Below the pieces are notes generated by a model. That model did no database searches. It had not been told where the DNA came from and saw only the letters and a list, made by a program, of their open reading frames with translations. A stretch of 64,000 bases of DNA, taken from positions 16,601,917 to 16,665,916 of the forward strand of contig JAOANR010000015.1 in assembly GCA_030278955.1 (NCBI GenBank), written 5' to 3'. Shown here piece after piece: positions 1-64,000 of the stretch. The translations under genes and the position numbers were made by a program. The DNA comes from Hygrophila difformis. Its lineage: Eukaryota; Streptophyta; Magnoliopsida; Lamiales; Acanthaceae. Positions within the stretch are counted from its first letter, which is position 1. Every line of letters starts with the position of its first letter.

Positions 1-2
1 TG

Positions 3-164
3 CAACAATCAAGGCGTCCAACATGGAACGTGGATATCCCAAAAGGCGTAAAAGGTCCTTTTACCGTGAGGCTAACTACACTCGAAAAGAGACAACAAAT
101 TCTTGCACAAAACGTGATTCCAGTTAACTGGGAAGGTGGCCAATCCTATGAAGCTCATATATAA
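3..164 (+). pseudogene. C-terminal end of an unidentified retroelement-like ORF
   Basis: An open frame enters from the window edge and stops at TAA 162-164. It is about 53 residues long, lysine and arginine rich, and I do not recognise the domain. It lies 5' of a promoter-like leader and a second ORF start at 982, an order (ORF end, leader, ORF start) expected for a retroelement or an integrated pararetrovirus in tandem. The assignment is inference from position only. Confidence 0.3.
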
Positions 165-981
165 TGCCTTTCAAAATTAGTGATCTATAACTTTCATGTT
201 ATCAAGGTGGGATATATATGGTCCCGTTAGTATTATCTTTAATCTTATGTAATGGATGAGCCTAAGCCGTGTTCTAAGAATACTAAGTTATACATGTATG
301 TTATGTATTGGTATCCTGCAGGCCTAGTGTTTCAAATAAAGTGATGTGGGTTAAAAAATGTCTTCATGTTATCATAGGAATTGGATAACAACAAATAAGC
401 CTTTCTAGTCCTAAGGCGATCTATCGTTTGATGCGCCTTCAAAAAAGTTTAATAAGAACAATCAACAAGAATTGAACTTTTAGTACACATGGATAGTTTC
501 AATGTGGCCACTGCAAACAAACTAAGTGTGGATGGAGTGTGAATCCTTTTTTTTTTTTTATTACACTGCCACACTGGCCCATCTATAATCCTATTAATTA
601 ATTAATTAATTAATTAATTAGTAGTAGTAAAATGACTCATGCTCAGTTCCAGCTGGGTATAAAAATTTCAATTTAGACATTATATATATATATGTTATCA
701 CATAAAAATAATATTTTTCTATGTTTTAGATAAGTTTTTAGGGTTGTTATTGTAGTGGCCGGTTATTAATAGAAGAAGTAGTAAGTTGGTTTTTGTATTT
801 GAATTGGTAGTTTTCTCTTTAATGTGTACGTGTTTTAGAAAGTAATTGCCTTTATTTAGTCCTATAAATAGGCAGCGCATTGGAATAAAAGAATCATCAG
901 AAAATCAATCAAATTACTCGCTCATATTATCTTTATCTTATCTTTTTTAGTTTTCAGTCTTAGTTTAATTTAGTGTTAACC
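165..981 (+). promoter_or_regulatory. Promoter-like leader of a retroelement
   Basis: This AT-rich stretch holds a TATAAATAGG box at 863-872, an AATAAA about 20 bases further on, and a pyrimidine-rich leader running into the ATG at 982. An ATTA simple repeat lies at about 590-620 and a short TA run at about 682-692. This is what a U3/R region or a pararetrovirus intergenic promoter would look like. I found no second copy that would prove an LTR. A TGG-starting sequence at about 1163 could be a primer-binding site but does not match the common initiator-Met type. Confidence 0.35.
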
Positions 982-1697
982 ATGTATACCAATTACAATG
1001 GCTATTATCAGTCGACGTATTCATTAGGCTATTCACAACCGGCATATGAATATAATCCGTATTATATGTGCAATAGTTATGGCCAGGCCATCAGAATACC
1101 ACCGGCCGTAATGGACCAAACTATTGTTGTTATCAAGGAACTACATTTCCGGCGATAACAATTGGTGACCACAGTGGGAGTCGAAAGACAAACCCACGAG
1201 ACTTTCTATTAAAAGGCAAGTCAGAGTTCCCTCTGGAAAAAGATGATGAAGAGGGACATGTTAAGCAATTGGTCACTGAAATCTACCAAAAAATACATAA
1301 GTTTCGTGATGAATTAATGCAAAGTATCACTACTGTGCTTGTTCAGGCCTTTTCATTTGGCACAGAGCACTATCCCGATACACAGGAAAACCCTCCAGTT
1401 GAGCATATGCCAAATTTACTGGCACTCTCTTCACGTGAAGGAGATCCCATCGATTCGCCAAGGGGGTTAATAGAAGCGCTGCGCAAACACTTTTGATGCC
1501 CAGGGGGCTTCACACTCGGAACCAGATATGGTTTATGAAGAATTACCAATTGCTCTATGGGAGGGTGAAATTACCTCGTCAGAAGACGAGGAGGATGATC
1601 GATCTTTGCTTGATGTGAATTCTTCAAACGAACAAGACAATGACAGTCTAGAACGTGATATGCTTTTTCAAGGGGAATGCAACGATACATATGGCAG
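982..1697 (+). pseudogene. Broken gag-like or coat-like ORF, 5' part
   Basis: Translation from ATG 982 gives a Tyr/Asn/Gln-rich start. The reading then continues in other frames (a 1269-1496 segment, then an acidic segment from 1528), so at least two frameshifts or stops separate the pieces. The last piece is rich in Glu and Asp and is cut at 1697 by the poly-T end of a LINE insertion. A possible continuation lies beyond the LINE at about 2352-2468, where an open frame of some 38 residues ends in TAA. No catalytic motif is visible. It could be the N-terminal ORF of a Ty3/gypsy element or of a pararetrovirus. Confidence 0.35.
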
Positions 1698-2357
1698 TTT
1701 TTTTTTTTTTTTGGTAACACAGCCTAATAAGGCGAGTAAAGAAAAAAAGGAAAATAAAAGAAGATAACAAACAATAAGCAAAAAAATAAACTACATCCTC
1801 ACGGACATCCTACCAACCGCATCATCACGAACAAAGTCTTTAATTTCATACGGTGGGAAACCCAAGTCGTGTAGAACTCCTCACCTAACACTGCTTTTCT
1901 AGCCAGCGTATCAGCCACTTTATTTCCTTCTCGATAAACATGTCGAACTTCACATTCATCAAAGAATTGAAGCTCACGCCGAACATCTTCAACAAGAGGC
2001 CATAACACATGGAAACGAGACAAACTAGTGTGAATCAACTTAGAGGCTTCCAAGGAATCGACGTAACATGCTGTGATCATCAAATTGTTAAGCTTAGCCA
2101 GTTGCAATCCTCGTAATAGACCAATGAGTTCGATCTCTAGGATGTCGCGGCCGTGATGCTTACCACCACAAGCGATTCGCCATTCCCCATTGCTACGCCG
2201 TATAACTGCTCCATAACCTGCGTCTCCATACCCCTGCCAACATCCATCAGAATGTAAGAGCAACCCATCGTCCGAAGCTCTTCTCCAACATACCATTCGA
2301 ACCTCCCTGTCACGCTTCCTCAGATGGTGATCATGCATAGCTCGAGCCAGATTTATC
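1698..2357 (-). mobile_element. 5'-truncated LINE insertion
   Basis: Read on the minus strand, an RNase H coding end is followed by a short 3' UTR and a poly-A tail, seen as 15 T at 1698-1712 on the plus strand. The tail abuts the acidic ORF that ends at 1697, so the LINE inserted into an older retroelement. The 5' border is not exact: coding similarity to LINE linker sequence stops at an in-frame stop near 2357. I could not find a convincing target-site duplication. Confidence 0.7.
1799..2338 (-). pseudogene. LINE ORF2 C-terminal RNase H domain (RVT_3 type)
   Basis: The 179-residue frame has the plant LINE RNase H layout: an HSDGCW strand carrying the first Asp, GAVIRRSNGEW, an E-x-GLLRGLQLA helix, a CYVDSLEA strand with a second Asp, and the C-terminal HVYREGNKVADTLARKA signature with the final catalytic Asp. 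In intact LINEs this domain follows the reverse transcriptase and zf-RVT domains, which are missing here because of 5' truncation. It probably has no independent function. The ATG at 2338 is internal to the original ORF; an in-frame stop lies 8 codons upstream. Confidence 0.75.
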
Positions 2358-2469
2358 CCTTACTTAGATCCGGAGTTTATAAATGAATTTTTGTTGGACA
2401 TTTATTATGAGACATCTTATTTAAATCAAGACTCTCATGTCCAAATGAATGATCCCAAGATAATTTAAC

Positions 2470-3590
2470 CACAATATTTATATAATAATATCATGCAGAG
2501 TTTAATATAAAAAGATAAAATAAGTTTATTCCAAAATATATGGTGAGATTAGACAGAATTTGTTACACAAAGATGAATTAGCCTTGAGGTGAGAGAAGTT
2601 CAAAAGAAGATTTTATTTTGGCTAAAAAGATGACAAAAAATAATCGGGCTAATCTGGGCTGCAAACATCTGCTACCCAGTTCCCAATTATTCCAGGTGGA
2701 ATGGTTGTAGACATCTGAGAATCTTAGATGACAGTTACTGCCACATATTTTCTTATTATAATGTTTCTCAAACAATGTTAGTTGTCATCATTTGATAATA
2801 CTACAATTTGAAATTTAGGTTTTGAAATAAAATATAACTGTATCTGGATAGGAGTTGGCTGAGTAGCTAATTTTACTTCCCTTATATGGACTATCCGCCA
2901 AAACCTTCACCGGCCACTATCTAGACCATACAAAATAGCGAGTAGTAATTAATACACAAACGATGAGGTAAATGTATCCCATTAAAGGGATCTTCTGCCA
3001 ACAATAGTTTGCGATATTTCTCACTACCTACTTCACACAAATCGGGTAAAAAACAAAATTAAAGTGAGAAAATATTGTTGGACTTTAAATAGAAGAAAAA
3101 TCATTATGAAAGACTTTGGTTTCTCATGCAAGGTATGGAAATTATTCCATAATTACTCTAATGATTTAAACAACCATTCATCCCATAATTATTTTACAGT
3201 CCAGATTGTATACTTAAAACACCAGAGTTTAATTTTTAATTGATTTTGTAGAAAAAATCTTTTAATGGAATTGAACAAAATCTTTTCGTGCCCAATGATC
3301 TCCGCCCCATTTCTTTCCCGCAAAATGTGGTGGATCCGAACTTCACCTCCGAATTGCATGACCGCCATAATTGATACCAACAGCTTTTTTAGATCTACCC
3401 TTTCAACCCTTTTTAGATCTACAGTACTTTTCTACAATTAAACATAAGAACAGTATGCAATATTTTAAATTCTAAGTGTAAGAAAAATAAAGTCTATCTA
3501 TTGAACGACTACTTAGGCCAATAAATCTATCAAGGGTTAAAATATCATGTTTGTGCATTTATAAAACCATAGAAATCATTAAAATCTACC
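2470..3590. other. AT-rich stretch with no recognised gene
   Basis: Only short frames without recognisable motifs are present on both strands. I see no RNA gene or repeat with clear ends in this stretch. Confidence 0.5.
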
Positions 3591-3595
3591 TAAAA

Positions 3596-3822
3596 TATCA
3601 AATTGTGGTAGCTAACGAGTTTCGGTCGCTAAAATCTACCTAAAACCATAGAAACCATAGAAAAAATCCGGATTCGGTCGCTAAAATTGTGGTAGCTAAC
3701 GAGTTTCGGTCGCTAAAATTATGGTCGCTAACGAATTTCAGTTGCAATTCGGTCGCTAAGCCCTTTAGTGACCGAATTTTACCAAATTTTTTCGGTCGCT
3801 AAAACAGAAAATTCTTGTAGTG
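3596..3822 (+). mobile_element. Right terminus of a CACTA element with subterminal repeats
   Basis: The sequence TTCTTGTAGTG at 3812-3822 is the reverse complement of the classic CACTACAAGAA terminal inverted repeat. Just inside it lie about six copies of a TTCGGTCGCTAAAAT-type motif (about 3615, 3673, 3706, 3721, 3750, 3790) and one inverted copy, the subterminal transposase-binding arrangement typical of the superfamily. No matching left end was found between here and position 1, so the element is truncated or starts outside the window. Confidence 0.6.
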
Positions 3823-4094
3823 TATTTCAAACCCTACAAAAGCTAAATGTAAGCTGTAAATAATATAAAAATTGGCTACACTGTGCTATTGACAGAACAT
3901 TAATAGCTAAGTAATACACAAGTAATTAAAATCAAAACTACATTGCATAAATAAAAACTACCTAAACTATCTAAGCCTCGAACACACTGTGGTCCCCAAG
4001 GAAGTTTTGAATTCTGTTGCAAAGTCGGTGCTCATTAGGGTCAACACAATAGGTGTGGAACCCTGGGCCCATGGGACCAGTAGGTCTTGAGATT

Positions 4095-4560
4095 TGGGCC
4101 TCCGTCGTAATCCTCATGCTAGGTCACAATGCATGGTCTCCCGTTGTGATCCTCATTTGTGCGTCCCGACGTAAACTTCCAGTCCCAAGACACAAGAATT
4201 TCTTTGTCTCAACTCCTACGTCGTAATCCAGATGGCTCACATTGCAAAGCTCGGATTGCAACGTAAAATCTTGAGCTCCTCGCTCCCCTCTACGTCGTGA
4301 CACAGAGCTACGTTGCAATCCAGGGGTTACATCGAAAAGCTTGGATTGCGACATAACATACTTCAGTATTCAAATCCCTTCTTTTGTTTCTACGTCGTAT
4401 CTAGATGGCTTACGTCGTAGTCGAAACTTACATTGCAAAGCTCGGATTGCGACGTAGGGGCTCTAACCTTGACATCTGCTTTCCTTGTTTCTACGTCGCA
4501 ATCCTCATGGCTTGCGTCGTAATAGGTGGATTACGACGAAGGCCTGGATTGCGACGCCAG
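4095..4560. repeat. Cluster of ACGTCG-type repeats in both orientations
   Basis: At least 12 copies of a motif close to TACGTCGTAATCC, or its complement GGATTGCGACGTA, occur in about 460 bp (for example near 4101, 4206, 4253, 4310, 4343, 4391, 4414, 4442, 4491, 4517, 4531 and 4547). They alternate in direction and often come as back-to-back pairs. The base composition is richer in CG than the surroundings. This resembles the subterminal region of a CACTA element, but no terminal repeat borders it directly. Short frames at 4124-4354 and 4405-4662 are by-products of the repeat. Confidence 0.6.
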
Positions 4561-4838
4561 CTGCAAATTTTCCAATTTTGTGGGTTTTTCTCTTCTTTTT
4601 TTCAATCTTTTTATTTCCTTTTCTTTTCTTTTTATTTTTCTTTTGATTTGGGATTTTTCTAACAAAAACAATTAAAATTGCATATTTTTATATTTTTCAA
4701 TACAGCTTATTATTTTTACAAACTTACATATACTAGATTTTTTCGCCTGCTTTGGGATTAGTCTTGGGTCCAATGTGGCCTGCGGATACCCGGTTTCACG
4801 GGTGTTGAACTTATATGAAGATATTAAATTATTTTGTA

Positions 4839-5097
4839 CTTACCCCGTTTTTTAATATTTGCACCACTTTTGTATTTCACGCAATCCAATACATATTTTT
4901 AATCATTATTAACTTGAATTTTATATAAATAAAAATTATAAAAATTTGATATTTAAAAACTATGTGATTAGACGAATCTAACAACATCTTACTTGACTAT
5001 GTTTTTCACATGTAACTATATTAATAAATTTGATTAAAGTTACTTAATGAATAATAATCACTATGCAAATGGAACAAATATATGAAAACGGAGGAAT
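4839..5097. mobile_element. Stowaway-type MITE, degenerate ends
   Basis: The imperfect inverted ends TACCCCGTTTT and AAAACGGAGGAATTA enclose about 255 bp. The interior holds the family core: a CACGCAATCC block near the left and GATTAGACGAATCTAAC followed by CTTGACTATG. The same core recurs in at least eight other places in the window. Confidence 0.6.
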
Positions 5098-5580
5098 TAG
5101 TTTTTTGGGATTATATGAAGTTCAAAGTCTTTTGCTTAAATGATGGTCAATGTATGTAACAAAAATTTATGGGAAATAAAGGTGATAATGTGAGGATTGA
5201 AAGAAATTCTAACCCCAAATGGGTGGACATAATATAAAATATTCTTTTTCATTATTGAAAAACTAAATATATATAGTTTCGGCTTTCATATCTAAAATAG
5301 AGCAATTGGAAAAAAAAAAAAACCCTTTAACAATTCAAAAAATTTGAAAGAATCATACCATTGCATTATTAAGGTTCGAAAAAAATATTGTGTAATTTGT
5401 GTGGCTTGGGCTTCCACACACCTTTGCCGACACATGATTGTCAATGTTTACAAAAAAAAAATTATAAGAAAAATACTCATTTTACTCCCTAATATATTGT
5501 CCATTTTGACTATTATCCCTAAAGTTTTTAAAAAATATTATTTATACTCTTTTTTAATCTTATCATCAATTTAAAACTTA

Positions 5581-5841
5581 CTTCCTTTGTTCTCTTTTTT
5601 AAATGCACCCATCCTGCATTTCACGCAGTTGAAGACATATTTTTAAATGTCAATAACTTAAATTATACATAAGTAAAAATTATAAAGAAATAATATTATA
5701 AAACTACGTGGTTAGACGAATTTGATAGATTTCACTTGACTATGTTTTGTCTTATATAATTATGCTAAAAAAATTAATCAAAGTTACACAATGAATAGTA
5801 ACTAATATGCAAATGGAACAATTATATGAGAACGGAGGAAG
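5581..5841. mobile_element. Stowaway-type MITE
   Basis: The ends CTTCCTTTGTTCTC and GAGAACGGAGGAAG are inverted repeats flanked by TA at 5579-5580 and 5842-5843, the expected target duplication. The interior carries the same CACGCAGT and GTTAGACGAATTTGA blocks as the neighbouring copy at 4839. Confidence 0.8.
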
Positions 5842-6001
5842 TATATTTTATTAAATAATATTTTAAATTTTCGTTGTTATTAGATTTTATGGACTAATTT
5901 TAATTTTTATAGTTAAAAATTTTAATTATAATTATGTTTTGATTATTTCAAATATATTTTAATGAAATATTAATATTTATAAATATTTTTCATTAATTAA
6001 G

Positions 6002-6090
6002 TGAGGTTAGACATGTGTACCGGGAAGGTAATCAAGTGGCGGATGCAATTGCTAGGAAAGCAGCCCGGGTTGAGAAGTTCTTTACAAATA
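6002..6090 (+). pseudogene. LINE RNase H C-terminal fragment
   Basis: A short open segment translates to EVRHVYREGNQVADAIARKA followed by an FFTNN stretch. This is the conserved C-terminal helix and last catalytic Asp of plant LINE RNase H, very close to the copy at 1799-2338. No start, stop or poly-A belonging to it is clear. Confidence 0.6.
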
Positions 6091-6155
6091 ATTTATATCA
6101 TATAATTTTAATCAATTTATATCTTTTAAGTGTCATAAAAAGATTTATATCTTTT

Positions 6156-6324
6156 TTTTTTTGAGGAGCCATATATTGATGGTCTGGAAAGGATGGTGGG
6201 AGCCCATGCCAAACAATTACAAAAGGAACAAAGTGGAGGGATAGGGGGGCTGGGTGGAGATTCAAACCCCCAACCTATAGGTTGGGGGTTTGGGGAATTA
6301 CCACATGGGTAATTCCCCAACCTC
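6156..6324 (-). mobile_element. Probable SINE with 16-bp target duplication
   Basis: A 16-bp direct repeat (AAGATTTATATCTTTT) flanks the element at 6140-6155 and 6325-6340. The plus-strand left end is a T run, which is a poly-A tail on the minus strand. On the minus strand a GGTTTGAATCTCC segment resembles a Pol III B box; the A box is not clear. The 5' third holds a perfect 28-nt palindrome (6264-6291) next to an 11-bp stem hairpin (6292-6318). The length of about 169 bp and the long duplication fit a SINE; a small LINE remnant is the alternative. Confidence 0.65.
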
Positions 6325-6340
6325 AAGATTTATATCTTTT

Positions 6341-7009
6341 TAAGATATATATTTGAAGATTTTATTATATTAATAGATAGATTTATTTTCTAAATATAGC
6401 TATTGATTATAGAATAGTGGTATAATTACTGATAAAACCCTGAAGATTAAAAAGAATTAATTATATTGAATAAGGACAACATAGTCTGCACATGCCAAAA
6501 AGTATTCAAGATTTATTATATAGATAGATATGTCAAATTCAACTGCTTTCTTATTTAATTAAGACTGAAATGCGATTAAATGTCCGTTTTTAGACACGTA
6601 AATAGATTGAAAATAATGGTAAATTTTGCTCATTATCATGCAACAAGGCAGCAGATATTGCATCGGAGGAGGCGAATAAGCGAGCCACAAGTGCGGAAGA
6701 TGACGACTCGACGGAGTGAAGGCCCTGACGTTCTCAAGGAAGGGCAAGGAGCAAGAATGGAGGCGGGAAAGAGAGGGGAAGAACGTAGGCGGAAGAGAGA
6801 CGGCCCGGAGAGGGAAGTAGGGCAAAGACGGGATTAGGAGACAGAGAGTAGAGAGTATCAGGTTTGGAATTAGGTAATGTGAGCAGGACAACATAAATCA
6901 ATAATTGAGATAGTGCAGAAACAAACAACAGGAGAGGCAAACTTGGAAAATCTAAAATTGAAGGGTAAAATTGGTATTTTAAATGCAAAACTTACTGTTG
7001 CAAGACATA
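6341..7009. other. Intergenic stretch, no recognised gene
   Basis: Overlapping frames on both strands at about 6559-6988 lie in a purine-rich patch and look like compositional by-products. I recognise no domain. Confidence 0.5.
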
Positions 7010-7011
7010 TA

Positions 7012-7270
7012 CTACCTCCGTTCTCAAATAAATGAGTCATTTGCATAGTAATAACTATTCATTTAGTGATTTTGATCAAATTTTTCACATAGTTCTATAA
7101 GATAAAATATAGTCAAGTGAGATCTTGTTAGATTCGTCTAATCACGTAGTTTTAAAATATCAAATTTTTATAATTTTTACTTATATACAATTTGAGTTAT
7201 AAATATTTAAAAATTTGTCTTGGACTGCGTGAAATGCAGAAGTGGAGCACTTATTTGAGAACAGAGGAAG
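7012..7270. mobile_element. Stowaway-type MITE
   Basis: CTACCTCCGTTCTCAAATAA and TTATTTGAGAACAGAGGAAG are inverted ends with TA at 7010-7011 and 7271-7272. The interior carries the family core in the opposite orientation to the 5581 copy, including AGTCAAGTGAGATCTTGTTA. Confidence 0.8.
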
Positions 7271-7288
7271 TATCTATCTAATCTAATA

Positions 7289-7478
7289 CTCCCTCCGTCC
7301 CACTCCAAGTGTTTTGTTACTGTTGGGCACGGAAATTAAGGCAGAGTTGGTTTGTGAGTATATGGTGGGGTCCACATAGTTGTTGGAGTGGGAAATTATT
7401 TCTATTTATAGAAAGATGACATTTGTAATGGAACATCCAAAAATAGTAAGTATGACATTTGGAATGGGACGGAGGGAG
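7289..7478. mobile_element. Short Stowaway MITE, second family
   Basis: The perfect-looking ends CTCCCTCCGTCCCACTCCAA and TTGGAATGGGACGGAGGGAG are flanked by TA at 7287-7288 and 7479-7480. At 190 bp it differs inside from the 260-bp family: it contains TGTTGGGCACGGAAATTAAG and GGTGGGGTCCAC. It is the intact relative of the MITE that was split by a Helitron at 8921/20441. Confidence 0.9.
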
Positions 7479-7480
7479 TA

Positions 7481-7971
7481 CTATATATGTATATGTCTAA
7501 CGGTATATATCTACTGTTGTTTTCCTAGGAATAGTATCGTACCTTGCTACAGTGCGCTTTACGAATATTACCATGCCGTCCTCCGATTCCGCGCTTCTCT
7601 CCATTTTGCTCCATCCCATTGCTCCATGCTCCATGCTCCATGCTCTCCATTTTCCTCCGAATATCATACATTGCTCCATGCTCTTCCCTTTCACACTCGT
7701 CTTCTTCGTCTCTGTATCTGTTGTCACCTCCCCACCGTTCGCATTCCGAATTCCATTTCATTCGGTGTAATTACTAGCTTTTGTTCACTTTCTTTTTCCC
7801 CCCAAATTGATTTTCCGTGGGCTGTGCTCGACCCTCCTCTCCTCCCTTTCTGTCTGCGCGTCAACCCTGCTTTGGATTTTTTGGGTATTATGCTTCTCCA
7901 GGGATCTTTGTTGCCGTTGCTGTTGTTGCAGACTCAATTATCCTAATATATATAAGATATATATTAAAAGA
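7481..7971. other. Pyrimidine-rich intergenic stretch
   Basis: It includes a short GCTCCAT tandem run near 7610-7650 and long pyrimidine stretches. Several overlapping frames occur in three phases at once, which points to composition rather than coding. No gene is recognised. Confidence 0.5.
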
Positions 7972-7973
7972 TA

Positions 7974-8252
7974 CTCCATCTGTCTCGTTATTGTTGTCTC
8001 AAAACTTTTGAACACATAATCCATCAGTGCACCTTTTAACAGTTATTATCTTAAAATTCGTACAAGTAAAATTTATATCATATACATATATATATATATA
8101 TATATATATTAAAATTATGAGAATAGATGAATCTAAAAAGGCTCATTTTGTCTAAATTTTCTTCTTATATAATTACGATAACATTAGGCCAAAGTTGATT
8201 GATGAACCGTATAGAAAATCAAAACATGCCACGAATAGCAGAACAGAGGGAG
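7974..8252. mobile_element. Stowaway-type MITE
   Basis: The ends CTCCATCTGTCTCGTTATT and a GAACAGAGGGAG right end are flanked by TA at 7972-7973 and 8253-8254. A long TA dinucleotide run lies inside near 8088-8110. The remnant of the family core, AATAGATGAATCTAAAAAGG, is visible. Confidence 0.7.
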
Positions 8253-8398
8253 TATAAGCTTCAAAACATTCATAATTTAAAAAAATAAATTATAATAAAA
8301 GATAGAATATTTGGATTGAAAAATATTCTTATAAACAATACACAAAATAAAATATTTTATTTTTTTAAATATAGTCCCACTATCCTATTAATTTTGTC

Positions 8399-8581
8399 TC
8401 AACACTTTTCGACAGAGCGAGTTAACTTCCCCTTGATATTTCTTTTATTGAATTTCATTTGATTAGACGGAAATTCATCAAAAACTTCTGCTTTCTTTAA
8501 ACGATTCTGAACAGTTCCTGTAGGTTGAGCACCTTTCTCAAGGAAATAAAGAATAACAGGAACATTTAAATAAGTTTGATT
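8399..8581 (-). pseudogene. rps16: Plastid rps16 3' fragment inserted in nuclear DNA (NUPT)
   Basis: The minus-strand frame reads [20 protein letters not shown] and continues [20 protein letters not shown], the C-terminal half of chloroplast ribosomal protein S16, a 30S subunit protein. The N-terminal half and the group II intron are absent. The neighbouring 8582-8770 (for example the stretch around AAGGCTCATTGGGATAGATG) also looks plastid-like but I cannot name it. The last residues before the stop may belong to flanking MITE sequence. Position inside transposon-rich DNA makes a nuclear insertion certain enough; expression is not expected. Confidence 0.75.
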
Positions 8582-8804
8582 CTATGCTTTATTTATTACT
8601 TAGAAAATTCAAAAAAGCCCATTTTTCTAAGGGGATCGAACATCAATTGCAATGATTCAATAAAAGGCTCATTGGGATAGATGTAGATGAACAATACCCT
8701 TTTTTAGGGGAATATCACCTAGATATTTCAACCCACCCTTTTCGATTAGGAAAAAGAATTCGATCCAATACATTTGTTTAATAGTTAATATTTTAAAATA
8801 TATA

Positions 8805-8921
8805 CTCCATATGTCCCAACTGAAATGTCTTACTTACTATTTTTCGATGTCCCGTCACAAATGTATTCTTTCTATAAATAGAAATAATTTTCCCTCTAAC
8901 AAATACGTGGACCCCACCATA
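8805..8921. mobile_element. Left part of a Stowaway MITE split by Helitrons
   Basis: Starts with CTCCATATGTCCC after TA at 8803-8804 and matches the reverse complement of the MITE at 7289-7478 up to the point GGACCCCACCATA. There the Helitron begins. The rest of this MITE is found 11.5 kb away at 20441-20512. Confidence 0.85.
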
Positions 8922-9624
8922 TCTATATCTATATCTATATCTAAAAACAACATCCCTTATGAACAGTAACGTACTCTTATGAACAGTAATCTATCAATTC
9001 TCTCTCACAAAAATCCCCTTATGAACAGTAACCTACCTATTTCATCAACATTCACTTTCTGCACGCAATCCAATACACATTTCTAATGATCAATAACTCA
9101 TCAATAACTCAAAATGTGTACAAGAAAAAATTCTACAAATTTGATATTTCAAAACTACATGATGAGACGAATTTAACGAGATCCCACTTGATTATATTTT
9201 TTTATATAGATGTTGTATAAGCATTAATCAAAGTTGAATAATAAACAGTAGCAAAAGTCAATTCATTTTCACTACCAAAATGAAGGAATTATATATGTAA
9301 AAAAAATATTGTGCACTTTCAAAATATAGGAGAGCCAAATTTTAGCGAAATTCACGTTAGATAATTTAATTAATTATTATAAATAAAGAATACTACTAAA
9401 TAAATGACGTAATAAAAACTTTATAGGCTGGTAGCTAAATAACAAATAAAGATGTAACAAAAACTTTATAGGCTGATAGTTGAATAATAAACAGTAGCAA
9501 AAATCAATCTCTTTATAAAAATGAAGGAAATATTAAAAAACATAATGCATGTTCAAAACTTAGGAGAACCAAATTCGAGCGAAATTTACATTAGATAATT
9601 TAATTTCATTAATTAGTATAGATA

Positions 9625-10463
9625 TAACAGGCCCAATCAAATATATAAAACCCTGCAAGGGTTGTTTCAGCGATGTCTCAACAACCTGCAAACCACAACC
9701 AAAGGCAAACACAGAAACAGAGTGCGGAAAACATAAACAAGAACACAAGAGTTTGATCACCCAGTTCGATCCACCGATCTACATCTGGGGGCCCCAAGCC
9801 AGGATTCACTAAATCTCCAACAAACTGATCGAACAAGAGTCAACCACACCTTACATGCCCTTACATTCCAATGAACTCTCCTATCTACCCAAATAGACTA
9901 GAAGAACACAAGGGAGCATCAACTATCTACCCAAATGCACAAAATTCACCGGCAGGTATTAAGGTGGTGTTTGTGGAATCTAGCTAATCAACAAGATAAG
10001 CTCAATGGTGCTAAGAACACCTACAATATACCCAGATTGTGTTTACAAACAATAAATCCAGAAATGAATAAACACAATCCTAATTACCCCATGAATAATA
10101 GAAGACACAGCAGCTAAAAGTATACCAGCAGCAGAACAGTTGTTGATGCCTTCTACAAACAACGAAAACCAGGGGTTTCTTCTTCAGCTCTCAATCCGCC
10201 ATAATCACAGCTTAGGAATCTGTTAATGCTCTGTAAAATGAGCTGTGATTGCGGCTAGACTCTCTCACAATCCCTCAAGGACGAAGGTAGGTATTTATAT
10301 GGGTTTTAAGGCCCATCTAAACCCTTCTAAGGCCTGCTAGGGGAAATGCCACGTCACTGTACTATTATGTGCTTTTTCCAGTGAAGAGAATAAAGCGTTG
10401 TTTGCAAGATGTTGCAACAACGGTAACTATCACGAACATCTTCACAATAAAATATCCCTAACA
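9625..10463 (-). repeat. 3' LTR of the copia element
   Basis: Identical in length (839 bp) to the right LTR. The mismatches are at 9857 (G here, A in the other LTR) and 10367 (A here, C in the other). The short frame at 9935-10117 occurs in both LTRs and has no known domain. Confidence 0.97.
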
Positions 10464-10476
10464 ATCTCCCCCTTTG
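10464..10476 (-). promoter_or_regulatory. Polypurine tract
   Basis: On the minus strand a CAAAGGGGGAGAT stretch ends exactly at the LTR start. This is the usual primer site for plus-strand DNA synthesis in LTR retrotransposons. Confidence 0.85.
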
Positions 10477-10832
10477 TGGAGATGATCGGGCCAAGTAGTC
10501 AAAACAGTGGAGGAAGCACAGAATGACAATATCATAACAGAGAGCAACAAACACAACAGCATTCATGCCAATAAGAATAGGAGCAGATGCAGAGTAGGCA
10601 TAATCAAAAGCATCCATCCATACGAGATAATACCACAATCAATATCCAGAGAATATCCACCAGTAAGCCAGAGTACTATTACAGACCAGAAAACCAGAAT
10701 CCATCATCAAAAACCAGAAAAACCACAAAACCAAAATGTTGTTCCAACATCATCAGAATTACAGAATATCCAGCAAGAAACAATCAGCATCCTTGCAATC
10801 CCTTCCACTGTATCTCCCCCTTACTTGGCAGA

Positions 10833-12506
10833 TCAGAGAGTATCCTCAGAATCATTCTCCCCCTCAGCTGGAGCATCAAAAGAATGGGGAAGCAGGGCCA
10901 CCAGCTTTCGAACCTTCCTCTTTAATCCCATCTGCTTATCGTTCAGAATGCCCAACTCCTTCTCCACTTGTTGCAGCTCACTGCGGATATGATCAACAAG
11001 AGCAGAACCAAGCTTTTGGGGTCCAAGCTTAAAGTCATTATGGAACCCTTTAAGCTTATCAGAAGGAAGATGTTTCTTGACCTTAATGAAGGTTTCATTA
11101 GGGGCAAGCAGATGGCAAGACTGGGCAAACAAAGTGATGAGAGCAGGGTAGGGCAGTTGGGTATTCTTCTCAATTGTCACATGAGAGAACTTCAACATAT
11201 GCTTAATGATCAGGTAACCATAGTTGAGAATCTCAGGACATTCATCAATCGAAAACAGAAATTTACCCATATGAGAACTGAGCTGGCTAGCATTAGAAGT
11301 GGGCAAGAAATTCGAAGCACCAATTCTAAAAAGGCAATTAAACTTCATAGAGAGATCAGAGGGACTCATAGCCTTTCTACCAAAAGCAAATTTCTTAGAA
11401 GCAGAAATAGTAGAAGCAATGGTGGCTAGCTCAGCATTAAGCAGATCAAAAGGATTGTTCATGTCAGTGTTGGAGGGAAGTTCCAACAACTCATTTAAGA
11501 CAGAGGGGGTGAAATCAAGCAGTTCTCCACGGAGATAGATTTTGCAATACCAAGGGGACACAGGATCAAGGATATCAGGGTGCAAATTTGCATAAAACTC
11601 TCTAACAACAGTAGGAGAATATCGTTTCAGAGTAGTAGCCCAAACAAACAAATGCTTCTTCTCTAAGTACTCAGAAAAGCCAATTTGATCATAGTATGGA
11701 TGCACATAACACTCTTCAGAAATGAAACCTCTAGAGTGAAGGGTTTCCAAGGCATACCTTTCTCCATCAGCAGAGAAATACAGAGGAGAATGGGCATCCG
11801 ATTCCTTAAGAGCAGGGATAGACTTCTTCCTGGGAGCAGTCTTCCGAGATTTCTTCTTCGAAGGTTGTTTGGACGGTGTTGGAACAGCCTTACGCTTTCC
11901 TTTCTCACGGACTTGCCTTCTGAGTTCATCCAGAGGGGTGTCATCAGGATCAACCTGGGATGGTTGTCCTTCAGTGGTTGGAACATCCTCAGACGGAGAA
12001 CCTCCAAAAGGAACTTGTTGAGCAGTCCCAGAGTGGGGTGGAGCATTCGACTCAGGATCAAGCATCAGCAAACCATCCCCAGAAGCAATAGCAGAAGGCG
12101 ACAAAGGGGAACTGGAACCAGGAGGGACAGGAGCGGACGGAGCCACATCGGGGGCAGGGACCGAAGGGGGTGTCGGACTTGCAGCACCCGTGCTAGGGTT
12201 TGCTGGTGTCGGAACATCCGCTTTTGGATCTGCACCAACCGAAGGTGTCTCAACATTGTCCGTAGCAGTGTGAGGGACAGAACCCTTCTCCGGAGTAGGA
12301 TCAACCTCCATATTAGCGTCAGATGGGTCAGCAACAAAGTAGTTGTCGACAACATCATCAACATCTTCCTGCGCATCCTCAAAATGCTCATCGACAGGAG
12401 AGCGTTCAGCGGCAAGACGAGCGCGATAGAGGGAATCATCGACTGCAAGTGGTTGAGCATCCACCACTTCATCAGGATTGTTATGGGAGCTTGAAGGAGA
12501 CGCCAT
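10833..12506 (-). CDS. Second ORF of the copia element (plant transposon protein-like domain)
   Basis: A 557-residue intact ORF lies downstream of pol, separated by about 215 bp. Residues 1-195 are acidic, then Pro/Ser/Ala-rich and probably disordered. Residues 198-228 are strongly basic (KGKRK, KKKSRK) and could act as a nuclear signal. Residues about 275-480 contain VREFYANLHPDILD, a WY-KIYLRG strand and FTPSVLNELLELP, which I associate with the putative plant transposon protein domain (Transposase_32 type). Residues 502-537 look like a coiled coil. In Sirevirus elements this position is held by an env-like ORF, but I see no clear signal peptide or membrane segment, so I do not call it env. 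Its function is unknown. It must be expressed from a spliced or internally initiated transcript, which the sequence does not reveal. Confidence 0.85.
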   Translation of the reverse strand: MASPSSSHNNPDEVVDAQPLAVDDSLYRARLAAERSPVDEHFEDAQEDVDDVVDNYFVADPSDANMEVDPTPEKGSVPHTATDNVETPSVGADPKADVPTPANPSTGAASPTPPSVPAPDVAPSAPVPPGSSSPLSPSAIASGDGLLMLDPESNAPPHSGTAQQVPFGGSPSEDVPTTEGQPSQVDPDDTPLDELRRQVREKGKRKAVPTPSKQPSKKKSRKTAPRKKSIPALKESDAHSPLYFSADGERYALETLHSRGFISEECYVHPYYDQIGFSEYLEKKHLFVWATTLKRYSPTVVREFYANLHPDILDPVSPWYCKIYLRGELLDFTPSVLNELLELPSNTDMNNPFDLLNAELATIASTISASKKFAFGRKAMSPSDLSMKFNCLFRIGASNFLPTSNASQLSSHMGKFLFSIDECPEILNYGYLIIKHMLKFSHVTIEKNTQLPYPALITLFAQSCHLLAPNETFIKVKKHLPSDKLKGFHNDFKLGPQKLGSALVDHIRSELQQVEKELGILNDKQMGLKRKVRKLVALLPHSFDAPAEGENDSEDTL

Positions 12507-12721
12507 TGTGCGATGATTTCAAATTTGCAGAGAAGAGGGGAAAAACAGAAAAAGCTGGAGACGAACTGCAGAGACGCACTGGGGAGAGAGAAAGAAGACG
12601 TGCAAGAGGTTGGAAAACCTGCAACCGTCTTGATCGGTTAAGGATAACTCCCCCTGGGCTTGGGCTTGGGCCAGAAAATATTATTTCATGAAATGCAGTG
12701 GCCCACCCGACACATAGCCCA

Positions 12722-15700
12722 CTAGTGAGAAAAGCAGAGGCCCAGACTGCGCCTCAATGATTCAAATCGAGAAGTCTCCAAGTTCTTCGTAAGGATGTCT
12801 GCGAGTTGTGCCAACGACGAGATATGCTGAATCTTGCATAAACCATCTTCCACCAAATTTCGAATAAAATGAAATCGAATGTCAATGTGCTTACTCCGAT
12901 TGTGTTGCACAGGATTCCTGGAGATGTTAATAGCACTGGTGTTATCACAGTGTATAAGAAAGTCATCCAAGGAAATTCCATAGTCCAAAAGCATTTGACG
13001 CATCCAAATTAATTGGGTACAACAATGAGCAGCAGCGATATACTCAGCCTCCGCAGTAGATAAAGCAACAACATTTTGCTTACGTGAGTACCAGCTGACT
13101 AAATTTTGGCCAAGATAAAAACAGCCACCAGTGGTTGATTTGCGGTCGTCAGAACAACCAGCCCAGTCAGAGTCTGTATAACCAGTGAGCTCAAGAGAGG
13201 AGCGATTAGAATACCAGAGACCAAGGCCAGGAGTACCTTTAAGATATCGAAGAATCCGTTTCACAGCACGAAGGTGAGATTCTTTGGGGTCGGACTGATA
13301 TCGAGCGCACACACCAACACTGAAAGAGATATCCGGACGACTAGCAGTGAGATATAAGAGACTACCAATAATACTTCGATACATCTTCTGATTAACCGAA
13401 ATCCCAGTTTCATCTTTGGTAATCTTGTCATGCTGTCCAAGGGGTGATTTTGCAATCTTGCAATCCTCCATTTTAAATTTCTGAAGCATGGTGCCAACAT
13501 ACTTCTCTTGATTAAGAAAAATCCCATCGGAGGTTTGCTTGATTTGAAGACCTAAGAAAAAAGTGAGTTCACCCATCATGCTCATCTCAAATTCAGTCTG
13601 CATAGAGTGGACAAATGCATCGCGAAGAGCATCTGAGGTCGAGCCAAAAACAATGTCGTCCACATAGATCTGTGCAACTAAAAGATGGTTGTTTGTACGT
13701 TGTACGAACAACGTCTTATCAACATTACCACGCACATAGCCTTTATCCAGGAGATAGGTAGACAAGCGTTCATACCAGGCACGGGGAGCCTGTTTGAGAC
13801 CATAAAGTGCACGCTTGACCTTATAAACGTAATCAGGATGATCAGGACACTCAAAACCGATAGGCTGAGACACATAAATATCTTCCTTGATATAGCCATT
13901 CAAAAACGCAGTTTTGATGTCCATTTGATAAAGTTTGAAACCAAGAGAGCAAGAGATAGCAAGTAATAACCTGACAGCTTCGATGCGAGCAACAGGAGCG
14001 AAGGTCTCATCATAATCCAAGCCTTCGATCTGAGTAAAACCTTGTGCGACTAGGCGAGCCTTATTGCGAATGATCTTCCCATGCTCATCAGTTTTGTTCC
14101 GAAAAACCCATTTAGTGCCAATAACATTTACTCCAGTGGGTTGTTCCATCAACTCCCAAACATCATTGCGCTGGAATTGGAGTAACTCATCCTGCATAGC
14201 AGCTATCCAAAACTCATCTTGTAAAGCTTCATGTGCATTCTTAGGTTCAATAGATGAAACAAAGCAATTCATAACATGAAAGCACATATTGGCTAGTTCA
14301 GAGATGTTGAGTTGATGACCTCGAGTTTGTCTAGGACCAGAGGGATCACCAATAATATCATCCGTAGAGTGATACTTAGGTGCTCGTGGACCACGTTTTG
14401 GACCTCGCCTTTTGGGAGAATCTGGAGCTGATGGTTGTTCACCAGTTGTATCAACAACTTGATCAACATCTTCAGTATCAGAAACTTCAATAGGCGTTGA
14501 GGTAGGAACAGCTTCTGGAGGAGTGCTAGAGGAGACATGAGGAATAATCCTAATAGGATCATCATCATCATCACGAGAAGAGACAGAATCTGCAGAGATA
14601 TGAGCATCATCAAAAACAACATTAACAGTCTCAATAACCTTGGAAGTCCTCTTCAAGTAAACACGATATGCCCTTGAATCCACTGAATATCCCAAGAAAA
14701 TAGCTTCATCGGATTTGGAATCAAATTTTCTAACAGTGGTACGATCCTTTAAAGCATAACACACGCTTCCAAAGACATGAAGATGAGAAATATTTGGAGT
14801 CTTTCCTCTCCAAATTTCATACGGAGTAGTGGTTGTCTGAGGACGCATGTACACACGGTTAATAATATAGCATGATATATTCACCGCTTCAGCCCAAAAA
14901 CGTTTCCCAAGTTTACTGGCATGAAGAAGAGAACGAGCCATCTCCTGAAGAGTACGATTCTTCCTCTCTACCACACCATTCTGTTGTGGAGTATGTGGGG
15001 CTGAATACTCATGAGCGATACCAAGGTTGTTGCAGAGTTGTGCGAACATCTGATTCTCAAACTCCTTTCCATGATCAGATCGGATACGCCCTATCTTGAG
15101 ATCCTTTTCAGCCATAATCTTTAAAGATAGCTTAGAGAACACTGAGATAGCCTCATCTTTGGATTTTAAGAAATCAACCCAAGTGTAACGAGAAAAGTCA
15201 TCAACGCATACAAAGATGTACCTCTTACCACCAAGACTAGGAACTTCAGTGGGTCCCATCAAGTCCATGTGCAATAGCTCTAGACACCGTGAAGTCTGAA
15301 TGGTATCCACAACCTTGTGAGAGGAGTGAACTTGTTTACCCTTAGCACAAGCACCACAGACTGTCTTGTCTTTGCTCCGTAGTTTGGGCAACCCTCGAAC
15401 AACGCCAGACTTGCTAAGTTGAATAAGTGATTTGTAGTTCATGTGACCACATTTTTGATGCCACAACTTTGCAGTTTCAACCTGAGACAGAAAAGCTGTG
15501 TCCATGGCAGGCTTCAAGACATAGCAATTGTTAGAAGATCGGACCCCTTTAATAACACAATTATAGGCAGGATCAATGACCATACAATCTTCATCAGTAA
15601 AACCAACAAAGAATTTCTCATCACAAAGTTGACTTATGGAAATAAGGTTAGTAGACAGATCGGCAACATAGTAGACAGTGGTTAAGAAACCCATATTAGC

Positions 15701-17677
15701 ACCTTTAGCTTTACCATAACCACAAATCTTACTACGAGCTCCATTTCCATAAAGTACTTCTCCACAGTCAGATTCCACATAATCAATGAGAAAATCTTTC
15801 TTACCAGTCATGTGACGAGAGCAACCACTGTCGAAGTACCACCTACCATCATTGGGACCTTTCTGAGCAGAAAGAACCACTAGGCACATCTTGGGAATAA
15901 TCTTGGACTTGGGCATCCACATCATAGTGAGTTTAACCTTTTTCTGTAGTTCCTGGGATGGCCAGACAACCGGTCGACCACCAAGAAGATCTTGGGTAAG
16001 TCTTTGACAAAGGTGAATAGGGTGACCTTGGAATCTACAGTAAGGGCAATCTTTGTTCTTCTTGGGAGACTCTGAATTATCAGATATCACAAGGGCTTTT
16101 GATGCACTGGATTCAGTGGTACCTGCACGCACAAAAGTAGGTGCAGATTTCTTGTTAGGCTTAGAATTATGCTTATAGCCAATACCTTCTCTGTTGGATG
16201 GTGATTTTCCTTGACTGATAATCTCATCCAGCTTGTTTTTCCCTTTAACCATGTTGTCTATCTTTTGGGTCTTAGCAAGCAGAGCAGTATTTTCCTCCAA
16301 CAGAGTATCCCTCTCAGTAGATATAGTAGCCAAAGATTGTTTGAGACTAGTAATCTCAGCATCCTTCTCATCAATAAGCACCAATAGATCTCCCTTCTGA
16401 TCGAGCAACTTCTTATTCTCTGCAACAGCAACTGCATGATCCTCTTTCACCAATTCATAACCTGCAAGAAGTTCATCATAATCATATCGGCTAGCTTCAC
16501 CATCAGATTCATAAGTCTCTGTATCAGACAAATGTTCAGACAGAGTATCATCAGTTGTTAGAACAACGTCCTTTACAATAAAAGCTATCATCTCTCCATC
16601 TTCACTGTCAATTTCCTCCTCCTTGGAAGTTGAGCTGGCCTCATCATCACTCAAGGTGGCTTGAAGAGCTTTTCCAACTCTTCTCTTAGCAGTAGGGCAC
16701 TCAGAAGCTTTATGGCCAACACCTTCACAGTCATAGCACTTCAAATTCTTAAATGTGTCAGGTAATTCCATCTTCTTGTACCCTTTCCTCTTATCATAGG
16801 ATTTGTCTGACTTGTGCTTGGAAGGTTGTTCACGGGATGATGAGACACCTCGCTGATAACGTCCTTTATCATCTTTCCTGTAATTCAGCTTCTTGGCTCT
16901 CTTGTCCTGTAGAATCTTTGACAATTGTTTGGTTAGAAAAGCTTTCTCTTCTTGGTCAACACACTGAATTTCATCCTCAACTTTGAAGGCCAGATTACGA
17001 GTAGGCTCTTCCTCCAAGTAGTTCATCTCAAAAGTCTGTAGTGAGCCAACCAAGGCTTCAAGAGTGAAGGTCTTGGTCTTCTCAAGTTCTTCAAGAGTAG
17101 AGACTTTTGGTTGATATCTACGAGTAACAGTCCTCAGCATCTTTCGAACCAACTTTGCATTATCATACTTCAATCCAAAGGACTGAGCCTCATTGACCAA
17201 TTTCTTAAACCGAGCATGATATGCAGCAATATTCTCATCCTCATGCATCCTGATGCTATCAAAGGCAGACTCAATTCTTTGAAGCTTCAGGGCTTGAACA
17301 TCAGAGGATCCTTCATAGGCCGCTTCCAAGGCAGTCCAGGCTTCATGAGCTGTCTCACAGTTTGAGATAATGTGGTATTGTGACTCATCAACAGCATTAA
17401 ACAAGCAATTCAAAGCCGTGTTGTTCCCTTGTTCCTTGTTCTTCTGAGCAGCTGACATTTCTTCTTGAGTAGCAGGAACAAAAGTAGTAATGGCAGCAGA
17501 CGTTTCAGTAGCAGGCGTGCGAACCTCTTTCATAGGTTGTTCCCAGGGTGTTAGAACAGCGTTCCAGACATCTACACCAGAGTGCTTGAGAAATATCCTC
17601 ATTCGATTTTTCCAGAATGGATAATTCGAACCATCAAACAGGGGAGGTCTCGAAACAGAACCACCTTCTCTACTCAT
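12722..17677 (-). CDS. Ty1/copia gag-pol polyprotein, intact
   Basis: A single 1651-residue frame encodes the full element set. Gag occupies about 1-340 with a first zinc knuckle C314-C317-H322-C327; a Ser/Glu-rich and coiled-coil linker follows; a second knuckle is C544-C547-H552-C557. Protease has DSG at 616-618. The integrase zinc finger is H740/H745/C774/C777 and its catalytic triad D805, D868, E904. Reverse transcriptase carries QMDIKTAFLNG at about 1251 and YVDD at 1338-1341. RNase H has D1502/D1504, E1543 and D1578. Order PR-INT-RT-RH defines Ty1/copia. Start ATG lies 33 bp inside the primer-binding site. The protein should assemble cytoplasmic virus-like particles and insert a DNA copy in the nucleus. 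No stop or frameshift is present. Confidence 0.97.
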   Translation of the reverse strand: MSREGGSVSRPPLFDGSNYPFWKNRMRIFLKHSGVDVWNAVLTPWEQPMKEVRTPATETSAAITTFVPATQEEMSAAQKNKEQGNNTALNCLFNAVDESQYHIISNCETAHEAWTALEAAYEGSSDVQALKLQRIESAFDSIRMHEDENIAAYHARFKKLVNEAQSFGLKYDNAKLVRKMLRTVTRRYQPKVSTLEELEKTKTFTLEALVGSLQTFEMNYLEEEPTRNLAFKVEDEIQCVDQEEKAFLTKQLSKILQDKRAKKLNYRKDDKGRYQRGVSSSREQPSKHKSDKSYDKRKGYKKMELPDTFKNLKCYDCEGVGHKASECPTAKRRVGKALQATLSDDEASSTSKEEEIDSEDGEMIAFIVKDVVLTTDDTLSEHLSDTETYESDGEASRYDYDELLAGYELVKEDHAVAVAENKKLLDQKGDLLVLIDEKDAEITSLKQSLATISTERDTLLEENTALLAKTQKIDNMVKGKNKLDEIISQGKSPSNREGIGYKHNSKPNKKSAPTFVRAGTTESSASKALVISDNSESPKKNKDCPYCRFQGHPIHLCQRLTQDLLGGRPVVWPSQELQKKVKLTMMWMPKSKIIPKMCLVVLSAQKGPNDGRWYFDSGCSRHMTGKKDFLIDYVESDCGEVLYGNGARSKICGYGKAKGANMGFLTTVYYVADLSTNLISISQLCDEKFFVGFTDEDCMVIDPAYNCVIKGVRSSNNCYVLKPAMDTAFLSQVETAKLWHQKCGHMNYKSLIQLSKSGVVRGLPKLRSKDKTVCGACAKGKQVHSSHKVVDTIQTSRCLELLHMDLMGPTEVPSLGGKRYIFVCVDDFSRYTWVDFLKSKDEAISVFSKLSLKIMAEKDLKIGRIRSDHGKEFENQMFAQLCNNLGIAHEYSAPHTPQQNGVVERKNRTLQEMARSLLHASKLGKRFWAEAVNISCYIINRVYMRPQTTTTPYEIWRGKTPNISHLHVFGSVCYALKDRTTVRKFDSKSDEAIFLGYSVDSRAYRVYLKRTSKVIETVNVVFDDAHISADSVSSRDDDDDPIRIIPHVSSSTPPEAVPTSTPIEVSDTEDVDQVVDTTGEQPSAPDSPKRRGPKRGPRAPKYHSTDDIIGDPSGPRQTRGHQLNISELANMCFHVMNCFVSSIEPKNAHEALQDEFWIAAMQDELLQFQRNDVWELMEQPTGVNVIGTKWVFRNKTDEHGKIIRNKARLVAQGFTQIEGLDYDETFAPVARIEAVRLLLAISCSLGFKLYQMDIKTAFLNGYIKEDIYVSQPIGFECPDHPDYVYKVKRALYGLKQAPRAWYERLSTYLLDKGYVRGNVDKTLFVQRTNNHLLVAQIYVDDIVFGSTSDALRDAFVHSMQTEFEMSMMGELTFFLGLQIKQTSDGIFLNQEKYVGTMLQKFKMEDCKIAKSPLGQHDKITKDETGISVNQKMYRSIIGSLLYLTASRPDISFSVGVCARYQSDPKESHLRAVKRILRYLKGTPGLGLWYSNRSSLELTGYTDSDWAGCSDDRKSTTGGCFYLGQNLVSWYSRKQNVVALSTAEAEYIAAAHCCTQLIWMRQMLLDYGISLDDFLIHCDNTSAINISRNPVQHNRSKHIDIRFHFIRNLVEDGLCKIQHISSLAQLADILTKNLETSRFESLRRSLGLCFSH

Positions 17678-17710
17678 CTTGGACCGGACTCAGCTAAACC
17701 TTAGAGCCCT

Positions 17711-17722
17711 GCTCTGATACCA
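17711..17722 (-). promoter_or_regulatory. Primer-binding site for initiator tRNA-Met
   Basis: The minus strand reads TGGTATCAGAGC two bases after the LTR end, the standard primer site of plant copia elements. Confidence 0.92.
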
Positions 17723-17724
17723 AT

Positions 17725-18563
17725 TAACAGGCCCAATCAAATATATAAAACCCTGCAAGGGTTGTTTCAGCGATGTCTCAACAACCTGCAAACCACAACC
17801 AAAGGCAAACACAGAAACAGAGTGCGGAAAACATAAACAAGAACACAAGAGTTTGATCACCCAGTTCGATCCACCGATCTACATCTGGGGGCCCCAAGCC
17901 AGGATTCACTAAATCTCCAACAAACTGATCGAACAAGAGTCAACCACACCTTACATACCCTTACATTCCAATGAACTCTCCTATCTACCCAAATAGACTA
18001 GAAGAACACAAGGGAGCATCAACTATCTACCCAAATGCACAAAATTCACCGGCAGGTATTAAGGTGGTGTTTGTGGAATCTAGCTAATCAACAAGATAAG
18101 CTCAATGGTGCTAAGAACACCTACAATATACCCAGATTGTGTTTACAAACAATAAATCCAGAAATGAATAAACACAATCCTAATTACCCCATGAATAATA
18201 GAAGACACAGCAGCTAAAAGTATACCAGCAGCAGAACAGTTGTTGATGCCTTCTACAAACAACGAAAACCAGGGGTTTCTTCTTCAGCTCTCAATCCGCC
18301 ATAATCACAGCTTAGGAATCTGTTAATGCTCTGTAAAATGAGCTGTGATTGCGGCTAGACTCTCTCACAATCCCTCAAGGACGAAGGTAGGTATTTATAT
18401 GGGTTTTAAGGCCCATCTAAACCCTTCTAAGGCCTGCTAGGGGAAATGCCACGTCACTGTACTATTCTGTGCTTTTTCCAGTGAAGAGAATAAAGCGTTG
18501 TTTGCAAGATGTTGCAACAACGGTAACTATCACGAACATCTTCACAATAAAATATCCCTAACA
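17725..18563 (-). repeat. 5' LTR of the copia element
   Basis: 839 bp, carrying the promoter for the minus-strand transcript. A TATTTATA-type box (TATAAATA on the minus strand, at about 18392-18399) is a candidate TATA element. It differs from the left LTR at two positions. Confidence 0.97.
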
Positions 18564-18568
18564 AGATA

Positions 18569-19314
18569 AATAATATTACCAAGTAAATGACGTAATAAAA
18601 ACTTTATGGGTTGATATTATATTTATTAATTAAATATAATCTCAATATTTGTTATTACTCTTAACCAATACTATATTAATTAAAATTATAGTTAAAGAAT
18701 ATATGGTAAATTATTAATAAGTAGTATTTTATAGATTGATATTATATTCATTAATGAATAAAAAATATTTGTATTAGATAAATTAACTAATTAGATAAAT
18801 TTCAATACGACAATAAGTTGATGAAACTATAGTGATTTTAATTTGTCAATGCATTCATTTAAACGAGTATTTCTTATATTTTTCTAATTTAATTTGGAAA
18901 TATCTATATCTTTATGAAATTTCTAATATCTCAACGCTTTAGGGTGTTAATCAATATCAATAATCAATTATCGAGTACAGACGTTTTCACGTACTTTCTT
19001 TGTTAATGTATAGTAGAGTCGTGAGTAGAAAGATTTTTATCTTTGCTTTTTCATTTTTTTTATTCTTTTAACTATTGTTTGTAGTATAAGTATTTTTCAA
19101 CATACTAAATTGTAGTATTATATAAATATTGGTAATGACATGTGTTGGTTGATTTTTATGCAATGTATAGATGTACTCATATAATGCTTAAAATAGTTTA
19201 AGCAGGTTTGGGAATGTAATCGACATAATAAAATTGAATAATATAATTTTTTAAATTGGATAATTTTATTCATATTGTCCATAATTTTCGCCCATTGGGC
19301 GGGGGAAATACTAG
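18569..19314 (+). mobile_element. 3' part of Helitron copy A
   Basis: This continues 8922-9624 after removal of the copia element. The terminal hairpin CGCCCATTGGGCG lies at about 19289-19301, followed by CTAG at 19311-19314. Confidence 0.8.
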
Positions 19315-20440
19315 TAATATATAAAAACAATATCCCTTATGAATAGTAACCTACTCTTATGAACAGTAACCTATCAATTCTCTCTCACAAAAATCCCCTA
19401 TTTCATCAACATTCACTTTCTGCACGCAATCCAGTACACATTTCTAATGATCAATAACTCATCAATAACTCAAAATATGTACAAGATAAAAATTCTAAAA
19501 ATTTGATATTTTAAAACTACTTGATGAGACGAATCTAACGAGATCCCACTTGACTAAGTTTTGTCTTATATAGATGTTGTATAAGCATTACTCAAAGTTC
19601 AATAATAAAAAGTAGCAAAAGTCAATTCATTTTCACTATAAAAATGAAGGGAAAAAAATACATATAGTGCATTTTCAAAATATAGGAGAATCAAATTTGT
19701 GCGAAATTCATGTTAGATAATTTAATTTCATTAATTATGTAACAAAAACTTTATGGGTTAATATTATATTTATTCTTTAAATATAATTTTAATATTTTTT
19801 ATTATTCTTAACCAATACTCTATTAACTGAAATTATAGTTAAAGAATATATTGTAAACTATTAATTAGTACTTTATAGATTGATATTATATTCATTAATG
19901 AATAGAAAATATTTATATTAAATAAATTAACTAAATCAGATAAATTGCAATAGGACAATAAGTTGATGAAACTATAGTCATTTTAATTTGTCAATTGATT
20001 CATTTATAAGAGTATTTCTTTTTTTTTTCTAATTTAATTTGGAAATATCTATATCTTTATGAAATTTCTAATATCTCAATGCTTTGGGTTTGAATCAATA
20101 TCAATAATCAATTATCGAGTACTTTCTTTGTCAATGTATGATATTAGGGTCGTGAATAGAAAGATTTTTATCTTTACTTTTTCATTTTTTTGTCCTTTCA
20201 ACTATTGTTTGTAGTATAAGTATTTTTAAGATACTAAATTCTAATATATAAATATTAGTAATGACATATGTTGGTCGATTTCTATGCAATGAATAGACGT
20301 ACTCATGAAATGCTTAAAATAGTTTAAGGAGGTTGGGGAATGTAATCGACAAAATAAAATTGAACAATTTTATTTGTGAAATTGGATAATTTTAATTATA
20401 TTGTCCATAATTTCCGCCTATTGGGCGGGGGAAATACTAG
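19315..20440 (+). mobile_element. Helitron copy B, adjacent to copy A
   Basis: Closely follows copy A over its length (for example the CCCTTATGAATAGTAACC start and ATAGTTAAAGAATATATTG block) and ends with the hairpin CGCCTATTGGGCG and CTAG at 20437-20440. The next base is T, and the sequence after it resumes the MITE broken at 8921. Its 5' end lacks an obvious TC; those bases may lie at 8922-8927 if copy A inserted close to the start of copy B. Confidence 0.8.
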
Positions 20441-20512
20441 TACTCATAAATAAACCATATCTTAATTCTCGTGCCCAACAGTAACAAGACATATTGAATG
20501 AGACGGAGGGAG
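20441..20512. mobile_element. Right part of the split Stowaway MITE
   Basis: It carries CTCGTGCCCAACAGTAACAA and ends GACGGAGGGAG followed by TA at 20513-20514. Together with 8805-8921 it rebuilds one MITE like that at 7289-7478. Confidence 0.85.
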
Positions 20513-20693
20513 TAAAAGTAAAAATTCTATAAAATATATATTCCAAAAGTATGTGATCCCAATTGACTATATTTTTATTATATAATTGCAATAAAAAAAA
20601 GTTAGATCAAACTAACTTATATAATAAACCGTGCAAAAGTCCAAATGAGACACTGTAAACGGGACGGAGAGAGTATGCATTTTACCTTTTATT

Positions 20694-20877
20694 ATATAAT
20701 TGCTGATGGCCTAGCTAGGCGAGGAGCTTTGGCCGAGGATTTCTTTACGACTTGGGTGTGGTTCCTAGGATCTGATTGTTTCACCTTTCGATTATATTTC
20801 TTTTTCTGGTTATTTCTGGTTTTCGTTTCTTCTTTTGTTGTTTGTTTTTAAGCTTCGGCTACGCTAAAAAAAAATAG
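20694..20877 (+). mobile_element. Very short 5'-truncated LINE (3' end)
   Basis: The plus frame reads ADGLARRGALAEDFFTTWV and then a hydrophobic tail to a stop at 20849-20851, the C-terminus of a LINE RNase H like that of the LINE at 22349. A short 3' UTR ends in a run of nine A at about 20867-20875. A degenerate Stowaway half lies just upstream (to about 20676). Confidence 0.65.
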
Positions 20878-21049
20878 ATAAAAGGATAGAAATCCTAAAA
20901 GGCCGGGTGGAAGGTCTTATTAAGTGCTAAGGTGAATGGTAAAAAAAAAAGTGCGTAGGTTAGAAGCTCAGAAAAGTGCTAATTGATCACTGTTAATAAT
21001 AGCCTTCGAAGCCGACAGAGTGTATTTGGGGTATTGATTGGGTCAACAT

Positions 21050-21370
21050 AGCAAGTGAAGGAGAAGGAGAAGTAACGGTGAGATCCTTTGGATTAACCAC
21101 AAAGTATTACCAGGATCCCTACAAACTAAAATGGTTGACCCAAGAACGAGAAGTAAAAGGAAGGACGCAAACCATCTTTCACCATTAAGATCGAAGGATA
21201 TGAAGATTGGATTACTTGTGATGCGGTGTCCATGCAAGCATTCCAAATTCTTCTGCGAAAGACCTTGGCAGTATTATAAGTGGCCTGGATCATATATGAT
21301 GAACCGGATATGCCAACATGTAGGTTACTTTCAAATAAAATGGAAAATTACAAGTGGTGATTAAAGCTTT
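21050..21370 (+). pseudogene. Ty3/gypsy protease-region fragment
   Basis: Pieces in two or three frames read YYQDPYKLKWLTQEREVK, EGYEDWITCDAVSMQAF and ERPWQYYK. These match the retropepsin region of plant gypsy elements, where a PYKLxWL segment and an xLLGRPWQYD segment bracket a CDVVPMxA strand. Several frameshifts and stops are present, so this is a decayed remnant. No LTR was found nearby. Confidence 0.55.
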
Positions 21371-22240
21371 ATCTGTTGGACAGTTAGAGAGAATCAAGCA
21401 TTTTTGGATCAGAATGAGATGAAGAGAGTTAAAATTTGAGTAGAAGTAAGTTGACAGAGAGTGAATGCCCAAACATGAGTGATGAGAATTACAAACTTGC
21501 GAGAGGTTCAAGACGATGATGATGGTAAGAAAATAAAAGAGGGATTACTTGTGAGTTCAATGAGAGAGAAAAGAATGAGTGTAAGAAAAGAATATGAGGG
21601 AATTTGTTATTTATTTGAATTAAAATCATACTGAACTTGATCAGCCAACCCCAACCGAGGTTGTGACTGTTTAACAACCGATTCACCTTATTAAACATAT
21701 ATACAGACACCATCCCATCAAAAACAAATTACATAAACTGAACCAATGCTCCTCTCATCCAATTTAAGACATACTCCTATATGATATAACCAACAATTTT
21801 TGAAAGTTTACTGCATTGAGTTGCATACTTATTATGAGAAATAAACATCATCATATCATAATAATCCAAATAATTGCTCCCATATCAAAGGTCCACCACG
21901 GCTACGTATCAAATGCAGTACGTTATTGTAGCTAATAAATTGTTGTGCAGTTATACAAACACTAGTATTAAGAAAGAAAGCAACTAAAAATGATCATGAT
22001 GTCTCCGTTTATGCTAAGAAATGATGTACAGCGTCTGCAGTTGGGCTAGTGCTCCCATAGTTGTGCAGAGAATCAGGAGAGTCTAACAATGATTTTAGAT
22101 GCTCAAGATCTCTGAAATGCGAGGCCAATAGAAGACTGTAGTCGATGATAGGTTGAGATTCTAAGAATGGACTTTCTAATGATAGTTGTCTGGAAATGAA
22201 ATAATTCGGTATTCATCACTTGTGGAGCAGTGCAAACATA
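21371..22240. other. Intergenic stretch, no recognised gene
   Basis: Only short frames without motifs. A decayed flank of the gypsy remnant is possible. Confidence 0.4.
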
Positions 22241-22348
22241 TGTTTTTTTTGGATGAACAGGGGACGCCAAGCAAGACGTCGGCTAAGGAAAATAAAAAAC
22301 AAACAAAACAAAAAAAATAGAAGAAAGCAACAAGGTACAAATCACAAC

Positions 22349-25300
22349 TCAAACCCTAAGGTAGAAGACACCCAGCGCATCCGAAGAGATGGCGGATCGA
22401 CACTCATCCGGGGGGAACGCCCAAGTCGTAAAGAAGTCCTCTGAACTCGCCCCACGCTTGGCCAAGCAATCAGCAACCATATTCCCTTCTCGCAGAATGT
22501 GAAACCATCGATAGCCAGGATGAGACTCCAAAAGATCCGAGATGTGCATGAGAATGGGGAATAACGTATGACTGGCCGAGACTTTAACTTTCATGAGCCG
22601 GAGTGCTTCCATAGAATCGGAGTAACAACATGCACGCAAAACACCCCGATCATGAAGAGCCTTCAACCCATTCCAAATGCTCTGCAACAAGGTTTGTCGA
22701 GTGACCTACATAGCCTGAAAAACCTGTGACCCAGCAACCATCACTATCCCTCACCACACCACCGAATCCAGCACGGCCCGGGTTGCCTAATGAACTCCCA
22801 TCCACATGTAAAACGAAATCATCGCCACATTGAGCCCTTTGAGGATGCCAAGTGACGTAACAATCCTGCATCTCACGAGGACGTCGAGTCATGGACCTGT
22901 CGATCCCCTCGCCCATACGCCGAGCCTTCCGGACAATATCCGATGGAGTTACCACCTCCCCACGAAAGCATTTGGCATTACGAGCACACCAAATATTCCA
23001 GAATAAACCCCAATGAGCGCCACTCCAGCTTCTACAAATCTGTGCAAGCAGCTTGTCCAAATGGACGTCTTCCTCCTCATCAAACCGAACCGGAAGGCCC
23101 CCAATTAAACGCCAACACTCAGCCGGACCTGAACAAAGAAAGAATAGGTGCAAAACTGATTCATTGCCCTCACCACAAATGGAGCACACTGGGGACGATG
23201 CTAGATGGCGACGAAACCTGAGCAGGTTCGTCGGGACAACGCCATGCACCGCCAACCACAACAAAACCCTGATTTTCTCCGGTGCTCTAATCTTCCACAC
23301 CCATGCCTTATATCTGTCTACGGAGATCCCACGTCGTGCCAGGAGCCAAGCAGCCCCTGACTTTACCGAATACTCCCCTGAGGACGAATGACTCCATCCG
23401 AAATCATCCCGAGCCTGGGCATGGAAGGATGCTGGACCCAGTACATTCGCTTCCTCTCTGATATAACTAGGGACAACGGTATATATGTGATCCCAACTCC
23501 ATTTATTATCCCTCCAAACATCTTTCACTTGGAGGTTCACATCATTATAGTGTACATAAGGGATACGAGGCCCAATAGGACCCCCTTCAAGCCATGAGCT
23601 ATGCCAAAGATTACTATCTCCTGAACCAAGACGAAGCCGAAATCCAGACAACAAATAAGGTGCAACTTTGAGGAGAGCTTTAAAAGATGGAGATGAGCCC
23701 GGACGCCCGCTAACTCCAGTAACAAGCCTCCCATATTTTCTACTCCATAAATCCACCCAAGGTTTAGGCGCCTGTGCTAGATAATCCGCAAGGATTTTTC
23801 CCAATAAAGCAATATTTGCATCCCTACACTTCCGGATCCCCGCTCCCCCCATGGCCTTAGGTAGAGCAACAGACTCCCACTTCAAAAGAGGGAGACCATG
23901 GCCTTCGGAATCCTGCCATATAAACCGGCGCACATGCCCATCCACCACATCACACACAGCCGTAGGGAGCCAAAAAAGCTAGGCAACATAGGAGGTAATT
24001 GACGAAAGTACCGAGCGTGCGAGCGTAAGACGGCCAGCTTTGTTCAAGAGCCGACGCTTCCAGTTGGCCAGTTTAGTGTGAATATTCTCAATCAAGAATT
24101 CAAAATGAGACCGACGAACAGGGCCATGGAATAAAGGGAACCCCAAGTATTTGCCCAGGTTGTCCGAGAACGTGATATTGAGGATTGAAGAGAGCTCGAG
24201 AGCCACGGATGCAGGCACTGCGGCCGACGCCAAAGCTTGAGATTTATTCAAGTTAACTCGAAGTCCAGCATGATGTGCAAACTCAGATAATACCGCCTCT
24301 ACACACCGAGCGCTGTGCAAGGATGCCGAGGAGAATAATATGAGATCCTCCGCAAACATAAGGTGTGACAACGGAGTAGCCCCACGAGAAAGAGATACGG
24401 GCTCCCAGCAGCCCCTTCCGACCAAGTTACTGATAGATCTTGATAGTTTCTCCATAACTATGATAAACAAATACGGGGAAAGAGGATCCCCTTGCCGAAG
24501 CCCACGTGCCGGGGAAATAGGCGACAACGCACTCCCATTCCAAAGAATAGAATAGCGAGGCGACCTAACACAAAACATGATGGCTTTAATCAGTCGAGTA
24601 GGAATACCCATCTCCACCAAACAAGTTTCCAAGAAATCCCAACTGATGTTATCGTAGGCTTTCTCAAGATCAACTTTGAGCAAGAAATCCCGAGCCCGGC
24701 GGTGCTTATTCCGGAACGCTGTGATCGCCTCTTGTAATACAATCGCATTGGCCACCGTCCCCCGCCCGGGTAAGAAAGCAGATTGAGCGTGTCCAATATA
24801 TTCTTTCAGCATAGGTCGTAATCGGTTGACAACAACCTTCGTTAACACCTTATAACAAACATTGCATAGACTTATCGGGCGATAGTGCCTGATCTCCGTA
24901 GGGATGGAAATTTTTGGTAATAGGCAGATAAAAGTATCAGCGATCTTCTCATCAAAATTTCCTTCTCGAAGTGCAGTATAAACAAATTGCCAAAGATCAT
25001 GCCCTACCACTTCCCAGTAGGTTTTGTAAAATAATGTCGGAAAGCCATCAGGGCCCGGCGCCGCTAAGCTTTTCATCTCATGAACCGCACCTCTAACCTC
25101 CTCACACCTCACATCATCATCTAACCCTCCTACATCCGGCATGGGCGGCAGTTGTACCAACATTGTGGCCGGCCGAGCAGGGACGTCCGGACAACGATAG
25201 ACCCACCCAAAGTGGTGTTGTACATGATTCTGGAGATCAACTTCATCGGTAACCCACTGTCCATTAATCTCAAGGCCTGAAATATTATCCCTCTGTCTCC

Positions 25301-26414
25301 GAATTCGGGTCTTGGTGTGGAAGTAGCGAGTATTCCGATCCCCAAGTCTAACATTCCTATCCCGCGATTTTTGATACCATAGCATTTCCTCTTGTTTCAA
25401 CACCTCATCAAGTTCCCTGTTCAACTGACTCTCCAACACTGCCAATTGAGCCGAGTCAACCCGAACTTGTACCCTCTGAATGCCTGCCAACCTCCGCATA
25501 AGTCTCTTCTTGCGGCGAGTGATATTCCCAAAGGTGTGGGTGTTGAAATGCATAGACGACTCCTTGACCTGTTGAAGCCGCTGTACAATGGACCCATTAG
25601 TGCCCGACCATGCAGCCTCTACCACAAAAGGATATAAATGGTGTTCCTGCCACATCATCTCCCATCTAAACGGCCGCACACGAGTACTGCCAGTAGTCTG
25701 TGCACATCTCAAGAAGATCCCATGATGGTCGGATGCTCGTCTGGGGAGCACCTCCAGAAAGCCTTGCGGAAAGGAGGAAAGCCATTCGGTATTCGCGACT
25801 GCCCGATCAAGCTTTTTTCGCGCCAATGGCCCGCCCGAATTATTCCTCTGCCATGTGAAATTTCCGCCTACTGTATGAACTTGATCAAGGCCACAACTGT
25901 CTAGTACATCACGGAACGCAGCGCACTGCTGCGGAGATGGGGACATCCCCATCGCCTCAGACACATAGGCAATGGAGTTCCAGTCTCCCAAAGCCACCCA
26001 CGGTCCCTGGACTTGGTGGCTAGTGAGCGTCAAGTCCCTCCCATCAGATTCACGCTCATGAGCCGACGGATTAGCGTATATGGCAGTAACAAACCAAGAG
26101 GACTGAGCCCTGCTGATCGAGAATGTCATCATCCTCGAGTGAACGAGCAACACATTGAAACTGTAGGGGAGACCTAACCTGATCAGCACCCAAAGCCCAC
26201 CAGATCGCCCTACACATTCAATGACATGCAATGCCTCATACCCCAAGTTATAGAACATAACTCTCAAACGATCAAACAAACCTTGCGGTTCGATGACAAT
26301 GAACACAGACGGCCGGAGCTGTCTCAATACATCCGAGATGTGGCATTGTGTGTGCCTACTCATGGCGCCACGCACGTTCCATGAGAGGATAGAGCATTCG
26401 TTGAAACCAATCAT
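22349..26414 (-). pseudogene. LINE ORF2: endonuclease, reverse transcriptase, zf-RVT, RNase H (broken)
   Basis: The AP-type endonuclease covers about 1-235 with WNVRG at 12-16, GDWNS at 143-147 and SDHHG at 228-232. Reverse transcriptase has PGPDG at 453, DLEKAYD at 582 and GLRQGDPLSP at 638; the active-site box reads FAED at 687-690 instead of the usual FADD. Codon 812 is a TAG stop (23979-23981), after which the same frame continues for about 440 codons through the zf-RVT segment and the RNase H start (LHVDGSSLGNPGRAGFGGVV). A frameshift of about one base net, probably a small deletion, follows near 22680, and the last 113 residues lie in another frame ending VADCLAKRGASSEDFFTTWA. Intact homologues nick target DNA and copy their RNA there. 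The Asp-to-Glu change plus two breaks argue against activity. Confidence 0.9.
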
Positions 26415-27982
26415 TGAGAACCGGGAGACGCATCACTCCGTTCCTCCGAGCCAGCCGTATCCATCTTATCCACAGCAGTCCCATCCCCAGATACCATGAC
26501 AGTATCATTAGAGTTTAGGAGACCCGCCCGCAGCTTCGCTTCTTTACCCGGTGAGATAACCACATCATTCCCCATCCCACCATTTGGAAGATGAGGGAAT
26601 TTAGTCGGGAAAATCTTGGCCAGATCAAATGTGTAACTCGTTTCCACGTTCCCCTTATCCTGCCGACTCCGTTTAGCGCCATGATGAGGACCCCGAGCTC
26701 GCGGGCTCGATGCATTAGTAGGTCCGACCTTGAACACGACCACCGAATTTGACTGATCATTAGTCGCGGCACCAGTCTTACGAGTTACAATTTTATTCCT
26801 CCCAGGTTGCGCAGCATGCACGGGTCCATTCTCATGGTCCGTAGGCTTAGTCTGAGCCCGTTTAGTTGGCCCAACAGGAGCCGGAACCACGGCCTTATCC
26901 AAGGTGGGCTTACGATGTTTTCTAGGTTTGACAATCATCCAATCTCCCACACCTAAATCCCCCGAATCTCTCTCCCCCAAATATGCAGATTCACTTTCCA
27001 AATTAGCAGATTCACTTGCCACCTTCTGTGGGATTTGTTGAGATGCAGATTCGGTTTCCTTGCCAGGCACGGTACCAGCCCCCGACTGACTTGAGAATTC
27101 TCCCATCGGCGGAAACCCAGAATCCGGCGATGGCGAGGACGATGCGTGCACTGGTGGGGACGCGGCATGCACTGGCAGGGTTGGACAGCAATCCTGGAGA
27201 TGACCATAGCAGCCACATTTCGTACAAAGAACATGAAGACCCTCGTAGGCAACTTGTACCATATCACCTTCAACATCCAATGTCCCCATGAGCGGCACAT
27301 CAAGCTTAATTTCAACGCAGACCCTAGCATACCGACCACGAGATATCGCTATAGTATTCCGATCAAACTTCAAGGGGGTGCCCAGCGCCGAGGCAATGGC
27401 ATGCAGTGTGTTCTCCTTGTAAAAGGCCTGCTTCATACCGATGAGACGAACCCACGTTTGGATTGTGTTCACTTTAGTTGTTGCCGGATTGAACTCGGGC
27501 GACCAACGAAGAATGGCAAGGCAGCGATTGAAAACCAACCACGGCCCCCCAGTAAGCACCTTCTCTCGGTCGGAGGGAATAACAAACTTGGCCAGAAAGC
27601 ATCCGAAACCAACATCCAGTAAATCGAAACCACCCTCAAGTTTCCAGAGCCGCTTAAGGCTCTCTTTCAAAGCCATATAGCCTATAGTAGATCCGAGCAC
27701 TTTCACAACGAGGGTATCCCTCCAAGGTAAATATAGTTCTTCAAGAAAATTCTTCTCAAATCGGATACGGGGAATCCGAGAATTAGCACCAGCGCGATCG
27801 ATAGTCACCAACTTTTCTTTCACCAAATCTGGTTGCCCCTCCGGAGATGGGGCCTCAAGTGCAAGCGCCTGACCTGCCATGGCAGCATCTCGGAAGGACA
27901 AAGGTGGCGAGGCGGGAGCGTGTGGCGGAAATTCAGACGGGGGAGGAGGATCAGGCGGAACGGGGGACGCGGGAGTAGTCAT
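26411..27982 (-). CDS. LINE ORF1 (DUF4283 and zinc knuckle)
   Basis: The 523-residue intact frame starts with a Pro-rich segment (1-35). A DUF4283-like nucleic-acid-binding fold covers about 75-215 (FLEELYLPWRDTLVVKVLG, GGPWLVFNRCLAILRW, TWVRLIGM). A knuckle follows with C253, C256, H261 and C265/C266 (CTKCGCYGHLQDCC). The C-terminal half is disordered and basic. Such proteins bind LINE RNA and form the transposition RNP with ORF2. Its stop TGA overlaps the ORF2 ATG as ATGA (26411-26414), which suggests termination-reinitiation. Confidence 0.85.
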   Translation of the reverse strand: MTTPASPVPPDPPPPSEFPPHAPASPPLSFRDAAMAGQALALEAPSPEGQPDLVKEKLVTIDRAGANSRIPRIRFEKNFLEELYLPWRDTLVVKVLGSTIGYMALKESLKRLWKLEGGFDLLDVGFGCFLAKFVIPSDREKVLTGGPWLVFNRCLAILRWSPEFNPATTKVNTIQTWVRLIGMKQAFYKENTLHAIASALGTPLKFDRNTIAISRGRYARVCVEIKLDVPLMGTLDVEGDMVQVAYEGLHVLCTKCGCYGHLQDCCPTLPVHAASPPVHASSSPSPDSGFPPMGEFSSQSGAGTVPGKETESASQQIPQKVASESANLESESAYLGERDSGDLGVGDWMIVKPRKHRKPTLDKAVVPAPVGPTKRAQTKPTDHENGPVHAAQPGRNKIVTRKTGAATNDQSNSVVVFKVGPTNASSPRARGPHHGAKRSRQDKGNVETSYTFDLAKIFPTKFPHLPNGGMGNDVVISPGKEAKLRAGLLNSNDTVMVSGDGTAVDKMDTAGSEERSDASPGSQ

Positions 27983-28070
27983 TCAAAGTTAAAGTTGTAC
28001 ACCATCGGCTTGTTATCAATGCTATTCTTTGCCTTTCTTTTTGTTAAATATAAGTTTTTTTTTAAAAAAA

Positions 28071-28440
28071 AAAAGGTAGTCCATTAGCAATAAAGTTAGT
28101 GTACAGACTTTAAGGACAACTGCACCTGTGTACCGAATTGTGATGTCTACAATCTATTTTGTGATGTACGGAGTCCATAGTGGAAAAATTTAAAAATATA
28201 AATATCACAAAAATAATCAAAGCCATCCTAATTTTATTAGGACATCACAAAAATCCCTCTACATCCCACAACATCAGGTGCAGACAGCTGCATCCAAGTT
28301 GTACCGGTCCATTGGAATTAGAATAATATGTACAATTGAAGTCATGAAATTTACCTCTGTTGGACTACTGACAGATTACTGAAACATAAGAGCTTTCTCC
28401 TTTACCCCAACATTGTTGATTGTTGATCCTCTTCCCTTTG
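28071..28440. other. Intergenic stretch next to the LINE
   Basis: Adjacent to an A/T homopolymer pair at about 28050-28072. The minus strand of 28322-28450 is partly open next to the glucose transporter fragment but I do not recognise the product. Confidence 0.35.
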
Positions 28441-28454
28441 GAATCTTCACCATT

Positions 28455-28568
28455 CTCGCATGATGCATCCAATATAAAGGTCTTTTGTTTGGCCAAATTT
28501 ATCAACTAATAAACCTCCAGTAAAAGAACCAACAATGGCACCAGCAAGAATTGTGGTAATTACCCAGC
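28455..28568 (-). pseudogene. Plastidic glucose transporter exon fragment
   Basis: On the minus strand a good acceptor (AAACACAG) precedes GWVITTILAGAIVGSFTGG and LLVDKFGQTK, the start of a conserved membrane segment and loop of the plastid envelope glucose transporter (pGlcT type, major facilitator superfamily). Right after it a one-base shift in an A run changes the frame; the expected TFxLDA stretch is found in the next frame. The remaining ten or so membrane segments are missing, so this is a fragment. A longer minus-strand gene that has decayed, or a capture by a transposon, could explain it. Confidence 0.65.
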
Positions 28569-29051
28569 CTGTGTTTAAGAAATACACACAAAACATATGC
28601 ATAAAACTCAATCTCCCCTTCATAGGAATTAAGATGAGAAGCATACCCCATATTATTAACAGTTACCAACTTCCCAAGTAAGAATAATTATCAATATTTG
28701 TAGAAATCAACAAACATCAAAGGTAACGTGGTCGGAAAATTTACCAGACAAATGAATGAGTATAAGGAAAGGAAGGGAAATAGAATATAAAGTATTCAGG
28801 AATAGCTTTGCCTTGGTTAGGCTTAGACAGAATTAGAGGAGTATTTTGTTAAACCACTTGTCTCCAACTACCACACCCAAACTAATTGAATTTGGCCTTG
28901 TCAATGCACACATAACTCTACCTCATACTCAAGGGAAGGCCAACGGCTCTTAATTGATGGGAGCATGATCTTCACCCGGCAATAGTAGTTCTTTACTATC
29001 CGAAGTCAGACTGGTACTGGTTGGTTTATATTCAACACTGGGATTCAGTAG

Positions 29052-29120
29052 TTAAGCAAACAAATCTTGTACTTCACTCTCAAACACCTGTTTCATGATC
29101 ATCGGGTAGAATTCATGAAC
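29052..29120 (-). pseudogene. Possible terminal exon, unrecognised
   Basis: An acceptor-like TTTGAGCAG precedes an open stretch reading VHEFYPMIMKQVFESEVQ and stopping at TAA 29052-29054. The product is not recognised and the call rests on the splice-like border and coding look only. Confidence 0.25.
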
Positions 29121-30369
29121 CTGCTCAAACAAGCAAACTAAAAAGGCCTAAACTCAAATCAATGCCCCTGATTTACAGCTTTCATTAAGAAACTAAAATT
29201 GACTAGGCAATATGAAGATATTTTCAAGGGATTTATTTCATTTTGTTTAATTAATCAGTGAACAACCAATTAAAGAAGTAATACCAGGAATTCGTCTATC
29301 AGAAGCTCATCAAAATTTAACGTTCAATGCCGGTGAACTTCTTTGAGACAAATGAAAAACATATACGGCATATGTCTGAGATATTAGTTTACCGTTGACA
29401 CAGCAATGAAGATAGATACAGCACATGAGAAAAACACATGATTCAATAAACTCCGTTACAAATAAACTTTATTGAAGATAAAGTTTGTGAAAGCCCATAG
29501 CTTCCTTGCACTCAGAAACATACTAAAGCATTTGGTATGCCCCCATCATGGAATATTACATATAACAGTACATTCATATAAAGACAGAGATGTCACTACT
29601 GGAATCATTACTCTATGAAACTTTTTTCTTGGGAAAACCAATGACCTATACGTAGATTCCTATATATATATATTGACAAAACAATGAGCGTTGTAAGCAT
29701 TTTGAGATTTTTTTGTGCCTGCTTCTGAGGATTACGGAGCAATTGATGTATAGGGGTACTACATGCAAGGAGAAAATGCACCGACGCATTCTAAGAGAAC
29801 TAACTATAGAGAACTACCAAGAACTAACTGTTTTGAAGATCAAAGCCAAACTTCATTAACTGCCAAAAAATTGCGAGCTCAGCCTGCAAATGCAAGTCTG
29901 CAACCCCTTGTTGACAGGTTAGTTCTCAACAACTATATAGACTGCCCTAACTGTTGCATTGGTTCCACAAAAGACCAAAAATAAGGGATTCCCTTGTCTT
30001 TAGGTAACAATTTTGCAGCAGGAATATCCCTATAGTAGTGAACAGAAAGATTGAGCTTCATACACAGCCGATGCCTGATGGTTTATCAAAATCTTCACTT
30101 GGAACACTTCTTTATAGAGAGAAAGGCTGTCATAATTATTTCATAAATCAATCTGTATCACAAGGAGAAAGTCTTCTAAATGCCACTCAATGTTACCAAT
30201 AAGTAGTCAGAGCAGGCATTCATTTCCATCAATTCAGATATTTTGAGCTGAAACTAAAGGCGGAATAGCAATTACAATTGGAAAAATATTCTTAGTAACC
30301 AGAAGCTTTAGATTCAAAGGAAACCAAATTGAGTGTTAAAAAAAAGAGATATAGCGCTTACCCAAACCA

Positions 30370-30484
30370 CCAATAGTCAATACGAACGTGATGCATATCA
30401 TTTTCCAGTTCTTTTGTTGTTCCCAGATCTTGCTTCCATTTAAGTTTGCCAGTACTTGAGATCCATACTGTCCAATCTTATCAT
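30370..30484 (-). pseudogene. Possible internal exon, unrecognised
   Basis: On the minus strand an open stretch of about 38 codons reads DDKIGQYGSQVLANLNGSK and ends in a hydrophobic ICITFVLTIGG followed by a donor GTAAGC. Its phase would fit the acceptor of the glucose transporter fragment at 28568, but the sequence does not match the transporter's preceding exon. It may belong to a different broken gene. Confidence 0.3.
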
Positions 30485-31442
30485 CAACATCTCAAGATTA
30501 AACAAACGAAGTAACTTTTAATAAGTGGAATTAATTGTTTTCTGAATTCCAAATATCCTATCAAACCTCTAAACATGTGTGCGTGTGCGTGTGTTTGATT
30601 AAACAAAACTAAACAGATTCTGTACGGAAAAGCACAAATTTTTAAAATAAATAAATAAAATAAAATGCAAAGCTTCGAGTGATTTTTCAATCTTTACCAA
30701 GCAGTGATGGTGTCGAAGATTAGGAAGGAGCTTCAAAAGACCAAGAATAATACTTAGTATTCTCTTTCCTCTCCTCTTCCATTTTGCTACTCATTATTCC
30801 ACAAATTCAATATGAGGAGACGGAAGGTGGTGGAAACTGAGACGGAGGCGGGACGCCATAGGCGCAGGCGGAAGTGGAAGTTAAAATGGCGGGTGAATCA
30901 GAAACAGCGGTGGAGGAGGAATCTCGACCAACGGACAGATCTTCCAATTAAGCATAACTACAATGTATTAATCATATAAAAATCCTAAATACAATAAGTG
31001 TAACTTCAATGTACTATTAATCAATTTCCGCTTAATTAATTAGCTATTCCAAAATAATAATGAAATTATTATGTACTAATTCACAAGAAATCAAACATGG
31101 ACGATGTGTATGGAATGGAATGTAAATAACATAACTCAAACTGAACTACAAAAAGAAACCCATACAAGTCATAAAAAGGACGTATGATCTCCAAATCACT
31201 AGAAAATCCGGCATTACCACTCTGTACTAAATAAACAAAACATTATACTATTAAAAATTAAAGAACATTTGTGTGTGTATATGAAAGACAGTCTACTAAA
31301 TTAAACAAACAGTGAATGAATATAAACAGTCGAAATATACTACTTCTATAAACAAAGGAAAAACCCATGGCAACTATTTCAACAAGGTGAAGGAATATTA
31401 ATTAGATGGTTGTTTAGTTAATACCTTAGCTTGTCACCATCA
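30485..31442. other. Intergenic stretch downstream of the NLR gene
   Basis: A short GC-richer patch at about 30810-30930 has a minus-strand ATG with 21 codons and no known domain. The rest is AT-rich and would hold the 3' UTR of the NLR gene (31443 downwards). Confidence 0.4.
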
Positions 31443-34115
31443 TCATTCTTCACCTAATTCGTATTCCCTCCCATCACTGCCAATGACCCACACTCGAAGC
31501 ATCTCATTTCCGTAGTCCTCTCGTTGTTTCTCCCATATCTGCTTTGCCGAATTGATGACGTAATTGCTACAGTCGTCCAACACAATTTTATCCAATGTTT
31601 CTATGTCTCCAATACTTGAAGGGATCTCCAACTCTTGATGTATGCCACGAAGCCAAAGCGTCTCAAGATTAGGGAAGTGTGCGTTTTCAGCTTCCCAATA
31701 TAATAGATCATCAGCGCATTCAATATGCAAGACTTTCAATCGAAGAAACTCCCCTTCTGTCGGAGTCCACTTAGGCCCTATGAATGCATTCTCTTCTAAT
31801 ACAAGCCATTCAAGAGTGGGCAATGAACCGATGATCGCTATACCCTCCCATGGAATTCTAGTGTTCCGCAAAATTAATGTTTTAAGTGTATTGGGGAAGG
31901 AGATATTCTCTGGGGTGAAAATTGGCATATCTACTTCTAGCAATTCAAGTTTGTGAAACATGGAAAGATAGCATAGCGAATAATTCATCCCTAAATCAGA
32001 ATCACCGTCGTCTTCGCAGATCCTTAGTTCCCTCAAATTTGGAATTCTACAAACAACTTCAGGCGTACACCTAAAATTTATAATCTTACCAAGTCTCCAT
32101 AGGTTTTTTAGTATAATAAAATAATCTCCCTCCATATTAGTAGTATCAGAAGGATAAGTTAAAAGGGCTCCTCTACGAACTAGAATTTCCCTGAGTTGAG
32201 GCATCCTCCAAATTTCAGATGGTAAAACTATTGAATTTGTTGAATCCGATTGCTCAATAATTAAAGTTTGTAACCTCCACAGTAAATGAGCAAATGACGG
32301 AGATACAAATTTAAGATCATTGGGAACTTCAAAATAAAGGATCTGCAGTGTAGTAGGATGCACCAGTTCTTTAGAGGAATGTTCTCCGACAATGTCCATT
32401 ACTTTCACCAAACTCAGTCTCTTAATGTGTCCATACTCGATTGCACAATCTTCACACACAAAAGGACGAACTTGTGATGATGATGATGATGATGGAGTGA
32501 TAACAACGAGGCGACTGGAATTTAACTCTTCCTTGTCTCCGCATGCTTCACCACATAACACACACGCCTTCTCCTCCTCCTCCCCTATTGTGTCAATGTA
32601 ATGCTCTATAGGAGAAGAAATAAATTGGTTTTTATGATATTCTTCCTTACATAGGTCCCATAAAAGATCATGTAATCCACACCTACTTACATCTCCATCG
32701 GCATAATATTGATGAATCAAAATAAGATTCCTGCCAACAAGAGTCCTAAAATATTCTTCTGCAACAGATTCCATACTCCTCTGTTGTATCGGCTGAATTG
32801 ATCCCCATGTATCCCAATCACTGAATAGTGGACGTGGGTAAATTTGAAAACCTTTACGATATCGAGACATATATAGGAAGCATGCTCGAAGATAAATGGG
32901 CAAATTATTGTAACTCAAAGCCAACACTTTCATACAATGCCCATCATCTCTCAAGTTACGAAAGGAATTCACATCCTTTGCAACAGTCTCCCAATATTCT
33001 ATCGTCACCTCGGAACTAGCAAGCATGCTACCGATCACCACAATTGACAACGGAAGTCCTTTGCACCCTCTTGCAATATTCTTTCCCACTTCCTCCAATT
33101 CCGGAATTGGACCATCCCCTTTGGGAAACGCTTTCTCGCAAAGTAATTTCCAACTGTCATCTATGCTTAGGAAATCCACTCTCTTTATATTTAAAGTAGG
33201 ACTCAAAGAAGAGGCCACAATCGAGTCCCTAGTAGTCATTAGAATTCGACTCCCATTCCCATCCCTCGGAAAGAACATCTTGAGATCATCCCATACTTTG
33301 GTAGACCACACATCATCTATCACAACCAAATATCTTCTACCAAATAACCCCTTGTATAGCTTTTCGCTCAAGTCCCTAGCCTCGACACCACTAAAGATTC
33401 TCTTTTCTCCACTATCTATAAGTCTTTGAATTACATCTTCAACAACATATTGTTGAGAAACAGCCACCCAAAGACGTACATCAAAGTGATGAGAAATAAG
33501 CGGATCACGATAGACAGTTTTAGCTAAAGTGGTCTTACCAATTCCCCCCATGCCTGTGATTGTGATGATCCCAAGATGTGCTTCACCATTCGTCAGCTGA
33601 TCCTTGATCTCTATCACTTTCTCGTTCAAGCCCACCACATTATCATCCTTGGAGGCGTCGGACGAAACATCAGCAGCAGCAGAGGAAGAAACTTTAGGAT
33701 ATTTCGGAGCTTGAATGTTTTCTCCATGAGTCTCGTCTCCTTCCTCTATGGCAATTAACAGATCTGACTTGATCTTGTGGATAATATGGTTCACTCTCTC
33801 CATATCTTCACAGAAAGTGGAGTGCCCCATATATCTTTCTTCCTTGTGGAGCAGATCTACAACATGTGCATCTATAATACTGTCTGCCTCATGAGCTATT
33901 TCAGCAATTTGCCACCACAAACTTTTCAGCTTTTCGCTCTTTATTTCAGAATGAGCCGTGACAGCAGATAGCAAGAAATCAACACTCTCTCGAAGAGCAT
34001 CAAATGGCTGTGCATCCAAAGGTGGATACTGAATCTCGATACGATCAAAGACGTTGACCAGGAGTTTCGAAAGGGAAACCAAAGATCTATAGGCAGCTAT
34101 CGCTGTTTCCTGCAT
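31443..34115 (-). CDS. CC-NB-LRR disease resistance protein (R1/Rx type)
   Basis: A single-exon 890-residue ORF. The N-terminal Rx-type coiled coil (1-120) has an EDVID-like IAEIAHEADSIID near 70-83. NB-ARC has P-loop GMGGIGKTT (188-196), RNBS-A FDVRLWVAVS, kinase-2 LVVIDDVW (263-270), RNBS-B GSRILMTTRD, GLPL (353-356) and an LHD variant of MHD at 481-483. The segment 515-563 is unusual: C518, C521, C525, then poly-Ser, then C554 and C557. LRRs run from about 590 to 850 and end in the usual CSNYVINSAKQIWEKQ segment. Such proteins are cytosolic or nuclear immune receptors that bind ATP/ADP and trigger cell death on effector detection. Length is normal for the family, no stop is present, and the gene looks functional. 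RNBS-D (CFLYMSRYRKG) departs from the consensus. Confidence 0.92.
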   Translation of the reverse strand: MQETAIAAYRSLVSLSKLLVNVFDRIEIQYPPLDAQPFDALRESVDFLLSAVTAHSEIKSEKLKSLWWQIAEIAHEADSIIDAHVVDLLHKEERYMGHSTFCEDMERVNHIIHKIKSDLLIAIEEGDETHGENIQAPKYPKVSSSAAADVSSDASKDDNVVGLNEKVIEIKDQLTNGEAHLGIITITGMGGIGKTTLAKTVYRDPLISHHFDVRLWVAVSQQYVVEDVIQRLIDSGEKRIFSGVEARDLSEKLYKGLFGRRYLVVIDDVWSTKVWDDLKMFFPRDGNGSRILMTTRDSIVASSLSPTLNIKRVDFLSIDDSWKLLCEKAFPKGDGPIPELEEVGKNIARGCKGLPLSIVVIGSMLASSEVTIEYWETVAKDVNSFRNLRDDGHCMKVLALSYNNLPIYLRACFLYMSRYRKGFQIYPRPLFSDWDTWGSIQPIQQRSMESVAEEYFRTLVGRNLILIHQYYADGDVSRCGLHDLLWDLCKEEYHKNQFISSPIEHYIDTIGEEEEKACVLCGEACGDKEELNSSRLVVITPSSSSSSQVRPFVCEDCAIEYGHIKRLSLVKVMDIVGEHSSKELVHPTTLQILYFEVPNDLKFVSPSFAHLLWRLQTLIIEQSDSTNSIVLPSEIWRMPQLREILVRRGALLTYPSDTTNMEGDYFIILKNLWRLGKIINFRCTPEVVCRIPNLRELRICEDDGDSDLGMNYSLCYLSMFHKLELLEVDMPIFTPENISFPNTLKTLILRNTRIPWEGIAIIGSLPTLEWLVLEENAFIGPKWTPTEGEFLRLKVLHIECADDLLYWEAENAHFPNLETLWLRGIHQELEIPSSIGDIETLDKIVLDDCSNYVINSAKQIWEKQREDYGNEMLRVWVIGSDGREYELGEE

Positions 34116-34477
34116 GCTGAAGATCTGATGGAATTCTTACAAGCAGATTGAAAATCTTTGATTTGCAAGATTGAAGATCTGATGAACAAATGGTTATATT
34201 CTTATGAAAAGAAATGTTTTGTGGATGACTTATTATTCTGTCTTCACTACCAAGCGCGTTTTCAATACTATACTAGTAGTCAATAGTCAATAGTCAATAG
34301 TCAATGGTTTAATAATAATTTTTTTGGCTCAACAATGGTTTAATAATGGGGTTCACTTAGGGTGCGATTGCCCATTTTGATTTGATGTGCTGCGATGCAT
34401 TAAGTCCGTTGATTCAATTTGTAAATTGATGGTTGAGATTAACTTGAAGGTTAAAATAGTAAATTTATTAAATTTAA
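34116..34477. other. Upstream region of the NLR gene
   Basis: About 360 bp separate the NLR start from the Helitron border at 34478, so the promoter is short unless Helitron sequence contributes. No clear TATA box was chosen. Confidence 0.4.
34277..34306 (+). repeat. Short tandem repeat, 7-bp unit
   Basis: Four copies of GTCAATA in a row, about 160 bp upstream of the NLR start codon. Its role, if any, is unknown. Confidence 0.8.
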
Positions 34478-35833
34478 TCTATATATATATATTAAAGTAT
34501 TAGTGAACAATCTATCCTACATTTAATGTGCTGTCTCCATTTCAAATTTCTAATTTTTATAAATTTTTGCATTTTTTAATTTATCAATTTTAGATTTTTA
34601 CATTTATTTATTTATTTATTATAAATTTTCAGTTTTTGAAATATATGGAATTCCTAATATTCACTTTTAAAAATATTTGAAAGATTTGAAATTTGAAATT
34701 TTGCATATCTTATTTTATCTATATTATTTTGTATTTTTTAATTTACTAATTTTAGATTTTCGCATTGATTTAATCTATATATATTAAAGCATTAGTCAAC
34801 AACTCACCCTACATTTAATGTGGTGTCTTCATTTCAAATTTCTAATTTTTATAAATTTTTGCAATTTTTAATTTATTAATGTTAGATTTTCACATTTATT
34901 TATTTATTATAGATTTTCAGTTTTTGAAATATATATGCAATTTCTACCATATTTACTTTTAAAAAAATTTGAAAGATTTGAAATTTTGAAATTTTACATA
35001 TCTTATTTTATCTATACTATTTTGCATTTTTAATTTACTAATTTTAGATTTTTGTATTTATTTATTTATTCATTATAGATTTTAGTCTATCGTGTATAAA
35101 ATCTATCATTTACTTATGATTTCTCACTCAATCATCCTATTGTGTCACTATATATTCACTTTTAAAAATATTTGAAGATAAAATTTGAAAATTTTTTCCT
35201 TATTTATCTATGTTGGATTTTATGTATTTGCATTTTTTATTTTATCTATTTTAGATTTTATTATTTTGTATTTTTATTTTATTTATTTGAAATTTTATTG
35301 CTGCATTTAGTATTTATTTATAAATTTTCAGTTTTTACACTATAGGATTATTATGACGATGTTTTGCACTGGCAATTGAACTACGTTGTGTTTACAATAT
35401 GATGAATTTATTATAATGCCGGTATTTTGTGTAGGTGTGGTCTCAATTTTGATTATATTTTTTGTGGTGAATGATGTAAGCAAAATGTACATTGCACATC
35501 AGATTTATTTATTCATGTTAAAAATATATTAATGTGTATATGAAAATCCCAATTTTTAGTTTTTAAAGATATTTAATTTTTAATTTATATAAAGTTCCCA
35601 CAATTTTTAGTTTTTTTTTTAAAAAAAAATAGAACTTCAAATTTAAAAGGAATTTGCAATGTATTATGGAATTTATACTTTTAAAAGATACATTAATGAA
35701 TATATAAAAAATATTTGTATATATTAATTAATATATATAGGCCAAAAATATCTTATAAGTAATATACAATTATATAGTTGCGAATAAATCCACCAGTAAA
35801 TAAAGAAGGAAAATTTATTATTTTTTTAATCTA

Positions 35834-36092
35834 CTCCTTCTATCCCATTATTTATGTCTAAAAAATTTTGGACACGTCGTCCAATACATTTGTTTAACAT
35901 TTAATATCTTAAAATTTACATATGTAAAAATTATGTAAAATATATATTCTAAAACTAAATGATCAGACAAATCTAACAAGACCGAATTTGACTATATTTT
36001 TTTCGTATCTAATTAAAATAATATTAGGTCAAAGTTGATCAATAAACAATGTTAAAAACTCAAAATGCGACACTTTGAGTGCGACGGGGGAA
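35834..36092. mobile_element. Stowaway-type MITE inside the inner Helitron
   Basis: The ends CTCCTTCTATCCCATTATTT and GTGCGACGGGGGAA are flanked by TA. It carries the GATCAGACAAATCTAACAAG core. The same insertion is present in the outer copy at 41480-41731, so it predates the split of the two copies. Confidence 0.75.
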
Positions 36093-36107
36093 TATTTTTT
36101 AAGAAAT

Positions 36108-36345
36108 ACTCCCTCCATATAATAAGTGTAACACTAGAAAATGACACAAAATTTAAGGTAAGTTAATAAAATTTATTTAGTTGAAGTAATTAAATAAATA
36201 AAATAAGTCACATTTGACTTTATTCCTTTTGAGTTTTATTTAAATGAATATAAAAAAATAATAATTTAAGTACAATTAGTAAAAATTATTAATCTTAAAA
36301 ATATGGTAATGTAACACTTATTTCCAAACACCCAAAAAGGGAAAG
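36108..36345. mobile_element. MITE-like repeat, degenerate
   Basis: The left end CTCCCTCCATATAATAAGTG is faced by TGTAACACTTATTTCCAAAC near 36310-36330. The matching sequence in the outer Helitron lies at about 41750-41990. Confidence 0.5.
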
Positions 36346-36479
36346 TGACATTTAAACAATGGATGATGTAATTCATTAATCTATATTTTAACAGATTTGC
36401 AATTGACGAAAAACAAATATAAATCTAAATTCGTTAGAAAATTGTGATTGTGAATGATCAAAGTAAATTCATATTAAAA

Positions 36480-39000
36480 GGCTAATTGCTGCAAGATCTA
36501 TAAGTTTGAAAATTTTCTCTGGAATGCCGGTACTGAATGAAGTTTTAACGTCTGAAACAAATAATCTATTGATACTAGAAGAGACATATTATAATTAGGA
36601 AGAAATGGAAACGGATCATGCTAAGTTATTAGCTTTATTGATTGATGATGAGAAGAATATTTATAATAAAATAATTTTTGTAGTTGATAGTGATGGGTGT
36701 TGATTCATTTTCTTTACGTGGTGACTGGTGGGCAGGGGCGGAGCCAAGTTCGACATTTAGGGGGACCAAATTTAAATAGTCAGGATTGACTATGGGTTAT
36801 CATATAATTAATCTAGATTCAATTGAAAGATTCAGTCAAATAATTTAGATATATGGAAGCGAGCAGATCCCAAACATCGTCATGAAATAAAATGAATATA
36901 GATAGTTTATCAATATAAAAGTATACAAAATTGGAGCATATGTAAAAATTATAAATATTAATCATATAAGAAAATAACGGAATACACCCTCTATACATCC
37001 TAAATTTTGACTACAAACTTATCATCACTAACACTCTATACTATCCTATTTTATCAACTGAAAATACTAATCAAAGGTGTAAATTCAAGTTCGATATGTT
37101 ATTTTTATTTAAATATAGATTTTACTATTAATAAATTTACAAATACCAAAAATAATAATAAACTATAATAAGTTACGTAGCTAAATTCAACATAAATATG
37201 GCCCAAAAATTTGTTATAGTGAAGATTGCTACATAAAATAAATTTACATTCATAAATTAATAGGAATATATATATATATATTGATAAATTTATTTATATA
37301 TATAATAAGTGAAATTTTTTAATGCGGGGGGCCATGCCCCCAGACTAAATGTGGTTCCGCCACTGGTGATGGAACTGACAAGACATTTATCTAGAAAATA
37401 TTATGTTTAGCCATTCATGGTAGATGTAATATTGTGCTGTCTTTTAGCATTCAATGGAATAACACCCTTACTCAAGAGGTATGACTGCACATTCTAGATT
37501 TGGTATTCCACTAGATTGTGATGAGAATTTTACCTGCAAAAAACTGACATCAGAAACTTCTCTAGAAAATTATTTAACCTCTTTTCTCATTAAAATAAAG
37601 ATCAATATTTTTGATGAAAATTCTTAATTTGTAGAATGGTTATAAGCCTGTCTGAATTAACAAAATTCTCCATTCGATTTCAGAGGAAAAAATTCCACTG
37701 GTAGTTTGTTTTACTATGACTAAAAAAAAAGAAGTACATGTCAACCTTTAAAGAACGTTAGACTCTATCTTCAAAAACCAGTTTTTACCCATGTCAGTGA
37801 TATGTTGCAATATCTCGTGTCACTGTGAAGAGGAGACTCGAAGTATTAATATGTAATTAAGATGGATTAACTTAATATACTATAAGAAATGTTATTTATA
37901 ATGAAAATTATATATGGCAAAAATTTGTACAATGAATACTTCATGTTCGTGATGGTAATTGGTAAAGCTGGTATTAATCTGGAAGATGTACAATTAGATT
38001 TGATATTTCTAGATGATAATTTTATAAACTCTACCAGAGATTCTATAGCAATAATTGTTGAGAGTACTTATACAAATATAAACTGCACCACTTCAAATCC
38101 AAACATTTTTACTATATATTAACCCCTACCAATGAAATTGTTGCTACAATATATAATTACATCATAGAACGTATGTTTGCAAATGAAATTGTTGCTACAA
38201 TATATAATGACAATGAATTATTTTCACTGGAATATCTAAACACGATCAATTGTTCTGGATTACCGAATCATAAAATATAGTTGAATAAGGGTTGCATAGT
38301 CATGCTTCTTAGGAATATATATACATCAAATAAATTATGTAAAGGAAGTAGGCTGATAGTAACCAAGATACGGAACTAGATAGTTAAGGTTAAACTAATT
38401 TTCGAGAAACCATGAAAGTAGAAAATTATTGATTGGTAGAATGATTACGAGCCTATTTGATTTGACCAAATTTTTTTATTCGATTTGAGATGAGAAAATT
38501 CTCACTCACAGTTTATTTTGTTATGATTATAAACAAAGGTAAATATATATCTTTAAAGAATGTCAAGTTTTATCTTTCAAAATCAGTTTTTAGCCATGAA
38601 CAGTTATGTTGCAATATTTCGTATCACTAGCAAAATGTGGCTAAAAGTATTAATATGCAATTAAAAATGATTAACTCAAGATATCACAAGAAATGATGTT
38701 TATAAAAAATATATATACAACAGAAAATTTATAAAAAGGATAGTAGATGTAGGTGATGGTAAAGCGGGTATTGATTTTTGGAGATGTACAATTATATGTG
38801 ACATTTTCGGATGATATTCTTATAAACTCTACAGGTAATCCTATAGCGGTAATTTTTTAAAGTACATATACAAATACAAACTGCACCACTTCAAATTCAG
38901 ACATTTTTAAAGATAGTGTTATACTAGCCCCTATCAGTGAGATTTTCACAAATAAAATTTTCAGCAAATTGTTAGGAAAATTTTCATATTATATTTCATA
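36480..39000 (+). pseudogene. Decayed Helitron PIF1-type helicase
   Basis: Pieces in changing frames match Helitron helicase in order. At 36507 onward: SLKIFSGMP, then LLILEETYYN and IYNKIIFVV (the segment before Walker A). At 37374: GTDKTF in place of GTGKTF, then the segment that ends in a His-Ser-Arg type box. At 37960-38120: GKAGINLED, LDDNFINSTRDSIAIIVEST and YTNINC, the C-terminal part; a second partial copy of this part lies at 38740-39000. Intact helicases unwind DNA during rolling-circle transposition. Many stops and a hAT-like insertion make this non-functional. Confidence 0.75.
36733..37365. mobile_element. hAT-like element in the helicase remnant
   Basis: The ends CAGGGGCGGAGCCAAG and GTGGTTCCGCCACTG are imperfect inverted repeats. 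The outer Helitron copy lacks this segment at the matching point (about 42357), which proves an insertion. The target duplication is not clear: flanks read GTGGTGACTGGTGGG and GTGATGGAAC. Confidence 0.65.
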
Positions 39001-39673
39001 CTTATTTTTAAATTTTATTTTATCTTAATTTAAGTTTCAAATCAAATAAAAATATTATTTTAATAATTATTTTTATTGATCTGTTAGGTTAGTATAGGAC
39101 AAGCCACTGAAGCTAAAGATACAATATAATACGATATTTCTTTGTTGATTTTAAAAATAATTAAATTATATTATCATATATATATATCCTCTCTTGAATA
39201 TATAAAAAAAAATCATTACACATTTTTCATTACTCAAAATACAATTTATTATTACTATATATAATATAAGTATATATATTATATAAAATATATAGTTATA
39301 CCCGTCGAGTCTCGACGGGTTATTTACTAGTTATTCATTATAGAGTTTAGTCTATTGTGTATAAAATCTATTATGTACTTATAATTATTACTCAATCATC
39401 CTATCATGTCACTATATATTCACTTTTAAAAATATTTGAAAGATAAAATTTGAAATTTTGTATTTTTTATTTTATCTATGTTGGACTTTATTTATTTGTA
39501 TTTTTTTATTTTATCTATTTTAGATTTTATTATTTTATATTTTTATTTTATTTATTTTAAATTTTATTGCTGCATTTAGAATTTATTTATAGATCATATG
39601 ATTATGACGAGCTTTTGCACTGGCAACTAAGAATTATGTTGCATTTATGTTTCAATATGGTGAATATATTGTA

Positions 39674-39760
39674 CTGAGTTGCCTTAGTTTTGGGATTGGT
39701 TTGGATCTTGCTTGGCTATACTGAGTTGAGTTTACTGAAAAGATTTGGATGATGATCTTG

Positions 39761-39791
<31 letters not shown>

Positions 39792-40867
39792 TAAATAAAA
39801 GAAGAAAAAAGAAGGAAAAAAAAAAGGAAATAATTCAAGAAAGGAAAAGGAAAAGGAAAAGAAGCAGCTGAGATCGCGGATAAGGTTGGGATTGAGGCAA
39901 TTGGAGTTTCAATCGCCATAAGTGGGATCCTGAGTTAAGTATTGTTCGATTATCAATCATGTAGTTTCTTCCTATTCCTCTTAGCCGGTTACCCCTTTTT
40001 TGAGATTTTGATCGAGCTTGTTTTTCTCCTCCTGGCCTAGTCCCTTTTCTTTCGTTTGCACTTGGAGTTCGAAAATGATGCAGGGGAGAAGTGAATATGA
40101 AGCTATTAGGGGACTGTCTTCGTGGCTGTTTTCAACTGGAAGTCACATAGCATATTAGGGAGAAAGCTCCTTGTGACAGGTTTTGGTTTTTATTTATGCC
40201 CGATGATGTTGCTCCTAGAATACATCTCGCTATTGATGGGGATTATCGGGAAGGCTTAAGAGCGATCTTCATGTGCTGATGTTGCTGGTCATGGGGTCAT
40301 TCCATGCTCGATGATTTTGTTGGTGTTTTCTTTGGAAGGTCAACAAAGCTGCTATGCTGTTAATCTTATGACTTTTGAAGGACTTGCTTAGCATTGAAAG
40401 TTTTTTGCTGATTTGAGTCTGATCCCATGGCGTTTTATTTAAATATATTTATCCTATTTCCACTGTGCTGAAATGTTCGGGAGATGTTCGGTTCCAACAT
40501 ATTTTTGGAGAAAGAAATTCGGTAGCCGATCAGTTGGCAAAGATTGGTGCTGCTTGTGGAAGTCGTCTGGAAAAATAGATGTAGCGCCGTGGGGACAAAT
40601 GTGTTGCTCGAGTGTGCCTTGCTGCAGTCTGTGTTGCTGTAATGGTATCCTCCATTTTGCATCAAGGGTCATGCCATGTTGGTAATTTGCTGTAATCAGT
40701 TATAGAGTCAAATTTGGTTGTAGAATGTGGATAAAATAGTATGTTGTCTGATAAGTTGTTTTCTGCTGAACTGGGAGGCTATGGGCTGTGGTATTGTAAG
40801 GTCTCAGGCCGTGTTTGCTTGCTGTTTTGCAAGCTTTGAATAATAATAATGTGTTTTGCCTCAAAAA
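39674..40867 (+). mobile_element. 5'-truncated LINE in the outer Helitron
   Basis: A perfect 17-bp duplication (ATGGTGAATATATTGTA at 39657-39673 and 40868-40884) flanks a 1194-bp insert. It ends in an AATAATAATAAT block and a CAAAAAA tail. The 5' part has an AAAT simple repeat (about 39765-39800) and purine-rich sequence. The inner Helitron lacks this insert. Confidence 0.88.
40489..40578 (+). pseudogene. LINE RNase H C-terminal fragment
   Basis: The plus frame reads RFQHIFGERNSVADQLAKIG and stops at TAG 40576-40578. The NSVADQLAK box holds the last catalytic Asp of LINE RNase H. The rest of ORF2 was lost or has decayed. Confidence 0.7.
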
Positions 40868-41479
40868 ATGGTGAATATATTGTAATGCCGGTAATTTTGT
40901 GTAGGTTTGGTCTCAACTTTGGTTATATTTTTTTTGTATGGTGAATGATGTAATCAAAATGTACATTGCACGTCAAATTTATTTATTCATGTTAAAGATA
41001 TGTTAATGTGTATATGGAAATCCCAAATTTTAGTTTCTAAAAGATATTTAATTTTTCAATTTATATGAAGTTCCCACAATTTTTATTTTTTCTAAAAAAA
41101 TAGAATTTCAAATTTAAATGAATTTGCGGTGTATATATGGAATTTATATTATAAAAAATACATTAATGAATATATAAAAATATTTGTTTATATTAATTAA
41201 TGTATTCTAATTAATGTATATATAGGCCAGGTTTTTACAAAAATATGTCACTTCTCTTAAAAGTAATACACAATTATATAGTTGCGAATAGATCCATCAG
41301 TAAAGTAAAGAGATAAAACTAAAATAGGTCACGAGAAGAAGGTCCCTCCAGTTTGGGGCCACGATATTTTGATTTAGGCAAATGGGTCATTAAAGGATTT
41401 TGGGCCTAAATTTAAGCAATTTGGCCGAATTCGGGCTGCGATGACTTAAAAGTGAAAATTTTAATTTTTTTTTAATCTA

Positions 41480-41731
41480 CTCCCTCTGTCCCATTATGTC
41501 TGTCTCACATGTCGTCCAATACATTTATTTAACATTTAATCTCTTAAAATGTGCATATGTAAAAATTATGTAATATATATATATATTCTAAAACTACATG
41601 ATTAGACAAATCTAACAAGACCAAATTTAACTATGTTTTTTCGTATATAATTACGATTATATTAGGTCAAAGTTGATCAATAAACAGTATTTAAAAGTCA
41701 AAATGAGACACTTTGAGTGTGACGGAGGGAA
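41480..41731. mobile_element. Stowaway-type MITE inside the outer Helitron
   Basis: CTCCCTCTGTCCCATTATG and GAGTGTGACGGAGGGAA are flanked by TA. It is the counterpart of the MITE at 35834-36092 in the inner copy. Confidence 0.8.
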
Positions 41732-42109
41732 TATTTTTAAGAAATACTGCATCCGTTTTAGAATAAGTGTAACACTAGGAAATGACACAAGATTTAAGGT
41801 AAGTTAATAAAAAATATTTAGTTGAAGTAATTAAATAAATAAAATAAGTCAAATTTGACTTTATTCCTTTTGAGTTTTATTTTAATGAATATAAAAAATA
41901 ATAATTTAAGTATAATTAGAAAAAATTATTAACCTTCAAAATATTTCAAATATGGTAGTGTAACACTTATTTCCAGACACTCAAAAATGGAAAGTCTAAC
42001 ACTTAAAAAACAGATGATGTAATTCATTAATCTATATTTTAACAGATTTGTAATTGACGAAAAACAAATACTCAGAAAATTGTGATTGTGAATGATCAAA
42101 ATAAGTTCA

Positions 42110-44125
42110 TATTGAAAGGCTAATTGCTGCAAATTCTATAAGTTTGAAAATTTTCTATGGAATGCCGGTACTAAATGAAGTTTTTACGTCTGGAACAAAT
42201 AATCTATTGATACTAGAAGAGATATTATAATATGGAAGAAATGAAAGCGGATCATGCTAAGTTATTACATTTGTTGATTAATGAAAGAAGAATGTTTATA
42301 ATAATATAATGTATGTAGTTGATAGTGATGGGTGTTGATTAAATTTTCTTTAAGTGGTGGAACTGACAAGACATTTATTGATAATTTATCTAGAAAATAT
42401 TATGTTTAGCTCTTCATGGTAGATGTAATATTGTGTTGCCTGTAGCATCCAATGGAATAGCACCCTTACTCATTTCAAGATGTAGGACTGCACATTCTAG
42501 ATTTGATATTCCACAAGATTGTGACGAGAATGCTACCTGCAAAAAACTTACCTCAGAAAATTATTTAACATCTCTTCTCATTAAAACAAAGCTCAATATT
42601 GGGGATGAAAATTCTTGATTAGTAGAATGATTATGAGCCCGTCTAAAATAACTAAATTCTTCATTCGATTTCAGAGGAAAAAAAATTCTCTCGCAATTTG
42701 TTTTACTATGACTATAAAAAAATAAATAAAAAAAGTAGATGTCAACCTTTAAAGAAGGTTAAACTCTATTTTCAAAAACCAGTTTTTACCCATGTTAGTG
42801 ATATGTTGCAATATCTCATGTTACTGTAAAGAGGGGACTTGAAGTATTAATAGTAATTAAGATGGATTAACTTAAGATACTATAAGAAATGTTAATTACA
42901 ATGAAAATTATATATGGCAAAAATTTGCACAATGAATACTTCATGTACGTGATGGTAATTGGTAATCTGGTATTAATCTTGAAGATGTATAATTAGATGT
43001 GATATTTCTATATGATAATTTTATAAACTCTACGTGAGATTCTATAGCGGCAATTGTTGAGAGTACTTATACAAATATAAACTGCACCCCTTCAAATCCA
43101 AAAATTTTATATATTAACCCCTACCAATGAGTGTTGCTATAATCAATAATTACATCATGGAACGTATGTCTGCAAATGAGAATATATATATATATATTAG
43201 TTTTAACAATTTTTATTTTTGAGAAATAATCTATTTTATTCCCACAAAAATACAAGTGAGTTCACAGCCACCCAAACATCAATGCCTCTCTACTACAATC
43301 AATTAACAATATTTGTAAAAATGATGAAAGCATAGATAATGTCAATGAATTATTTTCACTTGAATATCTAAACACGATCATGAAATATAGTTGAATTAGG
43401 GTTGCATAGTCATGCTTCTTAGGAATATATATCCATCAAATAAATTATGTAATTGAAGTAGGTTGATAGTAACCAAGATGTGGAATTAGATAGTTGGGGT
43501 TTACTAATTTTTGGGAAACCATGAAAGTAGATAATTCTTGATTGGAAGAATGATTATGAGCCTATTTGATTTAACCAAATTTATTATTCGATTTGAGATG
43601 AGAAAATTCTCATTGTTTGTTTTGCTATTATTATAAAAAAAGAAAATTTCAGTCTTTAAAGAATGTCGGATTTTATCTTCCAAAACCAGTTTTTAGTCAT
43701 GAACAGTTATGTTGTAATATTTCGTGTCACTAGCAAGATGTGGCAAAAAGTATTAATATGCAATGATTAACTCAAGATACTACAAGAATTGATGTTTATA
43801 ATGAAATTTATATATGACAGAAAATTTGCAAAATGGATAGTTGATGTAGGTGATGGTAAATAGGGTATTGATTTTGGAGATTTACAATTAGATGTGATAT
43901 TTTCGGATGATATTCTTATGAACTCTACGGGTGATCCTATAGCGGTAATTTTTTATAGTACATATACAAATATAAACTGTACCATTTCAAATTCAAACAT
44001 TTTAAAAGATGGTGTTATACTAGCCTCTATCAATGAGATTTTCACCAATGAAATTTTCAGCAAATTGTTAGAAAAATTTTCATATTATGCTTCATACTTA
44101 TTTTTAAATTTTATTTTATCTTAAT
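42110..44125 (+). pseudogene. Decayed Helitron helicase, outer copy
   Basis: The best preserved piece, 42433-42618, reads VASNGIAPLL, RTAHSRFDIPQDCDENATC and LTSLLIKTKLNIGDEN, which follows the Helitron helicase order up to the start of the Walker B region (DEAP in intact enzymes, DEN here). The segment 43894-44060 reads IFSDDILMNSTGDPIAVIF, then YTNINC and ILASINEIF, the C-terminal part. Stops and gaps separate these pieces. No Rep domain was seen. Confidence 0.78.
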
Positions 44126-44366
44126 TAAAATTTCAAATCAATAAAAATATTATTTTAATAGTTATTCTTATTGATCTGTTATGTTTATACCGGACAAGCC
44201 ACAGAAGCTAAAGAATACGGTATAATATAATTTCTTTGTTAGTTTTAAAAATAATTAAGTTATATTATCATATACATTATCTTTTGAATATATAAAAAAA
44301 TCATTACACATTTTTCATTACTCAAAATATAATTTATATTATTGCTTTATATAATATAAATATATA

Positions 44367-44628
44367 CTTCCTCCTTTTTTTTAAAGATAGCTACGGACCC
44401 ACTCAGCACGCAGTCCAATGCACATTTTAAACCATTAATAATTCAAATTCGGTACATGTAAAAATTCTAAAAGTTCGATATTTAAAATCTACAAGACGAG
44501 ACGAATCTAACAAGATCACACTTGGCCATATTTTAACTTGTATAACCATGAGAAAACTTTAAGTCAAAGTATATAAGTGAACATGACCCATTAGTCAACA
44601 GTAGCTAACAAAAAAAAAACGGAGGGAG
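44367..44628. mobile_element. Stowaway-type MITE near the Helitron 3' end
   Basis: CTTCCTCCTTTTTTTT and AAAACGGAGGGAG are flanked by TA at 44365-44366 and 44629-44630. It has the GAGACGAATCTAACAAGATC core. It lies only 25 bp from the terminal hairpin and is absent from the inner copy. Confidence 0.82.
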
Positions 44629-44817
44629 TATATTAAATAAATATAAAGTTATGCCCGTCGAGTCTCGACGGGTTATTTACTAGTTTTGTAAACAAACAAT
44701 TGATCGTCTCTTCAGTCTGCTTTTACTCTATTCTTTCTCTACACATTTCAATATCATCAATTGATCTTACATAAACTCCAATTTACTTAATTATGCTGCA
44801 ATATATATATATATATA

Positions 44818-45477
44818 TCTTTGAACTGTTCATGAAAACGTACCTAAAATGTTCGAGTCGCTGAATTGTTGATGAAAACGTCGCTGAATTGTTCATTAAA
44901 AGATTGTTGAATTGTTTCTGGCATCATCGCTCAATTGTTCATGAAAGCGTCGCTGAATTATTTTTGGTGGCATCGATGAATTGTATACGGTAGCATCGCT
45001 GAATTGTTCTTGATAGTGTCGCTGAATTGTTCTTGGTGTAGTCGCTGAATTCTTTTAGGTAGGCTCACTGAAATATTTTTTTGTAGCATCACTGAATTAT
45101 TTTTGGTAACATCACTGAATTGTATGTGGTGGCATCGCTGAATTCTACAAGGTACTGTCGCTGAATTCTTCTTGGTGTAGTCTCTGAATTCTTTTAGGTA
45201 GGCTCACTGAAATATTTTTTGGTAGCATCACTGAAGCTGAATTCTACAATGTATTGTCGCTGAATTCTTCTTGATGTAGTGGCTGAATTCTTTTAGGTGG
45301 GGCCACTGAAATATTTTTTAGTACCATTACTGAAGTAATTTTGGTAACATCGCTGAATTGTATTTGATTGTGTCGCTGAATTATTCAATGTAGCATCGCT
45401 GAATTATTCAATGTTGAATCGCTGGAATATTTTTGATAGCATCCCAAAATTATTTTTGGTAACATCGTTGAAATGCT
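44818..45477 (+). repeat. 23-bp minisatellite with higher-order pattern
   Basis: About 28 imperfect units of a 23-bp repeat close to TCGCTGAATTNTTCTTGGTAGCA. A larger block recurs three times: a GGTGTAG unit, a TTTTAGGTAGGC unit, a TCACTGAAATATTTTTT unit and then two or three others, with one internal deletion in the second block. The unit is not a multiple of three and no long frame is present, so it is non-coding. Confidence 0.88.
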
Positions 45478-45723
45478 ATACGCAATAAATTTGTTATATT
45501 ATTTACTAAATATTCTTGATCATAGATATGATTACCAAATATTTGATATGATTTACCAAATATTACATTGATAACATACTAAAAATAGGGTTATATCTTC
45601 GGTTACGTATTTTGTTGGACAACTTTACCCTTTTTCCATTTACAACCCTTGGATTTGAAATCAATGGTCCAGATTTCCGCTTTGATGTGCTGCGGATTTG
45701 TTCAATGGCACCCTAACTAAAGC
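45478..45723. other. AT-rich flank of the minisatellite
   Basis: No gene is recognised. A TTTGATGTGCTGCG segment at about 45680 is shared with the NLR upstream flank near 34380. Confidence 0.4.
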
Positions 45724-45871
45724 GTTAATAATGTATTTATATATTATTAAAATCATTTATATATTAGCGACTAACCCAGTCAACATTTAATGTGGTGTCT
45801 CCATTTCAAATTTTTATTTTTATAGAATTTTTGTATTTTTAAACTTTTTAAAATTTAGAATTTGAAATTTT
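45724..45871 (+). mobile_element. 5' part of a third family-2 Helitron, split by the CACTA element
   Basis: The block CATTTAATGTGGTGTCTCCA and the following text match the starts of the Helitrons at 34478 and 34774. It breaks at 45871; the sequence resumes at 60631, and a further stretch to about 61240 follows the same family. The 3' end of this copy was not found. Confidence 0.65.
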
Positions 45872-46133
45872 CACTACAAGAAAAAAGCCATTATTGGGAA
45901 CCGGGACATTCGACAACTACAACGCCGACCACAACAAATGTATTATTTTTATGGTATTATTTTTTCAATTATTTTATCATTTATTTTATATTTTTATTAA
46001 ATATTTTTTTGATTATTTTTATAATTTAATTATTTATTTATTTGAGTCATTTAATTATTTATTGATTTATTTACTGAATTTCATAACTTATTTAATTAAT
46101 GTTATTTTTAATTTTTAACTTCATAGTATTTTT

Positions 46134-46957
46134 TGTTCGGTAGAAAGGGAGGGCCGAAGCCTTTTCATTCATAAAGATTATGCAAATAGTACAAACCCGT
46201 AGAATCCTTTAACAATTCATCTAGGATGCATTCAGACCTCCTCCATCCATGATCTTGGTCTCATGGGGATCAACCTCCACCTCATCAACTAATTTAAAAA
46301 AAAAAGAGAAAATTGGATAAGGAGACCAACCAAAGTTCGACCAAATGAAAAATGCAACCCCATGGTCTCCCACCTTTTGGCCAATAGAATTGAGACATTT
46401 GTCTCATTCCTATTGGTCAACTAAAATTTTGAACAATAAAAATTAAAATTATTATATCTTTTATATTTTAAAATAAAAATAAATAAAAAATATACCAAAT
46501 TTTATAATTTTTCATTCTCTACAAATAGAGACCACTCTTGCTATATTTTTGTTAAGTACATAATATATTAATTTTAATATATATAACCCATTTAAAAATT
46601 TATATAAAATAAAAATAAATAAAAAATATATTAAAACTTTAGATTTTTTATTCTTTATAAATAAAATAAAAATATTTTATATTTTTGATACATTATTTTT
46701 TTTTATTTCAACATAATTTAAAATTTTATAAATTAAAATAATTATATATAATATTGTGGTTGGATGGTTGGGTGGTTATTGATAAAGTATGTAAAATTGG
46801 GGTGGTTGGGTTGAGATGGATATTGATGAGTTGGAAGAGAGAGAAATTAATTAAATAATGAGATGGTTGGATGGTTGGGTGGTTGGGGTGGTCATGGATA
46901 AAGATAGCCTCAGGGGCGGTAAAATGTTCTATGCCAAAGTTGAGATGATTTAATCCT
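46134..46957 (-). mobile_element. Retroposon with 15-bp target duplication
   Basis: CTTCATAGTATTTTT occurs at 46119-46133 and 46958-46972. On the minus strand the 3' end reads GAAAAGGCTTCGGCCCTCCC and then a short A-rich tail, the look of a plant LINE 3' UTR. No coding part was recognised. Confidence 0.6.
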
Positions 46958-46972
46958 CTTCATAGTATTTTT

Positions 46973-47210
46973 ATTAAAAATAAATTTATGTTACTATTAT
47001 TTACATATATTTTAATTTTTGAATGATTTAATTATTTTATTTAATTCACTGATCTTAATTTTTTGATTTAATTTAAATTTATATTTTATTTAATTAATAA
47101 ATTCTTTATTATTTATTTAATATAGTTTTAGTTTTTATTTTATTTTTCAATTTAATTACTAATTTATATATATATATATATATATCTATTATCTATCTAT
47201 CTATTATCTA
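46973..47210. other. AT-rich DNA with TA and CTAT simple repeats
   Basis: A TA run lies at about 47167-47185 followed by CTAT/ATCT repeats to 47217. No gene is present. Confidence 0.6.
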
Positions 47211-47239
47211 TCTATTATACTACTATATAAATGGGAGAG

Positions 47240-47960
47240 TTTTTAATTGTTCCCATCAATTGCAATCTGGGCCCTTGGATGCAGCTTCCAATTTGTGTTT
47301 CTGACCGTTGGATGTGACCCGGTTTTGGCTGTGCGGGTCGGGCGAGTGGTATTCTTCGCTGTCTTCCACTCACCACTCAGGTGTCTCGCTGTCGTTCTGT
47401 CCGTCGTCTTTCTGTCCAATTTGCCACGCTTCAATTTTTATGTGGGCTTACTCGAGGTTTGAAGTTTCCATTGAGATTTATTGCAGTTGCTTTGCCCATC
47501 GTCGTCTTCGTCTCTTCCTGGCCCTAATCCCTCCCGCCTGATTGACACCGCCGCTGCGAACGCTGTTGTAAGGTGACGTTCGCTCGCCACCGGTGGAAAC
47601 TGGCCCATTACCTCGATTTGATCAGACGGAGTGTGGTTGTTGGGGCTGCCAGCACGCCCAGCTTTTGGCCGGAACCCTAATGCTCCGGTTTGTCTTCGCC
47701 TTCCCTAATTCATTTCGGGCGCTGTTCTACTTTGCAGCCTCAATTGCCCGCGGCCGTCGTCCCTTGTTTTTTGGTAATATTTTCCCGATTTCATGTCCAG
47801 TTGGCAGATTTTTTGTGGTTCCATTCATGTTCTGCACAATTATTTTTAGTCGTTTGTTTGTTTCTGCTTCAATCCTATCTTCGCCGCTATCCAACCACCT
47901 ACAACCTTTTATTAATTTCTTTTTCGTTAGTGATTTTGTTTAAATAATGTAAACTGTTGC
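47240..47960 (+). other. GC-richer leader-like region
   Basis: This stretch is richer in C and T and ends in a T-rich tract. Overlapping frames (47247-47947) in three phases are not convincing genes. It could be a captured 5' leader or an element terminus. Confidence 0.35.
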
Positions 47961-48843
47961 CTGGCATTCCTGTGTAAACTTTTATTGATTTCTTCTTGAA
48001 TAGTTAGTTGGATGAATTTGGAATGATGGGAGGGAGCTGTAACTATGTTATAAGTCTGTTGGATGAAGTCTGTTGTTTAGGGTAATTCTGTATGTGTCCA
48101 TATATGTTGACTTCATTGGTAGTGGTACTGATTATATATGCACTTTGTTAGATTAAGATGACCCAAATGATGTTGAAGTAATCATATGGAAGCAAAAGTG
48201 AGATATATGTTGTGGATGAAGGTGTAGAGAAAGCGAGATATATGTTGAGTCCATGAAATGAACATCCAATGGCAATCCGTGACCCGAAGCTAAAATCCTA
48301 AATAGAAAAGGAGTTCATGTAAAATCTGATGGAACAATTTAAGGATGCAACGAACGTATTAATGGAGAGTAGTAATAGGATAATGATGAATGCATAAAAT
48401 AAAATTCAAGGAGAGATAGGGAAAAGGTTGTACAGTGGTATAACTATGGTAGAAGCCTGACGAATGTGAAGATTACCTAAAGACTCTGGACTTTTAGATT
48501 AGAGAAGAAGTAATGATTAATTGAAAGTGTGAATCAAGGATCGACAGCCTGGGCCGATGGTGAAAGAAATGCACACTGCACAACCTGGGCCCTGGTGCCT
48601 GAGAAAAGCCTCATACTTGAGAAATCATCACCGAAGATGTAGGATCATGTGCAGTCTGAGAAAGCCCCAAAAATCCATGGACATCACTAAACACACTGGA
48701 GGCAGAGGGAGGCATAGCTAGATATGTGGACATAAGGAAATAGTGATGGCACCATTTATTGGGTTAGGGTTTTAGTGGCTAGAATACTATGTGCATTGCA
48801 GGAAATATTCTCTGTTCTCTCAATTTATAGAATGTAGTTACAA

Positions 48844-48882
<39 letters not shown>

Positions 48883-48952
48883 AAAACGCATATATGCTCT
48901 AATTTTAATATTGTTCAACAAATAGTTCTTTATGGATTCGTGTGTTTTATAG
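47961..48952. other. No recognised gene; AT microsatellite
   Basis: An AT run lies at about 48848-48880. I see no coding segment before the callose synthase exons. Confidence 0.5.
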
Positions 48953-51154
48953 TCTGGAAGCATCAATCATTTCCATTCATTCCTGGTCTTTTGATACCTT
49001 TATTAACTTTGATATTTTTAATGTTAGTGTTTTGACTCCGTACTATACGGAAGAGGTTCTCTTCTCATTACCTGAGCTGGAAGAGCCAAATGAAGATGGT
49101 GTTTCCATTCTCTTTTATTTGCAGAAAATTTTCCCAGGTTTGTACTTTTGAGGTATATAGACCAAACAATATTTCTATTTTCTACCAACCTTATATGTGA
49201 AAATCGTGCAACCGTGCAGACGAATGGAACAATTTTTTGGAGCGCGTTGATTGTTAAAGTGAAGATGGCCTTAGAGAATTTGATGAATTAGAAGAGCAAC
49301 TACGCCTTTGGGCATCATATAGGGGCCAGACATTAACAAGAACTGCCGAACTGGTATGAACACAACTGGCTTCATGTTTTTTTATCTCCCCTTTTGATTT
49401 TCCTTTTCGCTGTTTCCCTCAGGGTGGGTTTGGGGTTCATTGGGTAGATGCTTTGAGAGAAATACCGAGACGTGTTTAGTTTATTTCATTCATTGACTTT
49501 GAGATAAACTATACCTGCGGATACCCTCACTTACTGCTTTCATATAGCACTTGATCAATCAACCGATAGATGTGTCAGGTATGTAAAACGAATTTGGATA
49601 CATCATGGGCTAAGCTGTCAGCCTGTTTTATCTTTGATCTATGGAATGGGTTCTCATGTAGTTCTGTCAATTTATTCATGTGTTTCATTGTCACTTATAT
49701 AATTAAAATGAAGTTCCTCAATATTATGCTCGTGTTGAAAATATATTTGGTACTCATGCATCATTTATCTAAAATCTTGACAGTGAGAGGAATGATGTAT
49801 TACAGCAAAGCACTACAACTTCAAGCCTTCCTAGATATGGCTAAGGATGAAGGTATTTCTTTTTGTTCTCGTCTCTCTGGAATGAATGCACTGAGCAAAC
49901 ACTAGGTCGACTGGCTGCTTATTCTTTTATGTTAAACAGATTTAATGGAAGGCTATAAGGCCATTGAGTTGAATGAGGATCAAATGGAGGGAGAAAGGTC
50001 ACTATGGGCACAATGTCAAGCAGTTTCAGATATGAAATTCACATATGTTGTATCATGTCAGTCATATGGTATTCATAAACGATCTGGATATCAACGTGCT
50101 CAAGATATATTGAGACTAATGACAACGTAAGAGTTGTATAGATTATAGCTTTGCAACTGTTACCACTTACCAGGTAATGTCATTATCTCATGATTCAAAT
50201 CTTTAAGCAGGTACCCATCACTTCGAGTAGCTTATATTGATGAGGTCGAAGAACCAATTAAAGACAAGTCCAAGAGGATTAATGATAAGGTTTACTATTC
50301 TACTCTTGTGAAGGCTGCTTTGCCAAAAAATTCTTCAGAACCAGGACAGAATCTGGACCAGGTAAAAGGGCATCTAATTATTTAAGGGAAATGTGGCTAC
50401 GCAAAGGGTATATAGTTTATTATTTCTATTATATTATTGAGAGATAGGAATGGAGTCATCCCCTTCCCGGCTCTTGAAACTCTACCCCTAGGTCTTGTGT
50501 GCTACTGATTTGCAGTTTTCATCTCTAATCTAGCCTGAGAGGCCTTGATTTCCTTGTGGAAGCTATTTTTCTTTTTTTTTTTCTTTATTTCCTTTTTCTG
50601 TTTTATAGTTTAACCTCTTGTCATGAATGGATTACTACATGTTCTCACAGATATAATTCCTAATTGCAGGTTATCTATTGTATAAAACTTCCAGGCCCTG
50701 CTATCTTAGGTGAAGGGAAACCTGAGAATCAAAATCATTCCATCATTTTCAGACGTGGAGAAGGCTTACAAACAATTGATATGAATCAGGTAATCTTTCT
50801 TGTTTTATCTCTTCTGTTTCGGGTTCATATCTTTTCGGTTTTGATATGAATATCAATTGCAGGATAACTACATGGAAGAAGCACTGAAAATGAGAAACTT
50901 ACTTCAAGAATTTCTTAAAAAGCATAATGTAAGGCAACCCTCGATTCTTGGTTTGAGGGAGCATATCTTCACTGGCAGGTCAACATTCAATCATAAAATA
51001 TTATTTCCTGACTGAGGATCAATCAATTCTTGTGTTCTTGATTTATGTACAAATATTGTTTGTTATGCAGTGTTTCCTCTCTTGCCTGGTTTATGTCGAA
51101 TCAAGAAACAAGTTTTGTTACCATTGGCCTGAGATTATTGGCAAACCCTCTAAA
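48953..51154 (+). pseudogene. Callose synthase (1,3-beta-glucan synthase) gene fragment, eight exons
   Basis: Exons with GT-AG borders lie at about 48953-49138, 49220-49353, 49784-49852, 49940-50126, 50211-50361, 50670-50789, 50863-50978 and 51071-51154. They encode in order SVLTPYYTEEVLFSLPELEE, DELEEQLRLWASYRGQTLTR, GMMYYSKALQLQAFLDMA, QSYGIHKRSGYQRAQDILR, VYYSTLVKAALPKN and VSSLAWFMSNQETSFVTIGL, about 300 residues of the cytosolic glucan synthase domain of plant callose synthases (GSL/CalS). The enzyme makes callose from UDP-glucose at the plasma membrane and cell plate. A TAA stop at 49255-49257 and a small duplication at the end of exon 2 break it, and both ends of the protein are missing. 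Phases fit across the other junctions. Confidence 0.88.
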
Positions 51155-51644
51155 GTAAGCTTTACAATTTGTGCTGCATCCCCTCCATTTTTAAAATAAA
51201 AACTCAATCTTTGGATTTGTATGCTACTTGAAGCATAAATAAAAATTAATGCTTATGGTTGGATGTATTTTTAGATTTATTTATTTTATATTTTTGGAGA
51301 AAAACTATGTGTATGATTGTGATTGATCTTCAGGTTCATGTTACTGCTTTCCTTATTCTTATAACTTCTGTTGCATGTTTATTTTATCTCTTTTTAACCT
51401 TTGTTTATAATAAACATGTTTTATTTGTGTACTAAGGCACAAGCTTGATGCAACAATGACATTTTCTCATGTAGGAGTTATGCAAAGTATTTTACGTCGA
51501 GAATATTTTACTTTTATTGGCTGTCTCCCTATATGATATCACAGTTACTTTATGCACCCCTATCTTCAGTGGGATTTGAACTTTTCTTTTATCTAATTTT
51601 TATTGGGTTTGGTCAATTGGTTTGATGACGTTCCTGGAATTTAG

Positions 51645-51890
51645 GAACTCAATGGTGTCTGATTTGGAAAATCACAAAGAAGAGAAGTTTGAAATAGATC
51701 TTATGGTGAGTATGAAGTCATTTCCAACACTTTATGCTATTCGTGGTCGAAGGTAATATTGTATCTTATTGCTTGAGTTATATTTCAGGCTCCGCCACCA
51801 GTGGCAAGATCCTCTCCCGAGAGGGAAAGCATGGTAGAGTCAAGGATAGCTGTCGGGGATCAAAAGCCAGTTCTGTCCAATGTTGATTCT
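51645..51890 (+). pseudogene. TIME FOR COFFEE-like fragment, two exons
   Basis: Exon 51645-51705 (after TTTAG, before GTGAGT) and exon 51789-51890 (after TTTCAG, before GTAAGC) read NHKEEKFEIDLM and APPPVARSSPERE. The EIDLMAPPP and RSSPER segment recalls plant TIME FOR COFFEE-like nuclear clock proteins, which I identify from memory and with modest confidence. Only about 54 codons are present. Confidence 0.45.
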
Positions 51891-51965
51891 GTAAGCAGAT
51901 TACGTTGAAATAATTTTAGTGATGGTTTTTGGATTGAAATAGGAGGTGGTGACCCTGAATAGAAT

Positions 51966-52606
51966 GATTCAACCAGATACAACAAGAGATTCAAGCAATA
52001 CAACCCCACCCTCGGCTGCTCCACGACTTTCCACATCTACTTTCCTCCATCATCTTTGCCGTCTCACAAATTCCTGGTAACTCCAATCGCCCAACATTAG
52101 TTTCTTATTTCTCCCAGATACATGTAATTACGGAATTTAATTGATTTCAGTTCTATGTTGAAGAGCACTAATCAGCTTCACCTTTTTTTTTTTAATTCGA
52201 TTCTTACATTTCTTCAACGTATGTATATCGTAGAGTAGACTATGTTTTTACGTAATGGCAATAGGGCGATGTAGCGTCCTGGAAATATTGGTTTCATTGA
52301 TAGTTGGTGTTCCTATTTTTGTTTAATTTTTTGATCTCTTGAAATGTTTATGCAACTGGGATTGTGCAAATGGGAATTCTTGTTGAATAATTCTTGAAAC
52401 TTATATTGATGTTCTTGCTGGACAACTTGTGGCATTATGTAATCTCTACCTTTATAACTTCAATTAATTCTTCTGTATAGGCGCTATATTGGCTTTCTGG
52501 ATTTAGTTGCACTGATGAGAATTTTATAATCAAATCCGGTGCACAGCTGGCTGCTTCCAGCTTGGGTGTTGCACTGATTGCCCCAGATACTTTTCCAAGT
52601 GGGCTC
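51966..52606 (+). pseudogene. S-formylglutathione hydrolase fragment, two exons
   Basis: Exon 51969-52076 reads RYNKRFKQYNPTLGCSTTFH and IYFPPSSLPSHKF; exon 52481-about 52606 reads [20 protein letters not shown] and [20 protein letters not shown]. This is the N-terminal third of S-formylglutathione hydrolase (esterase D family), which hydrolyses S-formylglutathione in formaldehyde detoxification. The catalytic Ser, Asp and His lie further on and are missing. The sequence switches to TBC protein leader at about 52607 without an intron. Confidence 0.85.
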
Positions 52607-53657
52607 TTTTGAAGTCCCATAAAAGTAAAATGTGGAGATATAATGGGACTCCAACCGATTCTTATTATCAGGTGCGGCCTGAATGTGCTGATGATGTCCC
52701 TGAAAGCAAGTTCAGGATCAAGGTTTGTTGCATTTCTTTCTTGATAATTGTACAAAAGATTCAGTATTTCTTCTTGTTGAGTTATTGTGAAATCAATATA
52801 GATCAGGGGAGGGTCTGATGGATGGTTTCATTTGGATTAGTTGTTGTTGTTTGGCGTTGTTTTTGACTTTAGGAAATGGTTGAGAAACTTGCTCACGCTT
52901 CCAAATTAGGCAAAGAATGTTCATGTGGTGTCTTTGCTTTAGCATATGAGTTATATAGATGTCCTGGTGGCCTGCAGGTTTCTGATGTTTGCTTTAGTAT
53001 TCATGGGGTTGTATATGGTAACTATTTGGTAGTTGGGTTTGTTTTGCAGATATTGAGCTTCATGTGATGTGTTTGGTCAGTGGTCGCCGGATATTCATGT
53101 TAGTTTGCCCGAAACTATACTGAACTGAACATTTCACTGAGTTTTCAGTTTACAAATATGTTGATTATCCGAAAGGACATTGTATTATTTGCTTGCTGGT
53201 CAGATTATGCTTCTTCCTTATTTCTTTAATTGATGTAGTGATACTTGAAATACATCATGATTTTTTCTGAGCTTAGTTTGTGGTTTTAAGCTTGTTCACT
53301 AACATGATGACTATCTATTATGATGCAGATTGGTGGAGTTTTCGTTAGGCATGCTGTTTACTCCATATTTCTTAAAGTGCATGATAGCACTAATCCTTGA
53401 TATCTCTAAGCAACGGGAGCATTAACTTGATCCCATGATAATATTTAATAAGTGAACTCTAGAATGTTGACTTTGTTTGTTGGATGGCACCAGCTATTCT
53501 TCAATGTTTTGTTTGTGTTCCCTTGTGACTGAATTATGTTTGACATTCTTCTTCATGATAGGCTGGAAAAACCGTAAGTCCTCGAAAATGGAGAGCCTCA
53601 TTCTCCCCAGAAGGTTATCTTGACATTGGCAAAATACTCAGGCGAATATACCGTGGT
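52607..53657 (+). pseudogene. TBC-domain Rab-GAP 5' fragment, two exons
   Basis: After a leader the ATG at 52630 starts MWRYNGTPTDSYYQVRPECA, which continues to 52722 with a GT donor; exon 53562-53657 reads AGKTVSPRKWRASFSPEGYL and DIGKILRRIYRG. This is the typical N-terminus of plant TBC1 proteins (Rab GTPase-activating), where a GGIHPSIRGEVW segment should follow. That catalytic part is not present; the next exon belongs to another gene. The intron between the two exons contains two other open pieces (52874-52978 and 53331-53400). Confidence 0.78.
52874..52978 (+). pseudogene. Unrecognised exon-like piece in the TBC intron
   Basis: Between a TTTAG acceptor and a CTGCAG/GTTTCT donor the frame reads MVEKLAHASKLGKECSCG and VFALAYELYRCPGG. 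I do not recognise it. A second short piece at 53331-53400 (after GATGCAG, reading IGGVFVRHAVYSIFLKVH) is equally unknown. Confidence 0.35.
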
Positions 53658-54095
53658 GTAAGTCTCTCCTTGTATAGCTTTTATCACTAATATGTATTCC
53701 ATATCAGCTCACCTAGAAGTGAGAAGAACTTACGGGATCAAAAGAGTAATTTTCCCAGTAAATTAGAATCTATATTTCCATTTTATCCTAAGGCGACGAG
53801 GTATTTGTTGCCCTATGAAGTGGGATGAAAACTTATGTTGATGAATTATTTGGTTTGTAAATTATGCCAGTAAAAGAAATATCTCTGCCTTGTGGTTTTA
53901 ATGCTTTGTCAATGTGAAGTTCGTGTTAGATATTCTAAATATTAAATTCTCTTCATCTTTCTTTCGAGGTGAGAGAACTTGTTAATTACACCCGCCTTCA
54001 GGTGGTTTGATTTTTCTAAGCTATATATTCTCTTCTATATATATATATATATATATATATTACTGCCAATTATGCAAATAATATTGCCCTTTCAG

Positions 54096-54194
54096 GTTGA
54101 ACATCCCATTACTGAGGTGATTGTTGGTCAAGATCTTGTGGAGTCACAAATACATGTTGCTGAAGGCGAACCTCTTCGAGTCAGTCAATCATAG
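54096..54194 (+). pseudogene. Biotin carboxylase-type exon, probably MCCA
   Basis: After TTTCAG the frame reads VEHPITEVIVGQDLVESQIH and VAEGEPLRVSQS before a stop or donor (ATAG/GTACCC). The HPxTExxxGxDLVExQ segment is the conserved C-terminal part of the ATP-grasp domain in biotin carboxylases; the wording is closest to the alpha subunit of 3-methylcrotonyl-CoA carboxylase, a mitochondrial enzyme of leucine breakdown. Only this one exon is present. Confidence 0.75.
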
Positions 54195-55942
54195 GTACCC
54201 TTGATTTTTGTTGTGCCATGGTTGAGACCTGCTTACAGATTGAAAGAATCGGCTATTGAGATAGTTTTGCTTGATCAAATCCATAATATGCTGGAGGTTG
54301 TTATAATTTAATGACTTCAAGTGTTAGTTAACACCTTTTTTTACCTGTGCTTTATCTGTATTGTGACTTTAATAGTTCAAAGGATAATTCTGAGTAGTTG
54401 GAAATTGTCTATGGTAATATATGCCTTTAGGCTCTAAGCTTTGGCCATCTGCATATTGTTCAGTTAAATTGTTCTGAACCAACGTAAGCCATAATTCTAC
54501 TTTATTTGTGAAATTTGGTTAGTCGTCTTGCTAGATGGAATTGGGAAATACTCATTACTGTAGATATAAGTCTGAACTTCATTGGTATGGCAAAAAAGAA
54601 GGTGAATAGATCAAATGTTCTTTTCTCGCTCTCACATACGGTTCATCTGCTTGCTTTGTTCTATATTATTTAGTCTAAAGGAGTAGTAGCAGAAAACATG
54701 AAGGAAATCCGAACGCCTCTTATTCTTCTTCGATGCAAGGATCCAGCAAGTTTGCACTGTTCCAAAGGTTTGTACTTGACATGAAGTGCTATAATACTTT
54801 GTTCTAGATTTTACATTTACTGTTATAGATTATTTATCAATGCTTTTAGCTGCTTATTTCTTAGCCTTAGTAATCACCAAGCTGACTCATGACTCGTAGC
54901 ATTCAGTGGTATGAATTCTTTACACCAAGCATTTCCGATTGCTGATGGAGGCCTGCTCCTGCTCCTGCAGCATGAAACTTTTTTATACTCAAGACACTTT
55001 GCATGATTTTGAAATTTCTACATATTCTTGCTTTCATTTGTTTCTGTATCCCAATCAATTTTTTTGTTTTGATCTCTTGCTCATGATCCTAATAATTGAA
55101 TTACTCACTCTGGGGTAAATGATGTGGAGTCAGCTTCTATATCCACTGGTAAGTTACAAGAGGATGATTCAAGAGGTGCAACTCTCTTACAGAGTATATT
55201 TTACCATTGATAAGTTACAATGTAAAATCTGGATCTCTTCTTCTTTTTTTTTTTAGATTATTAAATTACCTTACAAATTCTGGCTTCTCATTCATTATAT
55301 TCATTCTATCTTGTTAGATTTGTACTACTTGTTTATTTTGCCCATTTCTACAAGGACTCTAGGGTTTAGGATTTAGGGTTTTTTTTTCTTCTTTCGTGAT
55401 TGTTATATTTGTACTTCTCATTCATTTTCTCTCTTCATTTTTCTGCCTTCAGGAAAATGTTATCTTATTTGATTTATTATACAGAATCACATAGCATGCC
55501 TTCAGGAAAATGTTCAGGTTCAGTTCTTGCATCATTTAGTTCTCAGTTTTATGTAGCTATTTTTTTTTCTACAAGACAAGTATAATATGTTTGCGACCCC
55601 ACAATTCTTCATCAAATAATTGCCTGCATTGACTAAAGTACACCCATAATTATTTTTTTCTGTACACTTCATTGGTTTGGTCATAAAAGAAGTTAAGGTC
55701 TCATAGCATTCTTGGGTCTCATCTATAAGATCTATATTTGAATACACTTTTGCAATTGTGATGTCCTTATCAAAAGACATCTTCAAAGTAATGTATTTCA
55801 TTATGATTCCCATGCCGCAATTAATTTAAATTGGACCGTGTTTTCTTCACCATTGTATCCTATCTTATCCCGTGTTTTCTTCACCATTGTATCCTATCTT
55901 ATATCTTTCTGGAGGTTATATTAACGAGCATTCAATTTTCAG
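54195..55942. other. Intron-like DNA with one open piece
   Basis: An open stretch at 54681-54768 reads VVAENMKEIRTPLILLRC before a GT and is unrecognised. A 33-bp direct duplication (TGTTTTCTTCACCATTGTAT and following bases) lies at about 55838-55905. A GCCTTCAGGAAAATGTT direct repeat lies near 55446 and 55498. Confidence 0.4.
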
Positions 55943-56016
55943 GAATGGTGGAAAATTTGATTAGCAAGACACTAATATGGAAGGATGAACAAAAGATGTT
56001 GTTCCTCTATGATCGG
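55943..56016 (+). pseudogene. MAP65 microtubule-associated protein exon fragment
   Basis: Between TTTTCAG and a GTAAAT donor the frame reads MVENLISKTLIWKDEQKM and LFLYDR. This matches the plant MAP65 segment in which a KTxxWExExG-F-YDG pattern lies near the microtubule-binding region. MAP65 proteins cross-link antiparallel microtubules. Just 74 bp are present. Confidence 0.55.
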
Positions 56017-57029
56017 GTAAATTTTTTATAACTTTTCTAGCATTTTGGTGTTTTGGGGTAACAAACAATTGCGGCATTAACTAGGTTCTAACTTCCATCA
56101 GAAATGGAAGCTAAAATTCATCTGCCTATTGATGAATCATTCAAAACAGTCTCAAACCCCTCACTTAGAATATAATAGGTTATGAGAGAAGACGAATCAG
56201 AAAAGGTGAATTATTTTTATTATTGGAATCTAACATTCTATGTGTGTATCTGCAGATGTAATGTTCATGCAGATATATGTTATTAGTGCTTTTTTAAAAT
56301 TTTTGGCCCATACCATAGATATCTAGCACTTGACATGTCTGATGGTCTCATGTGCTTTTTTGTGGAAATAAAAGAGTTTGGCTTTTCTTCGTTTCCTCCC
56401 AAAAAAAACTACTGATAATGAACTGTCTTGCAACTATCTAAAAGTTAGTAGCTCTTTCGTGCCAATTACTTTAAGGACACTATTAATTTCAGTTGTTCTT
56501 ATTCCTACTGTTTGTAATTAGATTAGTAATTAGATTCGTCGCCTAAAACATACATTTATTTGCTCTTTTGATGTTAAACATACATTTATTTGATTTTTTG
56601 ATGTCAGTCACTTGAAACATACATTTACTTTTTTTTTTCTTACTTTAATTTGTTGATGGGAAGTTTAATTTGGTTTTAGGATTTGAAAGTGGATCTGCAC
56701 TCACCGCTTCCAACCTCCTCAATCCATTAGCAGTTGATAATATATTTGAAATTAGATGATTATTACTCTATCCGTACAATAATCTTATCCTTTTAATTAG
56801 GAAACAAATTCTTTGGAAACAAATTGTTATAAATAGGAACTCACATACACTTACCTATAATTATTTTTTCTTCCTCCATAGGCAGTTGTATATCTCTTTT
56901 ACGCTGTGCATCCCACAGGTGTTTGACTAGTCTTATATATAAGTGTGGAGCAGTTTTTTGCTACAGTTGTTTTCTTGTCTACAGTAATTTTGCTTTTAAT
57001 GTAAAACGAAGCCGTTTGGCCCCTTCTTT

Positions 57030-57730
57030 AACCTTTTGATTTGTTTTCATCTGTTTGGGAAAGTTCTCGCTGCAACAAATCTCTGAATCCATTCTCCTCC
57101 TCTCATCTCCACGATCCCTGCGTACCCGAAGCTCCACCTGACGGTGCCACCCACAAAATCAGGGCACAAAGAAAAGGAAAAACCAATTTCAGATCTAAAA
57201 TTGTTCTTCCCTTCCAACCTGCTGTGTTGCCGCCTCTTTTCATCGTCGTGATGCCCGCAGCCGCGTCGCCTACCCAATCCTGCTACCGCTCGCTCCAGCG
57301 CCTCCGGTCAATGCTGAATCGACACCGCCCCTCCAGCCTTGCAGCCACCACAAGCCCCCCCTCCTCGTCTTCCGCTGTTGTGCTCGACCACAGTCTCTCA
57401 CCGCTGCGTCGCCGTCCGCTGCCATCACCTCTGTGCTGCTGCTGTGCTCCGGCCGCCGCCAGCGTCAGCCACAACCTTCGAGCGCGACGAATCCGGCGCT
57501 ACCCTTCTCGCTATTCCCCACCTGTGTGTAACCCTTCCCAACAATTACTTTTTGGATAATTTCTGTTTCGATTTTATAATTAACAAAATATGTACCACCC
57601 GCCGCTGCCGCTCGCCATGTCGCGTCGACAAGCCACCGCACTTCCGGCTCGTCGCGACGCCGGGAATTAAACAAAGCGCCGCTTGTTGTGCTTTCGCTGG
57701 TGACGCTGTTGTACGGAGTATTTGAATTGT
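57030..57730 (+). other. GC-rich patch, possibly a captured first exon or leader
   Basis: It has markedly higher GC than its surroundings and long overlapping frames on both strands (57041-57559 plus, 57283-57474 minus) rich in Ser, Pro, Arg and Cys. No domain is recognised. It may be the leader region of the NPF fragment that follows or of another captured gene. Confidence 0.35.
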
Positions 57731-57983
57731 TGACTGTTGCTTTCTGGGTGACTGGAGATTTGGATTTGCTGGCTATGCGAGAGCATCTTTTTGTTAGGTA
57801 TTTTTTGGGTTCGTTTTGTGTGTTTTTTTCTTTATTCTTGTCTTTTTTTGGTCTGGCCTTTACTACTGCGATGTACTGATGTTTGATGAATAACCGAATG
57901 AATAGAATAGTTTAATGCCAAAAGTTTGCAAATATGTCTTGGTCCTGAAAATATAAACCATATATATGTGTGTTCATTGTAGG

Positions 57984-58496
57984 ATCAGAGTGCCATATAC
58001 AGAGAAGCTTATGAAATCAAGATTGCAATTTACCGAGATGGGAGAAGAAGATATCCATGTTGGGATGCAAGAAGAAGATTTCCATACATCTGATGGAACT
58101 TTGATTATAAAGAAGCCTACGGATAAGAGGGAAACTGGAACTTGGAAGGCATGTCGCTACATCCTTGGTAAGACCTTTGTTAATATCTATTTTATACCAC
58201 ATTTGCATTTTTAGCTTGCAAACTCCGATCATACAACTGATCTTTTTTTTTTTTTTTTCCCAACAGTAACCGAGGGATGTGAGAGGGTGTCATACTATGG
58301 AATGAGCACCAATTTGGTGAATTACCTTATTGAACGGCTTGGCCAAAGCAATACAATTGCATCAAACAATGAGACAAATTGGTCAGGGACTTGCTACATC
58401 ACGCCAGTACTTGGAGCCTTTCTGGTTGATTCATATCTTGGTAGATATTGGATTGATATTGCTTATTGGTTACCCAAGTCTTCTTTGCTTGTATAA
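57984..58496 (+). pseudogene. NPF/PTR transporter 5' fragment, two exons
   Basis: ATG 58038 opens a frame with a DGTLIIKKPTDKRETGTWKA segment, ending at a donor after 58167. The second exon, from 58267, reads TEGCERVSYYGMSTNLVNYL and TNWSGTCYITPVLGAFLVDS plus YLGRYW. This is the N-terminus and first membrane segments of the NRT1/PTR family (NPF8-like, proton-coupled di/tripeptide or nitrate transport). Similarity ends at GRYW near 58458 and a stop follows at 58494-58496, so about 140 of some 580 residues remain. The ExxER motif is present as TEGCER, with the first Glu replaced by Thr if aligned in the usual way. Confidence 0.85.
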
Positions 58497-60112
58497 TTTA
58501 ATTCTTTGTTGTGCTTCTACTCCGATGTTTTTCGTCCAGAATTCTTCAACCAGTTTCCTTACCTAAATGTATTTCTATTGTTTTTAAATGTTGAAAGATA
58601 GTTTATCCTGCATTTAACTGTGTATAATCCCGTGGCTGTATTCCTGTATTCAATTCACTTGCTTATTTCTTTGGACCCTCTATTGCCTCTTCATGCTAGC
58701 TCTATAATGAGGTTTAAATCCATGGAGAACCATTTAAATTGATTAATTTCATTCTTTTTTCCTCTGCCTCAATGAGATGAATGAATACTAAATTGCTTTC
58801 TATTATTTGTAGTCATATCATTCATTCAATATAGTTTAACAGACACTCATTCCAGATACTCATTACGTGACCACCAAAACCCTCCGCCACGCACTTTTGT
58901 TCGTTTCTCACGCACCAGAGCGGGGTCTTGTGCCTTCCGCCTACAACCCCTTAGCCTTGTAAGAATTCTTCTTCTTCTTCACCTTCACGTCTATCAATGT
59001 TTTGATTTGGCTTTTCATTTCCCATTCGGGATTTCAGTAATTGATTTGTGCTAACTTCGCTGCACTTCTGGATAGTATATCTTACGTCCGTTCTATTTCA
59101 ATTGTTTGCTGTGGTACCGACTAATTCAGAGGAATTGAATGAAGTTTTTAACAAATTTACTTATATTGTTGCGCTCCAATGAAATTAAATGAAGAAAATG
59201 AAATTGTACACTGCTATTTTCTTTGTCCTATTGTGTTGGTTCATTGTTGGTTTTATCTTAATTCAACAGTATCCTTTTGTAGTTGTAGTTATCCAATTGC
59301 TGCTATAGCATTTTTGGCATTCTTTCTTTACCCTTATAATTTATAACAGATTGCACACTTTTTTTTTCTTTTTCTTTTTTTTTTTGGTAGTTATTCACTT
59401 TTTGAAGTTCTAACGACAACTTTAATGTGCGTTGGTTTTGTTGAAAAGTGTAGCATCATTTTGGCGTGCTATTTTGTTTATTAGTTTTTTTAAAAAAAAT
59501 TATAATTTGGTGATTTAAATTTGCAAATTTCGAATTTGTTTGACGTTACTCCTGAGTGTGTAAATTACAAGTATCTACGTTTTCTTGAATTATATAATGT
59601 TGTATTCTGCTCGTACTTCTCTAACATTTTGCATTATTATCGCAGATTTTTGGGGTTTCCATCTTTCACCAACATCGGATCAGACATTCTTCTTTTGCTA
59701 GGATTTTTAATTTTTGAATTATTAGTTTTGTTCCTGAGATCTTTTTTTGGATGCATGAGGGTATTTCACATGACTTTGTGCCCGAGGCTGATAGTGCTAT
59801 TAAAGATATTTCACTAATATGACTTATTATATTTTGTAGATTAAGCTAGTCCTTATTTTAATTTATTTCTCTATGGACAATCTCTTTAGCATTTCAAGTA
59901 TATTTCACCAACTGAATAATTTGTCCATAAACTGACTTATTTGTACTCCATTCATCACGGGATAAATTTATATGTTTAACTTTCAGTTCCATGAAGCGTA
60001 AATTAGTAATACATTATGGTTGTGAATGAATACATTGTTCAACCTATTAAGAGCTTTGTAGTTATTGTTCTTCTATGACAATCTATCTTAACAATTGTTT
60101 CCGGTTCAGATC
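58497..60112. other. No certain gene; one leader-like patch
   Basis: A GC-richer patch at about 58857-58965 followed by TTG/GTAAGAATTC looks like a first exon with a donor, but I cannot name it. Long T runs occur at about 59361-59385. Confidence 0.35.
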
Positions 60113-60334
60113 CGCGCGGCGTAGCGCGCGAGGAAGAGTTGTAGAATGAAAATATATATGTTAAATATAAAGCTTAACATATGATGACAGGAAATGCAAG
60201 GTACTCGGATAGTACAAGCGCGAGAAAATCTATTCCCCACCAGGGTTCGACCGCTCCCTTCAATATATCCTAAAACATATTTGGGAAGACTTTAATATAT
60301 ATGACACATGGCAGGATATAATTCGTGGCCTGAA

Positions 60335-60410
60335 GAGTTAGCCAAGCTGGTTAAGGTTGTGGCTAGGTGATGCTGAGTTGGTGAGTTCGAGTTCTCCTCA
60401 GCACATTTTA
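60335..60410 (+). mobile_element. tRNA-like SINE head
   Basis: TAGCCAAGCTGG matches a Pol III A box, and GAGTTCGAGTTCTCC, about 40 bp on, resembles a B box. The surrounding layout is that of a tRNA, but the acceptor stem does not pair well, so a tRNA-derived SINE remnant is more likely than a working tRNA gene. Confidence 0.5.
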
Positions 60411-60424
60411 TTTCAAATTAGAGA

Positions 60425-60627
60425 TTAGCGATCCCAAATTGGATCGGTAATGGAGTCGGTAATTTCGGGTCCACGAGGTCCCTGGACCTCGCTTACCGAC
60501 CCCATCCTTGGTCGGTAAAATTACCGAGAGTCCACTGACCCCATGCCCATTTGGTCGTCGCCAGATTACCTGCCATAATTTTACCGACCCTATTTTGGGG
60601 TCGGTAAAATCAACTTTTCTTGTATTG
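60425..60627 (+). repeat. Subterminal repeat region of the CACTA element
   Basis: At least six copies of a GGTCGGTAAAAT/ATTTTACCGACC motif occur in both orientations (near 60447, 60496, 60512, 60574, 60597 and others), running into the TTTTCTTGTATTG end. It is similar in design to the array at 3596-3822 but with a different motif. Confidence 0.7.
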
Positions 60628-60630
60628 TTT

Positions 60631-61240
60631 GTATTTATTTATTTTAGATTTTTGTATTTTTTATTTATTGTTTTAGTTTTTTACCTTTTTTTATTCCAAT
60701 AATTTTTTATTTTTACACAATTTTCTGTTTTTGAAAGATATAGATTTTTTAATTTGTATGGAATTCCTACGATTTTTAGTTTTTAAAAGATTTAAAATTT
60801 GAAACTTTGTATTTTTTATTTTTTTTATATATTTTTGAATTATTTATTTATTTTTGTTTTTGCATTTTTATATTCCTACAATTTTTAGTTTTTTTTTTTT
60901 ACTTATTTTAAATTTTTATTTTTCAATACATCTATTAGATTATGCATAATTTTTTTATAGTGGGTTTGTGTCTCAAGTTTTAATAATTTAATTTTTATTT
61001 AAACATTGAATTAGATTTTTGTATGTTTATGTATTTATTCATTTAAAAGATATATTAACGGGTATATGGAAATCCCAATTTTCAGTTTTAAAAGATATGA
61101 AATTTGTAATTTATATGTAATTCCCATAATTTTTAGTTTTTAAAAGATTCAAAATTTTAAATTTATATGGAATTCCCAATTTTCAGTTATATAATTATAT
61201 TACATATCATTTATTAAACTAAAAAAAGATATATAGACAG
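60631..61240 (+). mobile_element. Continuation of the third family-2 Helitron
   Basis: The text GTATATGGAAATCCCAATTT with TTTTAGTTTTTAAAAGAT blocks parallels 35530-35640 and 41000-41100 in the other two copies. The 3' terminal hairpin is not found before 62000. Confidence 0.6.
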
Positions 61241-61811
61241 ACGTACAAAACCTATATATAATTACGAATTTAATATTAAAAGAACATATATTTTCCTCCC
61301 GGCGGCTATTCCTCCCTGTTTCCCTTTGTAATTATGTAGTATGGGCTCATACCACTTTAATTAATAGCATGTATAGGCGATTCATTAAAAAAAAAAAATC
61401 TCTTAACAAGTTTATAAACTAGATGGGAGAAGTTGGGATCATTTCTAACATATTAATATAGGTTTTAAATTGATTTTCAAGTACTTGCAATACCAGTAAA
61501 CTCATATGGGTAAAATGTAGTCAATTTTGGTGAAAATAATGAAAGAGTTTGAAATTAGAGAAGATAAAAGAATTTAAATTGAGGGAGATGAATTTATTTA
61601 TTAAAAAATACTAGTTAACATTGATTTCCAAATGAAATAAGATTTAAGAAATTTAAATCTTTAAAAAAAAATAAAACTTTATGAAAAAAATTCAATATCT
61701 TTCAAGTGAACTATAACATCTCATTATTTATGTCTCGTTTTCCTTTTTTGGCCTTTCGAATTAAAAAAATAACCACTTAATAACAGTGTGCCAAACCACA
61801 TCTCGAGACCA

Positions 61812-62010
61812 ACTGCTAAAATGAAGTTACTCAGTGCCTTGGTAATGCTCTGTCACACCAATGTGTGCCTTCCCATCGGAGACTCTTCATCTTAAGATTG
61901 GGGATTCAATTTCCCTCCCGGTCCCCTATCCCATCCATCTATTCCCTTTGTGGTTTGTGTGGCTTGGCTTCTCAATAAAATGAAAATCAAATAAAGGGAA
62001 TAAAAATAAA
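61812..62010 (+). mobile_element. Possible SINE
   Basis: An A-box-like GTTACTCAGTGCCTTGGTAA and a B-box-like GGGGATTCAATTTCC are followed by a T/C-rich body and an A-rich tail. A CATCTCATTATTTATGTC sequence (about 61707) and its inverted partner GGACATAAATAATGGAATG (about 62309) bracket the region, so it may sit within a MITE. Confidence 0.35.
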
Positions 62011-62452
62011 AAACAAGTTTTTTTTTTTTTTTTGTAAAGAGACATTAGTTACCGAATTTTTCGATTGTTAACATGTATTTCTTTAGGAAATTGCAATAGC
62101 GAAAAATAAGGACTCTCCAACCATCAAGAGAAAGTGAAAGAAAATTGAAGATCAGAAGGGCGATGGGTCTCCAATGGGAAGGCGTGCATTGCTGACAGAG
62201 GAATACCGAGACACTGAGCAATCTCATTTTAACAGTTGACCTGGAGATGTGATTTGACACGTTTTAAGTAGTTATTTTATTTATTTGGGCAGACAAAAAA
62301 TGAAAGTTGGACATAAATAATGGAATGAAAGGAATATTATTTATTTTAATTATATAAAAAATAAAAAAAAACTTAAATAGGTCACTAGGAGAAGGCATTT
62401 TTCACTTTTGGCCATAAGGATGCTGGCGCATGGGGTGTTCATGCGTTTGGAT

Positions 62453-63116
62453 TAGGGATGTCAACTTTACCCGTAGGGTTGGGTAACCCATCGGGTAATC
62501 GGGTATCGGGTAGGGTAGGGTAGAGATAATCGGGTAGGGTATTACCCGAAACCGAAATAAATCATATTGGGTGCGGGTAGGGTACGGATTTCATATATTA
62601 CCCGATTACCCTACCCGATTACCCGATTAAATACATATCTATATATACTTATATATATTTAATTTATATTATGTATATTGAGATATATTTATATATTTAT
62701 TTTTATATTTCAAATTTATTAACGTTTGAGATTTGGCAGTAGAAAGATTTATGAATTTTTTACTGAATATTCTTAAATATTACAGTATTTATTTATGTTG
62801 CTTTAGCGGTTTCTTTTAAATATTCTTTTAAATTTTGTTCTCGTGTAATAATGAAGATTTTATTTATTTATTATGGTGAAAAATAAATTTTTTCTTTAAT
62901 AAAGTTGAGTCGGGTAGAATCGGTTAACTATGTAATATTTAAGATTTTGGGTACCTGTTTACCCGCGGATAATCCGCATACCCGACGGGTATTACCCGAA
63001 TCCTACCCGATATTTAATTTTAGGGTAATAAGGTAGGGTAAGGGTAGGATAATTATATTTCGGGTAGTGAGTGGAGGTGGCCTACCCGTACCCTACCCTA
63101 CCCGTTTACATCCCTA
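62453..63116. mobile_element. hAT-like element with 8-bp target duplication
   Basis: The ends TAGGGATGTCAACTTTACCC and the reverse of TAGGGATGTAAACGGGTAGG are inverted repeats. GTTTGGAT lies at 62445-62452 and 63117-63124 as a perfect 8-bp duplication, which places it in the hAT superfamily. Inside, GGGTA/TACCC repeats fill both arms (62465-62640 and 62945-63110), and the 664-bp element has no coding capacity. Confidence 0.9.
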
Positions 63117-63172
63117 GTTTGGATGACACGCGGCCATTTCTCAACAAATTGGCTCTTTTTTCTGAGTCAAAC

Positions 63173-63184
63173 ATTCTTGTAGTG
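63173..63184 (+). mobile_element. CACTA-like right terminus
   Basis: ATTCTTGTAGTG matches the CACTA terminal repeat. No partner or subterminal array was identified; the hAT-like element lies just left of it. Confidence 0.35.
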
Positions 63185-63278
63185 ACTCAAAACTCTAAAT
63201 AAAAAAAATAATGACTAAAATTTGAAAATGACTCATTAGCCTAAAGAAATAATTATCACACCAATATCTATATATATA

Positions 63279-64000
63279 CTAGTCCTCGTGTTTTCGCGCG
63301 CTACGCCACGCAAGATTCGATGAGTCTAATATTTCAACATGTCGTAGGTTGTACGATAAGTCTGAATGACCTTATTATGAAAAGTGATAGTACAAACGGA
63401 AACCGATCATATAGGACACAAATCTTGCCACGAAAATAAAAGTGAAGTGATCGATTGTAAAATTGACGGGGGCAAAGTCGCATAAACCTATTTTATTGGC
63501 AAAACGGTAGACGAATAAATAGGAGCGTTAAAGGGCAATCGAGAAGAAGCAAAAAAATGATAATGAATAATTATTATTTTGGTGGAACCCTGTGTATCAA
63601 TCAAAATTCGTAGAGCATGAAACAAGCTTGAGCACTGGGCTTAGATAGCCTGACTCACAATACATATATCGGCCTGCATGGTAATTGTGATTAGATGGCT
63701 TTAGTGAACAGTGTGAGGCTTCAGTAACACATAATACCTGCTCACATTTTTAAGGTGATCATTTGCTTGTCATTGTGCGCTGCAGACTTCCCATTAGGGC
63801 AAAATATTTCATTATTGCTATGGAAAACATTATTTTCAAGCTTCCAAAAGCTGAGAATTCACCGTGATCACGTGCACTGAATTGAGGCCATATGTCACAA
63901 CAAAGCCTGCCATACCTATAGGAACAAAATCATTAAGATTAAAGTCAGAACTTGGCCTTTTTTTATCGTCACAAACTATTAACCAAATCCTCTAAAACTT
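63279..64000 (-). mobile_element. Helitron 3' end, element continues beyond the window
   Basis: On the minus strand the hairpin GCGTGGCGTAGCGCGC is followed by 12 bases and CTAG (63282-63279), then T. This is a complete Helitron 3' signal. The body runs to higher coordinates; 63300-64000 shows no recognisable coding sequence. The hairpin resembles that at 60113-60130. Confidence 0.7.

Follow-up and report, generated by a model that had tools for sequence, protein, structure and literature searches.

The window, a 64,000-nucleotide stretch of contig C7 in the genome of Hygrophila difformis (order Lamiales; 915 Mb, 246 contigs), holds a nonautonomous gene-capturing Helitron, which we call Helitron 1 and which belongs to this class both by its mode of working and by its membership. 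We directly observed both ends of the element, two slices that match parent genes, the introns that were kept, and the differing heads and tails of its relatives. Helitrons that capture genes stepwise are a known kind, of which Helitron 1 is a well-resolved new case. Our best explanation, which we consider likely, is that Helitron 1 is a nonautonomous rolling-circle transposon of a gene-capturing family and that its row of host-gene pieces was built by capture and exchange via strand jumps.

Results

Helitron 1 is a nonautonomous Helitron

A reading of the sequence alone had described seven host-gene pieces, all on the plus strand and with introns and splice sites mostly kept, inside one transposon that was taken to start at 48953. 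The strand, the introns, and the splice sites stood, but the real start lies further left (Table 1), and a single transposon for all seven pieces was rejected because the NPF piece, seen at 57980 to 58496, is outside Helitron 1 and within a second element, Helitron 2.

Table 1. Features of Helitron 1 and Helitron 2 (window coordinates)
Feature	Position	Strand	Evidence or remarks
Helitron 1 (nonautonomous)	47185..56930, 9746 bp	+	TC...CTAG, between A and T; both ends shared with C15 copy
Helitron 1 5′ head	47185..48152	+	GC 0.43-0.55 over first 600 bp
Callose synthase genomic slice, exons and introns	48153..51332 (3.2 kb)	+	parent C11:40130202-40133382 (-)
TIME FOR COFFEE (TIC)-like piece, putative name	51333..51975	+	present at many loci
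S-formylglutathione hydrolase (SFGH) piece	51976..52619	+	likely parent C4:36115384-36116017, 92%, from sequence match
Switch point	52619..52625	+	C7/C15 tail versus C10/C14/C5/X14 tail
TBC-type gene slice	52625..53987, 1363 bp	+	parent C13:29044671-29046030, 98.8%; mismatches 14, gaps 3
MCCA-like (biotin-carboxylase) exon with its flank	53988..54200	+	segment repeated at many loci
Further pieces, including claimed MAP65 exon near 55949-56017	54201..56902	+	without Pfam match
Helitron 1 3′ terminus	56903..56930	+	hairpin GCTGTGCATC(G/C)CACAG, 8 nt, CTAG, then T
Helitron 2	56931..60140, right end uncertain	+	starts TCTTATATATAAGTG; 5′ end inferred from motif
NPF/PTR piece, in Helitron 2	57708..58496	+	NRT1.1 structure match

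In both the C7 and the C15 copy, an A precedes the 5′ end TCTATTATC, which sits within a TA/TC microsatellite that leaves a few bases' doubt about this boundary, and the 3′ end reads GCTGTGCATCSCACAG-N8-CTAG followed by T. Variants of this 3′ end, whose family form is GCTGTGCATCGCACAG...CTAG, are found in C10, C5, and X10, with differing sequence beyond it. Helitron 1 thus shows the hallmarks of a plant Helitron, with TC after A at the 5′ end and a hairpin 10 to 12 nt before a 3′ end that reads CTRR and is followed by T. The flanks of the C7 and C15 copies are unrelated on both sides of the element, and no target duplication was seen by eye. The two copies differ at 33 of 8,036 aligned sites (48850 to 56930), and the C15 copy is broken by an insert of ~8.3 kb inside (TA)n at 48850. 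As for the Rep/helicase gene of an autonomous Helitron, six-frame scans of 47185 to 56930 revealed no Helitron or helicase Pfam family at E 0.05; Helitron 1 lacks the helper enzyme, like other nonautonomous elements.

Captured pieces are genomic slices with their introns

The callose synthase piece matches PF02364 (Pfam) with 228 bits when its exons are joined and is 97.8% identical to C11 over 3,138 sites, with differences at 56 of 2,178 intron sites and 14 of 960 exon sites. Since the introns align to C11, they were captured along with the exons, which supports the proposal that copying took place at the DNA level and led us to reject copying from mRNA. C11 is read as the parent gene because more of its stretches, beyond both slice edges, align to a paralogue in C12 (69 to 78%). 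Eight callose exons were listed by eye: each of their ends has a GT in place or no more than one base away, and seven of the eight starts have an AG in place or no more than two bases away. When five copies were aligned, a stop codon in a callose exon proved common to C7 and C15 while missing from the C11 exons, and an 8-bp insertion was present in C7 only. By eye, GGTTCA, the six bases at the right callose edge, matches neither the C11 parent nor X14, which speaks for a strand jump, and no microhomology is clear at the callose edges, a point against it, since the filler-DNA model predicts microhomology.

The exons of the C13 gene run on past both edges of the TBC slice (by eye). PF00566 was not matched in a Pfam query whose first residues came from the SFGH side of the junction. 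The family name TBC is therefore our own reading, and we take the piece to be GYP7-like. The suggested search for parent genes thus produced two that match whole slices, at 97.8% and 98.8%, which is more than chance.

Pfam supports two further names with hand-picked exons, PF00756 for SFGH and PF02786 for biotin carboxylase. A query with SFGH exons joined from two element copies matches solved SFGH structures, and the biotin-carboxylase piece matches solved biotin carboxylases. A blind scan of the window copy left both Esterase (21.8 versus a cutoff of 22) and CPSase_L_D2 (16 versus 19.8) below cutoff. The SFGH piece is longer in C10. Five of the nine hand-picked window pieces had no Pfam match, including the NPF/PTR, TIC-like, and MAP65 pieces, for the last two of which only Pfam was tried. 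While the proposed names callose synthase, SFGH, biotin carboxylase, and NPF/PTR were upheld, TIC and MAP65 were not confirmed. A genome search with the TIC-like segment gave 29 matches, window included; no parent was found for this piece.

Relatives are mosaics around a common middle

Six loci with the TIC-like segment were fetched and compared: L031, L032, and L033 (also named X14, X4, and X10, respectively), L034, L035, and L036. The family is modular, with a common middle joined to differing heads and tails, and the relatives have a common core with different captured pieces, as expected of stepwise gene capture. When compared to C7, the join points are at 47513 (C10), 48074 (C5), 48883 (C14), 50730 (X4), and 51284 (X10), and the departure points are at 51886 (X10), 51907 (X4), and 52619 (C10, C14, C5, and X14). 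The base-level junction at 52619 is identical in C10, C14, and C5, and X14 aligns to the C10 tail.

In the C10 tail, SFGH goes on and is followed by a RabGAP-TBC piece (19.7 versus a cutoff of 25.2) and then by a UCH protease piece. We read frames of the C5 tail as WAX2/CER3-like, a putative name without Pfam support; three of the six C10 and C5 tail pieces that were scanned had no Pfam match. A loss of the TBC piece from C10-type tails after 52619 was considered and rejected, since these tails continue SFGH, whereas the C7 tail switches. The start of the C7 tail (52625 to 54200) is shared at 98 to 99% with C15:44392186, C14:55437548, and C2:43215008, which are absent from the 19 matches of the SFGH search. 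The window copy is thus most likely a chimera of a head (47185 to 52619, with callose, TIC-like, and SFGH pieces) and a tail (52625 to 56930, with TBC, biotin-carboxylase, and later pieces), with any direction of exchange being tentative. Given such a chimera, with a tail whose first part is also present elsewhere in the genome, the row probably arose through both capture and exchange rather than in a single event.

One slot has differing fillers: some members have callose synthase there, whereas X14 has an exon of a class-II tRNA synthetase. Between 48156 and 51339, X14 has an 82-bp piece where C7 has callose, and the stretch with this piece matches tRNA-synt_2b with 38.3 bits (Pfam); we read the piece as threonyl-tRNA synthetase. 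Both fillers are flanked by sequences common to C7 and X14.

Two other properties of the family were noted. Five of eight element profiles show a promoter-like zone of high GC content, either close to the head or immediately ahead of the common core (C7 47185-47785, C7 56931-57731, and the heads of C10, C5, and C14); it is weaker in X10 and not evident in the X14 and X4 stretches. In L036, IRE1-like kinase exons, accompanied by a Ribonuc_2-5A signal, lie upstream of a further TIC-like copy and share its direction.

Helitron 2 and other features of the window

The sequence after the CTAG of Helitron 1 starts TCTTATATATAAGTGTGG, with no base between Helitron 1 and the presumed start of Helitron 2. 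A query with 56935 to 60140 matched C13:22456761 (91%, query 1-2134) and C4:45792973 (78%, query 1-576). Judging from these matches, Helitron 2 is repeated; they start at the first base of the query (56935), so its exact first base is not fixed. No Pfam family was found on either strand of Helitron 2, and the name of the NPF piece rests on the match to the NRT1.1 structure (E 1.5e-13). Positions 57708-58452 match C9:1637303-1638294 at 90%, which makes the latter the likely NPF parent. The head of Helitron 2 is GC-rich (0.56-0.66).

Elsewhere in the window, a different Helitron-like 3′ end, CCCGTCGAGTCTCGACGGG...CTAG with T as the next base, was seen by eye twice, at 39301-39330 and 44654-44683, and GCGTGGCGTAGCGCGCG...CTAG, also Helitron-like, at ~63279-63310 on the minus strand, with a similar hairpin lacking CTAG near 60113 on the plus strand. 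The minus strand also has an open 897-aa disease-resistance (NB-ARC) gene (31443-34136), the protein of which has top matches of ~36 to 43% in the Lamiales plants Sesamum, Andrographis, and Erythranthe, an open frame of 1655 aa, read as the polyprotein of a Copia-type retrotransposon (12722-17689, by eye), and frames that read as a LINE-type element (22650-27982, by eye). An array of ~23-bp repeats around GTCGCTGAATTGTTC occupies 44857-45480.

Host-gene families are found on the sense strand

In Helitron 1 and its relatives, nine host-gene Pfam families were above cutoff on the sense strand (Glucan_synthase, Esterase, CPSase_L_D2, UCH, HAUS5, TPR_1, Plant_zn_clust, Pkinase, and tRNA-synt_2b), and none was above cutoff on the antisense strand of the scanned members. 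Not all nine were obtained on equal terms: Esterase and CPSase_L_D2 needed hand-picked exons to rise above cutoff, an advantage given to no antisense piece, the HAUS5 stretch was scanned on the sense strand only, and the tRNA-synt_2b stretch was scanned with just one antisense frame. Five families remain when only blind scans of both strands are counted (Glucan_synthase, UCH, TPR_1, Plant_zn_clust, and Pkinase). Under a fair coin, five of five in sense has a p of 0.03 (1 in 32), in a nonrandom sample of members that were chosen for sharing window segments; the p of 0.002 for nine of nine mixes unequal terms. The direction in X4 and L036, whose Helitron ends were not seen, is relative to the common TIC-like segment.

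The Pkinase match is accompanied by Ribonuc_2-5A just below cutoff, and we read this piece as an IRE1-type kinase. The TBC slice, judged by the orientation of its parent on C13, and the NPF piece in Helitron 2, judged by its solved relative, lie in sense as well. One antisense frame in X14 with UPF1_Zn_bind (E 0.013, below cutoff) is a weak contrary signal. A Transposase_32 match in the left part of X10 is not to a host gene and was not counted, and the X10 tail has no Pfam family on either strand. These matches are suggestive of a sense-only bias that may extend to other members. Other lineages, in a sample of five families on equal terms, support the bias that the sequence-only reading had pointed out.

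AATAAA occurs five times in sense in Helitron 1 and 21 times on the other strand, as expected from T-rich introns. It is possible, but to our mind doubtful, that this family captures by rule on one strand, with only slices along the 5′-to-3′ strand of the Helitron being taken up or surviving. The reason would be either a coupling to donor transcription or, in antisense slices, A-rich introns and poly(A) signals that would end a read-through transcript on which mobility depends. Antisense slices would place AATAAA-type signals in the path of such a transcript; alternatively, the bias might arise from a capture step coupled to transcription. The portions consulted of the literature on Helitron fragment orientation and capture hold no statement on strand bias of captured fragments. 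Same-strand captured fragments have been reported in maize, and we therefore claim no novelty for the bias.

Discussion

How might such a row arise? During replication or repair, the growing strand would jump to a gene or to another Helitron, copy a genomic stretch with its introns, and then return. Internal breaks would thereby be filled, and family members would exchange heads and tails, presumably with the help of a trans-acting enzyme. This account fits the element ends with their unrelated flanks, the two parent slices, the switch points between lineages, the tail start found at other loci, and the slot with differing fillers, as well as the stepwise capture described in maize (PMC3288121) and the filler-DNA model for insect Helitrons (PMC6544945). 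A point against it is that no Rep/helicase family was found in Helitron 1.

Other origins account less well for these findings. Pack-MULEs and other terminal-inverted-repeat elements also carry intron-containing gene fragments, but it is exceedingly improbable that Helitron 1 is one of them, since the AT-rich inverted repeats around 47.2 kb have their partners at 48.8 kb rather than at the 3′ end (25 longest of 119 pairs), where there is a hairpin and CTAG followed by T. A terminal-inverted-repeat element was rejected: the element ends are not complementary by eye, and the 25 longest of 119 inverted pairs include no terminal inverted repeats. We regard as very unlikely that selection keeps the sense row for the sake of a useful RNA or protein made by splicing a transcript that comes from the GC-rich head. 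Although the sense order of the pieces, the mostly retained callose splice sites, and the GC-rich, promoter-like head would fit such a chimeric gene, a callose exon has a stop in C7 and C15, with the further 8-bp insertion in C7, and pieces are freely swapped among members.

Fusion of tandem or nested Helitrons would yield similar chimeras. Transposition from the 5′ end of one Helitron might miss its 3′ stop and end at that of the next, thereby fusing their contents, a route that seems unlikely here. It draws support from the window itself, where Helitron 2, by its presumed start, follows Helitron 1 head to tail, from L034, where another family 3′ end is followed by (TA)n and then by 5′-end-like sequence (~834-870, C9), i.e., head-to-tail Helitrons, and from the read-through shown experimentally for Helraiser in the portion consulted of PMC4778049. 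Against it, both the callose slice and the filler of X14 lie internally, between common sequences, and no internal family 3′ end was found in Helitron 1 with the pattern used. Capture and exchange via strand jumps thus remains our preferred explanation.

Once a gene-capturing family is named, the surprise falls, and what is left is a well-resolved exchange of modules and a possible strand bias. This family offers, within one genome, sharp capture edges, intact-looking parent genes at 1 to 2% divergence, and a slot with alternative fillers, and it is thus material for testing how Helitrons capture genes and what gives the pieces their shared direction.

As described in the consulted portions of the respective reports, three known systems resemble Helitron 1 in part. 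The maize helA Helitrons, with 0 to 12 gene fragments per element, share its TC, hairpin, and CTAG ends and a stepwise capture that was inferred from related members (ZmhelA2/A3/A4 and helitron_mc1/mc2; PMC3288121); here, by comparison, the host belongs to the Lamiales, the genome itself provides two delimited parent slices, and members differ in what fills one slot. Hel1 of Spodoptera frugiperda shares internal stepwise acquisition, ascribed to filler DNA at breaks, but the source loci quoted for it are ~67 to 100 bases (PMC6544945), whereas the slices in Helitron 1 are kilobase-sized and have introns. In Helraiser/Helibat, a 3′ hairpin like that of Helitron 1 is a stop signal that can be bypassed, and the capture shown by experiment is 3′ transduction (PMC4778049), whereas the callose capture in Helitron 1 is internal.
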